Origin: Selenomonas sp. AE3005
Lineage (GTDB): Bacteria; Bacillota; Negativicutes; Selenomonadales; Selenomonadaceae
Length of the DNA stretch: 64,000 bases
Direction of reading: 5' to 3'
Assembly: GCF_000686945.1 (NCBI RefSeq)
Contig: NZ_JMME01000002.1
Location: forward strand, 186,001-250,000
Made by a program: the position numbers and the translations under genes. Numbering within the stretch: position 1 is the stretch's first letter; each line of letters opens with the position of its first letter. Shown here in pieces: positions 1 through 64,000 of the stretch. The notes under the pieces were generated by a model. It did not search any database, was not told the origin of the DNA, and saw only the letters and a program-made list of their open reading frames with translations.

Positions 1-527
1 ATATGGCCCGGTTCTGCCGAATAATATTGCAGGATTTGCCTGAACTGGCTGAGCAGGAAGATATGGGCAAGATTCTTCAGCATGTGGGCATGCGTTGTAT
101 TACAGAAATTGGTGGTTCTGCGGGGCCGTTGTTTGGTAAATTTTATCTGCAGGCCGCAATGGCCAATATGGGCAATAGCTGTATGGAAGTGGCAAACTGG
201 GTGGTGTCCTTCGAAGAAGGCACTATGGGGGTTTCGCAAATCGGTAGAAGTGTGGAGGGCGAAAAAACCATGCTCGACGCGCTGTTTCCGGCGGATAGAG
301 CTATGCAGGAGGCGTTGGAGGAAGGCCGGAGCTTTCAGGATATTCTTCTGGCAGGTGCCGAGGCTGCCCAAAAAGGTGTGGAGTACACAAAAACAATTCA
401 AGCCAGCAAGGGGCGGGCTGCGTATCTGGGAATGCGCAGCATAGGTCATCAGGACCCCGGCGCCACCACGATTATGCTGATGCTGCAGGCTATGCATAGG
501 CTGGCCGTAGAAATGCAGGCAGAGTAA
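1..527 (+). CDS. dhaL: Dihydroxyacetone kinase ADP-binding subunit DhaL, 5'-truncated by the window edge
   Basis: The C-terminal ~175 residues of a DhaL-type protein. DhaL carries the nucleotide-binding domain of the PEP:PTS-dependent dihydroxyacetone kinase and phosphorylates Dha bound to DhaK. Visible family marks are the NMAR start of the visible frame, which corresponds to the conserved GDGDHGxNM-R segment, then GGSAGPLFGKFY and a late SIGHQDPGATT motif. The first ATG at position 3 is internal, not a true start: family members are about 200 residues and the metal-binding DGDHG residues lie upstream of the window. A strong terminator follows, so dhaL ends its transcription unit, presumably after dhaK. 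Family call is firm; the operon is inferred. Confidence 0.85.
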   Translation, partial: MARFCRIILQDLPELAEQEDMGKILQHVGMRCITEIGGSAGPLFGKFYLQAAMANMGNSCMEVANWVVSFEEGTMGVSQIGRSVEGEKTMLDALFPADRAMQEALEEGRSFQDILLAGAEAAQKGVEYTKTIQASKGRAAYLGMRSIGHQDPGATTIMLMLQAMHRLAVEMQAE

Positions 528-534
528 ATTATTT

Positions 535-563
535 ACGCACAGCCAGGCGGCTGTGCGTTTTTA
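535..563 (+). terminator. Rho-independent terminator after dhaL
   Basis: Inverted repeat CGCACAGCC / GGCTGTGCG with a short loop and a run of T directly after it, just downstream of the dhaL stop codon. Confidence 0.85.
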
Positions 564-625
564 TCAGTAAGTAAAACAGGCTTATCATTTGCCGGCGCGT
601 ATTTAACGCATGGAGGTAGCTGAAA

Positions 626-1009
626 ATGGCGGAAAAACAATCTTATTTGGAACACGCTGCAGTGACGGTAGCAGATATTGAATGGAGCCAAAAGTTCTTT
701 GCCGAGGTTCTGGGCATGACGGAAACACGGCGCAAGGAAAAAGACGGCAAATTGCAGCATTTGTGGCTGAAAGGCGGCCTGCAGCTGGTCGCTGCGCCGG
801 ATAATCCGGCTGCCGGCAGGGGACATCACTTGGGAATTGTGGTACAGGATTTTGCTGCTACCCTGCAGGAAATGCTGGCGTATGATGGTGTACATGCCAT
901 GGAAGGCAAGCCGGAAAAATGGGTGCAGCTGCCTGATGGTCTGGTACTGGAACTCTTTCAGGAAAAGCCGGGAGCCATTGCGAAGGTATTGGCCGTGGAA
1001 GTTAAATAA
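626..1009 (+). CDS. VOC (glyoxalase/bleomycin-resistance fold) protein
   Basis: A 127-residue single-domain protein of the vicinal oxygen chelate superfamily. It starts with LEHAAVTVADIEWSQKFF (residues 8-25), the typical first beta-alpha unit in which the His is a metal ligand, followed by FFAEVLGM. The second half has GHHLGIVVQDF (about 74-84) and LVLELFQ near the C-terminus, which supplies the Glu expected as a ligand. Members include glyoxalase I, dioxygenases and resistance proteins; substrate cannot be told here. An AGGTAGCTGAAA sequence precedes the ATG. It is monocistronic, ending at a shared bidirectional hairpin with the convergent MerR gene, which may be only coincidental. Confidence 0.75.
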   Translation: MAEKQSYLEHAAVTVADIEWSQKFFAEVLGMTETRRKEKDGKLQHLWLKGGLQLVAAPDNPAAGRGHHLGIVVQDFAATLQEMLAYDGVHAMEGKPEKWVQLPDGLVLELFQEKPGAIAKVLAVEVK

Positions 1010-1012
1010 AAA

Positions 1013-1052
1013 ACAGCCATGCAAGGTTCATATTCCTGCATGGCTGTTGCAA
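1013..1052. terminator. Bidirectional terminator between convergent VOC and MerR genes
   Basis: Eleven-base perfect inverted repeat ACAGCCATGCA / TGCATGGCTGT. T- or A-rich flanks occur on both sides, so it can stop the VOC transcript (+) and the MerR transcript (-). Confidence 0.8.
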
Positions 1053-1069
1053 TTTCAGGGGGATACGTA

Positions 1070-1444
1070 TCAGTCTTTTAAATGGGGACAGTTTTTGGCC
1101 ATGATTTCTTCATAGTGGGCAATTTTGTAGTCAAGTCTGTCCATGGTAGCTTTTAGCTGCTCATACTGTTCCTGCAGACGGGCGCGCTGTTCGATGAGGA
1201 TTTCCTTGCGGGCAGCCTCAGTGCCTTCTTTGAAGAATAAATCCACGTACTCGATGAGTGCCTCAACCTGCACACCGGCACTGCGCATGCATTTGGAAAA
1301 CTCTACCCAGCCACAGGCGGCCTCATCAAAATCACGAATGCCGTTTTCCTTGCGCGGTACGTGAGGGATAAGGCCGATACGTTCATAGTAGCGGATAGTA
1401 TCGGCGGATAAATCGTATTTTTCGCTGACTTCCTTGATTGTCAT
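1070..1444 (-). CDS. MerR-family transcriptional regulator (AdhR-like)
   Basis: A 124-residue MerR protein. The N-terminal winged helix is clear (MTIKEVSEKYDLSADTIRYY, then ERIGLIPHVPR), followed by a long dimerisation helix (about 75-115) and a short tail with one Cys in NCPHLKD. It lacks the Cys pattern of the metal-sensing members and resembles the aldehyde/electrophile-responsive AdhR/YhdM group. Its own promoter and five others in this window have the same CTTGGAGT-type dyad inside a 19-bp spacer, the geometry on which MerR proteins act by untwisting DNA. It is therefore probably autoregulated and the controller of the nearby redox and hydrolase genes. The effector is unknown. Confidence 0.85.
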   Translation of the reverse strand: MTIKEVSEKYDLSADTIRYYERIGLIPHVPRKENGIRDFDEAACGWVEFSKCMRSAGVQVEALIEYVDLFFKEGTEAARKEILIEQRARLQEQYEQLKATMDRLDYKIAHYEEIMAKNCPHLKD

Positions 1445-1483
1445 AAAATCACCTCGTTAATTCAGACTTTATCTTTATGCTTT

Positions 1484-1514
1484 AGTTTAGCACTTGGAGT
1501 GTACTTCAAGTCAA
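1484..1514 (-). promoter_or_regulatory. MerR-type promoter/operator of the merR gene (site 1)
   Basis: On the minus strand: -35 TTGACT (1514-1509), 19-bp spacer holding the dyad CTTGAAGTACACTCCAAG, and -10 TAAACT (1489-1484). The overlong spacer with a centred dyad is diagnostic for MerR-controlled promoters. It points toward the MerR gene, so it is an autoregulatory site. Confidence 0.8.
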
Positions 1515-1631
1515 GAAAAACTTGCAAGCTGTGCTGCGGCCGGCAGGTGGTGGAGTGGCACGGGTGACAGATACGATGCTGCGGGGCTGGAAGATGCGGC
1601 AGGTAATGGCAGGCGAATAGAAGGTGTAATA

Positions 1632-2114
1632 ATGGAGATAGAACGTCAATTTTTGGTAGATACAGTACCGGGGTTACCGGCAGAATATGAGGTATTGCGG
1701 CAGGGGTATGTGTCATTAGAGCCGGAAATCCGTATTCGCCAAATCGGCGAAAAACACTTTGTGCTGACGGTAAAACGGGGGGCTGGCTTGGTACGGGAAG
1801 AATGGGAAACAGAAATAACGCCGCAGGAATTTGCTAATCTGTCGCAACACTTATGGCCGGCTACGCTTATGATTGAAAAACGCCGTTATATTATAGCCTT
1901 AGCTGACGGTAATCAGGCAGAACTGCACATGCATGACGGGCATTTGACAGGTTTTAACTATGTTGAGATTGAATTCCCGAGCATAGAGGCAGCCCGGGCG
2001 TTTGTACCGCCGGACTGGTTCGGCAGGGAAGTAACAGAGGACGAAAGATTTTCCTATGGGACGCTGGCACAAGTTAATGGCATGGAACTGGTTAAGGAAA
2101 TGGTGAAAATGTGA
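1632..2114 (+). CDS. CYTH-domain protein
   Basis: A 160-residue CYTH (CyaB/thiamine triphosphatase) tunnel-fold protein. The start is set by MEIERQFLV, where the ExExK-type motif (here EIERQF) is at the extreme N-terminus as usual. Further acidic and basic tunnel residues follow in PEIRIRQIG, LTVKRG and VEIEF. The family hydrolyses or cyclises organic triphosphates or acts on inorganic tripolyphosphate; bacterial single-domain members are often tripolyphosphatases. The first motif departs from canonical ExExK by Arg-Gln, so activity needs care. The frame stays open upstream to 1494, but that part has no homology signal or ribosome site, so 1632 is preferred. Confidence 0.8.
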   Translation: MEIERQFLVDTVPGLPAEYEVLRQGYVSLEPEIRIRQIGEKHFVLTVKRGAGLVREEWETEITPQEFANLSQHLWPATLMIEKRRYIIALADGNQAELHMHDGHLTGFNYVEIEFPSIEAARAFVPPDWFGREVTEDERFSYGTLAQVNGMELVKEMVKM

Positions 2115-2375
2115 CAGTCGTTTTTGCACAGGGATATTTGGGCGGCACGGTCACGGTCAGGGATGTGCGCAGTCTGGGGGATACGGGCATAGGCACGTTT
2201 GAGGGTGTTAATGGTGAAATGATTGTGCTTGATGGCACGGTTTATCAGGCCCTGGCGATGGCCGGGTAGTAGTGGCGCAGGATAAGACAGTTGTTCCGTA
2301 TGCTACGGTAACATATTTTGACAATGACATTTCGGTGAAACTCAGTAATGTCAAGAATAAGGCGAAACTACAGCA
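2111..2375 (+). pseudogene. alsD: Remnant of alpha-acetolactate decarboxylase, frameshifted and 3'-truncated
   Basis: The first frame, opening with GTG at 2111, reads FAQGYLGGTVTVRDV, then GIGTFEGVNGEM and IVLDGTVYQAL. This is the N-terminal substrate-pocket region of acetolactate decarboxylase, which converts acetolactate to acetoin. The reading frame ends at TAG 2267-2269. A shift of frame continues the homology as VVPYATVTYF. Only about one third of the usual ~240 residues remains, and a terminator follows at once. The GTG overlaps the stop of the CYTH gene. It cannot make an active enzyme, since the His metal ligands of the C-terminal half are absent. Confidence 0.7.
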
Positions 2376-2379
2376 AAAA

Positions 2380-2416
2380 GGAGCACCGCTCGAAAAGGGC
2401 GGTGCTCCCTGTTTTT
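2380..2416 (+). terminator. Rho-independent terminator
   Basis: Perfect ten-base stem GGAGCACCGC / GCGGTGCTCC with a short purine-rich loop, followed by CTGTTTTT. It lies at the point where acetolactate decarboxylase homology stops. Confidence 0.85.
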
Positions 2417-2441
2417 ATGATATGTAGATGTTTATGCTGTT

Positions 2442-2606
2442 TTAGCAGAAGAAAGACATTCTGGCAGAGGCTTTGTAGTTCTCAGCTAATTTACGCAGGT
2501 TGTCCCTGTTGCTGTCGTCGGTTTCATCGTACATACGTCTGGCAGCGTTTTCGCTAATCATATACTTCCAAACCATAGCCTTAATAATCAATTCTCTTTC
2601 TAACAT
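2442..2606 (-). CDS. Small hypothetical protein (54 aa)
   Basis: A short, highly charged, helical protein beginning MLERELIIKAMVWKYM. I recognise no family. The start at 2606 is preferred over ATGs at 2618 and 2630 because a GGAGG lies just upstream at the right distance. No partner genes are on its strand; the divergent neighbour is the TetR gene. The C-terminus ends in ARMSFFC. Coding status rests on the ribosome site and the absence of any better use for the strand. Confidence 0.45.
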   Translation of the reverse strand: MLERELIIKAMVWKYMISENAARRMYDETDDSNRDNLRKLAENYKASARMSFFC

Positions 2607-2741
2607 TTGTTCCTCCATCTTTTCTTTCAATATCCCATTAACAGATTGATACTATAGCTTATATTTGATTCACTGTCAACACTTTTTATAATAAAACTCA
2701 CAGCCATAAGAAAAAACTATGGAAAATTTTTACTGTTTATA

Positions 2742-2770
2742 TTGACATAGTGTCATTTTAACCGTATAAT
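2742..2770 (+). promoter_or_regulatory. Sigma-70 promoter with dyad, upstream of the TetR gene
   Basis: TTGACA (2742-2747), 17-bp spacer, TATAAT (2765-2770). The -35 overlaps the dyad TGACATAGTGTCA (2743-2755), and a further GATGTCA half-site lies downstream near 2791, as expected for autorepression by a TetR protein. Confidence 0.75.
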
Positions 2771-2826
2771 GCAATTAACATAAGTTACACGATGTCATTT
2801 TTAAAAGACTTTACAGGAGGCTCATT

Positions 2827-3453
2827 ATGCCAAAGGTTTCAGAAGAAGTGCTGCTGGCGCGGCGTGAGGAGATAATTGACGCTTGTGCCCAGTTGTATGA
2901 GACAATGAATTTTAAAGATATTACGCTCAAAGAGATTGGCAAGGTGACGACCTTTAACCGTACGGCCATTTATAATTATTTCAATACTAAGGAAGAAATC
3001 TTTCTGGCGCTTATGCAGCGTGAGTATGATTTGTGGGTAGCCGATCTGGAAGAATTGCTCAATGACCATGACAGCCTGAAACGAGATGAACTGGCGTCGG
3101 CGCTGTCGCATACTTTGGAGAAACGTTCAAGGTTGTTGAAACTCCTGTCCATGAATCATTTTGATATGGAGGGGAACAGCCGTTATGAAAATCTGGTGGA
3201 GTTCAAGCGCTCGTATGGCCGGTCTATGCAGACGGTGCGCAAGTGTTTGGACAAGTTTTGTCCGGAAATGAATGAGGCGGCCAAACAGAGTTTTATTTAT
3301 GCGTATTTTCCCTTTATCTATGGGATTTATCCTTATGCAGTGGTAACGGATATGCAGAAAAAGGCAATGGCGGAGGCCGGAGTGGATTACAAGTACCTGT
3401 CTATTTATGAAATCTCCAATAATTGCCTGCGGAAACTGTTAGGTGTTGACTAA
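2827..3453 (+). CDS. TetR/AcrR-family transcriptional regulator
   Basis: A 208-residue TetR protein. The helix-turn-helix spans about residues 12-58, with the signature ITLKEIGKVTTFNRTAIYNY followed by FNTKEEIFLALM. The remaining ~150 residues form the ligand and dimer domain. A clear AGGAGG precedes the ATG. A consensus promoter with an overlapping dyad suggests autorepression. The next gene in the same direction, 11 bases on, is the broken amidohydrolase, so the original target pathway may be lost. The ligand cannot be told from sequence. Confidence 0.85.
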   Translation: MPKVSEEVLLARREEIIDACAQLYETMNFKDITLKEIGKVTTFNRTAIYNYFNTKEEIFLALMQREYDLWVADLEELLNDHDSLKRDELASALSHTLEKRSRLLKLLSMNHFDMEGNSRYENLVEFKRSYGRSMQTVRKCLDKFCPEMNEAAKQSFIYAYFPFIYGIYPYAVVTDMQKKAMAEAGVDYKYLSIYEISNNCLRKLLGVD

Positions 3454-3464
3454 GGGGGGATAGC

Positions 3465-4270
3465 GTGAAACGGCGAGACTTTTTGAAAGCTGGGATTGGG
3501 GGAGCCTTTATTATAATGGTGATGAAAAACTTTCCTGTGAGGTGGCGCGGGAAATTAACGAAGAAACGGCCGCGCTTTGCCGTAAGTATCCGGATAAGTT
3601 CGGTTTTGTGGCAGCCCTGCCGTTCCCGAGTATTGACGGCAGTATCGCGGAAATAACCTATGCGATGGATAAGCTGGGGGCATTAGGGGTAAAGGTTCCG
3701 AGCAATGCCAGTGGTATTTACTTAGGTGACGCACGCTGGGAACGGATTTTTGCGGAATTAAACCGCCGCAGGGCGCTGATAATCATGCACCCCAGCCCTG
3801 CACGGGAACTGCCGCGCCAAGGGACGGTGACGGGGCAGGTTATGGCCTTGTTTGAATATCCTGCCGATACCACGAGAGCTGTGGTCAATCTGCTGGCCAG
3901 CGGTATGCTGGAACGTTATCCCCAGGTTCGTCTGGTAGTGCCGCATTGTGGTTCGTTCCTGCCATATATGAAGCAGCGGGCTAAAGCGATGTTTGCCATG
4001 CTGGCCGGTATGCAGATGATGAAACCGGTTGATATGGAGGCAGGCATGAAACAGCTTTATTATGACCTGGCTGGTGACCCCATGCCGGAGGCAATGGATA
4101 TGCTGCTTAAGATTACAGATGAAAGCCATTTGCTGTATGGCAGCGATTTCCCCTATGTTCCGGCCAAAGCCTTGCTGGCGAAGAAGAACGGCCTGGACGA
4201 TGAACTGGCTAAACGTCATTGGCTGGCGAAAATATATTGCCAAAATTCGCAAGAGTTAATATTTTCATAA
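3465..4270 (+). pseudogene. Amidohydrolase (ACMSD-like metal-dependent hydrolase) with an internal 5' deletion
   Basis: A GTG start at 3465 gives a Tat-like signal (MKRRDFLKAGIGGAF), but this frame soon turns to nonsense. The amidohydrolase body lies in another frame from about 3516 to 4270, with IMHPSPAREL (His ligand), PHCGSFLPY (second His) and LLYGSDFPY (the catalytic Asp motif). That order is the amidohydrolase_2 / aminocarboxymuconate-semialdehyde decarboxylase pattern. The N-terminal HxH metal site, normally near the start of the barrel, is missing. I infer a deletion that joined the signal region to the middle of the gene. It follows the TetR gene, its likely original regulator. Confidence 0.7.
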
Positions 4271-4298
4271 CGGCGGAAATGTGTAAGGAGATGTGAAA

Positions 4299-4847
4299 AT
4301 GAAAGTTTTGGTTATTCATGGCAGCATGAGAAAGAATGGCAATACGGGAATACTGGCTGATGAATTTATCCGCGGCGCGCAGGCGGCCGGGCATGAAACA
4401 GAGAAAGTGGAACTGCGCGACAAAAAATTTGGTGATTGCTTTGGCTGCCGGGCCTGCCATAATAATGGCGGCAGCTGCGTGCAGAAGGACGATATGGCAG
4501 AAGTTCTGGAAAAAGTGAAGGCTGCGGATGTTATTGTACTGGCCTCGCCGTTGTATTACTTTACCTGGACGGGCCTGATGAAGAGATTCCTCGACCGTAC
4601 CTATCCCTTGCTGCCCATTTTGCAGGACAAGGATTTTTACCTGCTTACGCTGGGCGGCGTGCCGGATAAGAAGTTCATGGATAATATACTGTCAGATTTC
4701 AATATGTATGTAGGCTGTTTCAAGGAATTCAATCAAGTGGGCGTGCGCAATGCGGGGGCGGTCATCGGCACTTCGGCTTTGGCACCCGGTGCCATTCGCG
4801 AGTCAGCAGCCATGCAGGAGGCCTATGAAACGGGCAGGAATTTATAA
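4299..4847 (+). CDS. NAD(P)H-dependent flavin reductase, flavodoxin_2/iron-sulfur flavoprotein type
   Basis: A 182-residue flavodoxin-fold oxidoreductase. The FMN phosphate loop is HGSMRKNGNTGILADEF (residues 7-23). CFGCRACHNNGGSCVQKDDM follows (about 47-66) with the compact Cys pattern of this family, and then VLASPLYYFTWTGLMKRFLD, the second FMN contact. Such enzymes reduce quinones, nitro compounds or disulfides with FMN. The ATG at 4299 is chosen because AAGGAG lies eight bases before it. It is 22 bases from the YciI gene, so the two are probably co-transcribed. A close relative lies at 14.9 kb. Confidence 0.8.
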   Translation: MKVLVIHGSMRKNGNTGILADEFIRGAQAAGHETEKVELRDKKFGDCFGCRACHNNGGSCVQKDDMAEVLEKVKAADVIVLASPLYYFTWTGLMKRFLDRTYPLLPILQDKDFYLLTLGGVPDKKFMDNILSDFNMYVGCFKEFNQVGVRNAGAVIGTSALAPGAIRESAAMQEAYETGRNL

Positions 4848-4869
4848 GAGTTTATAAGGGGGCATAAAT

Positions 4870-5172
4870 ATGTTTATCATCAATCAGACGTTAAAGGCCG
4901 ACAAGATTCCGGCAGGCAAGGGTGAGGAGCTCTTTAAGCGGCATATTGCCTGGTTTACAAAACATTTTGAGCAGGGTGATTTCCTGTTGGTGGGGCCCTA
5001 TACAGACAAAGAGATGGCCGGGATTATGATTGCTGGCACGGACAGCCGTGAGGCCGTGGAAGAAATCCTTAAGGAAGATGTATACTATGCTGACGGTATT
5101 GCGGAATATGAAGTGCGTTCGTTTAAAGCGCCGATGATTTCGGCCAGCCTGCCATCTTTCGCAGGCAAATGA
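4870..5172 (+). CDS. YciI-family protein
   Basis: A 100-residue YciI-like protein of the dimeric ferredoxin-like (alpha/beta barrel) fold. The characteristic HIAWFTKHFEQGDFLLVGPY segment (residues 25-44) carries the conserved His and the FLLVGPY strand, followed by GIMIAG. The usual catalytic His-Asp pair is only partly evident. The family is linked to degradation of chlorinated and aromatic compounds and to accessory steps of oxidoreductases, but most members have no known substrate. It sits directly behind the flavin reductase, suggesting a two-gene unit. Confidence 0.75.
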   Translation: MFIINQTLKADKIPAGKGEELFKRHIAWFTKHFEQGDFLLVGPYTDKEMAGIMIAGTDSREAVEEILKEDVYYADGIAEYEVRSFKAPMISASLPSFAGK

Positions 5173-5203
5173 CAACGCTGGTAAATTGACGGAGGCATTC
5201 CTT

Positions 5204-5555
5204 ATGAACAGACGGGAATTTATTCAGCTTGCCAGCACGGGGGCCATGACCTTGTTCCTTTCCGGCTGTGGTCTGGGGGGCTCTGACCGGCGAAAAGGGC
5301 CGTAAGGAAACAAAAGAATTCAGATTCTATTCCCGTACGGGGAAATTGCACGGCAAGAAATCCATTACGATGGCTACGGCCTATAACAGTGCAGACTGGA
5401 CGATGGAGGCTCTGGCCAATCATTACGAAACTTTGGTGCGCTATATGGAATGGCAGGATGTGGGGCAGGTTTGGGCGACAGGCTGCGGGGCGCGCAGTCT
5501 GGTGGAAAAGTCGTCCTTTGCTGATATGGCCTATAAAATAGGGGCTAATTTGTAA
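5204..5555 (+). pseudogene. Remnant of a signal-bearing flavin oxidoreductase, internally deleted
   Basis: A good ribosome site (GGAGG) and ATG at 5204 open a lipoprotein/Tat-like signal (MNRREFIQLASTGAM, then LFLSGCG) that terminates within about 33 codons. A different frame from about 5272 reads the C-terminus of a flavodoxin-family oxidoreductase, with RTGKLHGKKSITMATAY and ending FADMAYKIGANL. The FMN-binding N-terminal half is gone. I infer deletion plus frame loss, as in the amidohydrolase 1 kb upstream. It ends just before MerR-type site 2. Confidence 0.65.
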
Positions 5556-5565
5556 GATAAAATAC

Positions 5566-5596
5566 TTGACTTGGAGTTTACTACAAGTGCTAGAGT
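5566..5596 (+). promoter_or_regulatory. MerR-type promoter/operator (site 2) of the flavodoxin operon
   Basis: -35 TTGACT (5566-5571), 19-bp spacer with the dyad CTTGGAGTTTACTACAAG (5570-5587), and -10 TAGAGT (5591-5596). Same architecture as the merR gene's own promoter. Confidence 0.8.
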
Positions 5597-5634
5597 GATA
5601 GCAGATGACATTGGCGATGAAAGGGGATAACATT

Positions 5635-6261
5635 ATGCGAAAACTATGGATTGCCTGCTTGGGTGTGTTGATGATTTTAGGTCTGATGGGCTGCGGCACA
5701 GAATCCGGCAAAACGGCAGAGAAGGCAGCGCCGGCACCAGCGCAGACGGCACAGGCAGAAAGTAAGGCCCCGGCGGCTAAAGGAAAAATTTTGGTGGCGT
5801 ATTTTTCGGCAACGGGTAATACCCGTACTTTGGCAGAGAATACGGCCAAGGCGTTAAATGCTGACCTTTATGAAATCCGCCCGGAAGTTCCTTATAGCAA
5901 AGAGGACCTAAACTACAATGACGAAAGCACCCGGGCCACGGTGGAGCAGAAAAATGACAGTGCCCGGCCGAAACTGGCGGACAAGAATGCACCGGTAGCT
6001 GATTATGATACCATCGTATTGGCATATCCTATCTGGTGGGGACAGGCACCGCGTATCATGGATACCTTTGTGGAGAGCTATGATTTCACGGGCAAGAAAA
6101 TGACGGCTGTCTGCACTTCCGGCGGCAGTGATATTGGCACGAGTGCTGACTACCTGCAAAAACTTACCAAGGGCAAGGCTGAATGGAAACCGGGCAAGTT
6201 GTTTTCACCGCAGACAAAGCCGGCCGATATCAAAAGCTGGTTTGATGGTCTGGGCTTATGA
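5635..6261 (+). CDS. Flavodoxin-domain lipoprotein
   Basis: A 208-residue exported flavodoxin. Residues 1-22 are a signal peptide ending in the lipobox LMGC, followed by an Ala/Pro-rich linker (to about 48). The flavodoxin domain starts KILVAYFSATGNTRTLAE, the FMN phosphate loop, and has YPIWWGQAPRIMDTF (about 131-145) and CTSGGSDIG (about 162-170). Expected role is one-electron transfer or flavin-based reduction at the outer face of the cytoplasmic membrane. It overlaps the next gene by four bases (ATGA), a DUF4405 membrane protein that could be its electron donor. The MerR-type promoter upstream implies induction by the MerR effector. Confidence 0.85.
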   Translation: MRKLWIACLGVLMILGLMGCGTESGKTAEKAAPAPAQTAQAESKAPAAKGKILVAYFSATGNTRTLAENTAKALNADLYEIRPEVPYSKEDLNYNDESTRATVEQKNDSARPKLADKNAPVADYDTIVLAYPIWWGQAPRIMDTFVESYDFTGKKMTAVCTSGGSDIGTSADYLQKLTKGKAEWKPGKLFSPQTKPADIKSWFDGLGL

Positions 6262-6929
6262 GCAAGTTTAAGATAACATCACGCATGACAGTAACGGCAT
6301 TTTTGCCGTTGCTGTTTTTGCCCATTATGTGTTTTCACTATGTTCCCAAGGTGCTGCATGAAGTGCTGGGGATTATGTGGCTGGTATTGGTGCTGATTCA
6401 TGTCGGCCAGAACCGTCAATGGTTTACGACCCTTAAACGGGGGCGCTGGACAATACTGCGTACTATCGGGACAGCGGTGGATATTTTGCTGTTTATAGTG
6501 CTGTTGGTAATGGTCGGGGCTGGTTCCGGGATTTCCAATCATTTGTTTAAGGAAATCATGCCGCTCACTATTCAACGCAGTATTCTGATTCATCAGCTGC
6601 ATGTGTCCCTGCCGTATGCCCTGCTAATTTTAATGGGCCTGCATTGGGGGCTGCACTTTAAGGGCTGGTGGGAAAAATGGCATTTGCCCTGGCCGGTATC
6701 ACGGTCATTAAAAGTGTTGCTGGCCCTGCTGGCAACCGCAGGCGGAATATATGGTTCCTTCCTTGACCGCGTGGGGGACCGGCTGCTGATGAAACATATC
6801 TTTGCCACACCAGCCACAGGCGAGCCGGCCATAGTATACGTTGGCCTGTTGTTGGCGATATGGGGCATGTATGTGATACTGGGGGCATTGCTGCTTAAAA
6901 TGTTACAATTACGGCCGGAGAAAAAATAG
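6258..6929 (+). CDS. DUF4405 integral membrane protein (cytochrome b-like)
   Basis: A 223-residue protein with about six membrane segments. Paired His residues lie in membrane spans (FHYVPKVLHEVLG, LVLIHVGQ, ILIHQLHVSLPYALL, MGLHWGLHF), the arrangement of DUF4405 proteins, which resemble cytochrome b and may ligate haem. It is translationally coupled (ATGA overlap) to the flavodoxin lipoprotein. The two therefore plausibly form a small trans-membrane redox module. The haem assignment is inference from His spacing. Confidence 0.75.
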   Translation: MSKFKITSRMTVTAFLPLLFLPIMCFHYVPKVLHEVLGIMWLVLVLIHVGQNRQWFTTLKRGRWTILRTIGTAVDILLFIVLLVMVGAGSGISNHLFKEIMPLTIQRSILIHQLHVSLPYALLILMGLHWGLHFKGWWEKWHLPWPVSRSLKVLLALLATAGGIYGSFLDRVGDRLLMKHIFATPATGEPAIVYVGLLLAIWGMYVILGALLLKMLQLRPEKK

Positions 6930-6934
6930 CGTTA

Positions 6935-6982
6935 TTGACAATAATACGTTAGCGTACTAATATTAAGTACGTTAACGTATTA
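6935..6982 (+). promoter_or_regulatory. MarR promoter with 17-bp-arm palindrome
   Basis: TTGACA (6935-6940), 17-bp spacer, TATA-like TAATAT (6958-6963). A nearly perfect inverted repeat with arms TAATACGTTAGCGTACT (6942-6958) and AGTACGTTAACGTATTA (6966-6982), 16 of 17 matching, covers the spacer, the -10 and the start region. This is the expected position for repression by the MarR product just downstream. Confidence 0.85.
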
Positions 6983-7006
6983 TTTTATTGCCAAAGGAGC
7001 AGGTAA

Positions 7007-7435
7007 ATGACAATGCAGATAGATGATACACTGGGTTATCTAATATGCCGAACGGCCAGAAAGGTTCACCGCCATATCGAAAAAATATTCAGCCCCTATG
7101 GGCTGACACTGGAGCAGTGGGTGGCGATGAAGATATTAGCCGAGACTCCGGATATCAGCCAAAAAGAATTGTCCGCGCAGATGAAAAGAGACGCCAATAC
7201 AGTCAAGGCTATTGTGGACCGGCTGATAAAGAAAGATTATGTAAGAAGGGAACTAAATCCATCTGACCGGAGGGCTTTTTTACTGCAGCTGACGAAAGCT
7301 GGACAGCTGCTGGTGGATAAACTGGCAGCAGCTGATGAACAGGAAAACCGGCAGCTGGAGGAGAAACTAGGAGAGGCTGATACGGTTAGTATGAAGAAGA
7401 TGTTATTACAGATAGAGGAAATGATTCGCGAATGA
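7007..7435 (+). CDS. MarR-family transcriptional regulator
   Basis: A 142-residue MarR protein. The winged helix spans about residues 30-100: LTLEQWVAMKILAE, ISQKELSAQMKRDANTVKAI (recognition region) and the wing RRELNPSDRRAFLLQLT. It overlaps the MFS transporter by four bases (7432-7435), a standard repressor-efflux arrangement. A large palindrome over its promoter indicates autorepression relieved by a phenolic or similar ligand of the pump. AAAGGAG lies seven bases before the ATG. Confidence 0.9.
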   Translation: MTMQIDDTLGYLICRTARKVHRHIEKIFSPYGLTLEQWVAMKILAETPDISQKELSAQMKRDANTVKAIVDRLIKKDYVRRELNPSDRRAFLLQLTKAGQLLVDKLAAADEQENRQLEEKLGEADTVSMKKMLLQIEEMIRE

Positions 7436-8592
7436 ACAGACTTTGGACACCGGAATTTATAAGTATGGGAGGCTGCAATTTTCTGGTATTTATGAGCCAG
7501 TATATTATGATTGCAGCTTTACCGATTTTTATTATGGATGATTTACAGGGCGGCGAACTGGAAGCCGGTATGGCGATGACGTTTTTCCAGATTGGCACTG
7601 TGGTCTGCCGCCCGTTGGCTGGCAGACTTATCGACAGTGTGAACAAACGCTCGCTGATGTTTGTGGCTACGCTTTGTTTAGGTCTTATAATGCTGGGATT
7701 TAATTTTTTCCAGTCACTTACAGGGATTTATAGTTTGCGGTTGCTGCACGGCATGATTTTTGCGTTGGCGACTACGGCGGCTGCAGCGATGGCGGCTATG
7801 GTTCTGCCGGCGGAACGTAAAGGTGAAGGAATTGGCTATTTTGCCTTGACCACCAATCTGGCTATGGTGGTTGGTCCCTTGCTGGGACTGGTGATTATCG
7901 GCAGCTGGGGCGCTGCATTATTTTTCCCCTTTATGGTGCTGCTGGCTGTATTTACGTTTTGGGCAGCAAATCATCGGCGCTTGCCGGATAGAGTTATTAT
8001 GCCTGCTAAAAAGCAGCGGCAGGGTATCAGTATCCATGATTTTATTGAACGCAAGTCCGTGATTATGTCGTCTATTGGTGGTCTTGTATTCTTCGCGTAC
8101 GGCGGTGTTCTTACCTTTATTCCCCTTTATGCTAAATCTTTGGGTTTGCAACAGGAAACGAGTCTGTTCTTTGCCGTATTTGCCGCTGTGATTGTACTGT
8201 CGCGGCCTATTGTGGGGCGGATATTTGATACTAAAGGGCCGGATTATACGATATATCCGGGGTTCCTGTGTTTTGCTTTGGGAATGATACTTTTCGGTCA
8301 GATTTCGACTATGACGGGGCTGCTGGTGTCGGCGGCAGTTCTCGGTACCGGTTTTGGCGCATTGAGTCCGGCGTTCCAGACGCTCGCTATTCAGAGCGCA
8401 CCGCTGTCGCGCAGTGGTGTGGCTACCGCAACGTATTTTTGGTCGCTGGATATTAGTGTCGGGCTGGCAGCTGGCCTGTTGGGGCTGGCTGCGGCTGCTT
8501 ATGGCTATACGTTTATGTACAGCGTGATTTGTACCGGCGTCATTGCAGTGGCTGCTGTCTGTTACTTTGCCCATAGGTTTAGGCAGGGGTGA
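7432..8592 (+). CDS. MFS efflux transporter
   Basis: A 386-residue protein with twelve predicted membrane segments in the major facilitator pattern. The loop 2-3 motif is GRLIDSVNKRSLM (about 61-73), and the equivalent second-half motif is GRIFDTKGP. It is coupled by ATGA overlap to the MarR regulator, so drug or metabolite efflux under MarR control is likely. The N-terminus (GGCNFLVFMSQYIMIAALPI) suits the drug:H+ antiporter group. Substrate unknown. Confidence 0.85.
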   Translation: MNRLWTPEFISMGGCNFLVFMSQYIMIAALPIFIMDDLQGGELEAGMAMTFFQIGTVVCRPLAGRLIDSVNKRSLMFVATLCLGLIMLGFNFFQSLTGIYSLRLLHGMIFALATTAAAAMAAMVLPAERKGEGIGYFALTTNLAMVVGPLLGLVIIGSWGAALFFPFMVLLAVFTFWAANHRRLPDRVIMPAKKQRQGISIHDFIERKSVIMSSIGGLVFFAYGGVLTFIPLYAKSLGLQQETSLFFAVFAAVIVLSRPIVGRIFDTKGPDYTIYPGFLCFALGMILFGQISTMTGLLVSAAVLGTGFGALSPAFQTLAIQSAPLSRSGVATATYFWSLDISVGLAAGLLGLAAAAYGYTFMYSVICTGVIAVAAVCYFAHRFRQG

Positions 8593-8632
8593 CAGTCAAA
8601 AGATATCCCCTGGTCAGGTAGAAAATTCTTTG

Positions 8633-8663
8633 TTGACTTAGAGTTTACTCCAGGTGCTAAAAT
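8633..8663 (+). promoter_or_regulatory. MerR-type promoter/operator (site 3) of the DUF362 gene
   Basis: -35 TTGACT (8633-8638), 19-bp spacer with the dyad CTTAGAGTTTACTCCAGG (8637-8654), and -10 TAAAAT (8658-8663). Confidence 0.8.
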
Positions 8664-8696
8664 ACTTAAAAAGGTGCTATATAAGGAGGTTTTTGC

Positions 8697-9824
8697 ATGA
8701 ATAAGGGGATTTCACGACGCCGGTTCGTAAAATTGGCAGGTACAGCTATTGCTTTAGCGGCTTTGCCGGGCTGCGGCGCTTTGGCTGCTGATGAAAATGC
8801 TAAACAGCCGGCAAAAACAAAAGAAAAAATTGCCGGCACGGGCGGTGAGCATTACGTACCGTATAATGAGCGCAGTGGTGCTGAGGCGGTGGTGTATTTT
8901 ACCCGTGACCTGTCAGCGGCAGGCCTGCTCAAAATATATGACCGGGTGAAGGCAAACTTAGGCGGTAAAGTGGCCATTAAACTGCATACCGGTGAGCCGC
9001 ATGGCCCTAATATTATTCCGCGTCCGTGGGTTAAGAAACTCATGGCCGATAAACTGCCCGGGGCGAAGATTATCGAGACAAATACTTATTACGGCGGTGG
9101 CCGGGATACCACGGAAAAACATCGCGAAACGCTAAAGACCAATGGCTGGGCAGATTTTACCACGGTGGATATTACCGATGAACATGGCACGGCCATGCTG
9201 CCGGTGCCCCATGGCAAGTGGTTCACGGAAATGAGTGTGGGCAAGGATACGCTGAATTATGATTCCTTCCTCGCTTTGACACATTTCAAAGGTCATGCCA
9301 TGGGCGGTTTCGGCGGCTCCAACAAAAACATCGGCATTGGCTGTGCTGATGGGCAAATTGGTAAAAAAATGATTCACGCCGGGGATTCTGGCAGCCAGTG
9401 GGGCGTAAATCAGGAAGAATTTATGGAGCGCATGACCGAATCCACGCAGGCTGTGGTCAGCCATTTCAAAGACAAAATTGCCTTTATCAATGTCATGCGC
9501 AATATGAGCGTGGACTGTGACTGTGCCGGCACTTCGGCCAAGCCTGTGGTTACTCCGAATATCGGTATTGTAGCGTCAGTTGATATTCTGGCGGCAGACC
9601 AGGCTTGTGTGGACTGTGTTTATGCCTTGCCGGCAGAAAGCAAAAAAGATTTGGTTGAGCGCATGGAATCACGCCACAGCCTGCGCCAGCTTTCCTATAT
9701 GAAGGAAATGGGAATGGGCTGTGACCGCTATCAGTTGATTGATATTGATAATGGTGATAAGGTCATCAATGCCCAAGAGGCGGTTAAGGGCATTAAGGGA
9801 ACCTGGGTGCCTGACGGCAATTAA
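8697..9824 (+). CDS. DUF362 protein with Tat signal
   Basis: A 375-residue exported protein. It has a twin-arginine motif in the first 15 residues (GISRRRFVKLAG), then a hydrophobic stretch ending LPGCG, a possible lipobox. The body is DUF362, with IKLHTGEPHGPNIIPRPWVK, THFKGHAMGGFGGSNKN (a His/Gly-rich central motif) and a C-terminal Cys cluster DCDCAG / ADQACVDCVY. DUF362 proteins often carry iron-sulfur clusters and act in redox roles, but no reaction is established for this type. Its promoter has the shared MerR-type operator. An AAGGAGG ribosome site is present. Confidence 0.8.
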   Translation: MNKGISRRRFVKLAGTAIALAALPGCGALAADENAKQPAKTKEKIAGTGGEHYVPYNERSGAEAVVYFTRDLSAAGLLKIYDRVKANLGGKVAIKLHTGEPHGPNIIPRPWVKKLMADKLPGAKIIETNTYYGGGRDTTEKHRETLKTNGWADFTTVDITDEHGTAMLPVPHGKWFTEMSVGKDTLNYDSFLALTHFKGHAMGGFGGSNKNIGIGCADGQIGKKMIHAGDSGSQWGVNQEEFMERMTESTQAVVSHFKDKIAFINVMRNMSVDCDCAGTSAKPVVTPNIGIVASVDILAADQACVDCVYALPAESKKDLVERMESRHSLRQLSYMKEMGMGCDRYQLIDIDNGDKVINAQEAVKGIKGTWVPDGN

Positions 9825-9843
9825 GGCTGCAGCGTCAAAGCAC

Positions 9844-9984
9844 TATAACTCGGAAGAAGATGTCCCCCACCTCTGCAGGTGGGGGGCGAATATCATAACA
9901 GGCGGTGAGCACATATCTCCCGCCTCGTTGAAACGCCAAGAGGAAGTTTTGCCTACGGCAAAACTGGAACAACGGCGTTATAAT
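9844..9984 (+). repeat. 140-bp structured repeat, copy A (IS200/IS605-like end or MITE)
   Basis: Starts TATAACTCGGAAGAAGATG and ends GAACAACGGCGTTATAAT, giving TATAAC/GTTATA termini. It contains internal hairpins (CCCCCACCT / AGGTGGGGG; AGTTTTGCC / GGCAAAACT). A second copy lies inverted at 59661-59804, with nearly identical body except for the loop of about 25 bases after the first hairpin. Non-coding. The hairpins resemble the structured ends of IS200/IS605 TnpB elements, which also encode an omega-type RNA; that assignment is by resemblance only. Confidence 0.6.
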
Positions 9985-10032
9985 ATGATTTTCGTTAAGC
10001 GAGTAAAGTTTTATATCACTGCTGTTTTACTG

Positions 10033-10060
10033 GGAGGGCTGTCAAGCCCTCCTTATTTTA
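10033..10060 (+). terminator. Terminator between the repeat and the LysR gene
   Basis: Stem GGAGGGCT / AGCCCTCC with a four-base loop, followed by TTATTTTA on the plus strand. It would stop read-through from the DUF362 gene into the convergent LysR gene. Confidence 0.75.
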
Positions 10061-10946
10061 TGGCAAATTTTTCCTGCAGAGTTTGCAGGAAAAGCTGGGA
10101 GGCTTTGGAGAATACCTGATTTTTTTTCCAGGCCAGAGATGGTTCCGTGTAGACAGGCGGTTCCAATGGGCGGGTGCAAAGGTCGGTGCCGGTGGTATTT
10201 ATGAGCTTATCAAAGGAGATGGCATAGCCTAAGCCCTCTTTGACCATCAGGGTGGCATTATAAAGCAGGGTGTAGGAACCGGCAATATGCAGTTCGTTAA
10301 CAGGCTTTTGCAGCCAGTTGAGCAGTTCATCACCGTGAGTACTGGGGGATAGTGATTGCCGGGAAAAAAGCAGGGGGCGCTGCCAAAGGTCGGCGGCCTG
10401 AATAGTTTCCTGCTTAGCCAGTTCGTCATCTTTGCGCAGGAACAGTACCCATTGGTCACGGACCGGCAGGGGGAGTTCCTGATATTTGGCCGGGTCAAGC
10501 CGGCCATAGACAAAGGCGAAGTCGATAAGGCCCCGGTCCAGACGGGTGAGGGTGGTGCTGCCATCGCCGGTAGCGATATGAAAGCGGATGCGGGGATGCT
10601 GTTTCTGCAGCTGCCGGGCGGCGGCCATAATCAGACCGAAATGTACCGATTCTCCGGCACCAATGCGGATATCGCCGCTGATATCTTCGTTGCTGCTTAA
10701 AAGTTCACCGGCAGTTTTATCCACGAGTGACAGAATTTCCTCTGCCCGGCGGCGTAATAGTTGGCCATCTTCTGTAAGCAGAATACGGCGTGGTTCACGG
10801 ATAAGCAGCTGTTTGCCGAATTCTTCTTCCAAATCTTTTAACTGTCGGGAAAGAGTCGGCTGGGAGAGGTGCAGTTTTTCTGCCGCCCGTGAAAAACTTT
10901 CCTCACGGGCAACGGTTAGAAAGTAGTTGAGAACACGCAATTCCAT
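10053..10946 (-). CDS. LysR-family transcriptional regulator (divergent to MFS)
   Basis: A 297-residue LysR protein. The helix-turn-helix is MELRVLNYFLTVAREESFSR and then AAEKLHLSQPTLSRQLKDLE (residues 1-40), followed by the linker helix and a periplasmic-binding-like effector domain (about 90-295; VHFGLIMAAARQLQ, LIDFAFVYGRLDP). It is divergent from an MFS permease. The intergenic region carries a sequence that recurs before the first alpha/beta hydrolase, so these are its likely targets. GTG at 10949 is an alternative start three bases earlier. Confidence 0.85.
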   Translation of the reverse strand: MELRVLNYFLTVAREESFSRAAEKLHLSQPTLSRQLKDLEEEFGKQLLIREPRRILLTEDGQLLRRRAEEILSLVDKTAGELLSSNEDISGDIRIGAGESVHFGLIMAAARQLQKQHPRIRFHIATGDGSTTLTRLDRGLIDFAFVYGRLDPAKYQELPLPVRDQWVLFLRKDDELAKQETIQAADLWQRPLLFSRQSLSPSTHGDELLNWLQKPVNELHIAGSYTLLYNATLMVKEGLGYAISFDKLINTTGTDLCTRPLEPPVYTEPSLAWKKNQVFSKASQLFLQTLQEKFAIK

Positions 10947-10999
10947 CACAATCAGCTCCTTGTTTTTCCTTTATTATAGATTGTAAATCTATTACTGTA

Positions 11000-11039
11000 A
11001 AGCATAGATAGGCATTTTCTATAAGTATTGGTATTTACA
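11000..11039 (+). promoter_or_regulatory. Candidate LysR box upstream of the MFS gene (copy 1)
   Basis: AAGCATAG, about 11 bases, then TATAAGTATTGGTATTTACA. The same two blocks in the same order recur at 12291-12330. Position between the divergent LysR and MFS genes fits a LysR recognition plus activation site. Confidence 0.6.
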
Positions 11040-11079
11040 TGAAGATAAATTTATAATGGAAGAAAAGGAAGGTGTGGAA

Positions 11080-12267
11080 ATGGAACAGAATGGAAATAAA
11101 AGCGTAATGCTGCTTATCCTAACCACGGGTGTATTTGGCATTCTCAATACCGAAATGGGCTTTATCGGAATTTTGCCCTATATCGCGGAATACTATCAGG
11201 TCAGTGTGGTGCAGGCCGGTTGGCTTATCAGCTTGTTTGCCTTGGGGGTAGCGGTGGCAGGGCCGACCATGCCGCTCTTTATGTCCCGATTTAATCGCAA
11301 GTGGGTGATGGTCTTTATTTTGGGGCTGTTTACCGTTTGCAGCACGATTGCCGTCTTTGCCGAAAATTTCTATGTGCTTTTGGCGGTGCGGGTGCTGCCG
11401 GCGTTTTTCCATCCGGTCTATTGCGCGATGGCCTTTACCGTGGCGGCAGGATTAGCGCGGACAGGCGAGGAACCGAAGATGGTGGCGAAAATCAATATGG
11501 GCGTGGCCGCCGGTATGGTTGCAGGCGTGCCCATCAGCAACTTTTTGGCCGAGCAGTTCAGCCTTTCTGCATCTATGGCGTTCTTTGCCTTAGCTACTTT
11601 GCTGGTTATGCTGGCGACATTATGGTTTATTCCCTCAATGCCGGTAAAGGCACGGCTGAGCTACGGCAGTCAGCTCGCTGTACTCAAAAAGCCGATGGTC
11701 TGGGCATCTATCGTGGCGGTGATTTTCCTCAATGGTTCGATTTTCGGCGTATTTAATTATTTGGCAGAGTATCTGGGTGTTGTTTCCGGCGTAGCACCAG
11801 CCTTAGTCAGTATCTTGCTGTTTGTGTATGGCCTCTGCAATATCTTGGGCAGTATGCTGGCGGGAAATCTGCTGACCGTGCGTCCGTTGACTGTGGTCAA
11901 AATCTTTCCGCTGGCGGTCGCCGTAATCTATATTGCCCTGTTGGGCGGCGGCAGCGTTTGGCCGTTGATGGGGCTTATTGTGGTCATTTGGGGCATCTTG
12001 GGCGGTATCAATGCCAATATCAATCAGTATTGGATGGCAAGTGCCGCTCCGGAAGCACCGGACTTTGCCAATGGCCTGTTCTTGACGGCGGCCAATATGG
12101 GCTGTGTACTCGGAACTACGGTCAGCGGTCAGTTTATTGATGTTTGGGGCACGCAATATGTCGTGCTGGGTGGTCTGTTGTTCTGTCTGTTGGCGGCGCT
12201 GATGTTTTGGGTACAATGTTATCGCATGCAGGTTCATACGCCCTTGATGATTCAATCTGAACATTGA
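11080..12267 (+). CDS. MFS transporter, AraJ/sugar-efflux type
   Basis: A 395-residue protein with twelve membrane segments, beginning MEQNGNKSVMLLILTTGVFG. Motif A-like residues appear in the loop after span 2 (PLFMSRFNRKWVM). The family of arabinose/purine efflux permeases (AraJ, PbuE) matches in length and pattern. ATG at 11080 is chosen over 11056 because a purine-rich GGAAGG sits before it and nothing sits before 11056. Divergent to a LysR regulator and sharing its candidate box, it probably exports a compound sensed by that regulator. Confidence 0.8.
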   Translation: MEQNGNKSVMLLILTTGVFGILNTEMGFIGILPYIAEYYQVSVVQAGWLISLFALGVAVAGPTMPLFMSRFNRKWVMVFILGLFTVCSTIAVFAENFYVLLAVRVLPAFFHPVYCAMAFTVAAGLARTGEEPKMVAKINMGVAAGMVAGVPISNFLAEQFSLSASMAFFALATLLVMLATLWFIPSMPVKARLSYGSQLAVLKKPMVWASIVAVIFLNGSIFGVFNYLAEYLGVVSGVAPALVSILLFVYGLCNILGSMLAGNLLTVRPLTVVKIFPLAVAVIYIALLGGGSVWPLMGLIVVIWGILGGINANINQYWMASAAPEAPDFANGLFLTAANMGCVLGTTVSGQFIDVWGTQYVVLGGLLFCLLAALMFWVQCYRMQVHTPLMIQSEH

Positions 12268-12290
12268 AGATGTTGATTTTTATGCTTGGT

Positions 12291-12330
12291 AAGCATAGCA
12301 ATATATTTTTTATAAGTATTGGTAATTACA
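12291..12330 (+). promoter_or_regulatory. Candidate LysR box upstream of the first hydrolase (copy 2)
   Basis: AAGCATAG, about 12 bases, then TATAAGTATTGGTAATTACA, nearly identical to 11000-11039. A TATAAT lies downstream near 12343, suitable as a -10. Confidence 0.6.
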
Positions 12331-12397
12331 AAACAGAATCGCTATAATAAAATCAAGCAAGAGGATAAACGGTGTAAGTGAAGTGAGGAGAATAGGA

Positions 12398-13537
12398 ATG
12401 TTGAAGAAAATTGGCAAAAACAAGAAGATGGTTTTGGCTGCTCTGGTGGCAGGCGTGATGTCTTTTGGTCTTATGGGAAATGGTGCACAGGCAGCAGATA
12501 AGGGAGTGGCAGGCATGAAGACTGCAGAAGTTAAAAGCGATAGAATGATTAAAGCCGAAAAATTGCAGCTTACCCAGAAATGGGACAAAGTATTTGCTAA
12601 AAGCGATAAGGTAGACCATCGTAAGGTTACTTTTGTCAACCGCTATGGCATCACCTTGGCTGCAGATATGTATGTGCCGAAAAATGCTAAGGGAAAACTC
12701 CCTGCAATTGCGGTAAGCGGCCCGTTTGGTGCCGTAAAGGAGCAGTCCTCCGGCCTCTATGCGCAGGAAATGGCTGAGCGCGGCTTTTTGACTATTGCCT
12801 TTGACCCGTCATTCACTGGGGAAAGCGGCGGTCAGCCTCGTTATGTCGCTTCGCCGGATATCAACACGGAAGATTTTTCAGCAGCCGTGGATTTCCTGTC
12901 CACGCAGGATAATGTAGACGCGAATCGGATTGGCATTATTGGCATTTGCGGTTGGGGCGGTATGGCACTCAATGCAGCGGCCAGCGATACGCGTATCAAA
13001 GCCACGGTGGCTTCGACCATGTATGATATGACGAGAGTTACCGCCAATGGTTACTTTGACTATGAAAAAGACAAGGAAACGCTGCAAAAAGAACGCTATG
13101 CTAACCGTGAGGCCCTGAATGCCCAGCGTACGGCGGATTATAAGGCCGGTTATTATAAAAATTCCGGTGGTGTAGTTGACCCGCTGCCAGCTGATGCGCC
13201 GCAGTTTGTGAAGGATTATTATGCCTACTATAAGACGGAACGCGGCTATCATTCCCGTTCACTGAATTCTAACGGCGGCTGGAATCAGACTTCGGCCCTT
13301 TCATTTATGAATATGCCGATTCTGTCCTATGCCGATGAAATCAAGAATGCCGTTATGGTTTTGCATGGTGAGAAAGCCCATTCCCGTTACTTTGGCGAAG
13401 ATGCCTTCAAAAAGCTCAAGGGCGATAACAAGGAACTGGTGATTGTTCCCGGTGCGTCTCATGTTGACCTCTACGATAACAAAGCCAAGATTCCTTTTGC
13501 GAGAATGGAGGCATTCTTTCAGCAGAACTTAAAATAA
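12398..13537 (+). CDS. Secreted alpha/beta hydrolase, paralogue 1
   Basis: A 379-residue exported hydrolase. Residues 1-34 are a signal peptide cut after AQA. The hydrolase core has YGITLAADMYVPKN (first strands), AFDPSFTGESGG, the nucleophile elbow region IGICGWGGMAL (about 185-195) and a late catalytic His in PGASHVDLYD. The usual Ser of CGSGG is Trp, so Cys of GIC may be the nucleophile as in dienelactone hydrolases; this is inference. It has a tandem paralogue 88 bases downstream. Its leader shares the LysR box with the MFS gene. GAGGAG precedes the ATG at 12398. Confidence 0.75.
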   Translation: MLKKIGKNKKMVLAALVAGVMSFGLMGNGAQAADKGVAGMKTAEVKSDRMIKAEKLQLTQKWDKVFAKSDKVDHRKVTFVNRYGITLAADMYVPKNAKGKLPAIAVSGPFGAVKEQSSGLYAQEMAERGFLTIAFDPSFTGESGGQPRYVASPDINTEDFSAAVDFLSTQDNVDANRIGIIGICGWGGMALNAAASDTRIKATVASTMYDMTRVTANGYFDYEKDKETLQKERYANREALNAQRTADYKAGYYKNSGGVVDPLPADAPQFVKDYYAYYKTERGYHSRSLNSNGGWNQTSALSFMNMPILSYADEIKNAVMVLHGEKAHSRYFGEDAFKKLKGDNKELVIVPGASHVDLYDNKAKIPFARMEAFFQQNLK

Positions 13538-13542
13538 AATGC

Positions 13543-13573
13543 TTGAGTTGGAGCCTGCTTCAAGTGATAAGGT
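13543..13573 (+). promoter_or_regulatory. MerR-type promoter/operator (site 4) of the second hydrolase
   Basis: -35 TTGAGT (13543-13548), 19-bp spacer with the weaker dyad GTTGGAGCCTGCTTCAAG, and -10 TAAGGT (13568-13573). The most degenerate of the six sites in both dyad and -10. Confidence 0.65.
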
Positions 13574-13625
13574 AAAGTCACGATAACATGACATAGAGAT
13601 GTAAGTGAAGTAAAGGAGAATAGAA

Positions 13626-14792
13626 ATGTTGAAGAAAATTGGCAAAAACAAGAAGATGGTTTTGGCTGCTCTGGTGGCAGGCGTGATGTCCTTTGGCATT
13701 ATGGGGAGTGATGTGACGCTAGCAGCAACGCCGGCTAAAACTTTAGCAACAGCTTCGCAGATGCAGCGTTCATCCATCAGCGAGCTTAACAATGACACCC
13801 GTGTATTCAAGATTGACAAGTCAATTGAAGCCAAGAACGTGAAATTTGAAAACCGCTTTGGTTTTGAAGTGGCTGGTCATCTGTATCTGCCGAAGAATTT
13901 TGATGCCAGCAAGCAGTACAAGGCTGTAGTGATTACCGGGCCTTTTGGTGCGGTGAAGGAGCAGTCCTCCGGCCTGTATGCGCAGGAGTTTGCTAAGCAT
14001 GGTTATGTGGCCGTAGCCTTTGATCCCTCCACCACCGGTGAGAGCAGTGGCAGCCGCCGCAATATGGGCTCCCCGGAAATCTTCACGGAAGACTACCATG
14101 CCGCTGTGGATTTCGTTTCCAATCTGAAATTCGTGAACCCGGATCAGGTCGGTGCCATGGGCATCTGTGGATTGTCCGGCATGGCCATCACTGCCGCTGG
14201 CAGCGACAGCCGCATCAAGGCCGTAGCAACCTCAGCTATGTATGATATGAGTGAAAGCATCAGCGACCATTATAATGGCGCTTACTACACGCCGGAACAG
14301 CGGGAAATCGTGAAACAGCATCTGGCCAAGATGCGCAATGAAGAAGCCAGGACGGGCAAGGATATTCGTGGTGCCCATGAACTGGGCGTAGATTCCAAGG
14401 GTAATGTGGAAACATTCGATACCATGTTCCCGGATAAACTGCCTGCTGATGCCAATCCCGTCATCAAGGATTTCTTCGGCTACTATGTAGGCCGCGCGTT
14501 CCATCCGCGGGCCATCAACTCCAACAAGCTGGCCTGGGATTCGGTGACGCCGTACGGTTTCTTCGATTTTAAACTCATGAGCAATATCGATGAACTGGGC
14601 AAGACGCCGGTTATGCTGATTACCGGCGATAAGGCACATTCCAAATATTTCTCCGATAATGTCTATGCGGCCCTCAAAGGCGCGAAAGAAGAAATCGTTG
14701 TTCCTGGTGCTACCCATGTAGACCTCTATGACCAGATGGACAAGATTCCCTTTGATAAACTGTTTGCCTTCTTTGATAAAAATCTGAAGTAA
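13626..14792 (+). CDS. Secreted alpha/beta hydrolase, paralogue 2
   Basis: A 388-residue exported hydrolase, paralogous to the gene just upstream. The first 24 residues (MLKKIGKNKKMVLAALVAGV and on) are almost identical to the paralogue even at DNA level, while the mature parts differ widely. Core motifs: FEVAGHLYLPKNF, GPFGAVKEQSSGLYAQEF, FDPSTTGESSG, the elbow region MGICGLSGMAI and catalytic His in GATHVDLYD. It carries a ~20-residue insertion around residues 235-260 relative to paralogue 1. It has its own MerR-type promoter, so the two copies appear to answer to different regulators. Confidence 0.75.
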   Translation: MLKKIGKNKKMVLAALVAGVMSFGIMGSDVTLAATPAKTLATASQMQRSSISELNNDTRVFKIDKSIEAKNVKFENRFGFEVAGHLYLPKNFDASKQYKAVVITGPFGAVKEQSSGLYAQEFAKHGYVAVAFDPSTTGESSGSRRNMGSPEIFTEDYHAAVDFVSNLKFVNPDQVGAMGICGLSGMAITAAGSDSRIKAVATSAMYDMSESISDHYNGAYYTPEQREIVKQHLAKMRNEEARTGKDIRGAHELGVDSKGNVETFDTMFPDKLPADANPVIKDFFGYYVGRAFHPRAINSNKLAWDSVTPYGFFDFKLMSNIDELGKTPVMLITGDKAHSKYFSDNVYAALKGAKEEIVVPGATHVDLYDQMDKIPFDKLFAFFDKNLK

Positions 14793-14794
14793 TA

Positions 14795-14846
14795 CTAAGA
14801 TGCAGCCCTGCGAATGGTAAGACCTTTGCAGGGCTGCATCTTAGTA
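14795..14846 (+). terminator. Long perfect hairpin after the second hydrolase
   Basis: A stem of about 18 bases, arms ACTAAGATGCAGCCCTGC and GCAGGGCTGCATCTTAGT, loop about 16. There is no T-run; the promoter -35 of the next gene begins two bases later. Probable transcript end or RNA-stability hairpin. Confidence 0.7.
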
Positions 14847-14847
14847 C

Positions 14848-14878
14848 TTGACTTGGAGTACACTTCAAGTGTTAGAGT
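14848..14878 (+). promoter_or_regulatory. MerR-type promoter/operator (site 5) of the flavin reductase
   Basis: -35 TTGACT (14848-14853), 19-bp spacer with the near-perfect dyad CTTGGAGTACACTTCAAG, and -10 TAGAGT (14873-14878). Confidence 0.85.
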
Positions 14879-14910
14879 AAAGGAGGAACATGTGTATGGA
14901 GGAGAGAATG

Positions 14911-15450
14911 ATGAGCAAAAACGTAATAATCATATCTACAAGTCTTAGAAAAAACAGCAATTCCGAGGCTTTGGCCACGGCTTTTGCCGCAGGGGCCAGG
15001 GAGGCCGGACATGTGGTGGAGCAGATTACCCTGCGGGATAAGACTATAAATTTCTGCAAAGGCTGTCTGGCCTGCCAAAAGACCATGCAGTGTGTGATAA
15101 ACGACGATGCCAATGCAATCACGGATAAAATCGGTCAGGCGGATGTGGTCGTTCTGGCAACGCCGGTCTATTATTATGGTATGTGTGGCCAGTTAAAGAC
15201 CTTGCTGGACCGGGCAAATCCGTTGTTCCCCTCGGATTATCGTTTCCGTGAAGTTTATCTGCTGGCTACGGCGTCAGAGGATGAAGCAGATACCGTAGCC
15301 GGAACCCGCGTCGGCGTGCAGGGCTGGGTAGACTGCTTTGACAAGGCAGAACTAAAAGAGACGCTTTTCTGTGGCGGTGTGACGGACACAGGCGATATTG
15401 CCGGCAATGCCGCACTGGAAAAAGCCCGGCAGGCTGGCAAGAATATTTGA
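14911..15450 (+). CDS. NAD(P)H-dependent flavin reductase (flavodoxin_2 type)
   Basis: A 179-residue flavodoxin-fold reductase related to the one at 4.3 kb. The FMN loop is ISTSLRKNSNSEALATAF (residues 7-24). The Cys motif FCKGCLACQKTMQCVINDD follows at about 48-66, then VVLATPVYYYGMCGQLKTLL. The family reduces flavins, quinones or iron-sulfur partners. Two nested ribosome sites and several ATGs (14890, 14908, 14911) occur; 14911 gives the usual family N-terminus. It is driven by a strong MerR-type promoter and followed after 50 bases by the cyclophilin-like lipoprotein in the same direction. Confidence 0.8.
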   Translation: MSKNVIIISTSLRKNSNSEALATAFAAGAREAGHVVEQITLRDKTINFCKGCLACQKTMQCVINDDANAITDKIGQADVVVLATPVYYYGMCGQLKTLLDRANPLFPSDYRFREVYLLATASEDEADTVAGTRVGVQGWVDCFDKAELKETLFCGGVTDTGDIAGNAALEKARQAGKNI

Positions 15451-15500
15451 AGTTTGCAAAATAATGCCTTGCAGCTGTATGGGCATAAGGAGAGATGACA

Positions 15501-15998
15501 ATGCCAAACCGAAAAATCATAAGTGTGGTCATGCTGTCGGTGATGCTGCTGCTATCCGGATGTACGGGTGCGCAGGAGACTGTAGCGGATACTGGCAGTA
15601 AGGTGCAGGAGGCTGTCCCACAGGAAAATAAATCTGTGGCAGAACCAAAGAAGGAGCAGGCGATGAAACTCATCATTGATGATAAAGTTGTTCCCGTTAC
15701 CTGGGAACAGAATGCTTCCACGGCGGCGTTGCAGAATCTTTTGCCGTTGACCATAAAAATGTCACCTTATGGTGGTTTTGAACAGGTGGGCGATATCGGT
15801 CAAAATATTACCAGCGCGGATAAGCAGATAACGACTCAATACGGTGATATTGTCCTCTATGCGGGAAATAAGCTGGTTATCTTTTATGGTTCCAATTCCT
15901 GGGCTTATACGCGGCTGGGACATATTGACATGTCAAAACAGGAATTGACGGCTTTATTAAACCGCGAAGGCGTAACGGTGCAGCTCGTGGCCCAGTGA
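15501..15998 (+). CDS. Cyclophilin-like-fold lipoprotein
   Basis: A 165-residue exported protein. The signal peptide ends in the lipobox LLSGC (about residue 20), followed by a Glu/Lys-rich linker to about 50. The last ~110 residues (LIIDDKVVPVTWEQN, LPLTIKMSPYGGFEQVGDIG, QYGDIVLYAGNKLVIFYGSN) match the cyclophilin-like domain family often found beside flavin reductases. Peptidyl-prolyl isomerase activity is not implied. It lies downstream of the flavin reductase and probably in the same MerR-driven transcript. Confidence 0.75.
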   Translation: MPNRKIISVVMLSVMLLLSGCTGAQETVADTGSKVQEAVPQENKSVAEPKKEQAMKLIIDDKVVPVTWEQNASTAALQNLLPLTIKMSPYGGFEQVGDIGQNITSADKQITTQYGDIVLYAGNKLVIFYGSNSWAYTRLGHIDMSKQELTALLNREGVTVQLVAQ

Positions 15999-16033
15999 AA
16001 AAGAATAGGATTTTTAGCAGAAAGGTACGGAAA

Positions 16034-16885
16034 ATGGAAGAATATAGAGAACAAGCATTTGATGAAGAACGGGCACTGTATGGTAAGAACGGGGTGAAAC
16101 TCCTTAATTGCCGCTTTGATGGCCCTGCAGACGGGGAAAGTGCGCTGAAAGAAAGCCGCGATATTGAGGCGGAGGATTGTTTTTTCAATCTGCGTTATCC
16201 CTTCTGGCATGATGAATCTGTGCAGATAAAAAAATCCGAACTCACGGAGCTTTGCCGCGCGGCCTTGTGGTATGCAACGGATATTCATATTGCCGATACG
16301 AAACTGCATGGCATTAAGGCCCTGCGGGAATGTGCCGATGTGACCATAGAAAACTCGGATGTGATTTCGCCGGAATTTGGCTGGTCGGTCAAAAATATCC
16401 GCATGAAGAATACCAGTGTGCAAAGCGAATACTTTATGCTGCGCAGTGAGGAGCTGTATTTTGACCATGTAACACTGCAGGGGAAATATTCGTTCCAGTA
16501 TATTGAGAACGCAGAATTTACCGATTGTGAGCTGAACACCAAAGACGCCTTTTGGCATGCCAAAAATGTGATAGTCCGCAACAGTGTGATTCGCGGCGAG
16601 TATCTGGCCTGGTATTCGGAAAATCTGACGTTGGAGAACTGCACCATCATTGGCACACAGCCCTTCTGCTATTGCAAGGGGCTGAAACTCATCAATTGCC
16701 GCATGGTGGATACGGATTTGGCCTTTGAAAAATCCGAGGTCGAAGCAGAGGTTACGACCGTAGTGGACAGCATTAAAAATCCGAAATCCGGCACAATCAA
16801 GGTGGCAGGCGTTAAGGAAATCATTATGGATGATTCATCTGCCCAGGGGCGCATTATTGTGTTCGAAGAAAGTAACTGTGCTTGA
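16034..16885 (+). CDS. DUF3737 right-handed beta-helix protein
   Basis: A 283-residue cytoplasmic protein made of repeating short strands with ENCxF-like units (LLNCRFDGPADGESALKES, AEDCFFNLRYPFWHD, FTDCELNTKDAFWHAKNV), the pattern of DUF3737, predicted to form a right-handed parallel beta-helix. The conserved DGPADGESALKE block lies near residue 35. Function is unknown for the family. The ATG at 16034 matches the family N-terminus; a GTG at 15995, overlapping the preceding gene, is possible but less likely. Confidence 0.75.
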   Translation: MEEYREQAFDEERALYGKNGVKLLNCRFDGPADGESALKESRDIEAEDCFFNLRYPFWHDESVQIKKSELTELCRAALWYATDIHIADTKLHGIKALRECADVTIENSDVISPEFGWSVKNIRMKNTSVQSEYFMLRSEELYFDHVTLQGKYSFQYIENAEFTDCELNTKDAFWHAKNVIVRNSVIRGEYLAWYSENLTLENCTIIGTQPFCYCKGLKLINCRMVDTDLAFEKSEVEAEVTTVVDSIKNPKSGTIKVAGVKEIIMDDSSAQGRIIVFEESNCA

Positions 16886-16901
16886 TAATTGCTGACGAAG
16901 A

Positions 16902-16930
16902 TTGACAAGGTTGTTTTTTTGTTCTATGCT
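16902..16930 (+). promoter_or_regulatory. Sigma-70 promoter of the split-barrel FMN gene
   Basis: TTGACA (16902-16907), 17-bp spacer, TATGCT (16925-16930). The inferred start is about 105 bases before the coding start, leaving a leader that contains a terminator-like hairpin. Confidence 0.7.
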
Positions 16931-16978
16931 ATTAAGCAGAATATAGGTTGACACCTGTTGCCGCCGGGTAATGGGAAA

Positions 16979-17033
16979 AGCGTCATTTTCTTATCGTTAG
17001 GTCTTGGCAGATAAGAAGGTGGCGCTGTTTTTG
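16979..17033 (+). promoter_or_regulatory. Leader hairpin/attenuator-like structure
   Basis: Arms AGCGTCATTTTCTTATC (16979-16995) and GATAAGAAGGTGGCGCT (17010-17026) pair with a few mismatches, then GTTTTTG and the ribosome site AGGAGG. It sits inside the leader, between promoter and gene, so it may act as an attenuator. No known riboswitch class was recognised. Confidence 0.55.
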
Positions 17034-17046
17034 TAGGAGGAAAATT

Positions 17047-17523
17047 ATGTTTCGGAAGATGCGAAGATTTAAGCAGCAGCTGCCGGAGGCAGAATGTAGG
17101 GAAGTGTTAAAAAATACGAAACGGGGCGTGCTCTCCATGCTGGGTGACGACGGTTATCCCTATGGTATTCCCATGAATCATTGGTACTCAGAGGAGGACG
17201 GTATCCTTTATTTCCATAGTGCCAAGGAGGGACACCGGATGGACGCTATCCGGGCCTATGACAAGGTAAGCTATTGTGCTTATGATGAAGGCTGGCAAAA
17301 GCCCGGTGAATGGGCGCTCAATATCCGGAGTGTGGTCGTCTTTGGACGTATGCAGCTGGTGACGGATGAGGAAAAGATTCGTAAAGTTTGCAGCTCGCTG
17401 GTGCGCAAATTTACCGATGATGAGGCGTATCTGGAACAGGAATTAAAACACGCCCTGCCCAGAGTACAATGTCTGGTGCTGATGCCGGAGCATATGACGG
17501 GAAAATTGGTCAATGAATCGTAA
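17047..17523 (+). CDS. Pyridoxamine 5'-phosphate oxidase-like FMN-binding protein
   Basis: A 158-residue split-barrel flavin protein. The N-terminus has the NimA-like signature CREVLKNTKRGVLSMLGDDG (residues 19-38), then GYPYGIPMNHWY, LYFHSAKEGHRMDAIRAY and SYCAYDE. Members bind FMN and include 5-nitroimidazole reductases (NimA) as well as uncharacterised oxidoreductases. It follows a consensus promoter and a hairpin leader, and is 14 bases from the DUF5131 gene, so read-through is likely. Substrate unknown. Confidence 0.8.
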   Translation: MFRKMRRFKQQLPEAECREVLKNTKRGVLSMLGDDGYPYGIPMNHWYSEEDGILYFHSAKEGHRMDAIRAYDKVSYCAYDEGWQKPGEWALNIRSVVVFGRMQLVTDEEKIRKVCSSLVRKFTDDEAYLEQELKHALPRVQCLVLMPEHMTGKLVNES

Positions 17524-17537
17524 ATGGAACGTTAAAG

Positions 17538-18410
17538 ATGCATGATATATGGAATCCGTGGCATGGCTGCAAAAAAATCAGTCCCGGCTGCGCAAATTGC
17601 TATATGTATACGCTGGATAAGCAACGGGGAAAAAATGGTGCGGACATTTACCGGACAGAAAATTTTACCTATCCCTTGCAAAAAGACCGTCATGGCAGCT
17701 ATAAAATAAAAAGCGGCGAACTCATCCGGGTATGTATGACCTCGGATTTCTTTCTGGCAGAAGCAGATAAATGGCGGGCCGAGGCGTGGGAAATCATGCG
17801 TCAGCGGCCGGATGTTATTTTTTATCTGCTGACCAAGCGTCCGGAACGGGTGGCTGATTGCCTGCCGCAGGATTTTTGCAGCGGTTGGGAGAATATTTGG
17901 TTCAATGTCACCTGTGAAAATCAGGCAATGGCTGATATCCGGCTGCCGTTGCTTAAGGCGCTGCCCTTCCGGCATAAAGGCGTGATGTGTGCGCCGTTGG
18001 TCGGCGCCGTAAGCCTGAAACCGTATCTGGAGGAAGGCTTTATCGAACAGGTTGTCTGTGGCGGCGAAAATTATGAGGGGGCACGTCCCTGTAATTATGA
18101 TTGGGTGCTGGCTTTGCATCAGGAGTGCCAGTCTGCTAATGTATCCTTTTCCTTTATAGAAATTGGTTCGCATTTCATCAAAGATGGCAGGCACTATCGT
18201 TTGCGAAGCAAGCAGAAGCAGGCGGAGCAAGCCTTTAAGGCAGGTCTGAATTTTGTGGGCAAGCCAATGGAATTTGACCTGCGTTACAATATTGGCCTGT
18301 CTGTTCCAGCGAAGGACCGCTATAGGCCCGCATATGATGGGCCGCATTGCCAGGCCTGCGGCAGCAGGTTGATTTGCAATGGTTGCAGTCATTGCGGTAA
18401 ATGTTTGTAA
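17538..18410 (+). CDS. DUF5131 (phage Gp37/Gp68-like) protein
   Basis: A 290-residue protein of the DUF5131 family, first known from phage Gp37Gp68. The N-terminus [20 protein letters not shown] holds the conserved Cys triad (residues 5-24) that suggests a radical-SAM-like [4Fe-4S] site. [26 protein letters not shown] and [10 protein letters not shown] are further family blocks along a TIM-barrel-like order. The C-terminus adds a short zinc-ribbon tail with CQACG and [10 protein letters not shown]. Activity is not established. It lies 33 bases before the UvrA-like gene; a DNA-repair link is possible but inferred. Confidence 0.75.
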
Positions 18411-18443
18411 TATCTCCAAAAAGAAATAGTGGAGGATTGAGAA

Positions 18444-20957
18444 ATGGACAATAAGGAACGCCCTAAAAATATTATCGTCAGGGGCGCCCGCGTGCATAAT
18501 CTGAAAAATATCGATGTGGATATCCCCTTGGGCAAACTCGTGGCCATTGCCGGTGTGTCCGGTTCGGGAAAATCGTCGTTGGCCTTGGGAACCTTGTACG
18601 CGGAAGGTTCACGCCGTTATCTGGAGGCGCTGTCTACCTATACACGCCGCCGTATCACGCAGGCCGGCAAAGCCGATGTGGAGGAAATCCGTCATGTGCC
18701 GGCGGCGCTCGCGCTCCATCAGCGTCCGGGCATTCCCGGGGTGCGCAGTACCTTTGGTACGGCCTCGGAACTTTTGAACAGCTTGCGTCTGCTGTTTTCC
18801 CGTCTGGGCAGCCATACCTGTCCCAATGGACATCTATGCCCGCCCAATATGGATGTGGCACTGATGCTGCCTACGAAATGCCCGGTCTGTGGCGAGGAGT
18901 TTTACGGGCCCGGAGCGGAGGCCATGGCGTTTAACTCAGAAGGCGCCTGTCCGCATTGCTCCGGGACAGGAGTTGTGCGGACGGTTGATGAGGCCAGCCT
19001 CGTGCCGGACGAAAGCCTGTCCATTGCGGAGGGCGCGGTGGCACCGTGGCAGACGCTTATGTGGTCGTTGATGAAGGATATCGCCAAGGAAATGGGCGTG
19101 CGAATTGACGTGCCCTTTTGTGAGTTAACACCGGAAGAAAAAGAAATCGTCTTTCATGGTCCTGCAGAGAAAAAGCATATCCTCTATGTCAATGAAAAGA
19201 CCAATGTAGCTGCGGAAATGGACTTTACTTATTACAATGCGGTTTATACGGTAGAAAATGCGTTGGCGAAGGTCAAGGATGAAAAAGGCATGAAACGGGT
19301 GGAAAAATTCCTGCATGAGGCCGCCTGCCCGGAATGTCAGGGAACGCGGCTCTCGGCGAAGGTGCGCTCGACCAGACTGGCCGGGAAAAATTTGGCTGAG
19401 GCCACGGCCATGACTTTGGATGAACTGATTCCCTGGGTTAGGGCTGTGCCGAATACACTGCCGCAGGAAATGCGCCCCATGGCTGAAAGTATCATTGAAT
19501 CGTTTTTGGATAACGCCCGCAGGCTGAAGGAACTCGGTCTGGGGTATTTATCCCTTGACCGTGCCAGCAGCACCTTGTCAACCGGTGAGCGTCAGCGCGT
19601 GCAGCTGGCCAGAGCTGTGCGCAATGAAACCACAGGGGTACTTTACGTACTCGATGAGCCGAGTATCGGCCTGCACCCGGCCAATATTGAAGGGCTCTTG
19701 GACGTGATTGACAGCTTGCTGCGCGATGGCAACTCCGTAGTTTTGGTGGACCATGATGTGCATGTGCTCCAGCATGCCGATTATATGATTGAACTGGGGC
19801 CTTTGGCTGGCAGCGAGGGCGGTAATCTGCTGTTTGCCGGGGATATGCAGGCGGCTGCGAAAAGCAAAGTCTCCAAGATTGCCCCCTTTATGCGCGGCGG
19901 GGCAAATGGCAGCTTGCGGAAACGTGCGCCCTGGGAAGAGATGTTTGCCTTGGGGACAATTCATTTGGAAACGAATCCGCTGCACACCGTAAAGCCCTTG
20001 CAGGCAGATATTCCCAAGGGGCGGCTGACGGTGGTTACTGGCGTATCCGGTTCGGGCAAGACAACCATGGTGCTCGAATGTCTGCTGCCGGCGCTTTCGG
20101 CCAACGCTGAAGAACGCAAACTGCCGCCGCAGGTCAAGGCTATAAGCGCTGACGGCATACGCCGTGCCAATCTGATTGACGCCTCGCCCATCGGCATTAA
20201 CATCCGTTCCACGGTAGCGACATATAGCGGAGTACTCGATGAATTGCGCAAGCTCTACGCGGGCACAGCTTTGGCAAAAGAGAAAAAATGGAAGGCCGGC
20301 GCTTTTTCCTATAATACGGGCAAGCTGCGCTGCCCAACCTGTGATGGCACGGGGCAGATTTCGCTTGATGTGCAGTTCCTGCCCGATGTGACAATCACCT
20401 GCCCGGATTGTAACGGGCAACGTTATAGTGAGGCGGTCAAAGAAATCCTTTGGCAGGCAGAAGGTGCAGAGCATGGTTATACTTTGCCGGAAATACTCTC
20501 CCTGACTGTAAAGGAGGCGCTGCCGCTCTTTGCCAAGCAGAAAAAGATTTATGGGAAACTTTCGACTTTGAACGACTTAGGCCTGGGGTATCTGACACTG
20601 GGGGAAGATACGCCCGCCCTCTCCGGCGGCGAGGCCCAACGCTTGAAACTAGCCAGTGAGATGGGAAAGACACAGGCCGATTCAGTATTTATCTTTGACG
20701 AACCGACCATTGGCCTGCATCCCTTGGATGTGCAGGTGCTCCTGCAGGTCTTTGACCGCTTGGTGGCAGCCGGTGCAACGGTGATTGTCATCGAGCATGA
20801 TTTGGATGTAATCGTCAATGCGGATTACATTATCGATATGGGGCCGGAAGGTGGTGCCAAGGGCGGACGTATCGTAGTCTGCGGCACGCCGGAAATGGCA
20901 GCTGTAAGCAAGGATAGCATTACGGGAAAATATATCGCACGAGAAATGAAAAATTAG
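18444..20957 (+). CDS. UvrA-like ABC ATPase, short class
   Basis: An 837-residue UvrA paralogue with two ABC modules. First Walker [14 protein letters not shown] (about 33-45), first Zn finger [16 protein letters not shown], signature [14 protein letters not shown] and Walker [12 protein letters not shown]. Second Walker [14 protein letters not shown] (about 534-546), zinc finger [28 protein letters not shown] and [12 protein letters not shown]. It is about 100 residues shorter than housekeeping UvrA (~940), mostly in the first half where the UvrB-binding region lies. Such short UvrAs are linked to drug tolerance or damage recognition outside canonical repair. The terminator at 20967 ends the unit. 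Confidence 0.85.
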
Positions 20958-20966
20958 CATGAAATA

Positions 20967-21012
20967 AATAATCCCCCATCCGCATGAAAAATGCAGGATG
21001 GGGGATTATTTT
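20967..21012. terminator. Bidirectional terminator between uvrA-like and MBL genes
   Basis: Perfect 15-base stem AATAATCCCCCATCC / GGATGGGGGATTATT with T-run on the plus side and A/T-rich flank on the other; genes on both sides converge on it. Confidence 0.9.
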
Positions 21013-21033
21013 GCTTTGTTGGAGTTAGAGTCA

Positions 21034-21825
21034 TTAATACATTACAGACTGTCCGTCCTTTGGCATATCATAATTGGTTACATTACGTTCGGCCAGTCTG
21101 CCTTTGAGCGTATGGCGGGTAAGTGCGGCATGGGCCACATTATCCAGATGTGTCAGATACAGTCTGGCGTTAGGCATAGTCTTGGCAACGCAGTGGACAT
21201 CTTCAGCATCCATGATGAGGCGCCCATTTTCCACCGTCTCGGCGGCACAGCAGTTAAGTGCCACGATTTCCGGCTGCCAGCGTTTCAATGTGTCGGCTAC
21301 CGCGGGATACTAGACCGTATCACCAGCCAAATAAAAGATTTTTTCAGCGGCGCTTTCAAACATCACACCCATGGCATCACCACAGGGATTTACCGTGCCA
21401 TGGAGGGCCGGTACTTTGGTCAGCTTTGCCGGACCAAACAGCATGCCGGTTTCGGACAGTACGGTCACATTGTGGAAACCGGATTTTTGGAAGAGGGCGG
21501 CATCTGCTTCATTTTGGCAGATTACTGGCACATTCTTGTCCAAAGGTGCGCCCACAGTACTATCCATGGACATATCGATGTGGTCGGGATGGATATGCGT
21601 TACCAGATAATAATCGACGCCAGCGAGGATTTTTTCCATCGGCATGGGCAGGTCATAGAAGGGCATGGGCAAATGCTCCTTCATTTCATCCGGCACATGA
21701 TAAGGTCTGCCGGGAACATCGACAAAGGAAAACTGGTGCTTGGGCATCAGCCACGGGTCAATCAGGAACGTTTTGTCGGCATATTCAAGGCGGTTAGTGG
21801 CATTGCGGATTTGCGTCAGTTTCAT
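21034..21825 (-). pseudogene. MBL-fold metal-dependent hydrolase with in-frame amber stop
   Basis: Read on the minus strand from ATG 21825, a UlaG-like metallo-beta-lactamase-fold protein: LTQIRNATNRLEYADKTFLI, VTHIHPDHIDMS (metal-binding HxHxDH), VPALHGTVNP, and FYLAGDTV followed directly by TAG (21312-21310). After it the same frame continues YPAVADTLKRWQPEIVALN to the natural end at 21034. The expected residue is Trp (GDTVWY), so one TGG-to-TAG change explains the break. Everything else, including an AAAGGAG site, is intact (about 263 residues). Either a recent nonsense mutation or a sequencing error. Confidence 0.8.
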
Positions 21826-21854
21826 GGTCATGTCTCCTTTTCGTAGCTTCTAAA

Positions 21855-21932
21855 TTGCGTCATCTATGTTATGCTTCTAGTATAATGACCATACCGAGGC
21901 ACAACAAGCAAAGAGATTCTCTTTTGACGCAA
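21855..21932. promoter_or_regulatory. Divergent MBL/LysR intergenic region with inverted TTGCGTCA sites
   Basis: TTGCGTCA at 21855-21862 and its exact complement TGACGCAA at 21925-21932 face each other across about 60 bases between the divergent MBL and LysR genes. Candidate LysR operator pair. Confidence 0.5.
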
Positions 21933-21971
21933 CTAAAAGGTTGCTATAAAATAAATAGGAGGGGGGATTGG

Positions 21972-22889
21972 ATGAATCAGAAGCAAATGGAATATTTCCT
22001 CGAAGTATATCGGCAGGGCAATATGCAAAGTGCCGCCGATAAGCTCTATGTGTCGCGGCAGGGCGTCAGCAAGATGCTCAAGACGTTGGAGGAGGAACTG
22101 GGGCAGCTGCTCTTTATCCGCAATCCGCATGGCCTTGTGCCGACTGACTATGCCAATGCACTTTTACCGCATGTGCAGCGGCTGCTGGCAGAATATCGGA
22201 GCATTGCGAACATGAGTACATTGGCGTCCCAATCCAAAAGCGTGGTGACTATCTACGCACTTGACCATATCATGGCTTACTTGGGGGCAGAGTTCCTTTG
22301 GGATTTTCACCAGGCATGTCCGGATATTATTCTTAGCACCGTGGATACGACAGATGATGCAGCTTTGAAGGGCGTTTTGGAAAAGCAATGCAACTTTGCC
22401 ATCGTAACAGGAGAAGTTGACCAAAATCGTTTCGCAGCTGAATCATTGTTCTTTTCCCGATACTGTGCGCGGCTGCATCGCCAGCATCCGCTGGCCGGTA
22501 AAGAAAACATTGCCTATGCAGATTTGGAAGGTGCGCGCATTGTCAGCAAGGGGCGGGGTTATCAATGTTTTCGGCATAATATCGATAAGTATATCCTGTT
22601 GCCGGGACTACATGTAGAACTGCTAGCTGAAACGGCCGATGAAATGCTTATCACTGACCTGATTCTCCGGCATCAGGCGATAAACTTAGGCTATGACTAC
22701 GCTGCCGTGCTGAATCCACATCCGGATATCGTGGTAAAACCATTAGGTACGGGCGATGACCTGGGGCAGAATGTATATCTTATCTGGGACAAAACAACAG
22801 TCCTAACCAAGGCAAGCCAAAAATTTCGTGCCTTTCTGCTCGACTGGTTGCCCAAAAATGGGAAGGATAAAGTTGTCTGGCCACTATAA
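21972..22889 (+). CDS. LysR-family transcriptional regulator
   Basis: A 305-residue LysR protein. The helix-turn-helix comprises MNQKQMEYFLEVYRQGNMQS and AADKLYVSRQGVSKMLKTLE (residues 1-40), then LGQLLFIRNPHGLVPTDYA and an effector domain from about residue 90. Ser-Arg-Gln-Gly replaces the common SQPTLS in the recognition helix. Divergent from the MBL hydrolase gene, with an inverted TTGCGTCA pair between them, so it likely controlled that gene, now interrupted. AGGAGGGG precedes the ATG. Confidence 0.85.
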   Translation: MNQKQMEYFLEVYRQGNMQSAADKLYVSRQGVSKMLKTLEEELGQLLFIRNPHGLVPTDYANALLPHVQRLLAEYRSIANMSTLASQSKSVVTIYALDHIMAYLGAEFLWDFHQACPDIILSTVDTTDDAALKGVLEKQCNFAIVTGEVDQNRFAAESLFFSRYCARLHRQHPLAGKENIAYADLEGARIVSKGRGYQCFRHNIDKYILLPGLHVELLAETADEMLITDLILRHQAINLGYDYAAVLNPHPDIVVKPLGTGDDLGQNVYLIWDKTTVLTKASQKFRAFLLDWLPKNGKDKVVWPL

Positions 22890-22903
22890 TATTATGCGAT
22901 AAA

Positions 22904-23800
22904 TTAAGGTGTACGGTTCATATGTTCAGGAGCGTCGGCAAATTTACTCCGGACGAAGTCGATAAGACAGCGTTCGTCCGCGTAGATTTGCCGGCCTTTT
23001 TTGGTGACGATAAACCCTTTTTGGGCAAGACCTTCAATGGGAATGGCGATAAGATTGCTGTCCTGCAAAATGCCATTGCCGGTCAGAATCGACAGGGCAA
23101 TGCCTTGCTGGACGATATTCCAGACGCTCGAAAGGTTGGGGGAATAATGGATAATCTGTGGCTGGAGCTTTTGCCGGTCAAATTCAGCCATTATACGTTT
23201 GGTCAGGATAAATTTACGACTGAGCAGCACCAGGGGATAGGCTGCCGCCTCGGCCAAGGTGACGCTTGGTTTATCGGCCAGCGGATGGCTATGTGGGACA
23301 CAGAGGCAGATGGGCCAGGACGATAATTTGCGCAGGGTGAGATTGGGCCGTCCTTCGGCATCGTGGACAAAGGCCAGGTCAACTTCTTCCCGCTCTACCA
23401 TATCCAGCGCTGCGCCGCCGGCAGGTTCTGTGATTTCCAGCTGAATTTCCGGGTACAGCTGGAAAAATTCGCCCAGAAGCAGCGGCAGGATAATGGTGGC
23501 AATCTGCGAAGGCACGGCCAGCTGCAGGCGGTTATGCCGTTTGGCAATATCTTTGACACTGGCCTCAAAGCGTTTGACGTGCTTCAGCATCTTTTCTACT
23601 TCCTGAAACAAAGCCTGCCCGTCAGCGGTAAGCTGAATATTGCGCCCTACATGGCGGAACAAGTTCAGGCCGGTTTCCACCTCAAGATTCTTCATGGACA
23701 GGCTCAAGGTGGATTGGGACATATGCAGACTGGCGGCCGCTTTGGTAACATTTTCCTGACGGCAAACTTCGGCGAAATATTGCATTTGCTGGATATTCAT
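22904..23800 (-). CDS. LysR-family transcriptional regulator (divergent to UxaA operon)
   Basis: A 298-residue LysR protein. N-terminal helix-turn-helix QQMQYFAEVCRQENVTKAAA then SLHMSQSTLSLSMKNLEVET, followed by FRHVGRNIQLTADGQ and an effector-binding domain (LQLAVPSQIATIILPLLLGE, VDLAFVHDAEGR). It converges on the previous LysR gene and is divergent from the small ORF and UxaA-type dehydratase genes, which are its likely targets. Inverted AATCGATT-like sequences lie in the shared promoter region near 23841-23871. Confidence 0.85.
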   Translation of the reverse strand: MNIQQMQYFAEVCRQENVTKAAASLHMSQSTLSLSMKNLEVETGLNLFRHVGRNIQLTADGQALFQEVEKMLKHVKRFEASVKDIAKRHNRLQLAVPSQIATIILPLLLGEFFQLYPEIQLEITEPAGGAALDMVEREEVDLAFVHDAEGRPNLTLRKLSSWPICLCVPHSHPLADKPSVTLAEAAAYPLVLLSRKFILTKRIMAEFDRQKLQPQIIHYSPNLSSVWNIVQQGIALSILTGNGILQDSNLIAIPIEGLAQKGFIVTKKGRQIYADERCLIDFVRSKFADAPEHMNRTP

Positions 23801-23947
23801 GGCAGCACCTTCCTTTCTGATAGTTCCATCATAGTGAAATCAATCGTTTTTTTCAATAGATAAATCGATTATAAGTGTTTTTTATTTGGGGTTGAATACG
23901 CTATGATGAAGACAGAAAAAAACAGTGTGCAGCGGGAGGTAATGACG

Positions 23948-24109
23948 ATGAAAAAGGCAATGAAGATTTTTGCTGAAAAGATGATGGCAAGAACGCATAG
24001 AGCGGTAAAAATTTATCAACTGGAATCGCGAAAAAAGCAGGACATGACTCCGGCGCGGTGGAATATGCTCTATGGGAAATACTTATTGGATATGGACGAG
24101 GCCATTTGA
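23948..24109 (+). CDS. Small hypothetical protein (53 aa), first gene of the UxaA operon
   Basis: A short basic protein, MKKAMKIFAEKMMARTHRAV and on, ending LLDMDEAI; no family recognised. It is preceded by GGGAGG and followed 15 bases later by the dehydratase small subunit, so it is probably co-transcribed and may be a structural or regulatory small protein. An ATG at 23942 is also possible, but its spacing from the ribosome site is too short. Confidence 0.5.
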   Translation: MKKAMKIFAEKMMARTHRAVKIYQLESRKKQDMTPARWNMLYGKYLLDMDEAI

Positions 24110-24124
24110 CGAAAGGAGAGCGTT

Positions 24125-24436
24125 ATGGAAAAGAAAGCGATTCTGCTGGACGAAAAGGACAATGTGGCCACCTGCACCAGCGAGGCACAACCTGAGGACA
24201 TGGTTATTTGTCATGGTGGCGGCAGTGCCCAGGTAAAGGCTGTCGAAACGATTCCCATTTGGCACAAGATTGCCTTAAGGCCTATCGCCAAGGGCGAAAT
24301 GGTCTATAAGTACGGGGAGATCATCGGGGAAACCTTGCAGGATATTCCGCAGGGCGGCTGGGTATCACATGAGAATATCCGCAGCATTCCCCGTGATTAC
24401 GCCAGTGAGTATGTAATGGGCAAGGAGGGCAAATGA
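24125..24436 (+). CDS. UxaA-family dehydratase small subunit (SAF domain)
   Basis: A 103-residue SAF-domain protein, equivalent to the N-terminal part of altronate/galactarate dehydratases (UxaA, GarD) and to SuyA of sulfolactate sulfo-lyase. HKIALRPIAKGEMVYKYGE (residues 47-65) and IGETLQDIPQGGWVSHENI are the usual blocks that place a metal-binding His. It works with the large subunit encoded next, one base after its stop. Typical substrates are hexonates or other 2-hydroxy acids that lose water or sulfite; this pair's substrate is not evident. Confidence 0.8.
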   Translation: MEKKAILLDEKDNVATCTSEAQPEDMVICHGGGSAQVKAVETIPIWHKIALRPIAKGEMVYKYGEIIGETLQDIPQGGWVSHENIRSIPRDYASEYVMGKEGK

Positions 24437-24437
24437 C

Positions 24438-25598
24438 ATGGAATTTTACGGTTACAGACGCAAAGAAGGCCGCCCCGGCATCCGCAATCATATTCTGATT
24501 CTGCCCACTTGTGCCTGTGGCAGTGAGTCCTGCCGAATTGTGGCCAGTCAGGTACGGGGCGCGGTGAATATTGTCTTTAACACCGGCTGCAGTGATGTGG
24601 CGGCCAATACGGAAATGAGCCAGAAGGTGCTCACAGGCTTTGCACTGAATCCTAATGTCTATGGCGTAGTCATAATTGGCCTGGGCTGTGAAACTGTACC
24701 GCATGCCAAACTGCGGGAAAAGATACAGGCAAGATGTTCCAAGCCGGTAGTTTCCTTTGGTATACAGGAAGAAGGCGGCACCTTAAAGACCATTGAAAAA
24801 GCTGTGCGGGCTGCCCGGGAAATGGCAGCTGCAGCCGGGCTGCAGCAAAAAGAAAAATTCCCCATCAGCGAATTGCTGCTGGGGATAGAATGTGGCGGCA
24901 GTGATGCTACCTCCGGGATTGCCTCGAATCCTGCGGTAGGCAATCTTAGTGACAGGCTCGTAGATTTGGGCGCGTCCGCCATGATGAGTGAGTCCATTGA
25001 GTGGATTGGCGGCGAACATGTGCTGGCCCGCCGGGGCGCTACGCCGGAACTCCATGACCAGATTATCCGGGTGTGCGAGGATTATGAAAAACATTTGCTG
25101 GCCGCAGGGCAGGATTGCCGGGCCGGGCAGCCGACACCGGGCAACAAAGCGGGCGGTTTGTCCACGATTGACGAAAAGAGCCTGGGCTGTATCCGTAAAG
25201 GCGGCACCCGTCCCATCGTGGAGGTGCTGGAACAGGCGCAGCCGCCCACGAAGCACGGGGCGATTGTCATGGATACGGCAGGATACGATATTTCTTCTGT
25301 AACGTCCATGGCGGCTGCCGGCTGTCAGGTCATTATCTTCACCACGGGCAGAGGGACGCCTACGGGCAATGCCATTGTGCCAGTGCTGAAAGTGACTGCC
25401 AATGAACATACTTATAGCTGGATGGAAGATAATATGGACGTGGATTTATCAGGCATTATCCGTGGGGAGCAGACCATTGAGGCAAGCGGCGGAATGCTGC
25501 TGGAAAAACTCCATGATATTGCAAATGGCAAACTCACCAAAGCAGAGGCCTATGGGTTTTCGGATATTGCGGTTGACCATGTGTGCAGATATGTATAA
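24438..25598 (+). CDS. UxaA-family dehydratase large subunit
   Basis: A 386-residue protein matching the C-terminal catalytic part of altronate/galactarate dehydratase. The N-terminus has FYGYRRKEGRPGIRNHILIL (residues 3-22), then VFNTGCSDVAANTEMSQKVL, GLGCETVPHAKLRE, LLGIECGGSDATSGIASNPA and VIIFTTGRGTPTGNAIVPVL. The Cys residues in GCSD, GCE and ECGGSD are those thought to hold an iron centre. With the SAF subunit it should catalyse a beta-elimination on a hydroxy-acid. Two LysR regulators flank the operon (22904 divergent, 25629 convergent). Substrate not determined. Confidence 0.85.
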   Translation: MEFYGYRRKEGRPGIRNHILILPTCACGSESCRIVASQVRGAVNIVFNTGCSDVAANTEMSQKVLTGFALNPNVYGVVIIGLGCETVPHAKLREKIQARCSKPVVSFGIQEEGGTLKTIEKAVRAAREMAAAAGLQQKEKFPISELLLGIECGGSDATSGIASNPAVGNLSDRLVDLGASAMMSESIEWIGGEHVLARRGATPELHDQIIRVCEDYEKHLLAAGQDCRAGQPTPGNKAGGLSTIDEKSLGCIRKGGTRPIVEVLEQAQPPTKHGAIVMDTAGYDISSVTSMAAAGCQVIIFTTGRGTPTGNAIVPVLKVTANEHTYSWMEDNMDVDLSGIIRGEQTIEASGGMLLEKLHDIANGKLTKAEAYGFSDIAVDHVCRYV

Positions 25599-25628
25599 TT
25601 AGTGTAGGGGCGAAGAAGATAGAAAATA

Positions 25629-26516
25629 TCAGACCTTGAAATCCGGCTGGTCACGGTAGAAATGCTGCAAAAGCTCAATAAAGGCGTGCAGGGATTGGCG
25701 CTTATCGTTTTTATGCGTGTAAACGCCGCAGGGGATGACGACATTGCTGTCAAAGTCAAGCCAGGCAAATTCGCCGTTATGGTCGTTTAAGAAACCCGGT
25801 GCCAGACATACTCCTTTGTGGGCAGCCACGTTTGTCAGGGTGTTGTCATGGTCGGGGCTGTTGAAATAATCCACATGAATTTCGCTGATTATGCGCTGCT
25901 GCAGGGCACGCAGCATGGGCGGAGAGCCGCCGCCTACCATAAGTGTACGGCCTTTTAAGTCGCTGGGAGTAACCAGCGGCTTTTTTGTCAGGGCGTCATT
26001 TTTTTCGGTAATCAGGTAGATGCGGCTGTCAAAAAGATGGTGACAGGTTACGTCCGGTACGCGTTTCATAGTGTATTCCATGGCAAAGGTAACGTCCTGT
26101 TCACCTTGCAGGAAGGATTCCTGCCCATGCTGCCAGTCAAAACTGGGAATGACATTGATCGAGGGAAAACTGCGGCTGAATTGTGCAATGACCTGTGGCA
26201 GAAAGTAGATGGCGGAACGGATTGGCAGCGTTATGCGGATGCTTTCGGCATATTTGGCACTGAAATTCTGCCCCTGTTCAATGGCCTCCTTCAGCTGTCC
26301 GTAAAGCGTGCGCAAGGTGCCGACAAACTGAGCCCCTGCCGGTGTAAGCATAGCTCCTTTGCCGGAACGTTCAAAGAGAGCAAAACCAATTTCGTTCTCC
26401 ACTATCTTTATCTGATAGGTCAGTGTGGGCTGAGAGATAAAAAGATTTTCGGCAGCGCGGTTGAAATTCAGCACCTGCGCTAATTCCAGTATATATTCCA
26501 TCTGCTTGGTGTTCAT
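25629..26516 (-). CDS. LysR-family transcriptional regulator
   Basis: A 295-residue LysR protein. Helix-turn-helix QMEYILELAQVLNFNRAAEN then LFISQPTLTYQIKIVENEIG, followed by FERSGKGAMLTPAGAQFV and an effector domain (ITLPIRSAIYFLPQVIAQFS, LMVGGGSPPMLRALQQ). It is convergent with the dehydratase operon and divergent from the truncated Dxs-like gene. That gene's promoter carries a MerR-type site, so this LysR's target is uncertain. Confidence 0.85.
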   Translation of the reverse strand: MNTKQMEYILELAQVLNFNRAAENLFISQPTLTYQIKIVENEIGFALFERSGKGAMLTPAGAQFVGTLRTLYGQLKEAIEQGQNFSAKYAESIRITLPIRSAIYFLPQVIAQFSRSFPSINVIPSFDWQHGQESFLQGEQDVTFAMEYTMKRVPDVTCHHLFDSRIYLITEKNDALTKKPLVTPSDLKGRTLMVGGGSPPMLRALQQRIISEIHVDYFNSPDHDNTLTNVAAHKGVCLAPGFLNDHNGEFAWLDFDSNVVIPCGVYTHKNDKRQSLHAFIELLQHFYRDQPDFKV

Positions 26517-26684
26517 GCATGCATCCTCCTTTGTTCTTTACTTGCAGTATAGCGGCTGGTTTTCCAAAAGGCAATGATTTTAATAAAATAATCAGATTGA
26601 TAATATAGATTTATAATTGGATAGTTTGATATAACGCTTATTGCTGCAAAGGAAAAATTTTTTTCGTAAATCCTCTAAAAACCA

Positions 26685-26715
26685 TTGACTTGAAGTTCAC
26701 TCAAGGGTATAGACT
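26685..26715 (+). promoter_or_regulatory. MerR-type promoter/operator (site 6) before the broken Dxs-like gene
   Basis: -35 TTGACT (26685-26690), 19-bp spacer with the dyad CTTGAAGTTCACTCAAG (one base shorter than the others), and -10 TAGACT (26710-26715). Shows that the Dxs-like gene belonged to the same regulon before its disruption. Confidence 0.7.
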
Positions 26716-26766
26716 TACAAACATCAGCTGAAAAAATTTTTGTAAGATAAAGTAAGGAGTAATTTC

Positions 26767-27051
26767 ATGTATTTAGAGAAAGTCAATAGTCCTCAGGATA
26801 TCAAAGGTTTTTCTGCGGAGCAGCGCAAGGTACTGGCGCAGGAAATGCGGACGGCCATGCTGAAACGGGCCAGCATTCACGGAGGTCATTTCGGTCCTGA
26901 CTTTGGTATTGTGGACAAAATTATCGTCTATTTGATACAATCATACGAAAATATAAAGACCTTGAAACCCTATGAAATAAGGGGCTTCGAGGTCTTTGGT
27001 GCATTTTGGGGGATATATAAAAACTGTAGATTAGTCCTTGAAAGGGAATAG
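26767..27051 (+). pseudogene. dxs: 5' fragment of a 1-deoxyxylulose-5-phosphate synthase-like gene
   Basis: The first ~52 codons are the start of a Dxs-like transketolase: MYLEKVNSPQDIKGFSAEQR, RKVLAQEMRTAMLK and GGHFGPDFGIVD, including the thiamine-contacting His of GGHxGP. After about base 26925 the homology ceases and the frame runs on through unrelated sequence to 27051. The missing catalytic parts resemble those at 60.3-62.6 kb, so this is the left scar of the island. The MerR-type promoter and an AAGGAGT site are intact. Confidence 0.8.
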
Positions 27052-27223
27052 GGGAGCATTTTTTGAATCAAGGGGGTGCATAAGGGAAAAATCAATCGTT
27101 TGTATGTTATAGGGTATTCGTTTGTAGGGTATGCAAACAGAAAAAGGTTAGGCTGGTCGTAGTAGTGTATTTACATTCTTATAAATTTGGATTATGCTAT
27201 TAGCAAGAAAAGCATAGCAAGAT

Positions 27224-27340
27224 ATGGTCAATAATCTAAGAAATATAATAGAAACATTAGGTTGGGATGAGCGACAGACTATGGAGGCTTTAAAATTTCC
27301 AACTAGCGATCAGGAAAAATATGCAAATATAACTAAATGA
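27224..27340 (+). pseudogene. Short remnant resembling the C-terminus of an Rpn-type protein
   Basis: A 38-codon frame, MVNNLRNIIETLGWDERQTM then EALKFPTSDQEKYANITK, directly before a terminator. The pattern (helical run, then ALKIPxSDxEKY) resembles the C-terminal tail of Rpn/PD-(D/E)XK transposase-like proteins. No ribosome site. The rest of 27052-27435 is AT-rich and otherwise featureless. Confidence 0.35.
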
Positions 27341-27378
27341 TAGCCGTTCAATAGAAATAAGTGAAAACGGCTATTTTA
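27341..27378 (+). terminator. Terminator before the DUF6602-like gene
   Basis: TAGCCGTT / AACGGCTA stem followed by TTTTAAATATTTTAT; ends whatever transcript crosses the left island scar. Confidence 0.7.
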
Positions 27379-27435
27379 AATATTTTATAAAGAATATTCG
27401 TATTGCTTAGTTAATCAAGATTGTAAGTAGAGGCG

Positions 27436-28764
27436 ATGAATGTTATGAGCACTATATTATCAATTGCTAATCTTCTTGAAGAATTTAAGAAAAAAGGATT
27501 AAAGGATATAGATAAATTCCTTTTGGTAAATCATGGACCAATGATAGGTGGTATGTATGAGGGGTTAACGAAGGAAATCATTGAAAAGAGTATATTTAAA
27601 AATATAGATCTCCATGTGGTATCGGGAAAGATAACTAATCAGAACGGCATGATGAGCAATCAGATAGATTGTATGCTCGTTGTAGGCGAGGGAAAGAAAC
27701 TACCATACTCAAAAGAGTATTTATATGATATCGAGCAGGTTGTTATGGTGGTTGAGGTAAAAAAAGACTTGTTTAGCAGTGAATTATCTAGTGGTTATGA
27801 TAATCTTATAAGTGTTATGAATGTGATGGGGGACTCCTTCAAGAATACCGATGGTGATTTGAAGGACGATACTAATGGAACTGTTTTAAAGAAAAAATTA
27901 CAATTAAGTGTTATCGATGTTGCATTTAGGGATTTGGCAAATAAACCATTAGCTACGGATATTAACACAATGTCCGCAGAGGAACAGCTACTGTACCACA
28001 CAATGGTAACAGAGGCATGGGCACCATTGCGAGTAATTTTTGGCTACTACGGCTTTAAAGATGAAAATAGCTTACGGAAAAAATTTATTGAGTATTTACA
28101 GAAGAAAATATCACGAAAAGATAAAGGAACAAAGGGATACGGCGGTTCATCATTTCCTAATCTCGTTATAGCTGAAAATGCATCTCTAGTAAAGACTAAT
28201 GCTTTTCCTTATGCCATAAGAATAGAAGGAACGGATAAGTTTTGTTGGGTGGCTTCCTATCGAAGAAATCCTTTGATTTTGTTAGTAGAGTTGTTGTGGA
28301 CGAAGCTTGAATTATTATATAATATATCGCCTTATAACTTTGCTGAAGATTTGCAAATGGAAGCTCTTGCCCCGCTTATCGTAGCCAAAGTGACAGAAAA
28401 TGGTTGGATGTACGATGCTATTCCAATGGAAAGTATAGATCCAATATATTTAAAAAGTGATGATGAATGGATGCCAATAAAAATTTCTCGAGCAGAGTGG
28501 ATATTATTAAATGTGCTAGGAAGTAAGGAGTTTGTTGAGGTTGATTATTTTAAAAATAATCTGGTTGGTACAAACGATAATCCAAATGAAATATTGAAGC
28601 ATCTAATCAATGAGGGTATTATATATGTAGATAATGGTCAAATCAGATACCTTACTCTTGAGTGTAAAACTGTCATTATGCCAGATGGAAATTTTTATGC
28701 TGCTGATGATTCTGATGGACGGTTGACGACATGGATAAAGAAAATTATGACACAATATAGATGA
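27436..28764 (+). CDS. DUF6602-like (nuclease-related) protein with winged-helix-like tail
   Basis: A 442-residue cytoplasmic protein. Residues 30-130 resemble DUF6602: GPMIGGMYEGLTKEIIEKSI, HVVSGKITNQNGMMSNQIDC then VVEVKKDL, an order (E, QID, E-x-K) like that of PD-(D/E)XK nucleases. DUF6602 proteins are found in defence islands beside restriction genes. The last ~110 residues (WILLNVLGSKEFVEVDYFKN) look like a winged helix. No partner methylase is present. Codon use is AT-rich, unlike region 1. Start uncertain: ATG 27436 or 27445. Confidence 0.55.
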   Translation: MNVMSTILSIANLLEEFKKKGLKDIDKFLLVNHGPMIGGMYEGLTKEIIEKSIFKNIDLHVVSGKITNQNGMMSNQIDCMLVVGEGKKLPYSKEYLYDIEQVVMVVEVKKDLFSSELSSGYDNLISVMNVMGDSFKNTDGDLKDDTNGTVLKKKLQLSVIDVAFRDLANKPLATDINTMSAEEQLLYHTMVTEAWAPLRVIFGYYGFKDENSLRKKFIEYLQKKISRKDKGTKGYGGSSFPNLVIAENASLVKTNAFPYAIRIEGTDKFCWVASYRRNPLILLVELLWTKLELLYNISPYNFAEDLQMEALAPLIVAKVTENGWMYDAIPMESIDPIYLKSDDEWMPIKISRAEWILLNVLGSKEFVEVDYFKNNLVGTNDNPNEILKHLINEGIIYVDNGQIRYLTLECKTVIMPDGNFYAADDSDGRLTTWIKKIMTQYR

Positions 28765-28880
28765 TAATGGATTGTCAAGCACTTTGCGAAATTTAGAGAG
28801 ACTTTTGAGCGGGGCATTGGGAGACAAAAATGAGGCATTGCAAAAGAGTCCATAAACTCAATGCGATGCCTATTATCGTG

Positions 28881-29795
28881 TTACAATCTAGCTGAAATTA
28901 TGGTACGTTCTTCAGGTGAAATACTGAGGGCATCCATAGCTTCATCGCTGGACCATCCTTTTTTAGTCATAAGAGAACGTACGCTATCTAAAAGACTGTC
29001 AATACGTCCCTCCGCCTTGCCTTCTACCTTACCTTCTTCAATCCAGGCATCTTTATCGGACTCATAGTCCATGATGGCCATTTCGCGGTTCAGGTAGTCG
29101 AGGCGTTCCTGCCTGTTCTGCATAAATATAGCGGCTGCGTCCAGCGCAGTCTGAATTGCAACTTCATTCATAGCCAGTTCCTCCATTTCTTTGGCATCCA
29201 GTTTGTTGGAGAAGTAAGCCAGCCAGCGCTCCACACTGGACATTTCGCTGACGGGCTTTTTCTGGAACTTGGGGACTTCGAGGAAATGCAGTTCCATGTC
29301 TTCGTTCAAGCGGCGGCCGGTCTCCTTGTTGTAAATGCTGTACATGGAGTGCGCCGGCTCGCCGGGGAAAATCGTATAACGCAGGATGTTGATGGTGATG
29401 GACGGTTTCAGGTTCTGATATTTTCCGCCCTTGGCAAGGTTCATCAGGTACATCTGCGACCAGTAGTAAAGGGTGCGGCGTTCCATGTTTTTCTTGTCCA
29501 CAATCTGGACTTCCACATCAATCTGCGTGCCGTCCTCAGTGACGCAGAAAATGTCCAGACGGGTGAGCTTATCGTCATCATAGAGCGGGACAATTTCGCT
29601 GTTTTGGAACTGAATGTCCTTTATGGCCTTGGCCCCGTGACGGTCAAGGACAGCGTTGAGAAAGTCGATGGTGACCTGTTTCCGCTCATCCTTGCCAAAG
29701 ATGAACTTGAACAGGACATCGTTCATGGGATTGTATTTCTTGTTGGCAATATCGTTCTCGATAGCCTGTTTTATTAGGTCTTTTGGGTATGTCAT
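28881..29795 (-). CDS. Rpn-family PD-(D/E)XK nuclease/transposase-like protein
   Basis: A 304-residue protein of the Rpn/PDDEXK family-transposase group. MNDVLFKFIFGKDERKQVTI (about 22-41) is the hallmark N-terminal block; LTRLDIFCVTEDGTQIDVEV gives the D..ExxV nuclease core, followed by YYWSQMYL. Rpn proteins are DNA endonucleases that promote RecA-independent recombination. The C-terminus has charged repeats (EEGKVEGKAEGRIDSLLDS). Start at 29795 because AAAGGAG precedes it. GC content is higher than its neighbours, so it may have arrived separately. Confidence 0.8.
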   Translation of the reverse strand: MTYPKDLIKQAIENDIANKKYNPMNDVLFKFIFGKDERKQVTIDFLNAVLDRHGAKAIKDIQFQNSEIVPLYDDDKLTRLDIFCVTEDGTQIDVEVQIVDKKNMERRTLYYWSQMYLMNLAKGGKYQNLKPSITINILRYTIFPGEPAHSMYSIYNKETGRRLNEDMELHFLEVPKFQKKPVSEMSSVERWLAYFSNKLDAKEMEELAMNEVAIQTALDAAAIFMQNRQERLDYLNREMAIMDYESDKDAWIEEGKVEGKAEGRIDSLLDSVRSLMTKKGWSSDEAMDALSISPEERTIISARL

Positions 29796-29943
29796 GGTAA
29801 ACGCGCTCCTTTGGGTTTCTAATTGGATTATACCATGAAACAGGATAATTTTCAGCAAATTTATGATTGGCAACTGAAGAATGGTCGTTTTGCCAGTTAT
29901 TAATAAATGATATAATGGAAAGAGAATATTACGAGGTGAGTCT

Positions 29944-30456
29944 TTGAAGGTAATTAATTTTTATGGCGGTGCTGGCATTGGCAAGAGCACTATCGCTGCA
30001 GATATTTTTTCGAAGCTGAAGCGTAAAGGGAACAAGACAGAACTAGTGGGGGAATATGCCAAGTGGCTCTGGTATCAGAATGCCACGGATATTGTGCAGG
30101 ATCAGCTGTACTTGTTTGCCGAGCAGGTGCATCGGCTAAAGACACTGGAGCGTTATGGCGTGGAGTATGCGGTCTGCGATTCGCCACTGCCGTTGAACAT
30201 TATCTACAACAACGCCCCGGATGAGATCTTTGATCAGCTGGTGATGCACGAGCATGCCAAGTTTGATAACGTGGAGTACTTACTCCGTCGGAATGACGAG
30301 TTCATTAGTATTGATGGTCGTAAGGAAACCAATCTGGAACGTGCCAAGGTTAAGGATGAGGAAATCAAGGCAGTTTTGGATGGGTCTGGTATTAGCTACA
30401 CGGTTATCTCCCCTTGGGAAACTGATAAGGTATTGCTGGATTTGAAGATGAAATAA
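29944..30456 (+). CDS. Small P-loop ATPase/kinase
   Basis: A 170-residue P-loop protein, with Walker A FYGGAGIGKSTIAADIF (residues 5-21), a region VVCDSPLPLNII-like (AVCDSPLPL, about 77-85) in the Walker B place, and a terminal VISPWETDKVLL. It resembles the AAA_28-like or phage nucleotide-kinase group. It starts with TTG after GAGGTGAG. Phage and plasmid genomes often carry this type; no specific substrate is evident. Confidence 0.6.
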   Translation: MKVINFYGGAGIGKSTIAADIFSKLKRKGNKTELVGEYAKWLWYQNATDIVQDQLYLFAEQVHRLKTLERYGVEYAVCDSPLPLNIIYNNAPDEIFDQLVMHEHAKFDNVEYLLRRNDEFISIDGRKETNLERAKVKDEEIKAVLDGSGISYTVISPWETDKVLLDLKMK

Positions 30457-30548
30457 GGATATTAGGTAGATGAAAACGGATACTAAGCCTGAAAACTTCA
30501 AGAAAATCAGTCTGGGCAGGAAATCAAAGGCAAAATGGAGGGATACCT

Positions 30549-30986
30549 TTGGCTAGGAGCAAGAAGAACGCAAAACGGGTGGTTAAGGCTGTTAATGACT
30601 GGAATAAGCCACGCTTTACGGAGTTGGAGGTTTTTTGCAAGACCTCAGTGAAGGTCAATAAGAAAAAGGTACAGGAATTTGCTGCCGTGTTGACTGAGGA
30701 TATGTTCCGGCCTTTGGCCGATATGTTGGGGGAACATTCGGAAAGGCCGCTGGTAGCTATGGCCACCGGAAAAGAGCGGCTGGGAAAAGTTCTCCATCTG
30801 GCACAGAGTGCGCAGCGTGACATTGGCGCTATTGAAAATGTTGCCAGCAATGAAGAACTGTTTTGCATTCAAAAGCGTTTAAGGGAGATATGCTCAGCTG
30901 TCGTGGAGGAAAGCGTGAGCATAATTAATCTGGAAGGCACTCCATTTGAACAGGACAAGGAAACGGGAGGACAAAGTGGTCAATAA
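30549..30986 (+). CDS. Hypothetical protein (145 aa)
   Basis: A soluble helical protein starting (TTG) MARSKKNAKRVVKAVNDWNK and ending DKETGGQSGQ. No family was recognised. ATGGAGGG precedes the TTG. It overlaps the next gene (HTH regulator) by 11 bases, so the two are translationally coupled and perhaps the regulator's partner. Lys-rich N-terminus suggests nucleic-acid binding, which is a guess. Confidence 0.5.
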   Translation: MARSKKNAKRVVKAVNDWNKPRFTELEVFCKTSVKVNKKKVQEFAAVLTEDMFRPLADMLGEHSERPLVAMATGKERLGKVLHLAQSAQRDIGAIENVASNEELFCIQKRLREICSAVVEESVSIINLEGTPFEQDKETGGQSGQ

Positions 30987-31299
30987 AATATTAACAAACT
31001 TTTTTGTACGTCGCTTGCTGGAAATCCGAAGGAGTAAGGGCATCACGAGAAAAGAGATAGCCAAGGGCGTAGGTATCACTTTGGGGAAATATGACAAGTG
31101 GGAGGCTGGGAAAGTTCTGCCAAAGTCAGAAGATATTGCCCGACTGGCCGGTTTTTATGGAATGAGCGTAGATGAGTTTTTGGGGCTCACGAAAGAAGAA
31201 AGTGAAGCTATTAAGCAGAAGCTCATAGAAGATGCCGAAAAGCTTTCCCCCGAGGCTCGGAAAATTGTGGTAGATGCCATGACGGACGGGCAGAAGTGA
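30976..31299 (+). CDS. XRE-family HTH regulator
   Basis: A 107-residue regulator with a Cro/CI helix-turn-helix: FFVRRLLEIRRSKGITRKEI then AKGVGITLGKYDKWEAGKVL and IARLAGFYGMSVDEFLGL (residues 9-66). The tail is helical (EAIKQKLIEDAEKLSPEARK). A GTG start at 30976 fits the GGGAGG ribosome site; a TTG 30 bases earlier has none. Coupled to the preceding ORF. The arrangement resembles toxin-antitoxin or phage repressor modules, but no toxin motif is visible upstream. Confidence 0.75.
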   Translation: MVNKILTNFFVRRLLEIRRSKGITRKEIAKGVGITLGKYDKWEAGKVLPKSEDIARLAGFYGMSVDEFLGLTKEESEAIKQKLIEDAEKLSPEARKIVVDAMTDGQK

Positions 31300-31358
31300 A
31301 TTCTGCTGGAGTAGGTGCTTTATAAAGGGGCTAACGTGTAGAAGGGGAAGATATTGTA

Positions 31359-31577
31359 ATGATGGAAACGAACAGCAAAATGAATCAGGTAGCCGAGATA
31401 TTTGGAAAAGAACTGGGAAATGTGTTTGAGGTAAATGTATCAAAACCTTTTCCAACTTCTGAGACGGTAACCTATAAGCTGTCCTTTGAAGAAAATGGAT
31501 TGCTGGATATACAGAGCGAACAGTTCAATAATGAGTTACTGATTGATTTGTTGACGGGAAAAGCAAATATTAAATAA
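31359..31577 (+). CDS. Small hypothetical protein (72 aa)
   Basis: An acidic protein beginning MMETNSKMNQVAEIFGKELG and containing VTYKLSFEENGLLDIQSE, which resembles the short accessory proteins common in phage and integrative element regulatory regions. A purine-rich AAGGGGAAG lies before the start. Its transcript would end at the hairpin near 31641-31690. Confidence 0.5.
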   Translation: MMETNSKMNQVAEIFGKELGNVFEVNVSKPFPTSETVTYKLSFEENGLLDIQSEQFNNELLIDLLTGKANIK

Positions 31578-31640
31578 CAATCTTCAGAAGGGTTTGGAGC
31601 AGTTATCTGCATTGTAGAGAAAATCCCTTAGATGAAAGGC

Positions 31641-31690
31641 GGGCGGCTTGATATGTCAATTTGACAAGTCAGGCCGTCCGTCATTTGTCT
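31641..31690. terminator. Hairpin between convergent genes
   Basis: CGGGCGGCTTGA / TCAGGCCGTCCG arms pair with one mismatch around a 17-base loop; T-rich on the plus side. Lies between the 72-aa gene and the convergent broken gene. Confidence 0.55.
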
Positions 31691-31703
31691 AATATGTTTG
31701 AGT

Positions 31704-32134
31704 TTATCCATCATAAATTGATGGTAATAATTGTTCGATTACTAACTTATCAGCTATTGTTTCATAATACATACATGTAGGTTGATGTTCTTTATGATAA
31801 CTAATAATCACTCTACCAAAATATTTCTTATACTTAGTTAATTCGTCCCCTTCATAATTAATACCTTCATAAATAGCAAAATATTTGATAACTTTTTTGA
31901 TGGTTGTCAATAACCATTTATCCAAAGAAAGTTGAACAAGGCATATAACTATTTGACCAACAGATAAATAGTTGATTTTGTTTCTCCAAAACAGCCATTG
32001 TGTATTCACGATGTTATGCTCTTTTAGATATTCATCAATCGGATGGACAGTTCCATTCCACGTATTAAACTTTACTCTTGTGTTTTTTCAGAATCTGATA
32101 ATTTGAGTAAATCATTAATTACAATTGCCTCCAT
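31704..32134 (-). pseudogene. Frameshifted fragment of a GIY-YIG-type phage/defence protein
   Basis: ATG at 32134 behind AAAGGATG opens MEAIVINDLLKLSDSEK, which hits a stop after 20 codons. A shift at an A-run near 32087 restores the frame TRVKFNTWNGTVHPIDEYLK, continuing through QWLFWRNKINYLSVGQIVIC, DKWLLTTIKKV, KYKKYFGRVII to LLPSIYDG. This pattern is familiar from N-terminal regions of bacterial GIY-YIG nuclease proteins, but the nuclease domain itself is missing. One base slip explains the break. Function lost, or programmed slippage; loss is more likely. Confidence 0.55.
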
Positions 32135-32347
32135 GATATACACCATCCTTTATAAACGTAAGAATATAATAAATTATTGAATGTTTATATTGATATGATC
32201 GTAAATCAGTCCATAGATTATAAGAGGACTAATTATAATTTGTATTATTCGTTCTAATATTAAGTCCTTCTGATTTATTCATAACTTTAGTTTGTTCTAT
32301 CATATCAGAGTTGTGGCGTAAATGGATGATAAATAATTGCAACTCGG
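32135..32347. other. AT-rich spacer without a gene
   Basis: Between the frameshifted gene and the first PcfJ-like gene, the DNA is AT-rich with no ORF of note. It leads into the candidate operator at 32348. Confidence 0.6.
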
Positions 32348-32403
32348 TCAAATTTGATAGAGTATGACATTTAATTGCTTGCCATAAAGAGCGCGGTTAT
32401 ATA
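32348..32403 (+). promoter_or_regulatory. TCAAATWTGA operator and promoter of PcfJ-like gene 1
   Basis: TCAAATTTGA (32348-32357), then TTGCTT (32375-32380), 17-bp spacer and TATATA (32398-32403). The dyad centre is about -58 from the inferred start. Same layout before three other units of the island. Confidence 0.65.
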
Positions 32404-32478
32404 CACTCATTATAAAATGGTTTTGGTTTTATATTTGCAAACTTAGATGATACATAGTGGTAAGAGGGGGGCGTTAGT

Positions 32479-34584
32479 ATGTTGGATATGGCTTTTCAAT
32501 ATAGTTATGAGAAAAAGGGATGGATAAAATGTACTAACACTGATTATATAAAGAAAGATATAGAAAGATTGCCAATTGTGCCGTTGGTGGAATGGGAGGG
32601 TTATGAGGATAATAACGTAAATGGATTGAAAGTTTATTGCTATAAACACGATCAAGAGGAAGAGATAAAAATAATGAATGACAACAGAGTGATTTCTGCT
32701 GATGGATGTATCTTCGAAGGATTACTGGGAGTAAAAAAGTGTATAGAAAAATCGCGTAGAGAACATCATTACAGTAGTCTGATTCCGTATCGATGGAGAC
32801 TTTTTCAACGAGATATATACTCGAGTATTAATATCGCGGCAGATGTTTTGGATGCTCAATGCTTAAATAGAAGAAGAAAATATCGTTGGTATAATTTTGC
32901 ATTTTCTATAGATGTAATAAAGAGAAAATGTGTTATTTCTCAATATGGATATTTCCATGGCAATAGAAAAGAATGGACAGAATTGAAGGAGGTTGATATC
33001 CCTGATGTTGTGGTAGATAATGCGTTAAATGCCATGGGGGAAAGTGTAAAAATGGTTTATGGAATTAAACCTAGTGTATTAAGTCAGATTAAGGGTAAAA
33101 ATAAGATAAAAGCATACATAGAACGGCCCTTTGATATAAATATTGTTTTTTTGAAGAATTTCTTCAAAAGATTTACTCGTGATAATGGTGGGGATGGTTT
33201 TGATAAAGTTTTTTCCTATGAAGAGAAAGATAATTATAAAATAATTTGTAAATTATTAGATATAAAGCCGCCGAAGTGTTTAAGAAAAGTATATACATAT
33301 AATCCTTATTCGATTGTGTGGTATATGCTATTTAAGCAATGGGAAATTAAGGATATAAATTATATGCAAAAATTCTTTTGTCTTGACGAGTGCATTGCTA
33401 ATATATATCTAGATAAGTTATATTATAATCCGTCTGAGAAAATTGTAACTAGCACCGAACAAGAGACACTGAATCGTTGGAAAGCATTGGTTTTTTATTG
33501 CCGCTGGTTGATGAAGCGAAAAGGCGAAAAAAATATGCTGAAATGGCTATATTGTGTATCTGCTGAAAAACAGATATCGGAAATGCAGTGGGATATTATA
33601 CTGTCTTTTTATCGGTATCATAACAATCTATCAGAAGAAGTAAAATCTCGGTTGCTGAAAGACGGATTAACAGGATATGTGCATGATGCAATCAGCATGG
33701 AAGTAACTTCTTTGTCTGAAGATTGGAAACATACTAGGGTGAGGTATGATGAGAAAATTCTGGCATATGAATGCAGAGTGGGGGAATATGAGTTTAGACT
33801 GGTGCATAACACGAGAATGCTACCGAAACTTGGGGCTATTTTCAATAATTGTGTGGCAACATATCGAGACAGAGTGATAAATAAAAAATCTGTCATTGTT
33901 TATCTGTTGAATAAATCTGGATATCAGGCATGTATAGAAATACAGCGTGAATGTCATATAGTACAAGCCTTGGGCAAGTATAATCGTAGATTGCCAAATG
34001 ATATAAATCGAATATGCTGCTTTTGGGCTAATCATCACAAGTTAGTGATAGAACCAGGAAAGCTAAAGCCTTTATCTGATGAGGAGCTGATTGATCTGGC
34101 TAATATTGAGGTAGAGAAAATTCCTTATATTAAAGAAGTGGATGAGATGAATTTAAATGAGTTACTAGCCTTGGATGATAGCAGAATAGTAGATGGATAT
34201 TATCTGAGATTGGAGGAAATGATAAGTAAATCCAATAAGCAGAATTTGTCGGCAACATATTGGATGGAATTTACGAATGAAAAGAGTAAATTATCTTATG
34301 TTATACCTGATGGACAGCGTATATATGAAGCAGCTTTTGCCGGGAATACAGAAGCTATGCGGGCGTTGGGATTTATGTATTACAGGGGAAAAGGATTGAA
34401 ACGTGATTGTGACAAAGCAATGCAGTGGTTCCTGAAGGCAGCTGATTTAGGCAGTAAGGAAGCAAAGCTAGAATTGGAGAGATTGAAATGTCTAATCAAG
34501 CAACTGGAAACTGAGAGAGCTCTTGCAATATTGTATGCTTTGAATAATTTGGGCGATGGATGGCAAGGGGCATGGGCATATTGA
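32479..34584 (+). CDS. PcfJ-like protein with Sel1 repeat, paralogue 1
   Basis: A 701-residue protein. Around residues 445-520 it has the PcfJ-like core: LGAIFNNCVATYRDRVINKK (Cys after FNN), IVYLLNKSGYQACIEIQRE and IVQALGKYNRRLP. Residues 614-668 hold a Sel1-type repeat (YEAAFAGNTEAMRALGFMYY, AMQWFLKAADLGSKEAKLEL). The N-terminal 250 residues (MLDMAFQYSYEKKGWIKCTN, then IPIVPLVE-like LPIVPLVEW) recur in the genes at 54.3 and 57.2 kb. PcfJ is encoded on conjugative plasmids and its role is unknown. Of the three it keeps the core best. It has its own TCAAATTTGA promoter and stands alone. Confidence 0.65.
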   Translation: MLDMAFQYSYEKKGWIKCTNTDYIKKDIERLPIVPLVEWEGYEDNNVNGLKVYCYKHDQEEEIKIMNDNRVISADGCIFEGLLGVKKCIEKSRREHHYSSLIPYRWRLFQRDIYSSINIAADVLDAQCLNRRRKYRWYNFAFSIDVIKRKCVISQYGYFHGNRKEWTELKEVDIPDVVVDNALNAMGESVKMVYGIKPSVLSQIKGKNKIKAYIERPFDINIVFLKNFFKRFTRDNGGDGFDKVFSYEEKDNYKIICKLLDIKPPKCLRKVYTYNPYSIVWYMLFKQWEIKDINYMQKFFCLDECIANIYLDKLYYNPSEKIVTSTEQETLNRWKALVFYCRWLMKRKGEKNMLKWLYCVSAEKQISEMQWDIILSFYRYHNNLSEEVKSRLLKDGLTGYVHDAISMEVTSLSEDWKHTRVRYDEKILAYECRVGEYEFRLVHNTRMLPKLGAIFNNCVATYRDRVINKKSVIVYLLNKSGYQACIEIQRECHIVQALGKYNRRLPNDINRICCFWANHHKLVIEPGKLKPLSDEELIDLANIEVEKIPYIKEVDEMNLNELLALDDSRIVDGYYLRLEEMISKSNKQNLSATYWMEFTNEKSKLSYVIPDGQRIYEAAFAGNTEAMRALGFMYYRGKGLKRDCDKAMQWFLKAADLGSKEAKLELERLKCLIKQLETERALAILYALNNLGDGWQGAWAY

Positions 34585-34686
34585 ACTAGAAATGATAGAG
34601 AGGGCAAAGTCGAAGGGATAATAATAATTTTCTACATCAATCATAATGATGAAAAGTAAAGAGAGTGGATAACTAGAATATGCGAA

Positions 34687-34728
34687 TGAGGAATACCATG
34701 ATTCAGTAATGGTATTCCTCATTATTGA
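34687..34728 (+). terminator. Terminator after PcfJ-like gene 1
   Basis: Twelve-base perfect arms GAGGAATACCAT / ATGGTATTCCTC, loop GATTCAGTA, followed by ATTATT. Confidence 0.8.
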
Positions 34729-34745
34729 CAGAAATATCATCTATG

Positions 34746-34803
34746 TCAAATTTGATAGAGAAGAATATCTTTGTACAGAAGTACTTATTTTTACTGTTAT
34801 AAT
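34746..34803 (+). promoter_or_regulatory. TCAAATTTGA operator and promoter of the AAA+ gene
   Basis: TCAAATTTGA (34746-34755), no good -35, TATAAT (34798-34803). The dyad centre is about -60 from the inferred start at 34810. The weak -35 fits an activator-dependent promoter. Confidence 0.65.
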
Positions 34804-34854
34804 AAGGATAAACAAAAACATTTTAGGTTATTGGAAAAGGAGATGAGATCGCAT

Positions 34855-36957
34855 ATGATTTACTACAAGGCGATTCTTCGTTATACACTAAAGGAAAATT
34901 CTGTACTACAGAGAAAAGATGATGGTACAGACCCAGATGTAGCAAATGAATGGGCTGAGTATGTGAGTAAGATTAGTTCAGTAGCTGGACTGCAGGTGCG
35001 TGATGAAGCATATAATGTTTTTGTCTATGATGCTGATTCGGGAAAAATGTCCATCGCAATAGTGTCGAATAATAATGGAATCAAGAAATCAGCAGATTTA
35101 CTTGCATATATCAATAAGAAGCTTTCTACAATGAAACAAAACCTTGGTATGGAAAACGTTACACTTCATGAATTGGAAGAAATCTCTCAGGATGAATTTG
35201 CCAATTGTACAGAGCGTGGTTCCTTTGAAAATTTCATCAATACCCGGTATCATCGGAATGTGTTGCAGGTTTTGAATATCGAAGAATATAGCCATAACAA
35301 TAACCGTGGTTTTTACTGTTATAGCGAAGAACTATGTCCGGCAGAGCAACCAACTTATCGAAGCTGTCAAGAAAAAATGAAGAAATTGATTCCTGACGAA
35401 TCATTAACGGATGAGATATATAGGATTTACTACAAAAATAATAAGAAAGGTTTTTGGGGGCATCCTGTCCATTACCATATTCATGCCGAAAGCCTTACTT
35501 CTGCCCATCGTATGATAAACCTGTTGATGCAAGCACTTTACAAGAATGGCCGTATATCAAGTTTTCGCAAGAATATAATTGACCATATTGGCAAGCGCTG
35601 TAATGATGATAAAACTATACATAAGATTTGTAAAGATTCTAATGGTGGTGTAATACTATTTTTTCTTAACGGCCAGGCAGAAGACAGTGGTCAATATGCA
35701 AATGCTAATCATGTCTTGGTGGACTTTTTTGAACAGCTTATACGAAAAAATCAGCAGAACATACTATTTATGTTAGTGGATATTGGTCAACAGGCTACTC
35801 TTTCCAAGAAGGTTATTGAGCAGCTGGTTCCCGATGTATCCTTCGTACCCATTCGTGAAGGTGTGGGGACGGTCGAGGATGCCATGAACTTTGCTCAGGA
35901 ACTGCAGAAAGAGCGAAAATTCCCCGCCTGGGATAGAAAAGCCTTCCGCAAGACCTTAAAAAAAGATATGTATCGAATGTCTGAAGTACAGACTGCCTAT
36001 AACGAATATTGTAAAAAGACCTTGTCGGAGAAGATTTATTGCGCTTATAAAACGGCTGATGTTATCAAAATCAATAGTCAGCTAAAAAGCCGCAGTTCTG
36101 CTTATGAAGAATTGAATCGATTGGTTGGGCTGGATAATGTTAAATCACTGATAAACAGCATTCTTGCCTCATCAAAAATGCAAAAGCAGCGCAAAAAGGC
36201 AGGTTTGCCATCCGGGGGGAATATTCCACACTTGGTATTTTTCGGCAATCCTGGTTCTGCCAAGACCACCGTAGCGCGATTGCTCGCACGTATTCTCAGC
36301 GATGAACAGATCCTTCAAGGAGATATATTTGTCGAATGTGGGCGAAATGATTTGGTTGGTCAGTATGTTGGCTGGACAGCAAAAATCGTTGAGAAAAAGT
36401 TCCGCGAAGCAAAAGGCGGTATACTTTTCATCGATGAAGCATATTCGCTGGTAGATGATCGCGGTGGCAGCTTTGGTGACGAAGCCATCAATACAATCGT
36501 ACAGCAAATGGAGAATCATCGTGACGATACCATTGTTATCTTCGCTGGCTACCCAGATAAGATGATGAAATTCCTCAAGAAAAATGAAGGCTTGCGTAGT
36601 CGCATCGGGTTCCAATTAACCTTTAACGACTACACACCAAATCAGCTTGATGAAATCCTGTTAAGGATGGCGGAAGAACGCTGCTACGTACTGAATGATG
36701 ATGCAAGGGCTGTTTGTCACCAGATATTTAGACAGGCTGTGCGCATGAAGGATTTTGGTAATGGTCGTTATGCAAGAAATCTGTTACAGAAGGCCATTCT
36801 CAATCAAGCAGATCGTATTTATGCGGAAAGTGCGAATGGTGTCATCAATAAAGAGATGATGATGACACTCACCGCAGCTGACTTTGAGGACATTGACGAA
36901 ACATTTGTCGATTATGATTTGAACAGAGATAAAGTAATTGGTTTTGTTTATAACTAA
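34855..36957 (+). CDS. CbbX/SpoVK-type AAA+ ATPase with novel N-terminal region
   Basis: A 700-residue protein. The C-terminal ~270 residues are a CbbX/CfxQ-type AAA+ module: Walker A FFGNPGSAKTTVARLLARIL (about 461-480), pore-loop-like DLVGQYVGWT, Walker B GGILFIDEAYSLVDD (about 520-534), sensor 1 IVIFAGYPD and an arginine-finger GLRSRIGFQLTF. CbbX-type ATPases remodel protein complexes. The preceding ~430 residues have no recognised domain. Start: ATG 34855, because the inferred transcription start (34810) lies after the upstream ATG 34771; ATG 34843 has no spacing to AAAGGAG. A perfect terminator follows at 36963. It lies between PcfJ-like gene 1 and the chaperone operon. Confidence 0.75.
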   Translation: MIYYKAILRYTLKENSVLQRKDDGTDPDVANEWAEYVSKISSVAGLQVRDEAYNVFVYDADSGKMSIAIVSNNNGIKKSADLLAYINKKLSTMKQNLGMENVTLHELEEISQDEFANCTERGSFENFINTRYHRNVLQVLNIEEYSHNNNRGFYCYSEELCPAEQPTYRSCQEKMKKLIPDESLTDEIYRIYYKNNKKGFWGHPVHYHIHAESLTSAHRMINLLMQALYKNGRISSFRKNIIDHIGKRCNDDKTIHKICKDSNGGVILFFLNGQAEDSGQYANANHVLVDFFEQLIRKNQQNILFMLVDIGQQATLSKKVIEQLVPDVSFVPIREGVGTVEDAMNFAQELQKERKFPAWDRKAFRKTLKKDMYRMSEVQTAYNEYCKKTLSEKIYCAYKTADVIKINSQLKSRSSAYEELNRLVGLDNVKSLINSILASSKMQKQRKKAGLPSGGNIPHLVFFGNPGSAKTTVARLLARILSDEQILQGDIFVECGRNDLVGQYVGWTAKIVEKKFREAKGGILFIDEAYSLVDDRGGSFGDEAINTIVQQMENHRDDTIVIFAGYPDKMMKFLKKNEGLRSRIGFQLTFNDYTPNQLDEILLRMAEERCYVLNDDARAVCHQIFRQAVRMKDFGNGRYARNLLQKAILNQADRIYAESANGVINKEMMMTLTAADFEDIDETFVDYDLNRDKVIGFVYN

Positions 36958-36962
36958 ATAAC

Positions 36963-37002
36963 AAAATTCAGCCGCTTCATTTTGAGGCGGCTGAATTTTA
37001 TG
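36963..37002 (+). terminator. Terminator after the AAA+ gene
   Basis: Perfect thirteen-base arms AAAATTCAGCCGC (36963-36975) / GCGGCTGAATTTT (36987-36999). It directly precedes the 5' end of the intron fragment at 37004. Confidence 0.9.
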
Positions 37003-37003
37003 G

Positions 37004-37520
37004 GTGCACCCGACGGCGCACGTTTCTAACCAGCGAAAGTCCGGAATCTGCCCGGTAGCGGGAAAGATATAGCCAATGGCAAGGGGGGCCGTCGTGAGGC
37101 GGAATCTGAAGGAAGCCGGTGGCAAAACTCTGGCCTGACGAATAGGAATCGCATAGAGGCTACTATTGGGGATAAGACTGTCCAACAGGTTGAAGTCCGA
37201 CAGCTACACGGAATCAATGGTAGTAAATGCGGCAGGTAGATGGAGGGAAAGAAACGTGTGGTACCCGGGGAGGTCTCACGGACATGACCAAGGCCATAGA
37301 ATATTGGCGGTCATGGTTGAAATAAGATTTATCGTGAGAAGTCAGCCGAGATCATACTATGAGGTGGGCTATAGACCATCTCGGAAGGACCGAACCTTAG
37401 GAGATGTCTGTAAATGAATGTAACAAAGCAGAATTCTAAAGGCAGAAAACTTCATAGTGAGGACTGCCCGCAAAAGGTAGCTACGGAACAGCAATGATAT
37501 GCGGGAATGGCTTTAGAGGA
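37004..37520 (+). mobile_element. 5' part of a group II intron, truncated before the maturase
   Basis: Starts GTGCACCCGACGGCGCACG at the 5' end (GUGYG-like) and runs through a GC-rich structured stretch (GAAAGTCCGGAATCTGCCCG, GGGAGGTCTCACGGACATGA and on) that ends with AAGGCAGAAAACTTCATAGT and GGTAGCTACGGAACAG, the familiar domain I-IV sequence of Firmicute introns. No reverse transcriptase/maturase ORF and no domain V/VI follow. The site just after a terminator hairpin is where group IIC introns insert. It is a dead fragment. 37520-37630 is AT-rich, featureless. Confidence 0.7.
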
Positions 37521-37630
37521 TTATACGTCACCATTACGATGCTATTTGCAACGATGTATGGTTTTTGTATCATATACAATGCGATTTTATATAGTATTGT
37601 TTCGTTGCGCAGATATTGATGTTGGGGTTC

Positions 37631-37680
37631 CATGAAAGTACGAGCCTGCCTAGCGGGCTTGGAGTTTCATGCATATTTTT
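37631..37680. terminator. Hairpin with T-run downstream of the intron fragment
   Basis: Outer arms CATGAAA / TTTCATG and inner GCCTGC / GCGGGC pair, followed by CATATTTTT. It may be the terminator of lost intron or target DNA. Confidence 0.5.
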
Positions 37681-37794
37681 AATGAATTCTCATAATATAG
37701 CGACATTTTTGAGGTAAATAGGAAGGATTTATGCCATTGGTAGAGAAATACTATCTAAAAAGAATGGGGGATTATTACTAGATAGTGTGGAAGG

Positions 37795-38454
37795 TCAACG
37801 ACTTTGCCATATTTTGTTGCTTAATATATCTATGCAGGATATGTGACCATTGCTCCAATAGGATCCAGTATCTAGCAGAAGCATATTTTTTCTGATAATG
37901 GGCAATGATGTTGTAGGCTCTATGTAGGCGGTGTTTGTGTGCCCTGTGACAATGATTGTTTTCCCTTCGTAATAGTCAAAGAATTCTTCCCGAATCCATA
38001 ATAGTGTTTCAGAGGGTTGCTCATCAAGAGGAATGGCTGGGTCGACACCAGCATGGCAAAAGAAATAATCGTTTCCGTTGACACTTAGACGAAATGTCAG
38101 AGGGAGATTTCTGAGAAAATCAATGTATTTAGCCTGTATTTTCGCACTTTTTGAAGTTAAGGCCTTGGCTGTGATATCACCACCGTTCTGCAGCCATATG
38201 GTATCTTTGCAGGCTGAATCATAGTAATCAAGCATCATCTGTTCATGATTTCCTCTAAGCATGATGATATTTTTCTCGTGACGGTGTTCATACATCCAGA
38301 TTAGAGTTTCTAGTGATTTGTCACCTCGATCAATATAATCACCGAGAAAAATTAATAAATCATGTTTTGGATTAAAATCCAATTGTCTGTAAAGTGAGAG
38401 AAATTTATCCCATTCTCCATGGATATCTCCAATAGCTAAAATTCTCGTATACAT
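37795..38454 (-). CDS. Metallophosphoesterase (PPP-type protein phosphatase)
   Basis: A 219-residue calcineurin-like phosphatase. It shows all core motifs: GDIHGEWD (residues 8-15), GDYIDRGDKSLE (about 39-50), MLRGNHEQMM (about 67-76), and later FCHAGVDP and GHTNTAYIEP, giving the metal ligands of bacterial PPP phosphatases such as PrpA/PrpB. It should dephosphorylate Ser/Thr-phosphate or act on diadenosine tetraphosphate. It is divergent from the WYL regulator, whose candidate operator (38550) lies 96 bases from this start, so both may be controlled together. Confidence 0.85.
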   Translation of the reverse strand: MYTRILAIGDIHGEWDKFLSLYRQLDFNPKHDLLIFLGDYIDRGDKSLETLIWMYEHRHEKNIIMLRGNHEQMMLDYYDSACKDTIWLQNGGDITAKALTSKSAKIQAKYIDFLRNLPLTFRLSVNGNDYFFCHAGVDPAIPLDEQPSETLLWIREEFFDYYEGKTIIVTGHTNTAYIEPTTSLPIIRKNMLLLDTGSYWSNGHISCIDILSNKIWQSR

Positions 38455-38549
38455 AGCATTTACCTCCAGTGTTGTTTATATTTACTATATACTACTGCTA
38501 GTATAGGATTAAAAAATGGTTGATAGGCAGTTTTTTTATATAGCTATGT

Positions 38550-38608
38550 CAAATATGAATTAGTAACTGAAATTGACTTCTGTAACGATATTACAAATAG
38601 GCTATAAT
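38550..38608 (+). promoter_or_regulatory. TCAAATATGA operator and promoter of the WYL operon
   Basis: TCAAATATGA (38550-38559) then TATAAT (38603-38608). The dyad centre is about -60 from the inferred start at 38615, leaving a ~215-base leader before the WYL gene. No good -35. The leader 38620-38830 shows no clear secondary structure. Confidence 0.65.
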
Positions 38609-38830
38609 GTTATAAGTACGCAAGATGGTAGAACATTATAGTGTTGGAAAAGATATATGATTGGGATCAGTAGGTAAAGGCAGGAAATTTCTGTCCCCCA
38701 ATAATAGAAGGTTCTTGTTTAAATTATTGACTGAATTATAAAAGACTGTTAATAATTGAGAGATTGCTCTGTATCTTAAAAAGATTGGAAATGTTTTATA
38801 ACGAAATATGATATAAAAAGGAGTTTATTT

Positions 38831-40162
38831 ATGGCAGAAGATCAGCAAAAATCATTGCAGTTGCTCTTGTTGGTGGATGCCCTGCGGCGGGCAACGAAAA
38901 CAGATCCTAAAAATGTGAATGACCTAAGGCAGGATATAGAAAATGCCTTGAGAGAAATATTTCCAGATAAGAAGATTGTACCTATATCAGCCTCAACTAT
39001 CAATCGCCACATTAAGGCGATGAATGAATCAGGCTTGTATAAAATAGTTACCTGCAAGGATATGCGAAAAGGTTACTATAATGATAATTTTTTGTTTGAT
39101 GCGGCAGAGTTTTCCATTATTGCTCAGTCTTTGTATCGTTCAACAACATTATCCGTTTCGGAAACGGAGAAAATTCTTAGAAAGTTTCTAAGTAATACAG
39201 ATGATCTGGGTGAAGGTTATTTGGATATTATGGATAAGCAAATACGACGTACTGCCCCACGACGAAAAAGTGCACGTGATAATTTGCCAATTATTCATGT
39301 TATTATGAAAGCAATTTTGGAAGGCAGGCAGATTGCTTTTAAATATTTTAGTTGGGATGCCAAGCATCAAAAGATGAAAGGTCCGTTAAAAAGTGAAGAT
39401 GATGGTGGAACGAAAACCTTCTTTGTATCACCTTACTATTTGGTATGGGAAACAGATGAATGTTATTTAATTGGATATGTTGAAGAAGATAAGCCAGTTA
39501 AAAAACACCATCTCACACATTTTAAGATTTCATGTATTACAAGTTCAGTTCATAGTATCACTAAAGATTGCACACCTTTGTGTGAAATGCAAGAATATCC
39601 TCGCTATAGTATGAAAAGGACATTGCCGGAATCAATGGCAATATATAGAAAGGAGAAAGAAGGGAGTAATAGCCTAGCAAGTGTGAAGGATATAGTGAAA
39701 TTTTCTTTAGATAGATACATGCGGGAAAATTTATTTATGGTTCATGATAATAAGCCTGTTGTGGATGTGAAATTGCATTTCAGGGCAGAGTTTATTGGTG
39801 ATATTTTGGCTAGATTTAACTTAGATGATAGAACACTAGCAGCTAAGCCAACTACTAGAATAGTAGGCAATCAACGTATCTATTCGGCTGTTATAACTGT
39901 GCAACCTAATGAAGGGTTTTATAAGTGGCTGATGGGAAATAGTAATTATGTTATGGTGGTAGAGCCGGAGATTATTAGAAGCCGTTTGAAACAGAGATTG
40001 AATAGAGCATTGACAGCTATAGAGCAATATGAAAAGGCGGAGGAAAAAGACCCTATCGATTACGATGCACTACAAATGAAAAAGAAAGGGGATTATTTAA
40101 CTGAAATGTGGCGTGATATGCTTATAATTCCCGCGGAATCGAATGATAAACGAAAGAAATAG
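38831..40162 (+). CDS. WYL-domain transcriptional regulator
   Basis: A 443-residue regulator. N-terminal ~90 residues include a winged-helix (ISASTINRHIKAMNESGLYK, about 57-76). The WYL domain spans about 150-245: AILEGRQIAFKYFSWD, VSPYYLVWETDECYLIGYVE (the WYL motif as W..YLIGY, 200-218) and KISCI. A C-terminal region (FRAEFIGDILARFNLDDR and VQPNEGFYKWLMG) is the typical WCX extension. WYL proteins sense ligands, often single-stranded DNA or nucleotides, and activate or repress defence genes. It heads the operon and its promoter has the shared palindrome. AAAAGGAG precedes ATG. Confidence 0.85.
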   Translation: MAEDQQKSLQLLLLVDALRRATKTDPKNVNDLRQDIENALREIFPDKKIVPISASTINRHIKAMNESGLYKIVTCKDMRKGYYNDNFLFDAAEFSIIAQSLYRSTTLSVSETEKILRKFLSNTDDLGEGYLDIMDKQIRRTAPRRKSARDNLPIIHVIMKAILEGRQIAFKYFSWDAKHQKMKGPLKSEDDGGTKTFFVSPYYLVWETDECYLIGYVEEDKPVKKHHLTHFKISCITSSVHSITKDCTPLCEMQEYPRYSMKRTLPESMAIYRKEKEGSNSLASVKDIVKFSLDRYMRENLFMVHDNKPVVDVKLHFRAEFIGDILARFNLDDRTLAAKPTTRIVGNQRIYSAVITVQPNEGFYKWLMGNSNYVMVVEPEIIRSRLKQRLNRALTAIEQYEKAEEKDPIDYDALQMKKKGDYLTEMWRDMLIIPAESNDKRKK

Positions 40163-40179
40163 GGGGAGGTGATTCGGAA

Positions 40180-40431
40180 ATGCCACAACTTATTGGCGCA
40201 TTAATTGTTATATGGCTTATATGCAAAATAGTGATGTTTATCATCGGAGTTGTTGCTGCGATAGGGCCTACTGTATTGAATATGGTTGCCATTATTATAG
40301 CTGGAACAGTTTTTATTGGAGCCATAATAGGAGCTTATTTTGCTATAGCGAATTATGTTGCTTCATTTAAGGATGTTATGCACAAACGAAATCATGGAGG
40401 AGCTATTGATGGGACAAATGCTGACGAATGA
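40180..40431 (+). CDS. Small two-span membrane protein
   Basis: An 83-residue protein with two long hydrophobic stretches (LIGALIVIWLICKIVMFIIG, residues 4-23, and VLNMVAIIIAGTVFIGAIIG, about 31-50) and a basic, cytoplasmic-looking tail (KDVMHKRNHGG). No family recognised. GGGGAGGTG precedes the ATG. It overlaps the next gene by 23 bases, so they are tightly coupled; it may anchor or assist the GTPase. Confidence 0.6.
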   Translation: MPQLIGALIVIWLICKIVMFIIGVVAAIGPTVLNMVAIIIAGTVFIGAIIGAYFAIANYVASFKDVMHKRNHGGAIDGTNADE

Positions 40432-41935
40432 ACAAGATACCAAAATTGCCAAACCACGAACAAGCTATTTCTTTGGACCTGGATATGAAGATTGCCTAAA
40501 TATTGTAAATGGTGCCTGGGCTGCGAATTATGGGTATTTGAAGGTCTTTTATCTGGAGATGAAAAAGTATGAAAATAGACCTTGGTGGATTGCACTGGTA
40601 TCAAAGATAGGTTTTACGGTAGCAATGGCTATGCTTATAATATTTGGCTCTTTATTTACAGCTGTAATTTCTATAATTCATGTTATTCTAATGGCAGGCA
40701 TAGCTTCAGTTGTTTATATTGCTGCTGTAGTTTTATGGGGGATAGACTGTGCTTATAGAAAATACAATAAAATCTATGGTGTACCTTGTACTAGTTGTCA
40801 TACACGGCAAGAACTCCCATGGTATGAATGTCCCAACTGCCATAAATGGCATACACAATTAAAACCAGGAAAATTTGGTTTATGGAAACGAACTTGTGAG
40901 TGCGGAGAAAAGCTGCCAACGAATTTTTTTAATGGTCGTAATACATTGCAGGCTGTTTGTTCTAATCCATATTGCACAGATAGACTTATGGGACATGATC
41001 GTGAATATCAGACGATATGTATTCCTATAATAGGCGGAACATCTGCAGGAAAAACAGCATTTTTGACAGCTTTTTTCGTAAAATTTAAAGATAACTTTAT
41101 GAAGGATAACAAAGTGGAATATAGGCCATTTGATAGTGAAAGTCAAAGATTGTCTGATGATCTGAAACAAAATTACCAGCATGGTAGTACAGAGAAAACA
41201 TCGGTTTCATCAGGGGCTATATCGTTTAGTTTTTATATCAAACATGAAAGTTTTGAGCTCCCGAGAATCATTCATATTTATGATATTGCCGGGGAAGTTT
41301 TCACGACAGCTGATGAAAACGTACAGAGGCAAAAGCAATATGAATACTGTAATGGATTTGTATTTGTTTTGGATCCTCTATCCCTGCCGAAAATTAGGGA
41401 CAAGTACGTGAATAGTTTATCGGATATAGATCGAAATAGCGCTAGTCAAGGGGAAATTCAGCAAGTATTTGAAAATTTTATACAGAAGATAAGAGCTGTT
41501 AGTGGACTCAGTGAGCGTGATTTAGCCAAGGCTCCTTTGGCAGTGGTGATAAGTAAAATTGATTTGGCGGATTTCTCTCAACAGTTAGGAGGATTGGCAG
41601 TAGAAAAGTTGTACCAGCGATATCCGCAAACATTCTTGACACCTATGGAGGCAGAAGATTATTTATGTCGAAAATTTCTTCACGTTAATGGGGGGCGGGC
41701 GTTTCTGAATAGCATTGAATACAATTTTAAGAATATAAGATTTTTTGCTTGTAGTGCCATGGGGCATACCGCAGGAACTACATCGTTTACGCCTGAGGGC
41801 GTTATGGCTCCTATGGAATGGATTATTGGTCAGGCAGATAGGCGAGGGATTGGAAATATATGGAAGGAACATACTTTTCATGATCCCGTGAAGCCATGGA
41901 CAGAATATGATGCTGCAATATGTGGGGAGGAATGA
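40409..41935 (+). CDS. Zinc-ribbon, membrane-anchored GTPase (double-GTPase system, GTPase A)
   Basis: A 508-residue protein. Two membrane spans (about 60-110), then Zn-binding Cys pairs (CTSCHTRQELPWYECPNCHK, about 127-146; CECGEK; CSNPYC) and a TRAFAC-type GTPase: P-loop GGTSAGKTAFLTAFF (209-223), switch DIAGEVF (about 290-297), and VISKIDLADFSQ, an NKxD-type G4 (SKID). A similar zinc-ribbon GTPase lies at 48.9 kb. Two such GTPases with a GAP1 protein are a set I recall from conflict-system genomics (Aravind group); membership is inferred from my memory. GGAGGA precedes ATG 40409. Confidence 0.65.
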   Translation: MGQMLTNEQDTKIAKPRTSYFFGPGYEDCLNIVNGAWAANYGYLKVFYLEMKKYENRPWWIALVSKIGFTVAMAMLIIFGSLFTAVISIIHVILMAGIASVVYIAAVVLWGIDCAYRKYNKIYGVPCTSCHTRQELPWYECPNCHKWHTQLKPGKFGLWKRTCECGEKLPTNFFNGRNTLQAVCSNPYCTDRLMGHDREYQTICIPIIGGTSAGKTAFLTAFFVKFKDNFMKDNKVEYRPFDSESQRLSDDLKQNYQHGSTEKTSVSSGAISFSFYIKHESFELPRIIHIYDIAGEVFTTADENVQRQKQYEYCNGFVFVLDPLSLPKIRDKYVNSLSDIDRNSASQGEIQQVFENFIQKIRAVSGLSERDLAKAPLAVVISKIDLADFSQQLGGLAVEKLYQRYPQTFLTPMEAEDYLCRKFLHVNGGRAFLNSIEYNFKNIRFFACSAMGHTAGTTSFTPEGVMAPMEWIIGQADRRGIGNIWKEHTFHDPVKPWTEYDAAICGEE

Positions 41936-41937
41936 TG

Positions 41938-42654
41938 ATGGAACAGGTGTTGACTGAAGAAGAAACGAAGGCTGAAAATCATGAAACAAAAGCAGAAGAA
42001 AAGGCTGTGGTGAGTGAACCTGATGAGCAACTCCCAGAAATGGAGACAGAGTCACCTGCTGAGTCGGTTGAACAAGTAGACGAGGATGCTAAAACAATAG
42101 AATCCAATACTGAGGAGACGATAGAGTCCGGATGGCAGGAAGTCGCGCAGAAATTGATGGAGCTAGAAAAATTATTCGAGGAGAGGATTGCCCATACAAC
42201 CTTTGAAGAGCAATCTCGCGTAAATATGCATAAGGAATTGCAGCAATACAAGGAAGGTATGTATGGCAGGATTATGCAACCTTTGCTTATGGACATTATA
42301 GCACTGCGGGAGGATATGCTGAAGACTGTAAGCTGGCTTGAAAAAAAATCCCCTGAGGAGAGAATTGTCTCCTTGGAAGATTTTGCGGAGTATCCCAAGG
42401 GAGAGCTTTCGTGGCTGTTGGAAAAATATGATGTAAACAGCTATCAAAGTGAGGCTGGTAGTGAATTTTCAGCACATAGACATAAAGCTGTAAAAACCTT
42501 GGCCACGGACAAGAAAGACGAACATGGTAAAATAGCTTTTTCCCTGTCCAATGGATATAAATATAATGATCGTGTGATATATACGGAGCGGGTGGTCCGC
42601 TATGTATACGAAGAACCCAATGCTGCTGAAACGGAGGAGAATAACAATGAGTGA
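41938..42654 (+). CDS. GrpE-like nucleotide-exchange factor
   Basis: A 238-residue protein. The first ~65 residues are Glu-rich and disordered-looking; a long coiled coil follows (about 65-140). The C-terminal beta domain has FSAHRHKAVKTLATDKKDEH (about 178-197) and FSLSNGYKYNDRVIYTERVV, matching GrpE's FxPxxHxAV ... GYxxxxRVLRPAxV. GrpE releases ADP from DnaK. It overlaps the DnaK gene by 8 bases (42647-42654), so the pair is coupled. It is far enough from standard GrpE that a system-specific exchange factor is likely. Confidence 0.7.
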   Translation: MEQVLTEEETKAENHETKAEEKAVVSEPDEQLPEMETESPAESVEQVDEDAKTIESNTEETIESGWQEVAQKLMELEKLFEERIAHTTFEEQSRVNMHKELQQYKEGMYGRIMQPLLMDIIALREDMLKTVSWLEKKSPEERIVSLEDFAEYPKGELSWLLEKYDVNSYQSEAGSEFSAHRHKAVKTLATDKKDEHGKIAFSLSNGYKYNDRVIYTERVVRYVYEEPNAAETEENNNE

Positions 42655-44428
42655 ACAGAATAAATTTGTCTTTGGTATTGATTTGGGTACTACTTATTCC
42701 TGCATTGCTTATGTGGATGAAAATGGAATGCCTACTGTGGTAAAGAATATGGAAGGAGACAATACGACTCCTTCCGTGGTGTTCTTTGAGGATGAAAACA
42801 ATGTGACTGTAGGGCAAGTCGCCAAGGAAAATGCTGTTATCGAACCTCAAAAAACGGTTTCTTTTGTGAAGGAACATATGGGGAAAGATGACTTTGATTT
42901 TGCTCCATATGGACAGAAAATATCGCCAGAAGAAGTATCTTCTCATATATTGCGCAAGGTCACCAAAGATGCTGCTGAGCAGCTGGGAACGGAAGTAAAA
43001 GATGTGGTGATTACCTGCCCGGCATATTTTGGCACTGCAGAATGCCTGGCAACCAAGCATGCTGGAGAGATTGCCGGACTTAATGTCCTGGCCATCATTC
43101 GTGAGCCAGCGGCCGCGGCACTGTCTTATTTGACTCGTCAGCAGGGAAGTGATAAGACTGTTCTGGTCTATGACTTGGGCGGTGGCACCTTTGATGTAAC
43201 GGTAATGAAAATTGCTAGCGATGGACGGGCAGAAATTGTCTGCTATGAAGGGGATCAGGCGCTGGGCGGCCAGCATTGGGATAAGGCCGTGGTAGATTAT
43301 CTGAAAGATGAGTTCCAAGAGCAGCATAGCGATATGCAGGAAGATGATTGGCTGCCGGAAGATTTGCAGGAACTGCGTAACAAGGCGGAAAAGGCAAAAA
43401 AAGAATTGTCTGGTCGTGGGCAGACCAAGGTGACGTTGAATGTGGCTGGCAGAAGGGCTCAGATTGAACTTACCAGAGAAATCTTTGACAGTCTTACGCA
43501 AAGTTTGCTGAACAGATCCATTGATTGTACAGATAGAGCCATTGCTATGGCTATGGCCAAAAAGCAGGGGACTGGTGCAAATGAGGGCGTAGAAGATGCT
43601 GTATTCAATCGGACTTTGGAACAGGTACGAAATGACAGTAAAACTGCCGCCAAGACTGTTATTGATGAAATTCTGCTGGTAGGCGGTTCTACCCGTATGC
43701 CACAGGTGGCAACTGCTCTGACTGAACGGTATGATATTCCTCAGCAGATTCTTGATCCGGATGAAGCAGTAGCCAAGGGAGCCGCAATTTCGGCTTTGGC
43801 TGAGTATGAAGGCCGGGTGGAACATTGGCAGGAACAGCAGAAAAATGGCACGTTCGATATGCAGGATGAAGAAATAAAAGAAGAAGCAGCCAAGTACCAG
43901 ACAGCTGCTACGGTAAAGACAACTTCTATTCCAGGGTTCAAAAATAATAAGGTAAGCATCCGTCAGGCTGTTACCATGGCGTCCACCAAGAGTTATGCCT
44001 TGAAGGTGGTAGTGAATCATGAGGAAGAAAAGTGTCAGAATCTCATCATCAAGAATGCTAAGATGAAGAATGGTGAGATAGTCGTAACGCAAAGATTTGG
44101 TACGGATGAAGCCAATCAGATGAATGCGCAGATAATGGTATATGAAAGCGATATGTCTGTCGAGTATTATGATGTGAATGAGATAGAGAATGGCAACGCG
44201 GATGAGCTTGGAACAGTAACTTTGGAATTGCCGGGGAATCTGCCGGCAGATTCTCCGTTGGATGTGACATTCAAGCTAACCAAGGAAGGAATCTTGGAAG
44301 TAACGGCTAAGGATGTTACCAATGGTGGGGAACTTTTTGTCACCATGCAGGCAACTGCTGGTTCCATGCTTTCAGCAGAAGAAGTTAAAAAATTGAAGGA
44401 AAAATCCCAGCGCATAGCAGTAGTTTAA
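42647..44428 (+). CDS. dnaK: DnaK (Hsp70) paralogue lacking the lid
   Basis: A 593-residue Hsp70. ATPase motifs: FGIDLGTTYSCIAYV (residues 8-22), VYDLGGGTFDVTVMK (about 174-188), LLVGGSTRMPQ (about 343-353). An extra charged insert of ~45 residues (VEHWQEQQKNGTFDMQDEEI) separates the ATPase domain and the substrate beta-sandwich. The chain ends about 20 residues after the sandwich (VKKLKEKSQRIAVV) with no helical lid, which housekeeping DnaK (~610-640) has. This suggests altered client retention. Start at 42647, after GGAGGA. It lies between GrpE-like and the Hsp70-vWA gene. Confidence 0.85.
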   Translation: MSEQNKFVFGIDLGTTYSCIAYVDENGMPTVVKNMEGDNTTPSVVFFEDENNVTVGQVAKENAVIEPQKTVSFVKEHMGKDDFDFAPYGQKISPEEVSSHILRKVTKDAAEQLGTEVKDVVITCPAYFGTAECLATKHAGEIAGLNVLAIIREPAAAALSYLTRQQGSDKTVLVYDLGGGTFDVTVMKIASDGRAEIVCYEGDQALGGQHWDKAVVDYLKDEFQEQHSDMQEDDWLPEDLQELRNKAEKAKKELSGRGQTKVTLNVAGRRAQIELTREIFDSLTQSLLNRSIDCTDRAIAMAMAKKQGTGANEGVEDAVFNRTLEQVRNDSKTAAKTVIDEILLVGGSTRMPQVATALTERYDIPQQILDPDEAVAKGAAISALAEYEGRVEHWQEQQKNGTFDMQDEEIKEEAAKYQTAATVKTTSIPGFKNNKVSIRQAVTMASTKSYALKVVVNHEEEKCQNLIIKNAKMKNGEIVVTQRFGTDEANQMNAQIMVYESDMSVEYYDVNEIENGNADELGTVTLELPGNLPADSPLDVTFKLTKEGILEVTAKDVTNGGELFVTMQATAGSMLSAEEVKKLKEKSQRIAVV

Positions 44429-44441
44429 GGAGTGGTACAGA

Positions 44442-46535
44442 ATGGGGATTCGGGTAGGTATTGATTTGGGAACCACATATAGTGCAGTAGCCTATGTAAA
44501 TGAACAATCGGGTAAGTCCTGCCTGATTCCCAATAGTTATGGTGAGGTTCTTACGCCCTCAGTTTTGTGCTTTAAGCCAGATGGTCAGATATTATTTGGC
44601 CAGGATGCGAAGAATGAACAAGAGGCTGGTGATGAGAATACGGCATCTTTCTTTAAACGCAGCATGGGGGTGGAACTTTTTGGCTTGAATATGCACGGAA
44701 AACGTTATAATGCTACGGACTTATCCGCTATCCTGCTGAGCAAGCTGAAGGCTGAGGCAGAATCCGGTCTGGGAGAACGCATTGAGGAAGCAGTTATAAC
44801 GGTGCCAGCATATTTTGGACATCGTGAAAGAGAGGCTACGCTGGAGGCTGGCAAGAGGGCAGGTCTCCATGTACAGACCATTATCAATGAGCCTACAGCG
44901 GCAGCCCTAGCCTATGGATTGAATGATACGGCAGTTGGCAATACCATCATGATTTATGACTTGGGCGGCGGCACTTTTGATGTAACCATTGCTCGCATAG
45001 AGCAGGACTGTGTTACGGTCTTGGGAACAAATGGGAATCATGCCCTGGGAGGTAAGGATTGGGATGACCGTATTGCCGAATATCTTATGGATGAGTTGCT
45101 GGAAAGGTATGATGTTGATATTTATGATGATTGGGAAGCAAGAAGTACTTTGCGTGTATTGGCGGAGAAGGTCAAAAAACAACTCAGTCAGCGGCAGAAA
45201 ATCAATGTGCCTATGAATTTTGGTGGCGTCAGGTGTTCGCTGGAGTTCTCTCAAGAAATTTTCAAGGAGATATCGGCCAGCCTAATGCTGATTACCAAGG
45301 ATGTAATTGATGATCTTATGTCATCTATAGGTATAACTTGGCATCAGATAGATGGAGTTATTCTGGTAGGCGGTTCTACCAGGATGACCATGGTTCGTGA
45401 TTATGTGCGAGAAATGTCGGGGAAAGAACCGTTGGCTGGAGTGCATCCTGATGAAGCTGTAGCATTGGGGGCGGCAATCCGTGCCAATATGGAACAGACA
45501 GCAGTCAGGCATTCTCTGCCAGCGGCAAAAACGAAACCAGTATTGTCGCTGAAAGGAGCAAAGAGCATACGGGATGTGACGGCTCATGCCTTGGGAACCA
45601 TAGCGGTATCTTTGGAGGGCACCTCCTATATCAACAGCACGATCGTATCGAAAAATACGTTGGTACCTGCCAGCGGCACAAAGACCTATGAATTGGTGAC
45701 GGGCAAACGGCCAAGAGAAATGGATGTTTATGTTTTGATAGGGGAATATCTGCGTCCGCTGGATAATGATATTGTGCATCGTTATGTTATTTCTGGGATT
45801 ACGCCAACTAAATCAAATACGACCAGGATTGCCGTAAATTATCAATATGATGCCAATGGCGTGGTGAAGGTATCTGCCAGTCAGGATGGCAGGCGGGGTG
45901 ATTTGCCGGTGCGTATAGAGAAAGTTCCAGAGGATATGAACTGGACGGACGAAAATCCTGCAGATCATTTTGTAAAGGATATTTCGATTATGCTGGCCAT
46001 TGATGTATCAGGAAGTATGGCCGGAGCGCCGCTTGATATGGCTAAAAAAGCAGTCAATGATTTTATCAGAAATATTTCCGTCACAGCACCCCAGACAAGA
46101 ATCGGCCTAATTGGGTTTGCAGAAAGAGCGAAGTTGATTGCACCGCTGTCTGATGATTATGATGCATTGATGTATATCGTGAACCACATCCGTATAGGTG
46201 ATTATGGCGCGTTGACGAATGAACAGCCATTGACGTCTGCCTATAATGCATTAGCAGATTGTGATGATGCTAAGTATATCGTGGTTCTTACAGATGGCTA
46301 CTGGTTTGATGGTGCTGATGATAGAGGCTTGTCAGCGGCAGAGCGTTGTAAAATTGGAGGCATAGAGATTATCGCCTTAGGATTCGGTGCGGCGGACGAA
46401 AACTATTTGCAGCAGATATCTTCCATGAAGGACCTATCATCTCTGACTGATTTGGATAATTTGAGGAGTGAGTTTTCACGTATTGCGCAAGTTATAGGTT
46501 CAACTAGCAGTAAAATAAATAAGATTATAACTTAG
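44442..46535 (+). CDS. Hsp70-vWA fusion protein
   Basis: A 697-residue fusion. Residues 1-375 form an Hsp70 ATPase: VGIDLGTTYSAVAYVNEQS (5-23), IYDLGGGTFDVTIARIEQD, ILVGGSTRM. About 385-490 is a beta-sandwich-like domain (LGTIAVSLEGTSYINSTIVS), with no lid. From about 510 a vWA domain: IMLAIDVSGSMAGAPLDMAK carries the MIDAS DxSxS (D521), then RIGLIGFAERAKLI and VVLTDGYWFDGADD with the distal metal Asp. vWA domains bind protein partners through a metal. It should act as an ATP-gated adaptor in the same operon as DnaK and GrpE. AAGGAG lies before ATG. Confidence 0.85.
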   Translation: MGIRVGIDLGTTYSAVAYVNEQSGKSCLIPNSYGEVLTPSVLCFKPDGQILFGQDAKNEQEAGDENTASFFKRSMGVELFGLNMHGKRYNATDLSAILLSKLKAEAESGLGERIEEAVITVPAYFGHREREATLEAGKRAGLHVQTIINEPTAAALAYGLNDTAVGNTIMIYDLGGGTFDVTIARIEQDCVTVLGTNGNHALGGKDWDDRIAEYLMDELLERYDVDIYDDWEARSTLRVLAEKVKKQLSQRQKINVPMNFGGVRCSLEFSQEIFKEISASLMLITKDVIDDLMSSIGITWHQIDGVILVGGSTRMTMVRDYVREMSGKEPLAGVHPDEAVALGAAIRANMEQTAVRHSLPAAKTKPVLSLKGAKSIRDVTAHALGTIAVSLEGTSYINSTIVSKNTLVPASGTKTYELVTGKRPREMDVYVLIGEYLRPLDNDIVHRYVISGITPTKSNTTRIAVNYQYDANGVVKVSASQDGRRGDLPVRIEKVPEDMNWTDENPADHFVKDISIMLAIDVSGSMAGAPLDMAKKAVNDFIRNISVTAPQTRIGLIGFAERAKLIAPLSDDYDALMYIVNHIRIGDYGALTNEQPLTSAYNALADCDDAKYIVVLTDGYWFDGADDRGLSAAERCKIGGIEIIALGFGAADENYLQQISSMKDLSSLTDLDNLRSEFSRIAQVIGSTSSKINKIIT

Positions 46536-46549
46536 GAGTAGTGTAAAAT

Positions 46550-48880
46550 ATGAATCGGCAAGGAAATGTGAATTACTATCTTCTGCTGCAACTGCCTTTT
46601 GATCCTCCAGTGACGGAGAAAGAGAAAATAGAAAAAGCCATAGTAACAAAAGAGGAATATTGGTCAAAGAATGGGAATAATGATCACCTGAATTGGTTAA
46701 ACAGAAACAAGGAAATGATAATTAATATACTGTTGACTGCAAGCCCTCAACGGCAGCAGATGCAAACTGAGGCCGGAAAGATCTTCCAGCTGGTCAGAGG
46801 AGATTTGAATGAAGCAGCAAGAAATCATCTTCTCGATGACAAGAAACGCCATGAAATAGCCAGACGTTATCAGCTTGAATTATCACAAATACATTTTATA
46901 GAGTGTCAGAGTGGGCAAAAGGTTGACTTGTTGGCAAAATACTATGAGCTGCCGTCAGGAATAAGTGAAGGCCAAAAGGGAAGTCTTCGTGCCTTGCAAA
47001 AAAAGTTAGGCAAAGATAATGTTTATACATATCTCGATTTGCCGGAAACAGCCATGGAAGAGGAAATTATACGCCGCTGTGATGAAAAAGCAAGAAAGTT
47101 AAAAAATTCTAAAAATAGTGCTCAAACTGAAGAGGGGAAAATATATGATAGTATAATAAATATTGCAAAATATAAATATGGTGTACGTTCTTTAGAAATG
47201 TATCGTGCATTTGAGAAACGTAAATCCTTGCTGGATGATTTGATAAATCGGGCAAATTCCTTAAGGGTAGATGCAGCATCGGTGTCTGAAACAGAGCAGG
47301 CATTATCAGAATGTATGGACAACGGAGCTGAAGCTAAAGATCTTATATTAGCGTTTTGTGCCAAGAATAATTTGGATGTTCAATGTGTTAATTGTCATAA
47401 CTGCCAGATATTGAATTATCAAAGTGCGACGGCTTGTGTTTCTTGTGGGGCACCTATGGCAGGGCTAGAGGAAATCTTCGGTCTGTATCAGCGAGCTGAG
47501 GATTCGCTTCACTCTTTGCAGTTTGAGCAGGCTGAGGGGTATTGGCAGCAGGCAGAAGATATTTGGCCGAAAAATCAAAGAGGGCAGGAACTGCTGGGCA
47601 GGATGCAGAAGCAAAGGTCTGAACTGGAACCCTTGAGCAATAAAATGCAAGAAGCCATGCGGGAACGGCGCTACTGTGAAGCGAGAAAACTTTATCAGCA
47701 GATTCAGGAAAAGGCACCGGACTTTAAGAATGATGCTTTTGCTACTGAGATGAACCACTGCTACACCGAAGCAATGAAGATGTTGGATAAGGCTAAGGCA
47801 TTGGATAAAGAACCGCGCACGGATGAAAATATCAGCAGGCAGGCTGAAGCATGTGCGGAGGCCTTGCGTATATGCAGGGATTTACCAGACGCAGCAAAAT
47901 GGATGCCGCCACCTAAGGCAGTAAAAGGATTGCAGATAATTTGTGATGCAGATAAATGCTGCAATTTTATATCCTGGAAGTCATTGCCAGATGAAGCCGC
48001 CTGTCAATATGTTCTGGTTCGTGGCGATAAACCCATCATAAAAGTAGATGATGGTGAAGAGATTTACTGCGGAGCAGCAATATCATTTGAAGACAAGAGC
48101 ATCAGAACCAGAAAAACATATTATTACAATGTTTTTGCCAAACGTGGCGAAAAGTATTCAACAGGAACAGATTCTCCTCTGGCTAAGAGAGGATACAAAA
48201 ATGCATATGCGTTGCCTTTTGTGGGCATTTTGGGCGAAGTCTGCCGGGTATCGGACTCTATGGTGACAAATGGGGCAACGATTAGCTTGTCCATTCCAAA
48301 ACAGCTCCCTGGAGGAATGGATGGATTTTTGGTGGTATATGACAGTGAGGATTACCCTCAGGGGCGGCACAGAGATAAAAGCAGAGAGAATTATATTTCC
48401 ATGACAGCGTATGAAAACAGTGGGAAGTTATGGATAGAGAACATTCCTGCTGATAAAGTATATATTTCGATATTTACTGTGTACAATTGGAAGATGAACG
48501 ATAATGGAGAAACTGCAGATTTATCAAAACCGCAACATATGGAATTGTCGTCACGTATTCGCCAGAAAATTCGTTTTGACTATAGTACAGAGAAAAAATA
48601 TTGGGTAGTTGGTAAAATTGAAAAGATAAAATTCAAATTTTCTCATGTGGATAATGTTTCCTTTCCCTTGCCTAAATTGACAATTGTTTGCAAACATGGG
48701 AGTTCACCGAATAACATAAACGATGGACGTGTTTTAGGGATCATATCTAAACAAGATGAAAGAAAAATAATGTGGGAAAAAGAGCTTGAAGTGAATGATT
48801 TGGAAAAAGGTATGTATATAAGCGTGTTTCAAGAGGATGGACATTCTTTGAGAAGTACGAAGGGAATATATGAGCTTTAA
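46550..48880 (+). CDS. J-like/zinc-ribbon/TPR/Fn3-like scaffold protein
   Basis: A 776-residue protein. Residues 6-110 recall a J-domain (NYYLLLQLPFDPPVTEKEKI...YWSKN) but lack HPD; a second similar unit (VYTYLDLPETAMEEEIIRRC...) lies at about 158-225. Then a zinc ribbon (CVNCHNCQILNYQSATACVS, about 279-298), helical TPR-like stretches (about 305-450, YQRAEDSLHSLQFEQAEGYW), and an Fn3-like segment (about 460-545). The C-terminal 200 residues are beta-rich and unidentified. In position it serves as the co-chaperone of the operon's two Hsp70s; the missing HPD suggests it binds without standard ATPase stimulation. Confidence 0.6.
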   Translation: MNRQGNVNYYLLLQLPFDPPVTEKEKIEKAIVTKEEYWSKNGNNDHLNWLNRNKEMIINILLTASPQRQQMQTEAGKIFQLVRGDLNEAARNHLLDDKKRHEIARRYQLELSQIHFIECQSGQKVDLLAKYYELPSGISEGQKGSLRALQKKLGKDNVYTYLDLPETAMEEEIIRRCDEKARKLKNSKNSAQTEEGKIYDSIINIAKYKYGVRSLEMYRAFEKRKSLLDDLINRANSLRVDAASVSETEQALSECMDNGAEAKDLILAFCAKNNLDVQCVNCHNCQILNYQSATACVSCGAPMAGLEEIFGLYQRAEDSLHSLQFEQAEGYWQQAEDIWPKNQRGQELLGRMQKQRSELEPLSNKMQEAMRERRYCEARKLYQQIQEKAPDFKNDAFATEMNHCYTEAMKMLDKAKALDKEPRTDENISRQAEACAEALRICRDLPDAAKWMPPPKAVKGLQIICDADKCCNFISWKSLPDEAACQYVLVRGDKPIIKVDDGEEIYCGAAISFEDKSIRTRKTYYYNVFAKRGEKYSTGTDSPLAKRGYKNAYALPFVGILGEVCRVSDSMVTNGATISLSIPKQLPGGMDGFLVVYDSEDYPQGRHRDKSRENYISMTAYENSGKLWIENIPADKVYISIFTVYNWKMNDNGETADLSKPQHMELSSRIRQKIRFDYSTEKKYWVVGKIEKIKFKFSHVDNVSFPLPKLTIVCKHGSSPNNINDGRVLGIISKQDERKIMWEKELEVNDLEKGMYISVFQEDGHSLRSTKGIYEL

Positions 48881-48900
48881 GGTGCAAGGGAGTGAAAAAA

Positions 48901-50286
48901 GTGAAGTTTTTATGTCCGTTTTGCTATACCGAACATGACGTGGAAGAAATCTTATTTCGCTGTGCTAATCCACATTGCGAGAAAGAACCAGATGACAGGC
49001 TGGAATGGTATGAAAGCGGGATGAAAAATAACGCGAAGGAGATTGCACGCCGTAAGAATGATGTGGATGTAGGTAATGAAATAGAAGATGAAGAAATGAC
49101 AATGAACATTTCTGCTAGATATGCCCATGTGTTTTCTCCTTCTGGAAATGTTAAAGACGCAATTAAGAATAAGGGGGCTATATGCGATAAATGCGGTGAG
49201 AGAAGCTATATGCGAATTTGTCCGAATTGTCACAATGAATTATCAGAATATGTATACAACCCTAAAAATGAAAAAAATATGATTGTATCTGTATTGGGAC
49301 AGCGTGGTGCTGGTAAAAGTGTTTTTTTAGGTGTACTGCTTCATGAAATACTTGAAGCAGATGGTGTGTTTACATCAATTCTGGGGCGTAATAAAAATTC
49401 AGGATGTGTAGAAAGTGTAAATGATTCCAGGAATCGCTATAATGATGTTTTTGGTAAATTCATGTATGCACCAAATGATGCAAGAAGAATTTTAGAACAG
49501 ACACAGAGTAGTATTCTTAATGCGAAGGAGAGTGGTGCTTATCGTCCGTTTATTTATAATTTCAAGTATGATGAGAAATCGATGTTTCCTTCGTGGATTC
49601 CGTCTTTAGGAAATCCTATAAGGAAGAGTTTTGATTTATATCTATTTGATGCTGCTGGTGAAGATCTGGAAAATAGGAGCAGTATCAATATCGCCAACCG
49701 TTATCTGAGTTATTCAACAGGTATCGTGTTTTTGTTGGATCCGATGCATCTGACGGAATTCGTGTCCAAATTGCAGGATGAGAAGGCGATCCGTAATGCG
49801 GCATATGGTAAAGCGAAAAAAGATTTGATAATGGACGGATTGGATACGACATTGAACGTTATTGAGCAGATAGCAGAGCGCATAAGGCATGAGAAAGGTC
49901 TGAAAGGCACGGAACTTATCGACATACCTTTGGCAGTTGTGGTTTCAAAATGCGATATGTTCATACCTTTTTTGGATGCGGATGCTGCTATTGGTCAGAC
50001 GAGTCCTCATATACAGGCACGGGGGTTTGTGACAGCTGATGGCAATCAGATAGACCACGAGGTAAAAGGATTTTTGGAAGAAAATGGCGCTGGGGGGCTT
50101 ATCCGGAAATTAGCCAATAATTTCAGTAATGTGCATTATTTTGCAGTGTCGGCATTAGGGAAGAATAATAATCCGAAAACCAATGAAAAAGGTGAACATA
50201 TAATTGCCCGGCCTAGTCCACATCGCATAGCAGATCCTCTGCTTTGGTTATGGCATCAGGAAGGTATCTTGAAAGCTGTGCAATAA
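48901..50286 (+). CDS. Zinc-ribbon GTPase (double-GTPase system, GTPase B)
   Basis: A 461-residue soluble protein. N-terminal zinc ribbons (LCPFCYTEHD; RCANPHCEKEPDD; ICDKCGERSYMRICPNCHNE, to about 120), then a GTPase: P-loop VLGQRGAGKSVFLGVLLHEI (about 132-151), DAAGEDLENRS (switch 2 region, about 250-260) and VVSKCDMFIPF (SKxD, G4-like). It parallels GTPase A in domain order but has no membrane spans. It precedes the GAP1-like gene by 27 bases. Start GTG 48901 has better spacing to AAGGGAG than GTG 48892. Confidence 0.65.
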   Translation: MKFLCPFCYTEHDVEEILFRCANPHCEKEPDDRLEWYESGMKNNAKEIARRKNDVDVGNEIEDEEMTMNISARYAHVFSPSGNVKDAIKNKGAICDKCGERSYMRICPNCHNELSEYVYNPKNEKNMIVSVLGQRGAGKSVFLGVLLHEILEADGVFTSILGRNKNSGCVESVNDSRNRYNDVFGKFMYAPNDARRILEQTQSSILNAKESGAYRPFIYNFKYDEKSMFPSWIPSLGNPIRKSFDLYLFDAAGEDLENRSSINIANRYLSYSTGIVFLLDPMHLTEFVSKLQDEKAIRNAAYGKAKKDLIMDGLDTTLNVIEQIAERIRHEKGLKGTELIDIPLAVVVSKCDMFIPFLDADAAIGQTSPHIQARGFVTADGNQIDHEVKGFLEENGAGGLIRKLANNFSNVHYFAVSALGKNNNPKTNEKGEHIIARPSPHRIADPLLWLWHQEGILKAVQ

Positions 50287-50313
50287 CGAAATGGATAAGA
50301 GGTGATTACTAAT

Positions 50314-52443
50314 ATGAGTTTGCACCAAATAATATACACATCATGCCGGTGCGGCATAAGGGGAGCAGGTGATGGCCTGCAGATTTTTTCACATGACAGG
50401 CAGTTTCCTCAGTCTATGATTGCCGAGGTGCAGAATATGTTTTCATATACGCACCCTCGCCTTTCTGCCGGACAATCTATGACGGATGAATTAGCAAAGG
50501 CGATGCCATCATCTTTCTTTTACCGCTTTTTTAGGGATGGTTCCTGTGCATTAGCCCAGAATACATATTTGGGTCATGACTATATGGGGGCAACGGGGCG
50601 TTTTGGCAATTACATGAGCCATGTGATTGTATTTCAGAAGCAGCTGACGCAGCAATATCCCTGTGAATTTTGGGAAAGCCCTATGCTCCGCAGAGCGATG
50701 AAATATGAAGAGGTCAATGATCCTAATGTACCGGCTTATTTGCCGGAGCCAACTGGGGAACCTGGCAGCATGATAAGTGTTGCTTCTATCAAGGAGTTCC
50801 TTGGGCAGGCTAACCGTTTGGAAATCTATAAACATATGTTGGCAGCATTGTTGTATTTTCGTCGTGAAAAAAAACGGGTAGTGATTATAGATGAAGCAGA
50901 GAATATCATTTTTTGGATTGCTGCTTTGGAATATGCCTTGCCTTTGAGTTTTGCTCAGCGCTTGAATTTTAACACATATGAATATAATCCAGACACTTCA
51001 CAGGCAAGGATATGTGGCGTTTTAGAAGAAGGAACAAAGTTTTCTGTAAATAATGCAATGCATCATTATGTGTTTGATTTGAAACGTGATTGTTATCCTA
51101 AGTTTCCCCAAGAAGAATTCCTGGATTTTGTTTTATCTGGATTTTTGGATGATAATGAATATGACGAACTGAAGATCTTCCATAGATATTTGGAGGAAAA
51201 TTTCACGTTCCATTTAGCTAACGACAAATTGTATGATGCCTATAGATTGTATTTAATGATGGAAAAGCATCAGTCAATGGATATACATAAGCTGGATAGA
51301 GCATTGACTTTTGCTAATGAATATGGTAATAATGAATTTTTAGAACGTGTTATTCCGCCAATAATGGATGGGATGAATGGAGTCAACGATCTGGAGCTGT
51401 TCTTATGCCTGAAATCATTTTTCGTCCAAGCTGTAGATAGGACAGGGTGGGATTTGAGTGGACAGCTGAAAGGCCGCTTTGCCAATATGATCATCATTTT
51501 ATTTACAGCAGCTAAGGATGGAACTGATTTTAAAGGAAAAATGGAGAGCCTGTCAGAAAATGCAGATAAACTGGGCTTGAACATAGATATGATTATGCAT
51601 GAGGATCAGACGTTTGCTGAATTTGGCAGTATAACGTTGGAACAGAGAAAAATATGGCAGCGTGATTTCTTCATTGAAAGATTGCAAAGCCGGTTGCAGC
51701 ATGGAAACTCTTGGTTGGATGAAATAACAGCTGAATGTGAGAAGGTAATCTTTAATGTGATATTTCAAGCGTTGGAAGAAGCTAAAGAAATTGGTATATG
51801 CCGATATTTGCTTCTGTTGCTATCCCATATGGTTAAAGACAGCAAAATTCGTATAGAAAATTATTACTATCCTTTCTTGAGGCACTATTATGATAGACTT
51901 AATGATTTTGATCGACAAAAATCATTTAAATATAAAGTTGAATTATTGGAACAAACCCAAAACTCTAAACGTTCAATCGAATATGTGGCCAATTTGATTT
52001 CAGATATATTGAGTGAGATACCGTTCAAAAAGCTGGATCGAGAATTGATGAACATTATTGGTATGGCTGATGATTGTGTGAACAGTCAACAGATACAGCC
52101 GCCAAGTAGATTATGTATGCTGAAATTAGGCTGCTATTTGCAGAATTGTAAAACTGGGCATATCGTCTGGGATGAATTGGCTCATTATTCTCCCTTGATT
52201 ATGGATGGACAAGAGGAGAATATCCATGAGTATTTTGTTTGGATAATACCAGATGTTGTAAGAATATTTGCCGAAAAAAAATCACTTGATAATTTCATTG
52301 ATAATTTAAAAATTACAAAAGAGCAAGAAGAAACTTTTAGAATAGAATTGCATTCTTACTATGATAGTAAAAAGAAAATTAATCAAGTGAAATCAGCAAT
52401 GAAGAATGTTTTTAAGTCATTCACGTTTTTGGGAAAGCGGTGA
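50314..52443 (+). CDS. GAP1-like (GTPase-associated protein 1) protein
   Basis: A 709-residue protein whose N-terminus fits the GAP1-N type: SLHQIIYTSCRCGIRGAGDG (2-21), AEVQNMFSYTHPRLSAGQSM, FFYRFFRDGSCALAQNTYLG, GRFGNYMSHVIVFQKQLTQQ. A middle P-loop-less NTPase-like segment (VVIIDEAENIIFWIAALEYA, about 188-207, then LPLSFAQRLNFNTYEYN) resembles GAP1-M. The rest is helical. GAP1 proteins accompany paired GTPases in bacterial operons and are thought to couple them to effectors. Assignment rests on remembered family patterns, not a search. AGAGGTG precedes ATG 50314. Confidence 0.6.
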   Translation: MSLHQIIYTSCRCGIRGAGDGLQIFSHDRQFPQSMIAEVQNMFSYTHPRLSAGQSMTDELAKAMPSSFFYRFFRDGSCALAQNTYLGHDYMGATGRFGNYMSHVIVFQKQLTQQYPCEFWESPMLRRAMKYEEVNDPNVPAYLPEPTGEPGSMISVASIKEFLGQANRLEIYKHMLAALLYFRREKKRVVIIDEAENIIFWIAALEYALPLSFAQRLNFNTYEYNPDTSQARICGVLEEGTKFSVNNAMHHYVFDLKRDCYPKFPQEEFLDFVLSGFLDDNEYDELKIFHRYLEENFTFHLANDKLYDAYRLYLMMEKHQSMDIHKLDRALTFANEYGNNEFLERVIPPIMDGMNGVNDLELFLCLKSFFVQAVDRTGWDLSGQLKGRFANMIIILFTAAKDGTDFKGKMESLSENADKLGLNIDMIMHEDQTFAEFGSITLEQRKIWQRDFFIERLQSRLQHGNSWLDEITAECEKVIFNVIFQALEEAKEIGICRYLLLLLSHMVKDSKIRIENYYYPFLRHYYDRLNDFDRQKSFKYKVELLEQTQNSKRSIEYVANLISDILSEIPFKKLDRELMNIIGMADDCVNSQQIQPPSRLCMLKLGCYLQNCKTGHIVWDELAHYSPLIMDGQEENIHEYFVWIIPDVVRIFAEKKSLDNFIDNLKITKEQEETFRIELHSYYDSKKKINQVKSAMKNVFKSFTFLGKR

Positions 52444-52447
52444 TTGA

Positions 52448-53209
52448 ATGGATGTATTGAGAACTATAGCTGCTGCTTGGGATAAAATAGATATGACGAT
52501 GCAGTATTTTGAAAGAGAACATACAATAATAGCGATAGTTTTCATTATTATGTTCTTTGCTGCAATAGGATATGGTTTATATGTCATGTATGGTCTGTGG
52601 TCTGGTGAAAAGCAAAGAACTCCTGATGAAGTTAGTAATGATGCTTTTTTATATGCCGTAAAAATAATATCAGCAGTAGTCGTTTTTTGCATTTTCTTGT
52701 TATATGCCCAGGCAACAGATATATATGATAATATGGATCGTAGCAAAATTGCATTGGTCGAAAGTATAAAGAAAGAAGAAATTCGAGAACAAATAAATGA
52801 TGCGGTCGGAGTTGATAGGGTGGTGGCCTCATTTGAAAGTGATGAAAGATGGGAGGATTATAAAACAGTATCTGTTGGTTTGCAGGCAAGTGACCAAAAT
52901 AGTGATTTATATGTTTGGAAATTTAACGGAGGGTATGAAGCCAGTTTTTTGGTTAACAAAAATGGCTATATTTATGGGGCAGCATTCCAGCTGCCAGAGG
53001 GAAAATATATAGAAAACAAAGATAAACTGTTATTGTTTGTAAATAAAGTGGTTTATGTTGATGTTTCTCCAGATGTTTTAAATGAGGCTGTTGATGAAGT
53101 GGTCGCAGGAAAAACAACAGCATTTTATAGTAATAATGCCAAGAGAGATTATCTTATGTATTTCGATGGTAAAAAATTCATAATAGAAGCATATGTGCCC
53201 CGAAAATAA
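52448..53209 (+). CDS. Membrane-anchored protein with exported beta-rich domain
   Basis: A 253-residue protein. Two membrane spans (about 23-48, TIIAIVFIIMFFAAIGYGLY, and about 66-90, VKIISAVVVFCIFLLYAQ), then ~160 residues likely on the other side of the membrane (YVWKFNGGYEASFLVNKNGY, VVYVDVSPDVLNEAVDEVVA). No domain recognised. It is five bases after the GAP1-like gene, so part of the operon. Role may be a sensor or effector at the envelope. Confidence 0.55.
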   Translation: MDVLRTIAAAWDKIDMTMQYFEREHTIIAIVFIIMFFAAIGYGLYVMYGLWSGEKQRTPDEVSNDAFLYAVKIISAVVVFCIFLLYAQATDIYDNMDRSKIALVESIKKEEIREQINDAVGVDRVVASFESDERWEDYKTVSVGLQASDQNSDLYVWKFNGGYEASFLVNKNGYIYGAAFQLPEGKYIENKDKLLLFVNKVVYVDVSPDVLNEAVDEVVAGKTTAFYSNNAKRDYLMYFDGKKFIIEAYVPRK

Positions 53210-53254
53210 TATGCGTTGTCGCTTGTGAATTATAATATGTGGGAGGAATGTAAG

Positions 53255-53890
53255 ATGCGTGTAGAGGGACATTGGGATACAGATTTGGGGAAATTTATAC
53301 CGAAAAATAAGGATGAAGGTGGAGCCGCGTTTATTATATTTTGTTTAGTGGCTTATGGCATATATACTGTATGCTTGTCGATATACTTATCTTTAGCAAC
53401 GGCATATACATCTGTGTTTATGCCGGATGAACCCCATATGGCATATGATACATTTTATGCTGATGGAATAAAGCATTTAGCGGAACAACATGCACAGAAA
53501 ATTGTGTTAGATAATCAAATTAAATCATGGCAAAACATAGGATGGGTTAATGATAAACAAGCGACAAGGGGCTTTCAATGTGAATCAGATGATGTATCAT
53601 CTGAAATACTAAAAAAAGTTAATGTTAATCCTGCTGATATTTGGTATAAAACCAATCAACATAGTATAGTGCAATCTGTGATTTGTGTAAAAACGACGTT
53701 GTTTACAAATGGAAAAGAATTAAAAATAGATGGTAGTGGTGATAATCTGGAAATAATACAGTATTTTGTTGTAAGGATGTCTTTGGATTCTAAAAGAAAT
53801 ATATTGGTGGAACATAAATTTTCAAATGAACAGATTGTTCCCTGTTATTGTAATTACGATTTGGAAAAATTATCTAAAGTTGTTTTATGA
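53255..53890 (+). CDS. Single-span membrane protein with soluble C-terminal domain
   Basis: A 211-residue protein with a long hydrophobic region (GGAAFIIFCLVAYGIYTVCL, residues 23-42, extending to about 55) and a ~150-residue hydrophilic domain (YDTFYADGIKHLAEQHAQKI..CVKTTLFTNGKELKIDGSGD). No family recognised. ATG 53255 follows GGGAGG at the right distance; an upstream TTG is less likely. Last gene of the operon, ended by the terminator at 54040. Likely partner of the previous membrane protein. Confidence 0.55.
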   Translation: MRVEGHWDTDLGKFIPKNKDEGGAAFIIFCLVAYGIYTVCLSIYLSLATAYTSVFMPDEPHMAYDTFYADGIKHLAEQHAQKIVLDNQIKSWQNIGWVNDKQATRGFQCESDDVSSEILKKVNVNPADIWYKTNQHSIVQSVICVKTTLFTNGKELKIDGSGDNLEIIQYFVVRMSLDSKRNILVEHKFSNEQIVPCYCNYDLEKLSKVVL

Positions 53891-54039
53891 GCATCTACTT
53901 TCTGTTATATGCAGTCAAAGTCTGGCTAAATTCCAATAACAATGAATGATAAAGATGGATTTGTATATAATAGGAAAATCGCATGATATTTAATTTTGCT
54001 ATACTGTGATTTTATGTCTTTATATGTAGTGGTCTATAA

Positions 54040-54084
54040 ATACCGATGATAAATTGGATTAAACCAAACATCGGTATTTTTTTG
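54040..54084 (+). terminator. Terminator after the chaperone-GTPase operon
   Basis: ATACCGATG / CATCGGTAT arms with a ~20-base loop, then TTTTTTTG. It separates the 38.8-53.9 kb operon from the PcfJ-like 2-3 operon. The remainder of 53891-54100 is AT-rich spacer. Confidence 0.8.
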
Positions 54085-54100
54085 TTTTTTCTTATCTCTA

Positions 54101-54156
54101 TCAAATATGAGTGACTAAAAAAAATTCTCCCAACCGCATGATTAATCTATTATAAA
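54101..54156 (+). promoter_or_regulatory. TCAAATATGA operator and promoter of the PcfJ-like 2-3 operon
   Basis: TCAAATATGA (54101-54110) then TATAAA (54151-54156). The dyad centre is about -58 from the inferred start at 54163, a ~105-base leader precedes the gene, and there is no good -35. Confidence 0.65.
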
Positions 54157-54267
54157 ATGAAACCATAGATTACAGGACACTACCATTCATCAACGAGGAG
54201 GTATGACAACTATTAGATGATGAATGCAGCTATTGGTGTAGGCTTCTAAAAGAAAGGAGCATAACTA

Positions 54268-56289
54268 ATGCAAGGGAAGACTTTTTGCTATGACTTTTTC
54301 AACAAGGCGTGGGAGCGATGCCAAGACAGTGATTTGGGCTCGGAGTTCCTTGAACATATTCCAGTCCATTTTATTGTCCATCGCCAGAAAGGAGCTGCTG
54401 CCTCCTTTAAGAATGTTGTCTGGTGTCAGGATCATGATACCTATGAGGAGGTGCTGTCCTATGAAAATTATCATTTAACCACTAAAAAAGGTTGCAGTTT
54501 TCGTGGCTTGATTGGAATGGAGCCACCATCTTTCTCTACAAGGACAACGATACGCTGGCGGGTTTTCTACTGTGAGCAGTCTGGTATTGTTACCATAAGC
54601 GCAGACAATGCAGATATCGTGATGACCTTATACAAGGATAAAAGTTTGGATGAACGGGTATATCGGCCTCATTTGCGGCAGTATCGTACAGATAGCCTGT
54701 CCATTCAGTTGTCAGATAAAAAAATTATTCCAAAGGATAAATTTCAACAGATACCATTACCTGTTGTGGAAGCAGCCCTGCATTACTTGCAGGATGAGGC
54801 TGAAAAGCTCTATGGAAAACGACCCAGGTTGCCTGCAAGTTGGTCAGGAGATTGTTTTAAATCTAATCAATCACGTCTGACAGCGTTTGTCCATTTTCCA
54901 TTCGACATGAATCTTTGGTGTCTGAAAGATTACTTTAATGACAAACGTAAATACAACAAGTTATTCATAGAGAATGAATCGGATAGATTCTCGTGTTTAT
55001 GCAATGTATGGGGGCTCAATAGTTCCGCATATATTAAAAATTTATATGACAATAATCCCTTGTCAATTCCTATTGTGTCTTTGCTAAACTATTTGGGAAT
55101 CAAACGTCGCGAACTGGTGGAATCATTGCTTCAGATTGAGGGATTATGGGGGAGTTCTTTAGCTGAAGACTGTAAAAAATATATACTGAGCCAGTCGTAT
55201 GGTGGAATGCATTACGAGAGCTTTACCAATTCATGTTTTGAAGATAAAGCGAAAATGCGAACTTTTCTTAACCAATACAGAAGCACCTTCAACACATGTT
55301 TTTCCTTTTTTTTCTACTGCCATTGGCGATTGTGGAAATATGGGGAAGAGGATCTTACAAATCATCTGTTGCTTCTGCATAAACATTGGCAGGATAAATA
55401 CTTGCATGATTTTAAGCTCTTTTTTAATTATTATCCAGATTTGCCTTCAGAATGGAAAGATCGTCTGGGAAAAGAAGGCTTCAGTATGAATGTTCACAAT
55501 GAAATGGTACATATTATTAACAACGAGAAGCTAGATTGGCCTGAGTTCATCTACAGTGAAAAACAAGTTGGTTATGAATGTGAAATTGATGGTTTTTCTT
55601 TCCGCCTTATTTACAATAATGACGCATATCAAACTATTATGGGGGAATTGGTATTTAACTTTCCTGGAAAAGATACTGTTCTGCCAGATGTAGGAATCCT
55701 GCGTGTGGCTGTCTACAAGGACGGACGTGTAGTAGCATACATAGAATTACATGGTATTGCCAAGATTATCATGCATAATGATGCGTTACAGGCACGTTCC
55801 AGCTTTTGTTCTGCTTCTATTCGCGTGGCTTTTCTGCATTGGTTGAAATGGACAGGGCTTTGGGAAAAATATGGGCCATACTATGAGGATGACCTTATCG
55901 TATTAGATGAAGAGGTTCAAGCAAAACCGATTTCAAAAGATATTGGGATAAGCCTTTACGAGCTTTTGCACTTGCCTGAAACAGAAGACGGCTATTATCT
56001 GAGGCTTCACCAGGCTTTTTTGAAATCACGTCCACTTTGTTTTGATACAGTACCTCGTGAAATTGATGATGCTGAGACAGAAATGGCCTATCTTATGGAT
56101 TTGTTCCCCTACGGAAAACGTCTTTATGAGGCCGCATTTGATGGAAACAGCGAGGCTATGTATGCGCTTTCTCTTTGCTATTACAATGGTCGTGAACGTG
56201 AGACACTTTTTCCACCCGATAAAGAAAGTGCTGATTTTTGGAATCGGTCAAGGTTCGAGCAGTTAAAAAGAAAGAAGGTAATAAAATGA
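54268..56289 (+). CDS. PcfJ-like protein with Sel1-like tail, paralogue 2
   Basis: A 673-residue paralogue of the gene at 32.5 kb. Shared landmarks: the N-terminal ~90 residues (WCQDHDTYEEVLSYENYHLT), GKRPRLPA, FVHFPFDMNLWCLKDYF (compare IERPFDINIVFLKNFF) and WECEINGYNF-like VGYECEIDGFSFRLI. The PcfJ core is degenerate: the FNNCV Cys and the QALGKYN block are not kept. A Sel1-like tail follows (LYEAAFDGNSEAMYALSLCY). Its stop overlaps the next start (ATGA), so it is an operon with the membrane gene and paralogue 3. AAAGGAG precedes ATG. Confidence 0.6.
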   Translation: MQGKTFCYDFFNKAWERCQDSDLGSEFLEHIPVHFIVHRQKGAAASFKNVVWCQDHDTYEEVLSYENYHLTTKKGCSFRGLIGMEPPSFSTRTTIRWRVFYCEQSGIVTISADNADIVMTLYKDKSLDERVYRPHLRQYRTDSLSIQLSDKKIIPKDKFQQIPLPVVEAALHYLQDEAEKLYGKRPRLPASWSGDCFKSNQSRLTAFVHFPFDMNLWCLKDYFNDKRKYNKLFIENESDRFSCLCNVWGLNSSAYIKNLYDNNPLSIPIVSLLNYLGIKRRELVESLLQIEGLWGSSLAEDCKKYILSQSYGGMHYESFTNSCFEDKAKMRTFLNQYRSTFNTCFSFFFYCHWRLWKYGEEDLTNHLLLLHKHWQDKYLHDFKLFFNYYPDLPSEWKDRLGKEGFSMNVHNEMVHIINNEKLDWPEFIYSEKQVGYECEIDGFSFRLIYNNDAYQTIMGELVFNFPGKDTVLPDVGILRVAVYKDGRVVAYIELHGIAKIIMHNDALQARSSFCSASIRVAFLHWLKWTGLWEKYGPYYEDDLIVLDEEVQAKPISKDIGISLYELLHLPETEDGYYLRLHQAFLKSRPLCFDTVPREIDDAETEMAYLMDLFPYGKRLYEAAFDGNSEAMYALSLCYYNGRERETLFPPDKESADFWNRSRFEQLKRKKVIK

Positions 56290-57152
56290 AAGGGAATAAA
56301 TTGTGGTTCATCTTTGCGGGAGTCTTGCTTTTGCTGGCTGGAAGTTATGGTATCTTTAGCTTCAATAATGCTTGGGCTCCAATCCTAGTGATTATTGGCT
56401 CCGTCAGTATCTGTTTGGCGGCCAGCGTACCCATGACAACTTTGAGGGAAGCATTAGCTTACTGTCCAGCAGTCGGGTATAAACCTATCCCTCATGAACC
56501 AGCCTTAATTGCCCGTATCTTTATGAGCATGTCTTGTATTGCCCGGTGTGGTGGTATTTTAGCACTGGAAAAGTTCATGAATGGTAAATATGACAATTTT
56601 ATTTACCATATGGGAAAAAATATGGTTATAGATGGAATGGATCCGGATTTTGTCAAGTCCGTGCTTTTAAATAATATCCGTCAAATGCAAAGACGGAGGG
56701 AGTTGAAGGTGCGCTATTTGCGGCAAATAGGCTTTCTGTTTTTCTATATTGGCTTTTCCGTAAGTATTATCGGCGGCCTTGCCTACGGTGGTCGTATGAT
56801 CAAGGCGCAGGAAATATCAGTAGAAGGTATGGAACTGTTAATAGGGATAACCGCGATTTTCCTTATATTAGGACTTCTCTTTGCTTTTTTGTTATCCTTT
56901 AGGGAAAAGAACAGTTCGTTTCAGGCAGCTCAAATTCAACGGCAAATACTGGCCGGTATATTGGCAGTGCAGTGTGGAGATTCCTTTAATGCCATACTTC
57001 GCCAACAGTATACATTTCTTTCCTCTGAGGAAGTGAAACTTTTGAGTGAAACACCTCTATTACCGGAGGTACAGTCTTATTCTGAAGCCAGTTATGACAA
57101 GACTGTAACTGCTATACGTAATAGCTTGAGAGAATTTAACAGTACTATATAG
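56286..57152 (+). CDS. Four-span membrane protein between PcfJ-like paralogues
   Basis: A 288-residue protein with paired membrane spans near the N-terminus (LWFIFAGVLLLLAGSYGIFS, about 5-24, and ILVIIGSVSICLAASV) and a second pair (IGFLFFYIGFSVSIIGGLAY; LIGITAIFLILGLLFAFLLS). Between and after them are charged helical domains. No family recognised. It is coupled by ATGA overlap to the preceding PcfJ-like gene and lies 12 bases before the next, so it likely forms a complex with one or both of them. Confidence 0.55.
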   Translation: MKGNKLWFIFAGVLLLLAGSYGIFSFNNAWAPILVIIGSVSICLAASVPMTTLREALAYCPAVGYKPIPHEPALIARIFMSMSCIARCGGILALEKFMNGKYDNFIYHMGKNMVIDGMDPDFVKSVLLNNIRQMQRRRELKVRYLRQIGFLFFYIGFSVSIIGGLAYGGRMIKAQEISVEGMELLIGITAIFLILGLLFAFLLSFREKNSSFQAAQIQRQILAGILAVQCGDSFNAILRQQYTFLSSEEVKLLSETPLLPEVQSYSEASYDKTVTAIRNSLREFNSTI

Positions 57153-57164
57153 GGGGGACGGGAT

Positions 57165-59234
57165 ATGAATAACTGGGCTTTTACGTTTCATATTGAAAAT
57201 GGGGCATGGAAGGAACGTAAAAATGCTTCTTTTCTCGAAAAAGACATTTCCGAGATCCCAATTGTACCTATTGTTGAATTTTATCTAGAACGTACAGGTG
57301 AGAAATGGGAAAAGGCATGGTGCGAGAAACATCATGCCTATGAGGAAATTCAGTCTTGTAAAAATGATCAGGTCATTACTAAAAATGGTTGCAATTTAGA
57401 AGGATTGGTAGTGCCTGTAAAGAACTATGTATATCAATCGGAGAATAGATTTTTCAATGAACCATCAAGCATTACTGTATGCTGGCAGGTACATAATCGT
57501 CCTGCAGATAAAATGGTGTATTTAGAATATGACACGATAGATATACTCTTTAACTGGGAAAAGGAAAAAACAAATGAATTTATAGCTGTACCATCTCTTG
57601 TGGGAAACCATAAATATACTGTTTCATTATCTATAGCAGAAGGAACGACTGATAATCCATATATCAAATTGCCCTATGCTGTCATGGTATGTGCTTTAAA
57701 AGCATTGCAGGATAACGCTTCGTCAATTTATGGTTTTACTCCAAGGGTATTTATCAACTCCAAGCCGGAGGATGAATACTCCTCACGTAGCTATCAAAGT
57801 GGTTATGATCTTGAGCTCAAAGCATTTTTGAAAAGACCGCTCGACATGAGCATATTTTACTTCCGTAAATTTTTCCCGCCCCATAAGGAAGGAGATACAA
57901 GAGCGGAAAGAAATGACTTTGACATCTTGTTCCCCCGTGATCAAAGGGAAAATTTCCTATCTCTTGCCAAGCACTTGCATTTTGAGCCCACCCAAGAACA
58001 TCGACAATTGTATGAGAGTAATCCATTAGCACTGATTCTCCACATTGTGCTACCTGAGCTTGGCATAGAGACCTCCGACTTGATAAGTAAATTTGATCAT
58101 CTGGAAAGCTTCTGCGGTAAGCGTATAGGCGAAGATACATATAGGAACAGGATGTTTTTTGATCCGTTGCACCAAAAAGAAAATGATGAGGATGATGATG
58201 AAACCAATGCGTACAAAAGCCTGAGATTTTACTGCCAGTGGCTCCGCCAACACATTTCAGAGGAGAAATTGGCAGAGCGTCTTCTGGTAGCCCAGAAAAA
58301 TTGGCGTGGTTGGAAGCTGGTTGCTCTTGAATATTTTAGAAAATATTATTCCCAGGTGCCACAGGCGTGGAAGGATGAGCTCATAGCTAATGGACTAAGT
58401 GCAGATCTTCGAGACAAGCTCTCCATCCTGGAGCAGAAGGAGCATGAGTTAGGGAAGAATGTTCAATATTACCCAGAAGCACCTGACTGGGAGTGTAAAA
58501 TCAATGGTTATAATTTCCGACTGATACCTTCCATTGATAAATTTAAACGTATGGCCTGGAACCTTTCTTCCTCCCATGTAACGCAACGGATGGATGAAGT
58601 GAAGGAAAAGTCAATTTCCTGCTTTGCTGTGGAGCGGAATGGCAGATATCTGGGTTTTATCTGGTTGCAAGACAAAACTGTTATGTTGGATTGGTTTCCT
58701 GAATACAAGAATTATATCTTGATGGCAAAGTGCCATATTGCCTTCCTCTATTGGATGAAACGTAACGGCTTGGAAAGAAATTTATGCCTAAACGATGATG
58801 ATTCTTATGTGGCGTTGAATCAGCCCTTTAATGTGGAGCCAGTGCAAAAGGATCAAGAATGGGAAAAACTGAGCATTTTGGAAATGATGTCAAAAACACC
58901 GCGCGCTGGTTATTACCTAAGTTATTACCGCAAGCTTGTAGAAGGCAGATTGTTGAGAACCTATTCTCCTGCACTGACAGAGGATGAAGGGGAGTATATT
59001 GCCAAGCATTATACATGGGGAATCCCTATATATGAGGCTGCAGTAAGAGGGAATGCGGAAGCCCAATATGTTATGAGCCTGTTTTATCGTGATGGTGTAT
59101 GTACAGCTTATCCTGACAGAAGGCGTGGTGAGGAATGGTACAAACGAGCTGTAGAAAGCGGTTGGCTTGAGATTGCCCCGGACCAAGGTGATATACAGAT
59201 TGCTGGATTTCCTCTGCCCAAAATGAAAAATTAA
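57165..59234 (+). CDS. PcfJ-like protein with Sel1-like tail, paralogue 3
   Basis: A 689-residue paralogue of the proteins at 32.5 and 54.3 kb. N-terminus NNWAFTFHIENGAWKERKNA, then EIPIVPIVEFYLERTGEKWE (compare RLPIVPLVEW in paralogue 1). FLKRPLDMSIFYFRKFF and WECKINGYNFRLIPS are shared blocks. The PcfJ-core Cys and QALGKYN residues are replaced. Sel1-like tail: YEAAVRGNAEAQYVMSLFYR and RRGEEWYKRAVESGW. It has an imperfect acidic stretch (ENDEDDDETN, about 340-349). GGGGGGACGGG precedes ATG. Last gene before mobile-element scars. Confidence 0.6.
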   Translation: MNNWAFTFHIENGAWKERKNASFLEKDISEIPIVPIVEFYLERTGEKWEKAWCEKHHAYEEIQSCKNDQVITKNGCNLEGLVVPVKNYVYQSENRFFNEPSSITVCWQVHNRPADKMVYLEYDTIDILFNWEKEKTNEFIAVPSLVGNHKYTVSLSIAEGTTDNPYIKLPYAVMVCALKALQDNASSIYGFTPRVFINSKPEDEYSSRSYQSGYDLELKAFLKRPLDMSIFYFRKFFPPHKEGDTRAERNDFDILFPRDQRENFLSLAKHLHFEPTQEHRQLYESNPLALILHIVLPELGIETSDLISKFDHLESFCGKRIGEDTYRNRMFFDPLHQKENDEDDDETNAYKSLRFYCQWLRQHISEEKLAERLLVAQKNWRGWKLVALEYFRKYYSQVPQAWKDELIANGLSADLRDKLSILEQKEHELGKNVQYYPEAPDWECKINGYNFRLIPSIDKFKRMAWNLSSSHVTQRMDEVKEKSISCFAVERNGRYLGFIWLQDKTVMLDWFPEYKNYILMAKCHIAFLYWMKRNGLERNLCLNDDDSYVALNQPFNVEPVQKDQEWEKLSILEMMSKTPRAGYYLSYYRKLVEGRLLRTYSPALTEDEGEYIAKHYTWGIPIYEAAVRGNAEAQYVMSLFYRDGVCTAYPDRRRGEEWYKRAVESGWLEIAPDQGDIQIAGFPLPKMKN

Positions 59235-59350
59235 TAGAGCTAATATTTTTCAGAGGGAGCCCCATCCGTGTGAGCATCACAGTACATGACCATGAAGGGG
59301 TGGAGGCTGATGATTTTTCCATAGTGAACTAAAAGTGCAGAATTGAAACA

Positions 59351-59408
59351 GCATACGGTTTGCGTTGCTGAGTGGCCAGTAGCTAACGCAAACCGAATGC
59401 TTGAAAAA
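59351..59408 (+). terminator. Long hairpin/terminator after the PcfJ-like operon
   Basis: Arms GCATACGGTTTGCGTTGCT (59351-59369) and AGCTAACGCAAACCGAATGC (59381-59400) pair with three mismatches or bulges; TTGAAAAAAA follows. Likely transcript end, though without a T-run on the plus strand. Confidence 0.55.
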
Positions 59409-59660
59409 AATGATTAATGGGGGTATAGAATAAGACAGTCTATAAAAGATAGTGATGTGCTATGAGAATACATAGAATTTCGATAAACATGGAATATCGT
59501 AACATAAATATTAGAAATTTATTAAAATATATTGACGCATATTTTGCCCAGTGATATTATTAAAAATGTAGGAACAACAATCTACATCAATGTTGAATTT
59601 TGTAGTTATATAAAAAATATTGATATTGAACTGATTTAATTTATTGCAAAAAACGGATTA

Positions 59661-59804
59661 ATTATAACGCCGTTGTTCCAGTTTTGCCGCAGGCAAAACT
59701 TCCTCTTGGCGTTTCAACGAGGCGGGAGATATATGCTCACCGCCTGTTAGTAAATTAGGAACTCGCCACCTATAGAGGTGGGAGACATCTTCTTCCGAGT
59801 TATA
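59661..59804 (-). repeat. 140-bp structured repeat, copy B (inverted)
   Basis: On the minus strand: TATAACTCGGAAGAAGATG ... GAACAACGGCGTTATAAT, the same element as at 9844-9984 but in the opposite direction and with TATAGAG in place of TGCAGAG in the first hairpin loop and a different following loop. Flanks differ, so it is an independent insertion. The rest of 59410-60245 is AT-rich and without a gene. Confidence 0.6.
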
Positions 59805-59977
59805 TTATTTGATTAAATGAAACCAATTCCATGTTGATATGGTAATAAATCTTAATTGTGTTGTTTCTATGCTGTGATTCATCTTATATGTGCTCGTGAA
59901 CAATATGAGGGACAAAAGATGTTAGCCAATAGCATATAGTATCAAAAAATACTTGGTGTGCTGTTCATTTTATGAAG

Positions 59978-60033
59978 AAGCCGGAGTAGACAATTGACAC
60001 TTATCGTGTCGAAGTCTTCTCCGGCTTTTTTTC
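59978..60033 (+). terminator. Terminator-like hairpin upstream of the chimeric ORF
   Basis: AAGCCGGAG / CTCCGGCTT arms around an inner hairpin (GACAC / GTGTC), followed by TTTTTTCTT. A strong intrinsic terminator with no gene before it for several hundred bases, so it is probably a scar of lost mobile DNA. Confidence 0.75.
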
Positions 60034-60245
60034 TTAGACAAACAAAATATCGTGCCTGAGTTGCAATAGGGCAAAGGATATTCTTATATGGCAAAATGAT
60101 TTTGATTTTATAAAATCTATTTTGCCATTTTGGAGTACCCTCTCCTTATTGCACCCATTTTGAGGAAATACAGGTCTGTGGACTCCAGAAGGTTCACAGG
60201 CCTTTTTCTGTGTCCTTTGCCCGGCTCAGGGGAAAGGACACTATC

Positions 60246-62672
60246 ATGAAAATCACATTGTACTACGAAGACAAGAGTCATCCAACCGTTCTGGAGGTTC
60301 CTGATGAGGAATGCACTGTGATGGTGGAAAAGGACTATCAGCAGCGACTGGCAGGAGTAGAAGACAAGGAGAACATCATTGCCATCATCGGCGATGGTTC
60401 CATGAGTGGCGGTGAGGCTTTGGAAGGACTGGATACGGCCGGGGAAATGAAGTCCAATCTGATTATTGTGTTCAACGATAATGACCAGAGCATTGCTGAG
60501 GTTCATGGCGGTATGTATAAGGGCTTCAAAGAGCTGCGCGATACCAACGGTAAGTCAGAGCGTAATCTGTTCAAAGCTATGGGGCTTGATTACCGGTTCG
60601 TCGCTGACGGTAATGATACGGAAGCACTGATAGTTGCTTTTGAAGAGGTTAAGGATATTGACCATCCAGTGGTAGTGCATATCGTTACCCAAAAAGGAAA
60701 AGGTTATAAGTTTGCCGAAGAGAACAAAGAAGACTGGCATTGGCATATGCCCTTTGATATTGAAACGGGCGAAGTAAAACAGCCAATGATTGATCCCTAC
60801 GCAGAGCAGACTGCCGAAACTTTCCTGCGGCTGGCCAAGGAAGATAAGAAATTCATTGCCATCTCTGCAGCTACTCCGGCCAGCATGGGGCTTACTCAAG
60901 CTCGTCGTAAGGAGTTGGGTGAGCATTACATTGACGTGGGGATTGCCGAGGAGCAGGCCGTGGCCATGGCATCTGGGTTGGCTAAAAATGGTGCTCATCC
61001 TGTCTTTGGAGACTATTCAAGTTTCTTCCAGCGCACCTATGATCAGCTGGCGCAGGATGTATGTGTCAATAACAGCCCCGCAACCTTCCTGGTGTTCTGG
61101 GCCTCCATGTATGGCATGAACGATGTGACGCATCTGGGCTTTTACGATATTCCCATGATGAGCAATATCCCGAACCTCGTGTATCTGGCACCGACTTCCC
61201 CGGAAGAATATCAGGCTATGCTGGACTGGGCTGTCCCCCAGGATAAATATCCCGTGGGCATCCGTGTCCCCCATATGATGGTGCCAAGTTCCAATCGTTC
61301 TGTTCGCAAGGATTATGATGAACTGAACAAGTATGAGATGGTACAGCAGGGCAGTCATGTGGCTATCCTTGGCTTGGGTAGTTTCTACAATCTGGCAGAG
61401 GAAACGGCAGCTAAGCTGAAGGAGCAGGGGATTGAGGCTATCGGTGATGGTTCCATGAGCGGTGGTGAGGCTTTGGAGGGGCTGGATACTGCCGGGGAAA
61501 TGGATTCCAATCTGATTATCATATTTAACGACAATGATATGAGTATCGCTGAAGTTCACGGCGGCATGTATAAGGGATTCAAAGAGTTGCGTGATACCAA
61601 CGGTAAGTCGGAGCGTAATCTGTTCAAGGCAATGGGGCTTGATTACCGGTTTGTAGCGGATGGCAATGATGCGGAGGCTTTGATTGCTGCTTTTAAGGAA
61701 GTCAAGGATATCGACCATCCTGTTGTTTTGCATATTGTGACACAGAAGGGAAAAGGTTACAAGATTGCCGAAGAGAATAAAGAAGATTGGCACTGGCATA
61801 TGCCGTTTGATATCGAAACGGGTGAAGTAAAGCAGCCGGTGGTCGACCCTTATGCTGAGCAGACGGCAGAAACCTTCCTGCGTCTGGCGAAGGAGGATAA
61901 GAAATTTATTGCTATCTCGGCAGCCACTCCTTCCAGCATGGGACTTACCCAGGAACGCCGTAAGGAACTGGGCGAGCATTACATTGACGTGGGCATTGCC
62001 GAGGAACAGGCCGTGGCGATGGCTTCGGGACTGGCCAGAAATGGTGCTCATCCTGTCTTTGGGGATTTTTCCTCTTTTTTCCAGCGTACCTATGACCAAC
62101 TCTCCCAGGATGTGTGCGTAAATAACAGCTCTGCCACTTTCCTGGTGTTCTGGGCATCAATGTATGGTATGAATGATGTGACGCATTTGGGGTTCTACGA
62201 TATCCCCATGATGAGCAATATTCCGAACCTCGTGTATTTGGCACCGACTTCGCCGGAAGAATATCAGGCCATGCTGGATTGGGCAATTCCGCAGGAAAAA
62301 TATCCTGTGGCCATTCGGGTGCCCCACATGATGGTGGGCAGTTCGAATCGTCCGGTGCGCAAATCCTATGATGAACTCAATAAGTATGAAGTAGTGAAGG
62401 AAGGCAGCCGTGTTGCCATCATTGGTTTAGGGAATTTCTACAATTTGGCGGAAGATGCGGCGGCTAAACTCAAAGAACAAGGCATAGATGCCACACTTAT
62501 CAATCCAATCTTCATCAGTGGGCAGGATAAGGATTTGTTGGAAAAACTGAAAGCCAACCATGAACTGGTCGTAACCTTGGAAGATGGCGTCCTGGACGGC
62601 GGCTTTGGCGAAAAGATTGCCCGCTTCTATGGTGCAGATAAAATGATATCTACAGTAGGTAGTGTATTATAA
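60246..62672 (+). pseudogene. dxs: Chimeric ORF: conjugative-element N-terminus fused to two partial Dxs-like copies
   Basis: An open frame of 808 codons. Residues 1-33 (MKITLYYEDKSHPTVLEVPD, ECTVMVEKDYQQRLA) resemble the start of a small sigma-like protein common on Firmicute conjugative elements. From ENIIAIIGDGSMSGGEALEG (about 38) a Dxs-like transketolase begins, running to GIEA (about 398). There it restarts at IGDGSMSGGEALEG (about 399) and runs to the stop. Each copy has the GDG thiamine loop and the DVGIAEEQAV Glu. The N-terminal ~140 residues with GGHxGP are missing in both, and the last ~40 in the second. The protein is unlikely to be active. Start 60246 has GAAAGGA before it. Confidence 0.75.
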
Positions 62673-62877
62673 GTTGGTTACTATAGAGGTAGTGATATAA
62701 CCAGTAAATACAAGGGGGGATAGACATATAGACGTATAGTAAGTGTTCCTTGAAAATTGAATATACTCATTGATATTATTCTGTAGAATAATGATTGAAT
62801 AAATATAGTTTATGTTATATAATATAGGAAGATAGACGTATTAGACATGGATTTGATGTATTGGAGGGATTTGATAC
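62673..62877. other. Leader and left end region of the recombinase element
   Basis: AT-rich stretch with repeated TAGACGTAT (62733 and 62833 areas), AGACAT and TTGGAGGGATTTGATAC just before the recombinase ATG. The Dxs homology ends at about 62640. No gene. The repeated GACGTAT sequences may be recombinase-binding sites at the element's left end. Confidence 0.4.
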
Positions 62878-63960
62878 ATGGAGTTACATGTTATAGGACG
62901 TGCAGGAAGCCAGGCAGTTGTTCTACTGGATAATGAAATGAGGATTGTTAAGCCAGTATACGACTACCTGAAGTTTCAGCGACAAAAGGATAGAGCGCTT
63001 AATACCTTGAAGGCAAATGGAAGTGACTTAAGAACCTATTGGGAGTTCCTTGGTGAGTACGGATATGAGTATGATAAGGTTACACCGATGATGATTGCTG
63101 AGTTTATAGATTATCTCAGGGCATCAGAAGATGTAACTGTTCTCCACAAAGAGAGCAAGAGGACGAACAAGACAATCAACAGGATTTTAAGCACGGTTTA
63201 TAATTTTTATCAATTTGAAGTTGATATGCATGAAGTAAACAATCCCATCTTGATGCACGATGTAAACAGGCCATTCAATGCTTTCAAGGGAATATTGGAG
63301 CATGCCAAGGCTGACAATAAGACAAAGCATTCGATATTTAAAGTTAAAGAGAGTAACTATAGGGTGCGCTTGGTTACAGATGATGAGATGAGGTTATTCT
63401 TGAATCATCTGGATAAGCGCAGAGATATTCTCCTGTATAAGATGCTTTATCTTACTGGCGCAAGGATTCAGGAAATACTAGACCTTGAAATTGATTCTGT
63501 CCCTCTACCGGATATGTCCAAGGCTGTAGGATGCTTCCAGCAGATTAAATCTAAAGGCAAGCATAGAGATTTATATGCGCCAATGTTATTGATAAAAGAG
63601 ATTGATGACTTCATTTTGGAAGAAAGAAATTTAATCGATACGGAGCATGGCTATATCTTTGTATCAGAACAGAAAAGGCAGCTTGGCAAGCAGCTTACCT
63701 ATAGTGCTGCCTATGACAAACTTAAAAAGGTGCAGAAAGAGGTTGGGGTTGCCTTCAACTTCCATGATTTGAGACATACATTCAATTCACATCTAGCTGA
63801 GATGGGCATGGACATAAGCCTTAGAAAAATACTGATGGGACATGAACATATTTCTACTACACAGATATATACACATCTTTCTGCTCCGTATATAGAGGAT
63901 AGCCTGTCAAGATATTGGAGTTGTAGTTCATTGCTAGGAGGTGGCTCTGATGACAGGTAG
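62878..63960 (+). CDS. Tyrosine recombinase (Tn554 TnpA-like)
   Basis: A 360-residue phage-integrase-family recombinase. The N-terminal SAM-like domain spans about 20-130 (TLKANGSDLRTYWEFLGEYG). The catalytic domain has Arg in LTGARIQEILDLE (about 192-204), FHDLRHTFNSHLAE with His and Arg (about 294-307), LMGHEHISTTQIYTHLS (about 319-335) with His and the likely nucleophilic Tyr in IYTHLS. Its stop overlaps the start of another gene (63950), as in Tn554-type elements that encode two or three recombinases in a row. Those elements target specific sites. It lies against the broken 3' end of the chimeric Dxs ORF. Confidence 0.8.
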   Translation: MELHVIGRAGSQAVVLLDNEMRIVKPVYDYLKFQRQKDRALNTLKANGSDLRTYWEFLGEYGYEYDKVTPMMIAEFIDYLRASEDVTVLHKESKRTNKTINRILSTVYNFYQFEVDMHEVNNPILMHDVNRPFNAFKGILEHAKADNKTKHSIFKVKESNYRVRLVTDDEMRLFLNHLDKRRDILLYKMLYLTGARIQEILDLEIDSVPLPDMSKAVGCFQQIKSKGKHRDLYAPMLLIKEIDDFILEERNLIDTEHGYIFVSEQKRQLGKQLTYSAAYDKLKKVQKEVGVAFNFHDLRHTFNSHLAEMGMDISLRKILMGHEHISTTQIYTHLSAPYIEDSLSRYWSCSSLLGGGSDDR

Positions 63961-64000
63961 GCCAGAAAGTGATGAATGGAATATCATTGACAACGATAAA
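63950..64000 (+). CDS. Start of a second gene in the recombinase element, cut by the window edge
   Basis: ATG at 63950, after AGGAGG, opens MTGRPESDEWNIIDNDK in a new frame and runs off the window. The 11-base overlap and the arrangement match the second recombinase (TnpB-like) of Tn554-type elements. Only 17 codons are visible, so the family is inferred from context. Confidence 0.5.
   Translation, partial: MTGRPESDEWNIIDNDK

Follow-up and report, generated by a model that had tools for sequence, protein, structure and literature searches.

The question raised by this locus is how one reading frame of Selenomonas sp. AE3005 (genome G000) came to hold two incomplete, head-to-tail copies of a Dxs-family gene behind a foreign start, and whether its product could still act as an enzyme. 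We analysed the frame within its window, i.e., the whole stretch of 64,000 nucleotides, against genomes of the same genus (22) and family (189), AE3005 counted in both; the features are collected in Table 1. The frame runs from ATG 60246 to TAA 62672 and is open for the 808 codons read by the first-pass annotation; an upstream GTG at 60210 would give 820 aa. A candidate ribosome-binding site precedes the ATG, and the counts of promoter-like (3 found vs. 4.5 expected) and terminator-like sites (2 vs. 1.0) before the start are uninformative in either direction.

Table 1. Features of the chimeric frame, its surroundings and the related prophage gene (window positions unless a locus is given)
Feature	Position	Strand	Evidence or remark
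Promoter region of the resident dxs2, TTGACTTGAAGTTCACTCAAGGGTATAGAC, common to intact dxs2 genes of the genus	26685..26766	+	
Left fragment, resident dxs2 codons 1-50	26767..26915	+	flank comparison with L058
attL-like junction, core TGGA followed by the element arm CAAAAT..TTGATACAA	26912..26950	+	as in G002, G003 and G018
Island between the resident dxs2 parts, 33 kb	26916..60045	+	
Phage-type gene relic, leader and first ~39 codons (ATG 60246)	60046..60367	+	relatives match phrog_11138
Copy 1, dxs2 codons 134-492, a mosaic foreign to the locus	60363..61439	+	family profile, tblastn, identities, trees
Junction between codon 492 (copy 1) and codon 142 (copy 2)	61438..61440	+	2 shared bases
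Copy 2, resident dxs2 codons 142-543	61440..62646	+	97.8% identical to the intact G015 gene
Left part of the 7.7-kb three-tyrosine-recombinase element inserted in dxs2 codon 543	62647..64000	+	
Complete dxs2 with its own promoter inside the G003 prophage, 154 bp past the recombinases	L050:7733-9481	-	

The frame is made up of about 39 residues of a phage-type gene, dxs2 codons 134-492, a second run of dxs2 codons 142-543 and eight C-terminal residues (ISTVGSVL) contributed by a recombinase element. Both Dxs pieces are of the PRK12315 type (NF008968, “dxs2”), covering profile positions 134-491 (516.4 bits) and 142-542 (590.7 bits). Alignment bears out the description of a first part ending at GIEA (codon 492) that abuts a second beginning at IGDG (codon 142) without a linker. 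The foreign start had been put at 33 residues; its first boundary in fact lies about six residues further on, with DNA kinship to the start gene extending from 60046 to about 60367 and dxs2 beginning at 60363 (DKENII). This first join falls inside GACAA(G), present in both the phage-type gene and dxs2 (about six shared bases). Illegitimate deletion appears to have made the first two joins; the third marks where the recombinase element inserted in codon 543, ATGA being present at both ends of the element and in the dxs2 gene of G015. The two copies had been said to differ by many silent and some residue changes, and their comparison agrees: identity is 82.2% over 1053 nt, the longest exact run is 24 nt, and 140 of the changed bases lie in synonymous codons against 47 in non-synonymous ones.

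Codons 1-133, which are missing from both copies, correspond to the N-terminal region in alignments with solved DXS chains, the nearest solved chain for the PRK12315 type being 9kpq_A. A working PRK12315 enzyme would be expected to be complete and to include the N-terminal cofactor-binding part; the frame holds only positions 134-491 and 142-542 of 582, the C-terminus being absent from copy 1 and truncated in copy 2. The two histidines needed for DXS catalysis are located within codons 1-133; the product should therefore be inactive as a DXS, and the frame is probably a pseudogene, a decaying scar. A whole-genome family search placed the dxs2 pieces of AE3005 at window positions 26767-26931 (profile 2-56), in the frame itself (134-491 and 142-542) and at C2:256346-256477 (536-579), and found no further PRK12315-type copy; by tblastn the four pieces cover codons 1-50, 134-492, 142-543 and 543-582. 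Dxs-like tblastn rows at or below 55% identity were excluded before counting, as were rows below 60% in the gene-order comparison. The only ordinary dxs of the genome is intact (626 aa, C2:176528-178381), and three further Dxs matches are weak (about 22 bits or less). A genome can lose dxs2, since it is absent (E <= 1e-20) from four of the 22 genomes of the genus (G005, G011, G012 and G016), two of which are 99% complete.

Three of the four pieces are one resident gene, because the same locus is uninterrupted in G015 (L058), a member of the same genus, and copy 2 pairs with the G015 gene at 100/100 in the tree. The left flank (window 22329-26915) corresponds to L058 1-4591 (92.7% over 4606 nt), copy 2 (window 61439-62646) to L058 4865-6072 (97.8% over 1208 nt) and the right flank beyond the recombinase element (L019 10362-11086) to L058 6066-6787 (93.2% over 725 nt); alignments shorter than 60 nt, window alignments ending at or before 22000 and L019 alignments starting at or before 2600 were left out. 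The first two parts of this gene now stand 34.5 kb apart, and its last 40 codons (543-582), past the recombinase element and outside the window, are separated from copy 2 by 7.7 kb. The layout of TTGACTTGAAGTTCACTCAAGGGTATAGAC before the left fragment is presumably that of a MerR-type promoter. Between copy 2 and the G015 gene 27 bases differ, of which 19 lie in synonymous codons and eight in others; this is too small a number to tell whether selection still acts on copy 2. G015 also carries a stray dxs2 fragment (codons 511-563; L058:15208-15366), 9 kb downstream of its intact gene and near the contig end.

The last interruption is explained by an element that runs past the window to about C2:256360 and is followed by dxs2 codons 543-582, so that the claim that the recombinase element cut the second copy holds: the missing end lies on its far side. 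It encodes three tyrosine recombinases of 360, 484 and 518 aa (PF00589 in all three), then a DUF6262 protein (PF19776) and an MmeI-like restriction-modification protein, the whole standing as one unit at L019:2879-10240. Its tandem tyrosine recombinases, small further protein and lack of a long target repeat are shared with Tn554-like elements; it differs in having three tyrosine recombinases followed by the DUF6262 and MmeI-like proteins.

The break at codon 50 is of another kind. A dxs2 start cut at this codon and continued by the same foreign arm (TGGA/CAAAAT..TTGATACAA) is found in G000, G002, G003 (Selenomonas montiformis WCA-380-WT-3B3) and G018 (Selenomonas sp. ND2010). These four all belong to this genus (22 genomes) and account for every case counted among the 189 family members; a G010 fragment at a contig end (positions 3-47) was excluded from this count. 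One of these genomes, G003, has the complete prophage arrangement at dxs2: attL, prophage, two serine recombinases, a complete dxs2, attR and then resident codons 48-582, with 59 kb between attL and attR. The right end reads GTGCTTGTATCAAGTTCATACTGATAA/TGGAGGC and passes into the resident gene up to its end. The arms TTGATACAAGCA mirror each other across the core TGGA, and such mirror-image arms around a core are expected of a serine-integrase attP. Six of nine prophage proteins tested have named phage functions (holin, head protease, major head protein, terminase, DNA polymerase and Gp2.5-like), two match phage families of unknown function and one has no match. The two recombinases at the right end (591 and 525 aa) each have Resolvase, Recombinase and zinc-ribbon domains (Pfam), and the IMG/VR version of this prophage stops short of dxs2, 157 bp past the final recombinase codon. 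With all three domains, a short core and mirror-image arms, the system conforms to the large serine integrases, from which it departs in having two adjacent recombinases and relatives that sit before prfC or tgt. It also resembles prophages and islands that restore part of the host gene they enter, such as phage 21/e14 in icd, in its site-specific insertion in a coding gene by an element that carries sequence of that gene; here, however, G003 carries a complete gene with its promoter beside the integrases and a changed attachment stretch, and the window keeps only a wreck.

AE3005 thus has the attL of a serine-integrase insertion at dxs2 codon 50. An attR was absent at its dxs2 by exact pattern, by which a changed attR could be missed; the pattern occurs at dxs2 only in G003, and before prfC in G006, G011 and G012. 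No G003-type recombinase was found in the AE3005 genome at E <= 1e-40, nor any in the window, the island included, by tblastn. The island contains PD-(D/E)XK genes, a small AAA gene, Sel1/PcfJ-like, AAA and WYL genes and a double-GTPase/Hsp70/GAP1 cluster; apart from the start piece, no phage gene was recognised among the subset of its frames scanned. What it has in common with other genomes is attL and the small AAA gene, which is common to G002 and G018 and seen in G006. The cluster between window positions 34771 and 59234 combines double-GTPase domains with a GAP1 protein, an AAA protein and two proteins of Hsp70-like type, one of which has VWA; it resembles GTPase-associated clusters of the conflict or defence kind. 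When nine proteins of the island were run through PADLOC, it gave WYL at 2.5e-19, weaker matches in four others and none in four. A short hairpin-rich piece at 59660-59800, of which 61 nt match G002, is a putative end of an IS200/IS605-type element.

The start piece of the frame had been assigned to a conjugative element. Its relatives occur in seven other genomes (8 of the 189 of the family, counting AE3005); all five genes tested match phrog_11138, a phage family of unknown function, and three of four scanned have a C-terminal sigma-70 region 4 (Pfam). The neighbours tested (L079, L082 and L085) belong to portal, head-closure, Mu Gam-like and anti-repressor families, and no conjugation genes were noticed among the listed frames beside these relatives, part of which were family-scanned. 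The conjugative origin was accordingly dropped, the neighbours being of phage families. A serine recombinase of the G003 type lies about 3 kb from the relative in G165, 7 kb in G058 and 13 kb in G057; in G014, the other of the four stretches examined, none was found and the contig ends beside the gene. Taken with the phage-type relatives and neighbours, this suggests that the start piece fits a phage of the G003-prophage kind. The G003 prophage itself has no match to the 40-residue start and none to phrog_11138, the sole G003 match to which is at C1:274961. A phrog_11138 scan does not discriminate, as it gave matches, for the most part through the sigma-like end, in 21 of the 22 genus members and in 9 of 14 controls. 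AE3005 has a second match (4.5e-16) in a frame of 159 aa at C2:141266-141643, 45 kb left of the window, perhaps a further prophage.

Copy 1, by contrast with copy 2, is foreign to the locus. Its nearest relatives differ by part: codons 134-250 are 94% like G002, G006 and G018, codons 250-420 are 94% like one of the two G009 copies, and codons 421-492 are nearest to the G003 prophage copy (86%) and then to the G003 remnant (84%), no other copy exceeding 79%. Copy 1 is thus a mosaic. In a tree of codons 421-492 (216 columns) it groups with the G003 prophage copy at 97/92, and both group with the G003 remnant at 99/98; in a tree of codons 142-420 its placement is not resolved. The dxs2 trees have 19 rows, with G019 and G020 not included. 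A further dxs2 of G002 (L057:7682-9169, contig C10) ends after codon 490 and is followed by a 1235-aa frame; this break point is two codons from the end of copy 1, a hot point or a coincidence.

We consider it probable that the chimeric frame is the decayed scar of a serine-integrase insertion that carried its own dxs2 and was later cut by the three-recombinase element. The ancestral state would be an intact dxs2, as in G015. A large-serine-integrase element, most likely a phage, would have entered at codon 50 with a dxs2 near its right end, yielding resident codons 1-50, the element, the element's dxs2 and resident codons 50-582; copy 1 would have arrived in this way. One deletion would then have taken the integrase along with the 5' portion of the element-borne dxs2, fusing the remainder to the start of a phage gene, and another would have run from codon 492 of the element copy to resident codon 142, attR included. 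Finally, the three-recombinase element would have entered codon 543. We infer this order of events. The phage-like start piece slightly raised our confidence in this history and slightly lowered that in its rivals. Several observations speak against it: AE3005 has no G003-type recombinase and, by exact pattern, no attR at dxs2; the scanned frames of the island hold no recognised phage gene besides the start piece, to which the G003 prophage has no counterpart; the full arrangement is seen in one genome, and its IMG/VR version excludes dxs2; and codons 134-420 of copy 1 are closer to the G002, G006 and G009 copies than to that of the G003 prophage.

That same affinity favours an alternative in which copy 1 is a second chromosomal dxs2, moved beside the resident gene by a rearrangement, and the element brought no dxs2; moreover, two dxs2 loci do exist in some genomes of the genus (G007 and G009). 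We nevertheless think this unlikely, since copy 1 stands at the position that dxs2 has in the G003 prophage and groups with that gene over its 3' third, and since integrase-terminator DNA also precedes the G002 and G006 copies. The open frame, the candidate ribosome-binding site and the in-frame state of both main joins would also suit a new fusion protein kept by selection, with 808 codons open across three joins. The missing codons 1-133 and the cut C-terminus argue against this, and the listed matches from the 21 remaining genus members include no counterpart; further, two in-frame joins have a chance of about 1 in 9, and with copy 2 about 2% from the intact G015 gene an open frame may only mean youth. 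A maintained fusion is hence very improbable.

An assembly artefact is, if anything, a slimmer prospect: the genome is a draft of 25 contigs and the join was not found in other records (viral contigs), but the sequences joined come from non-homologous positions and share 2 and about 6 bases, with no long repeat, the copies share no exact run longer than that given above, and the surrounding layout is explained by relatives. The head-to-tail order of the copies might finally suggest a fresh tandem duplication of one gene; given their divergence and the tree, in which copy 2 groups with G015 and copy 1 elsewhere, so that the two have different nearest relatives, we rejected this candidate and accord it a negligible probability. 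The first-pass view of two older, distinct copies was therefore right.

Comparable traces are present at other dxs2 loci. Integrase-end/terminator DNA running through the dxs2 promoter precedes dxs2 in G007, G018, G006 and G002, as in G003, and the G007 version keeps approximately the last dozen integrase codons. MerR, dxs2 and TetR adjoin in G007, with TetR 4.3 kb further on in G009; G018 has MerR followed by a dxs2 fragment, an island, a complete dxs2 and TetR, which, set against the side-by-side order in G007, indicates that its gene has been divided but is complete once more beyond the island. In G002, a remnant of the split gene was looked for next to the dxs2 fragment and not found. Integrases related to those of G003 were examined at 46 loci (20 genomic and 26 on viral contigs, one of these being the G003 prophage), where dxs2 follows the integrase only at the G003 locus, tgt at two and prfC at one, a weak survey as many loci have little DNA downstream. 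The arm TTGTATCAA stands just before prfC in five of 11 loci (L116-L126), preceded in G011 and G012 by an integrase end; the prfC of AE3005 has such an arm before it. The region upstream of prfC is thus a putative alternative target for integrases of this family, located at the ribosome-binding site; as related integrases use it, dxs2 may be a minor target. Viral contigs yielded no relative of the phage-borne dxs2 and, as exact patterns, no match to the element arm, attP or the join of copies 1 and 2; Dxs-like matches occur in 34 phage records, the best at 62.1% identity. In another genus, a dxs2 with an internal deletion was seen (G187:C26:72458-73912; query 1-908 abuts 1193-1739).

The dxs2 of the G003 prophage is itself unusual at the attachment site. 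In a per-codon comparison reaching to codon 570, its codons 46-60 have a mean identity of 60% to the other copies, which are mutually 87% identical (lowest 80%); its codons 421-510 are also more divergent than in the rest, though to a less marked degree. When 15 complete copies (G019 and G020 not included) were scored by identity to the nearest relative in 8490 overlapping windows of 17 codons, the seven lowest all belonged to this copy, at codons 45-67, directly at and after the site core; single windows elsewhere in G010 and G018 fall to 0.706. In the core, TAGA replaces TGGA without altering the amino acids (GTG GAG to GTA GAA). Set against the G007 copy, which lies next to the integrase scar, the prophage gene differs at 14 codons within codons 46-64, eight silently and six with a residue change, so that the changed stretch is not purely silent. 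Gene conversion from an ordinary dxs was rejected, those of G003, G018, G007, G001 and G000 being different at this stretch, which was found at no other locus examined. The simplest reading, from one genome, is that selection acted against recognition by the element's own integrase.

For annotation, the locus is a warning: an 808-codon open frame with strong enzyme-family scores is probably dead, a wreck of ordinary type whose history is unusual. More tentatively, Selenomonas phages that integrate in dxs2 by a large serine integrase may bring a complete replacement, with its own promoter, recoded at the attachment site so as to escape their integrase, the chimeric frame from its phage-gene start onward being the fossil of such an event; we regard this as a real possibility, though short of an even chance. 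None of the titles and abstract openings listed deals with dxs as an integration target or with a recoded replacement copy. If the phage scenario is true, the host would keep its enzyme and the phage would avoid inserting in its own dxs2 copy; an element that destroys a host gene yet supplies an altered full spare would then constitute a natural recoded rescue gene.
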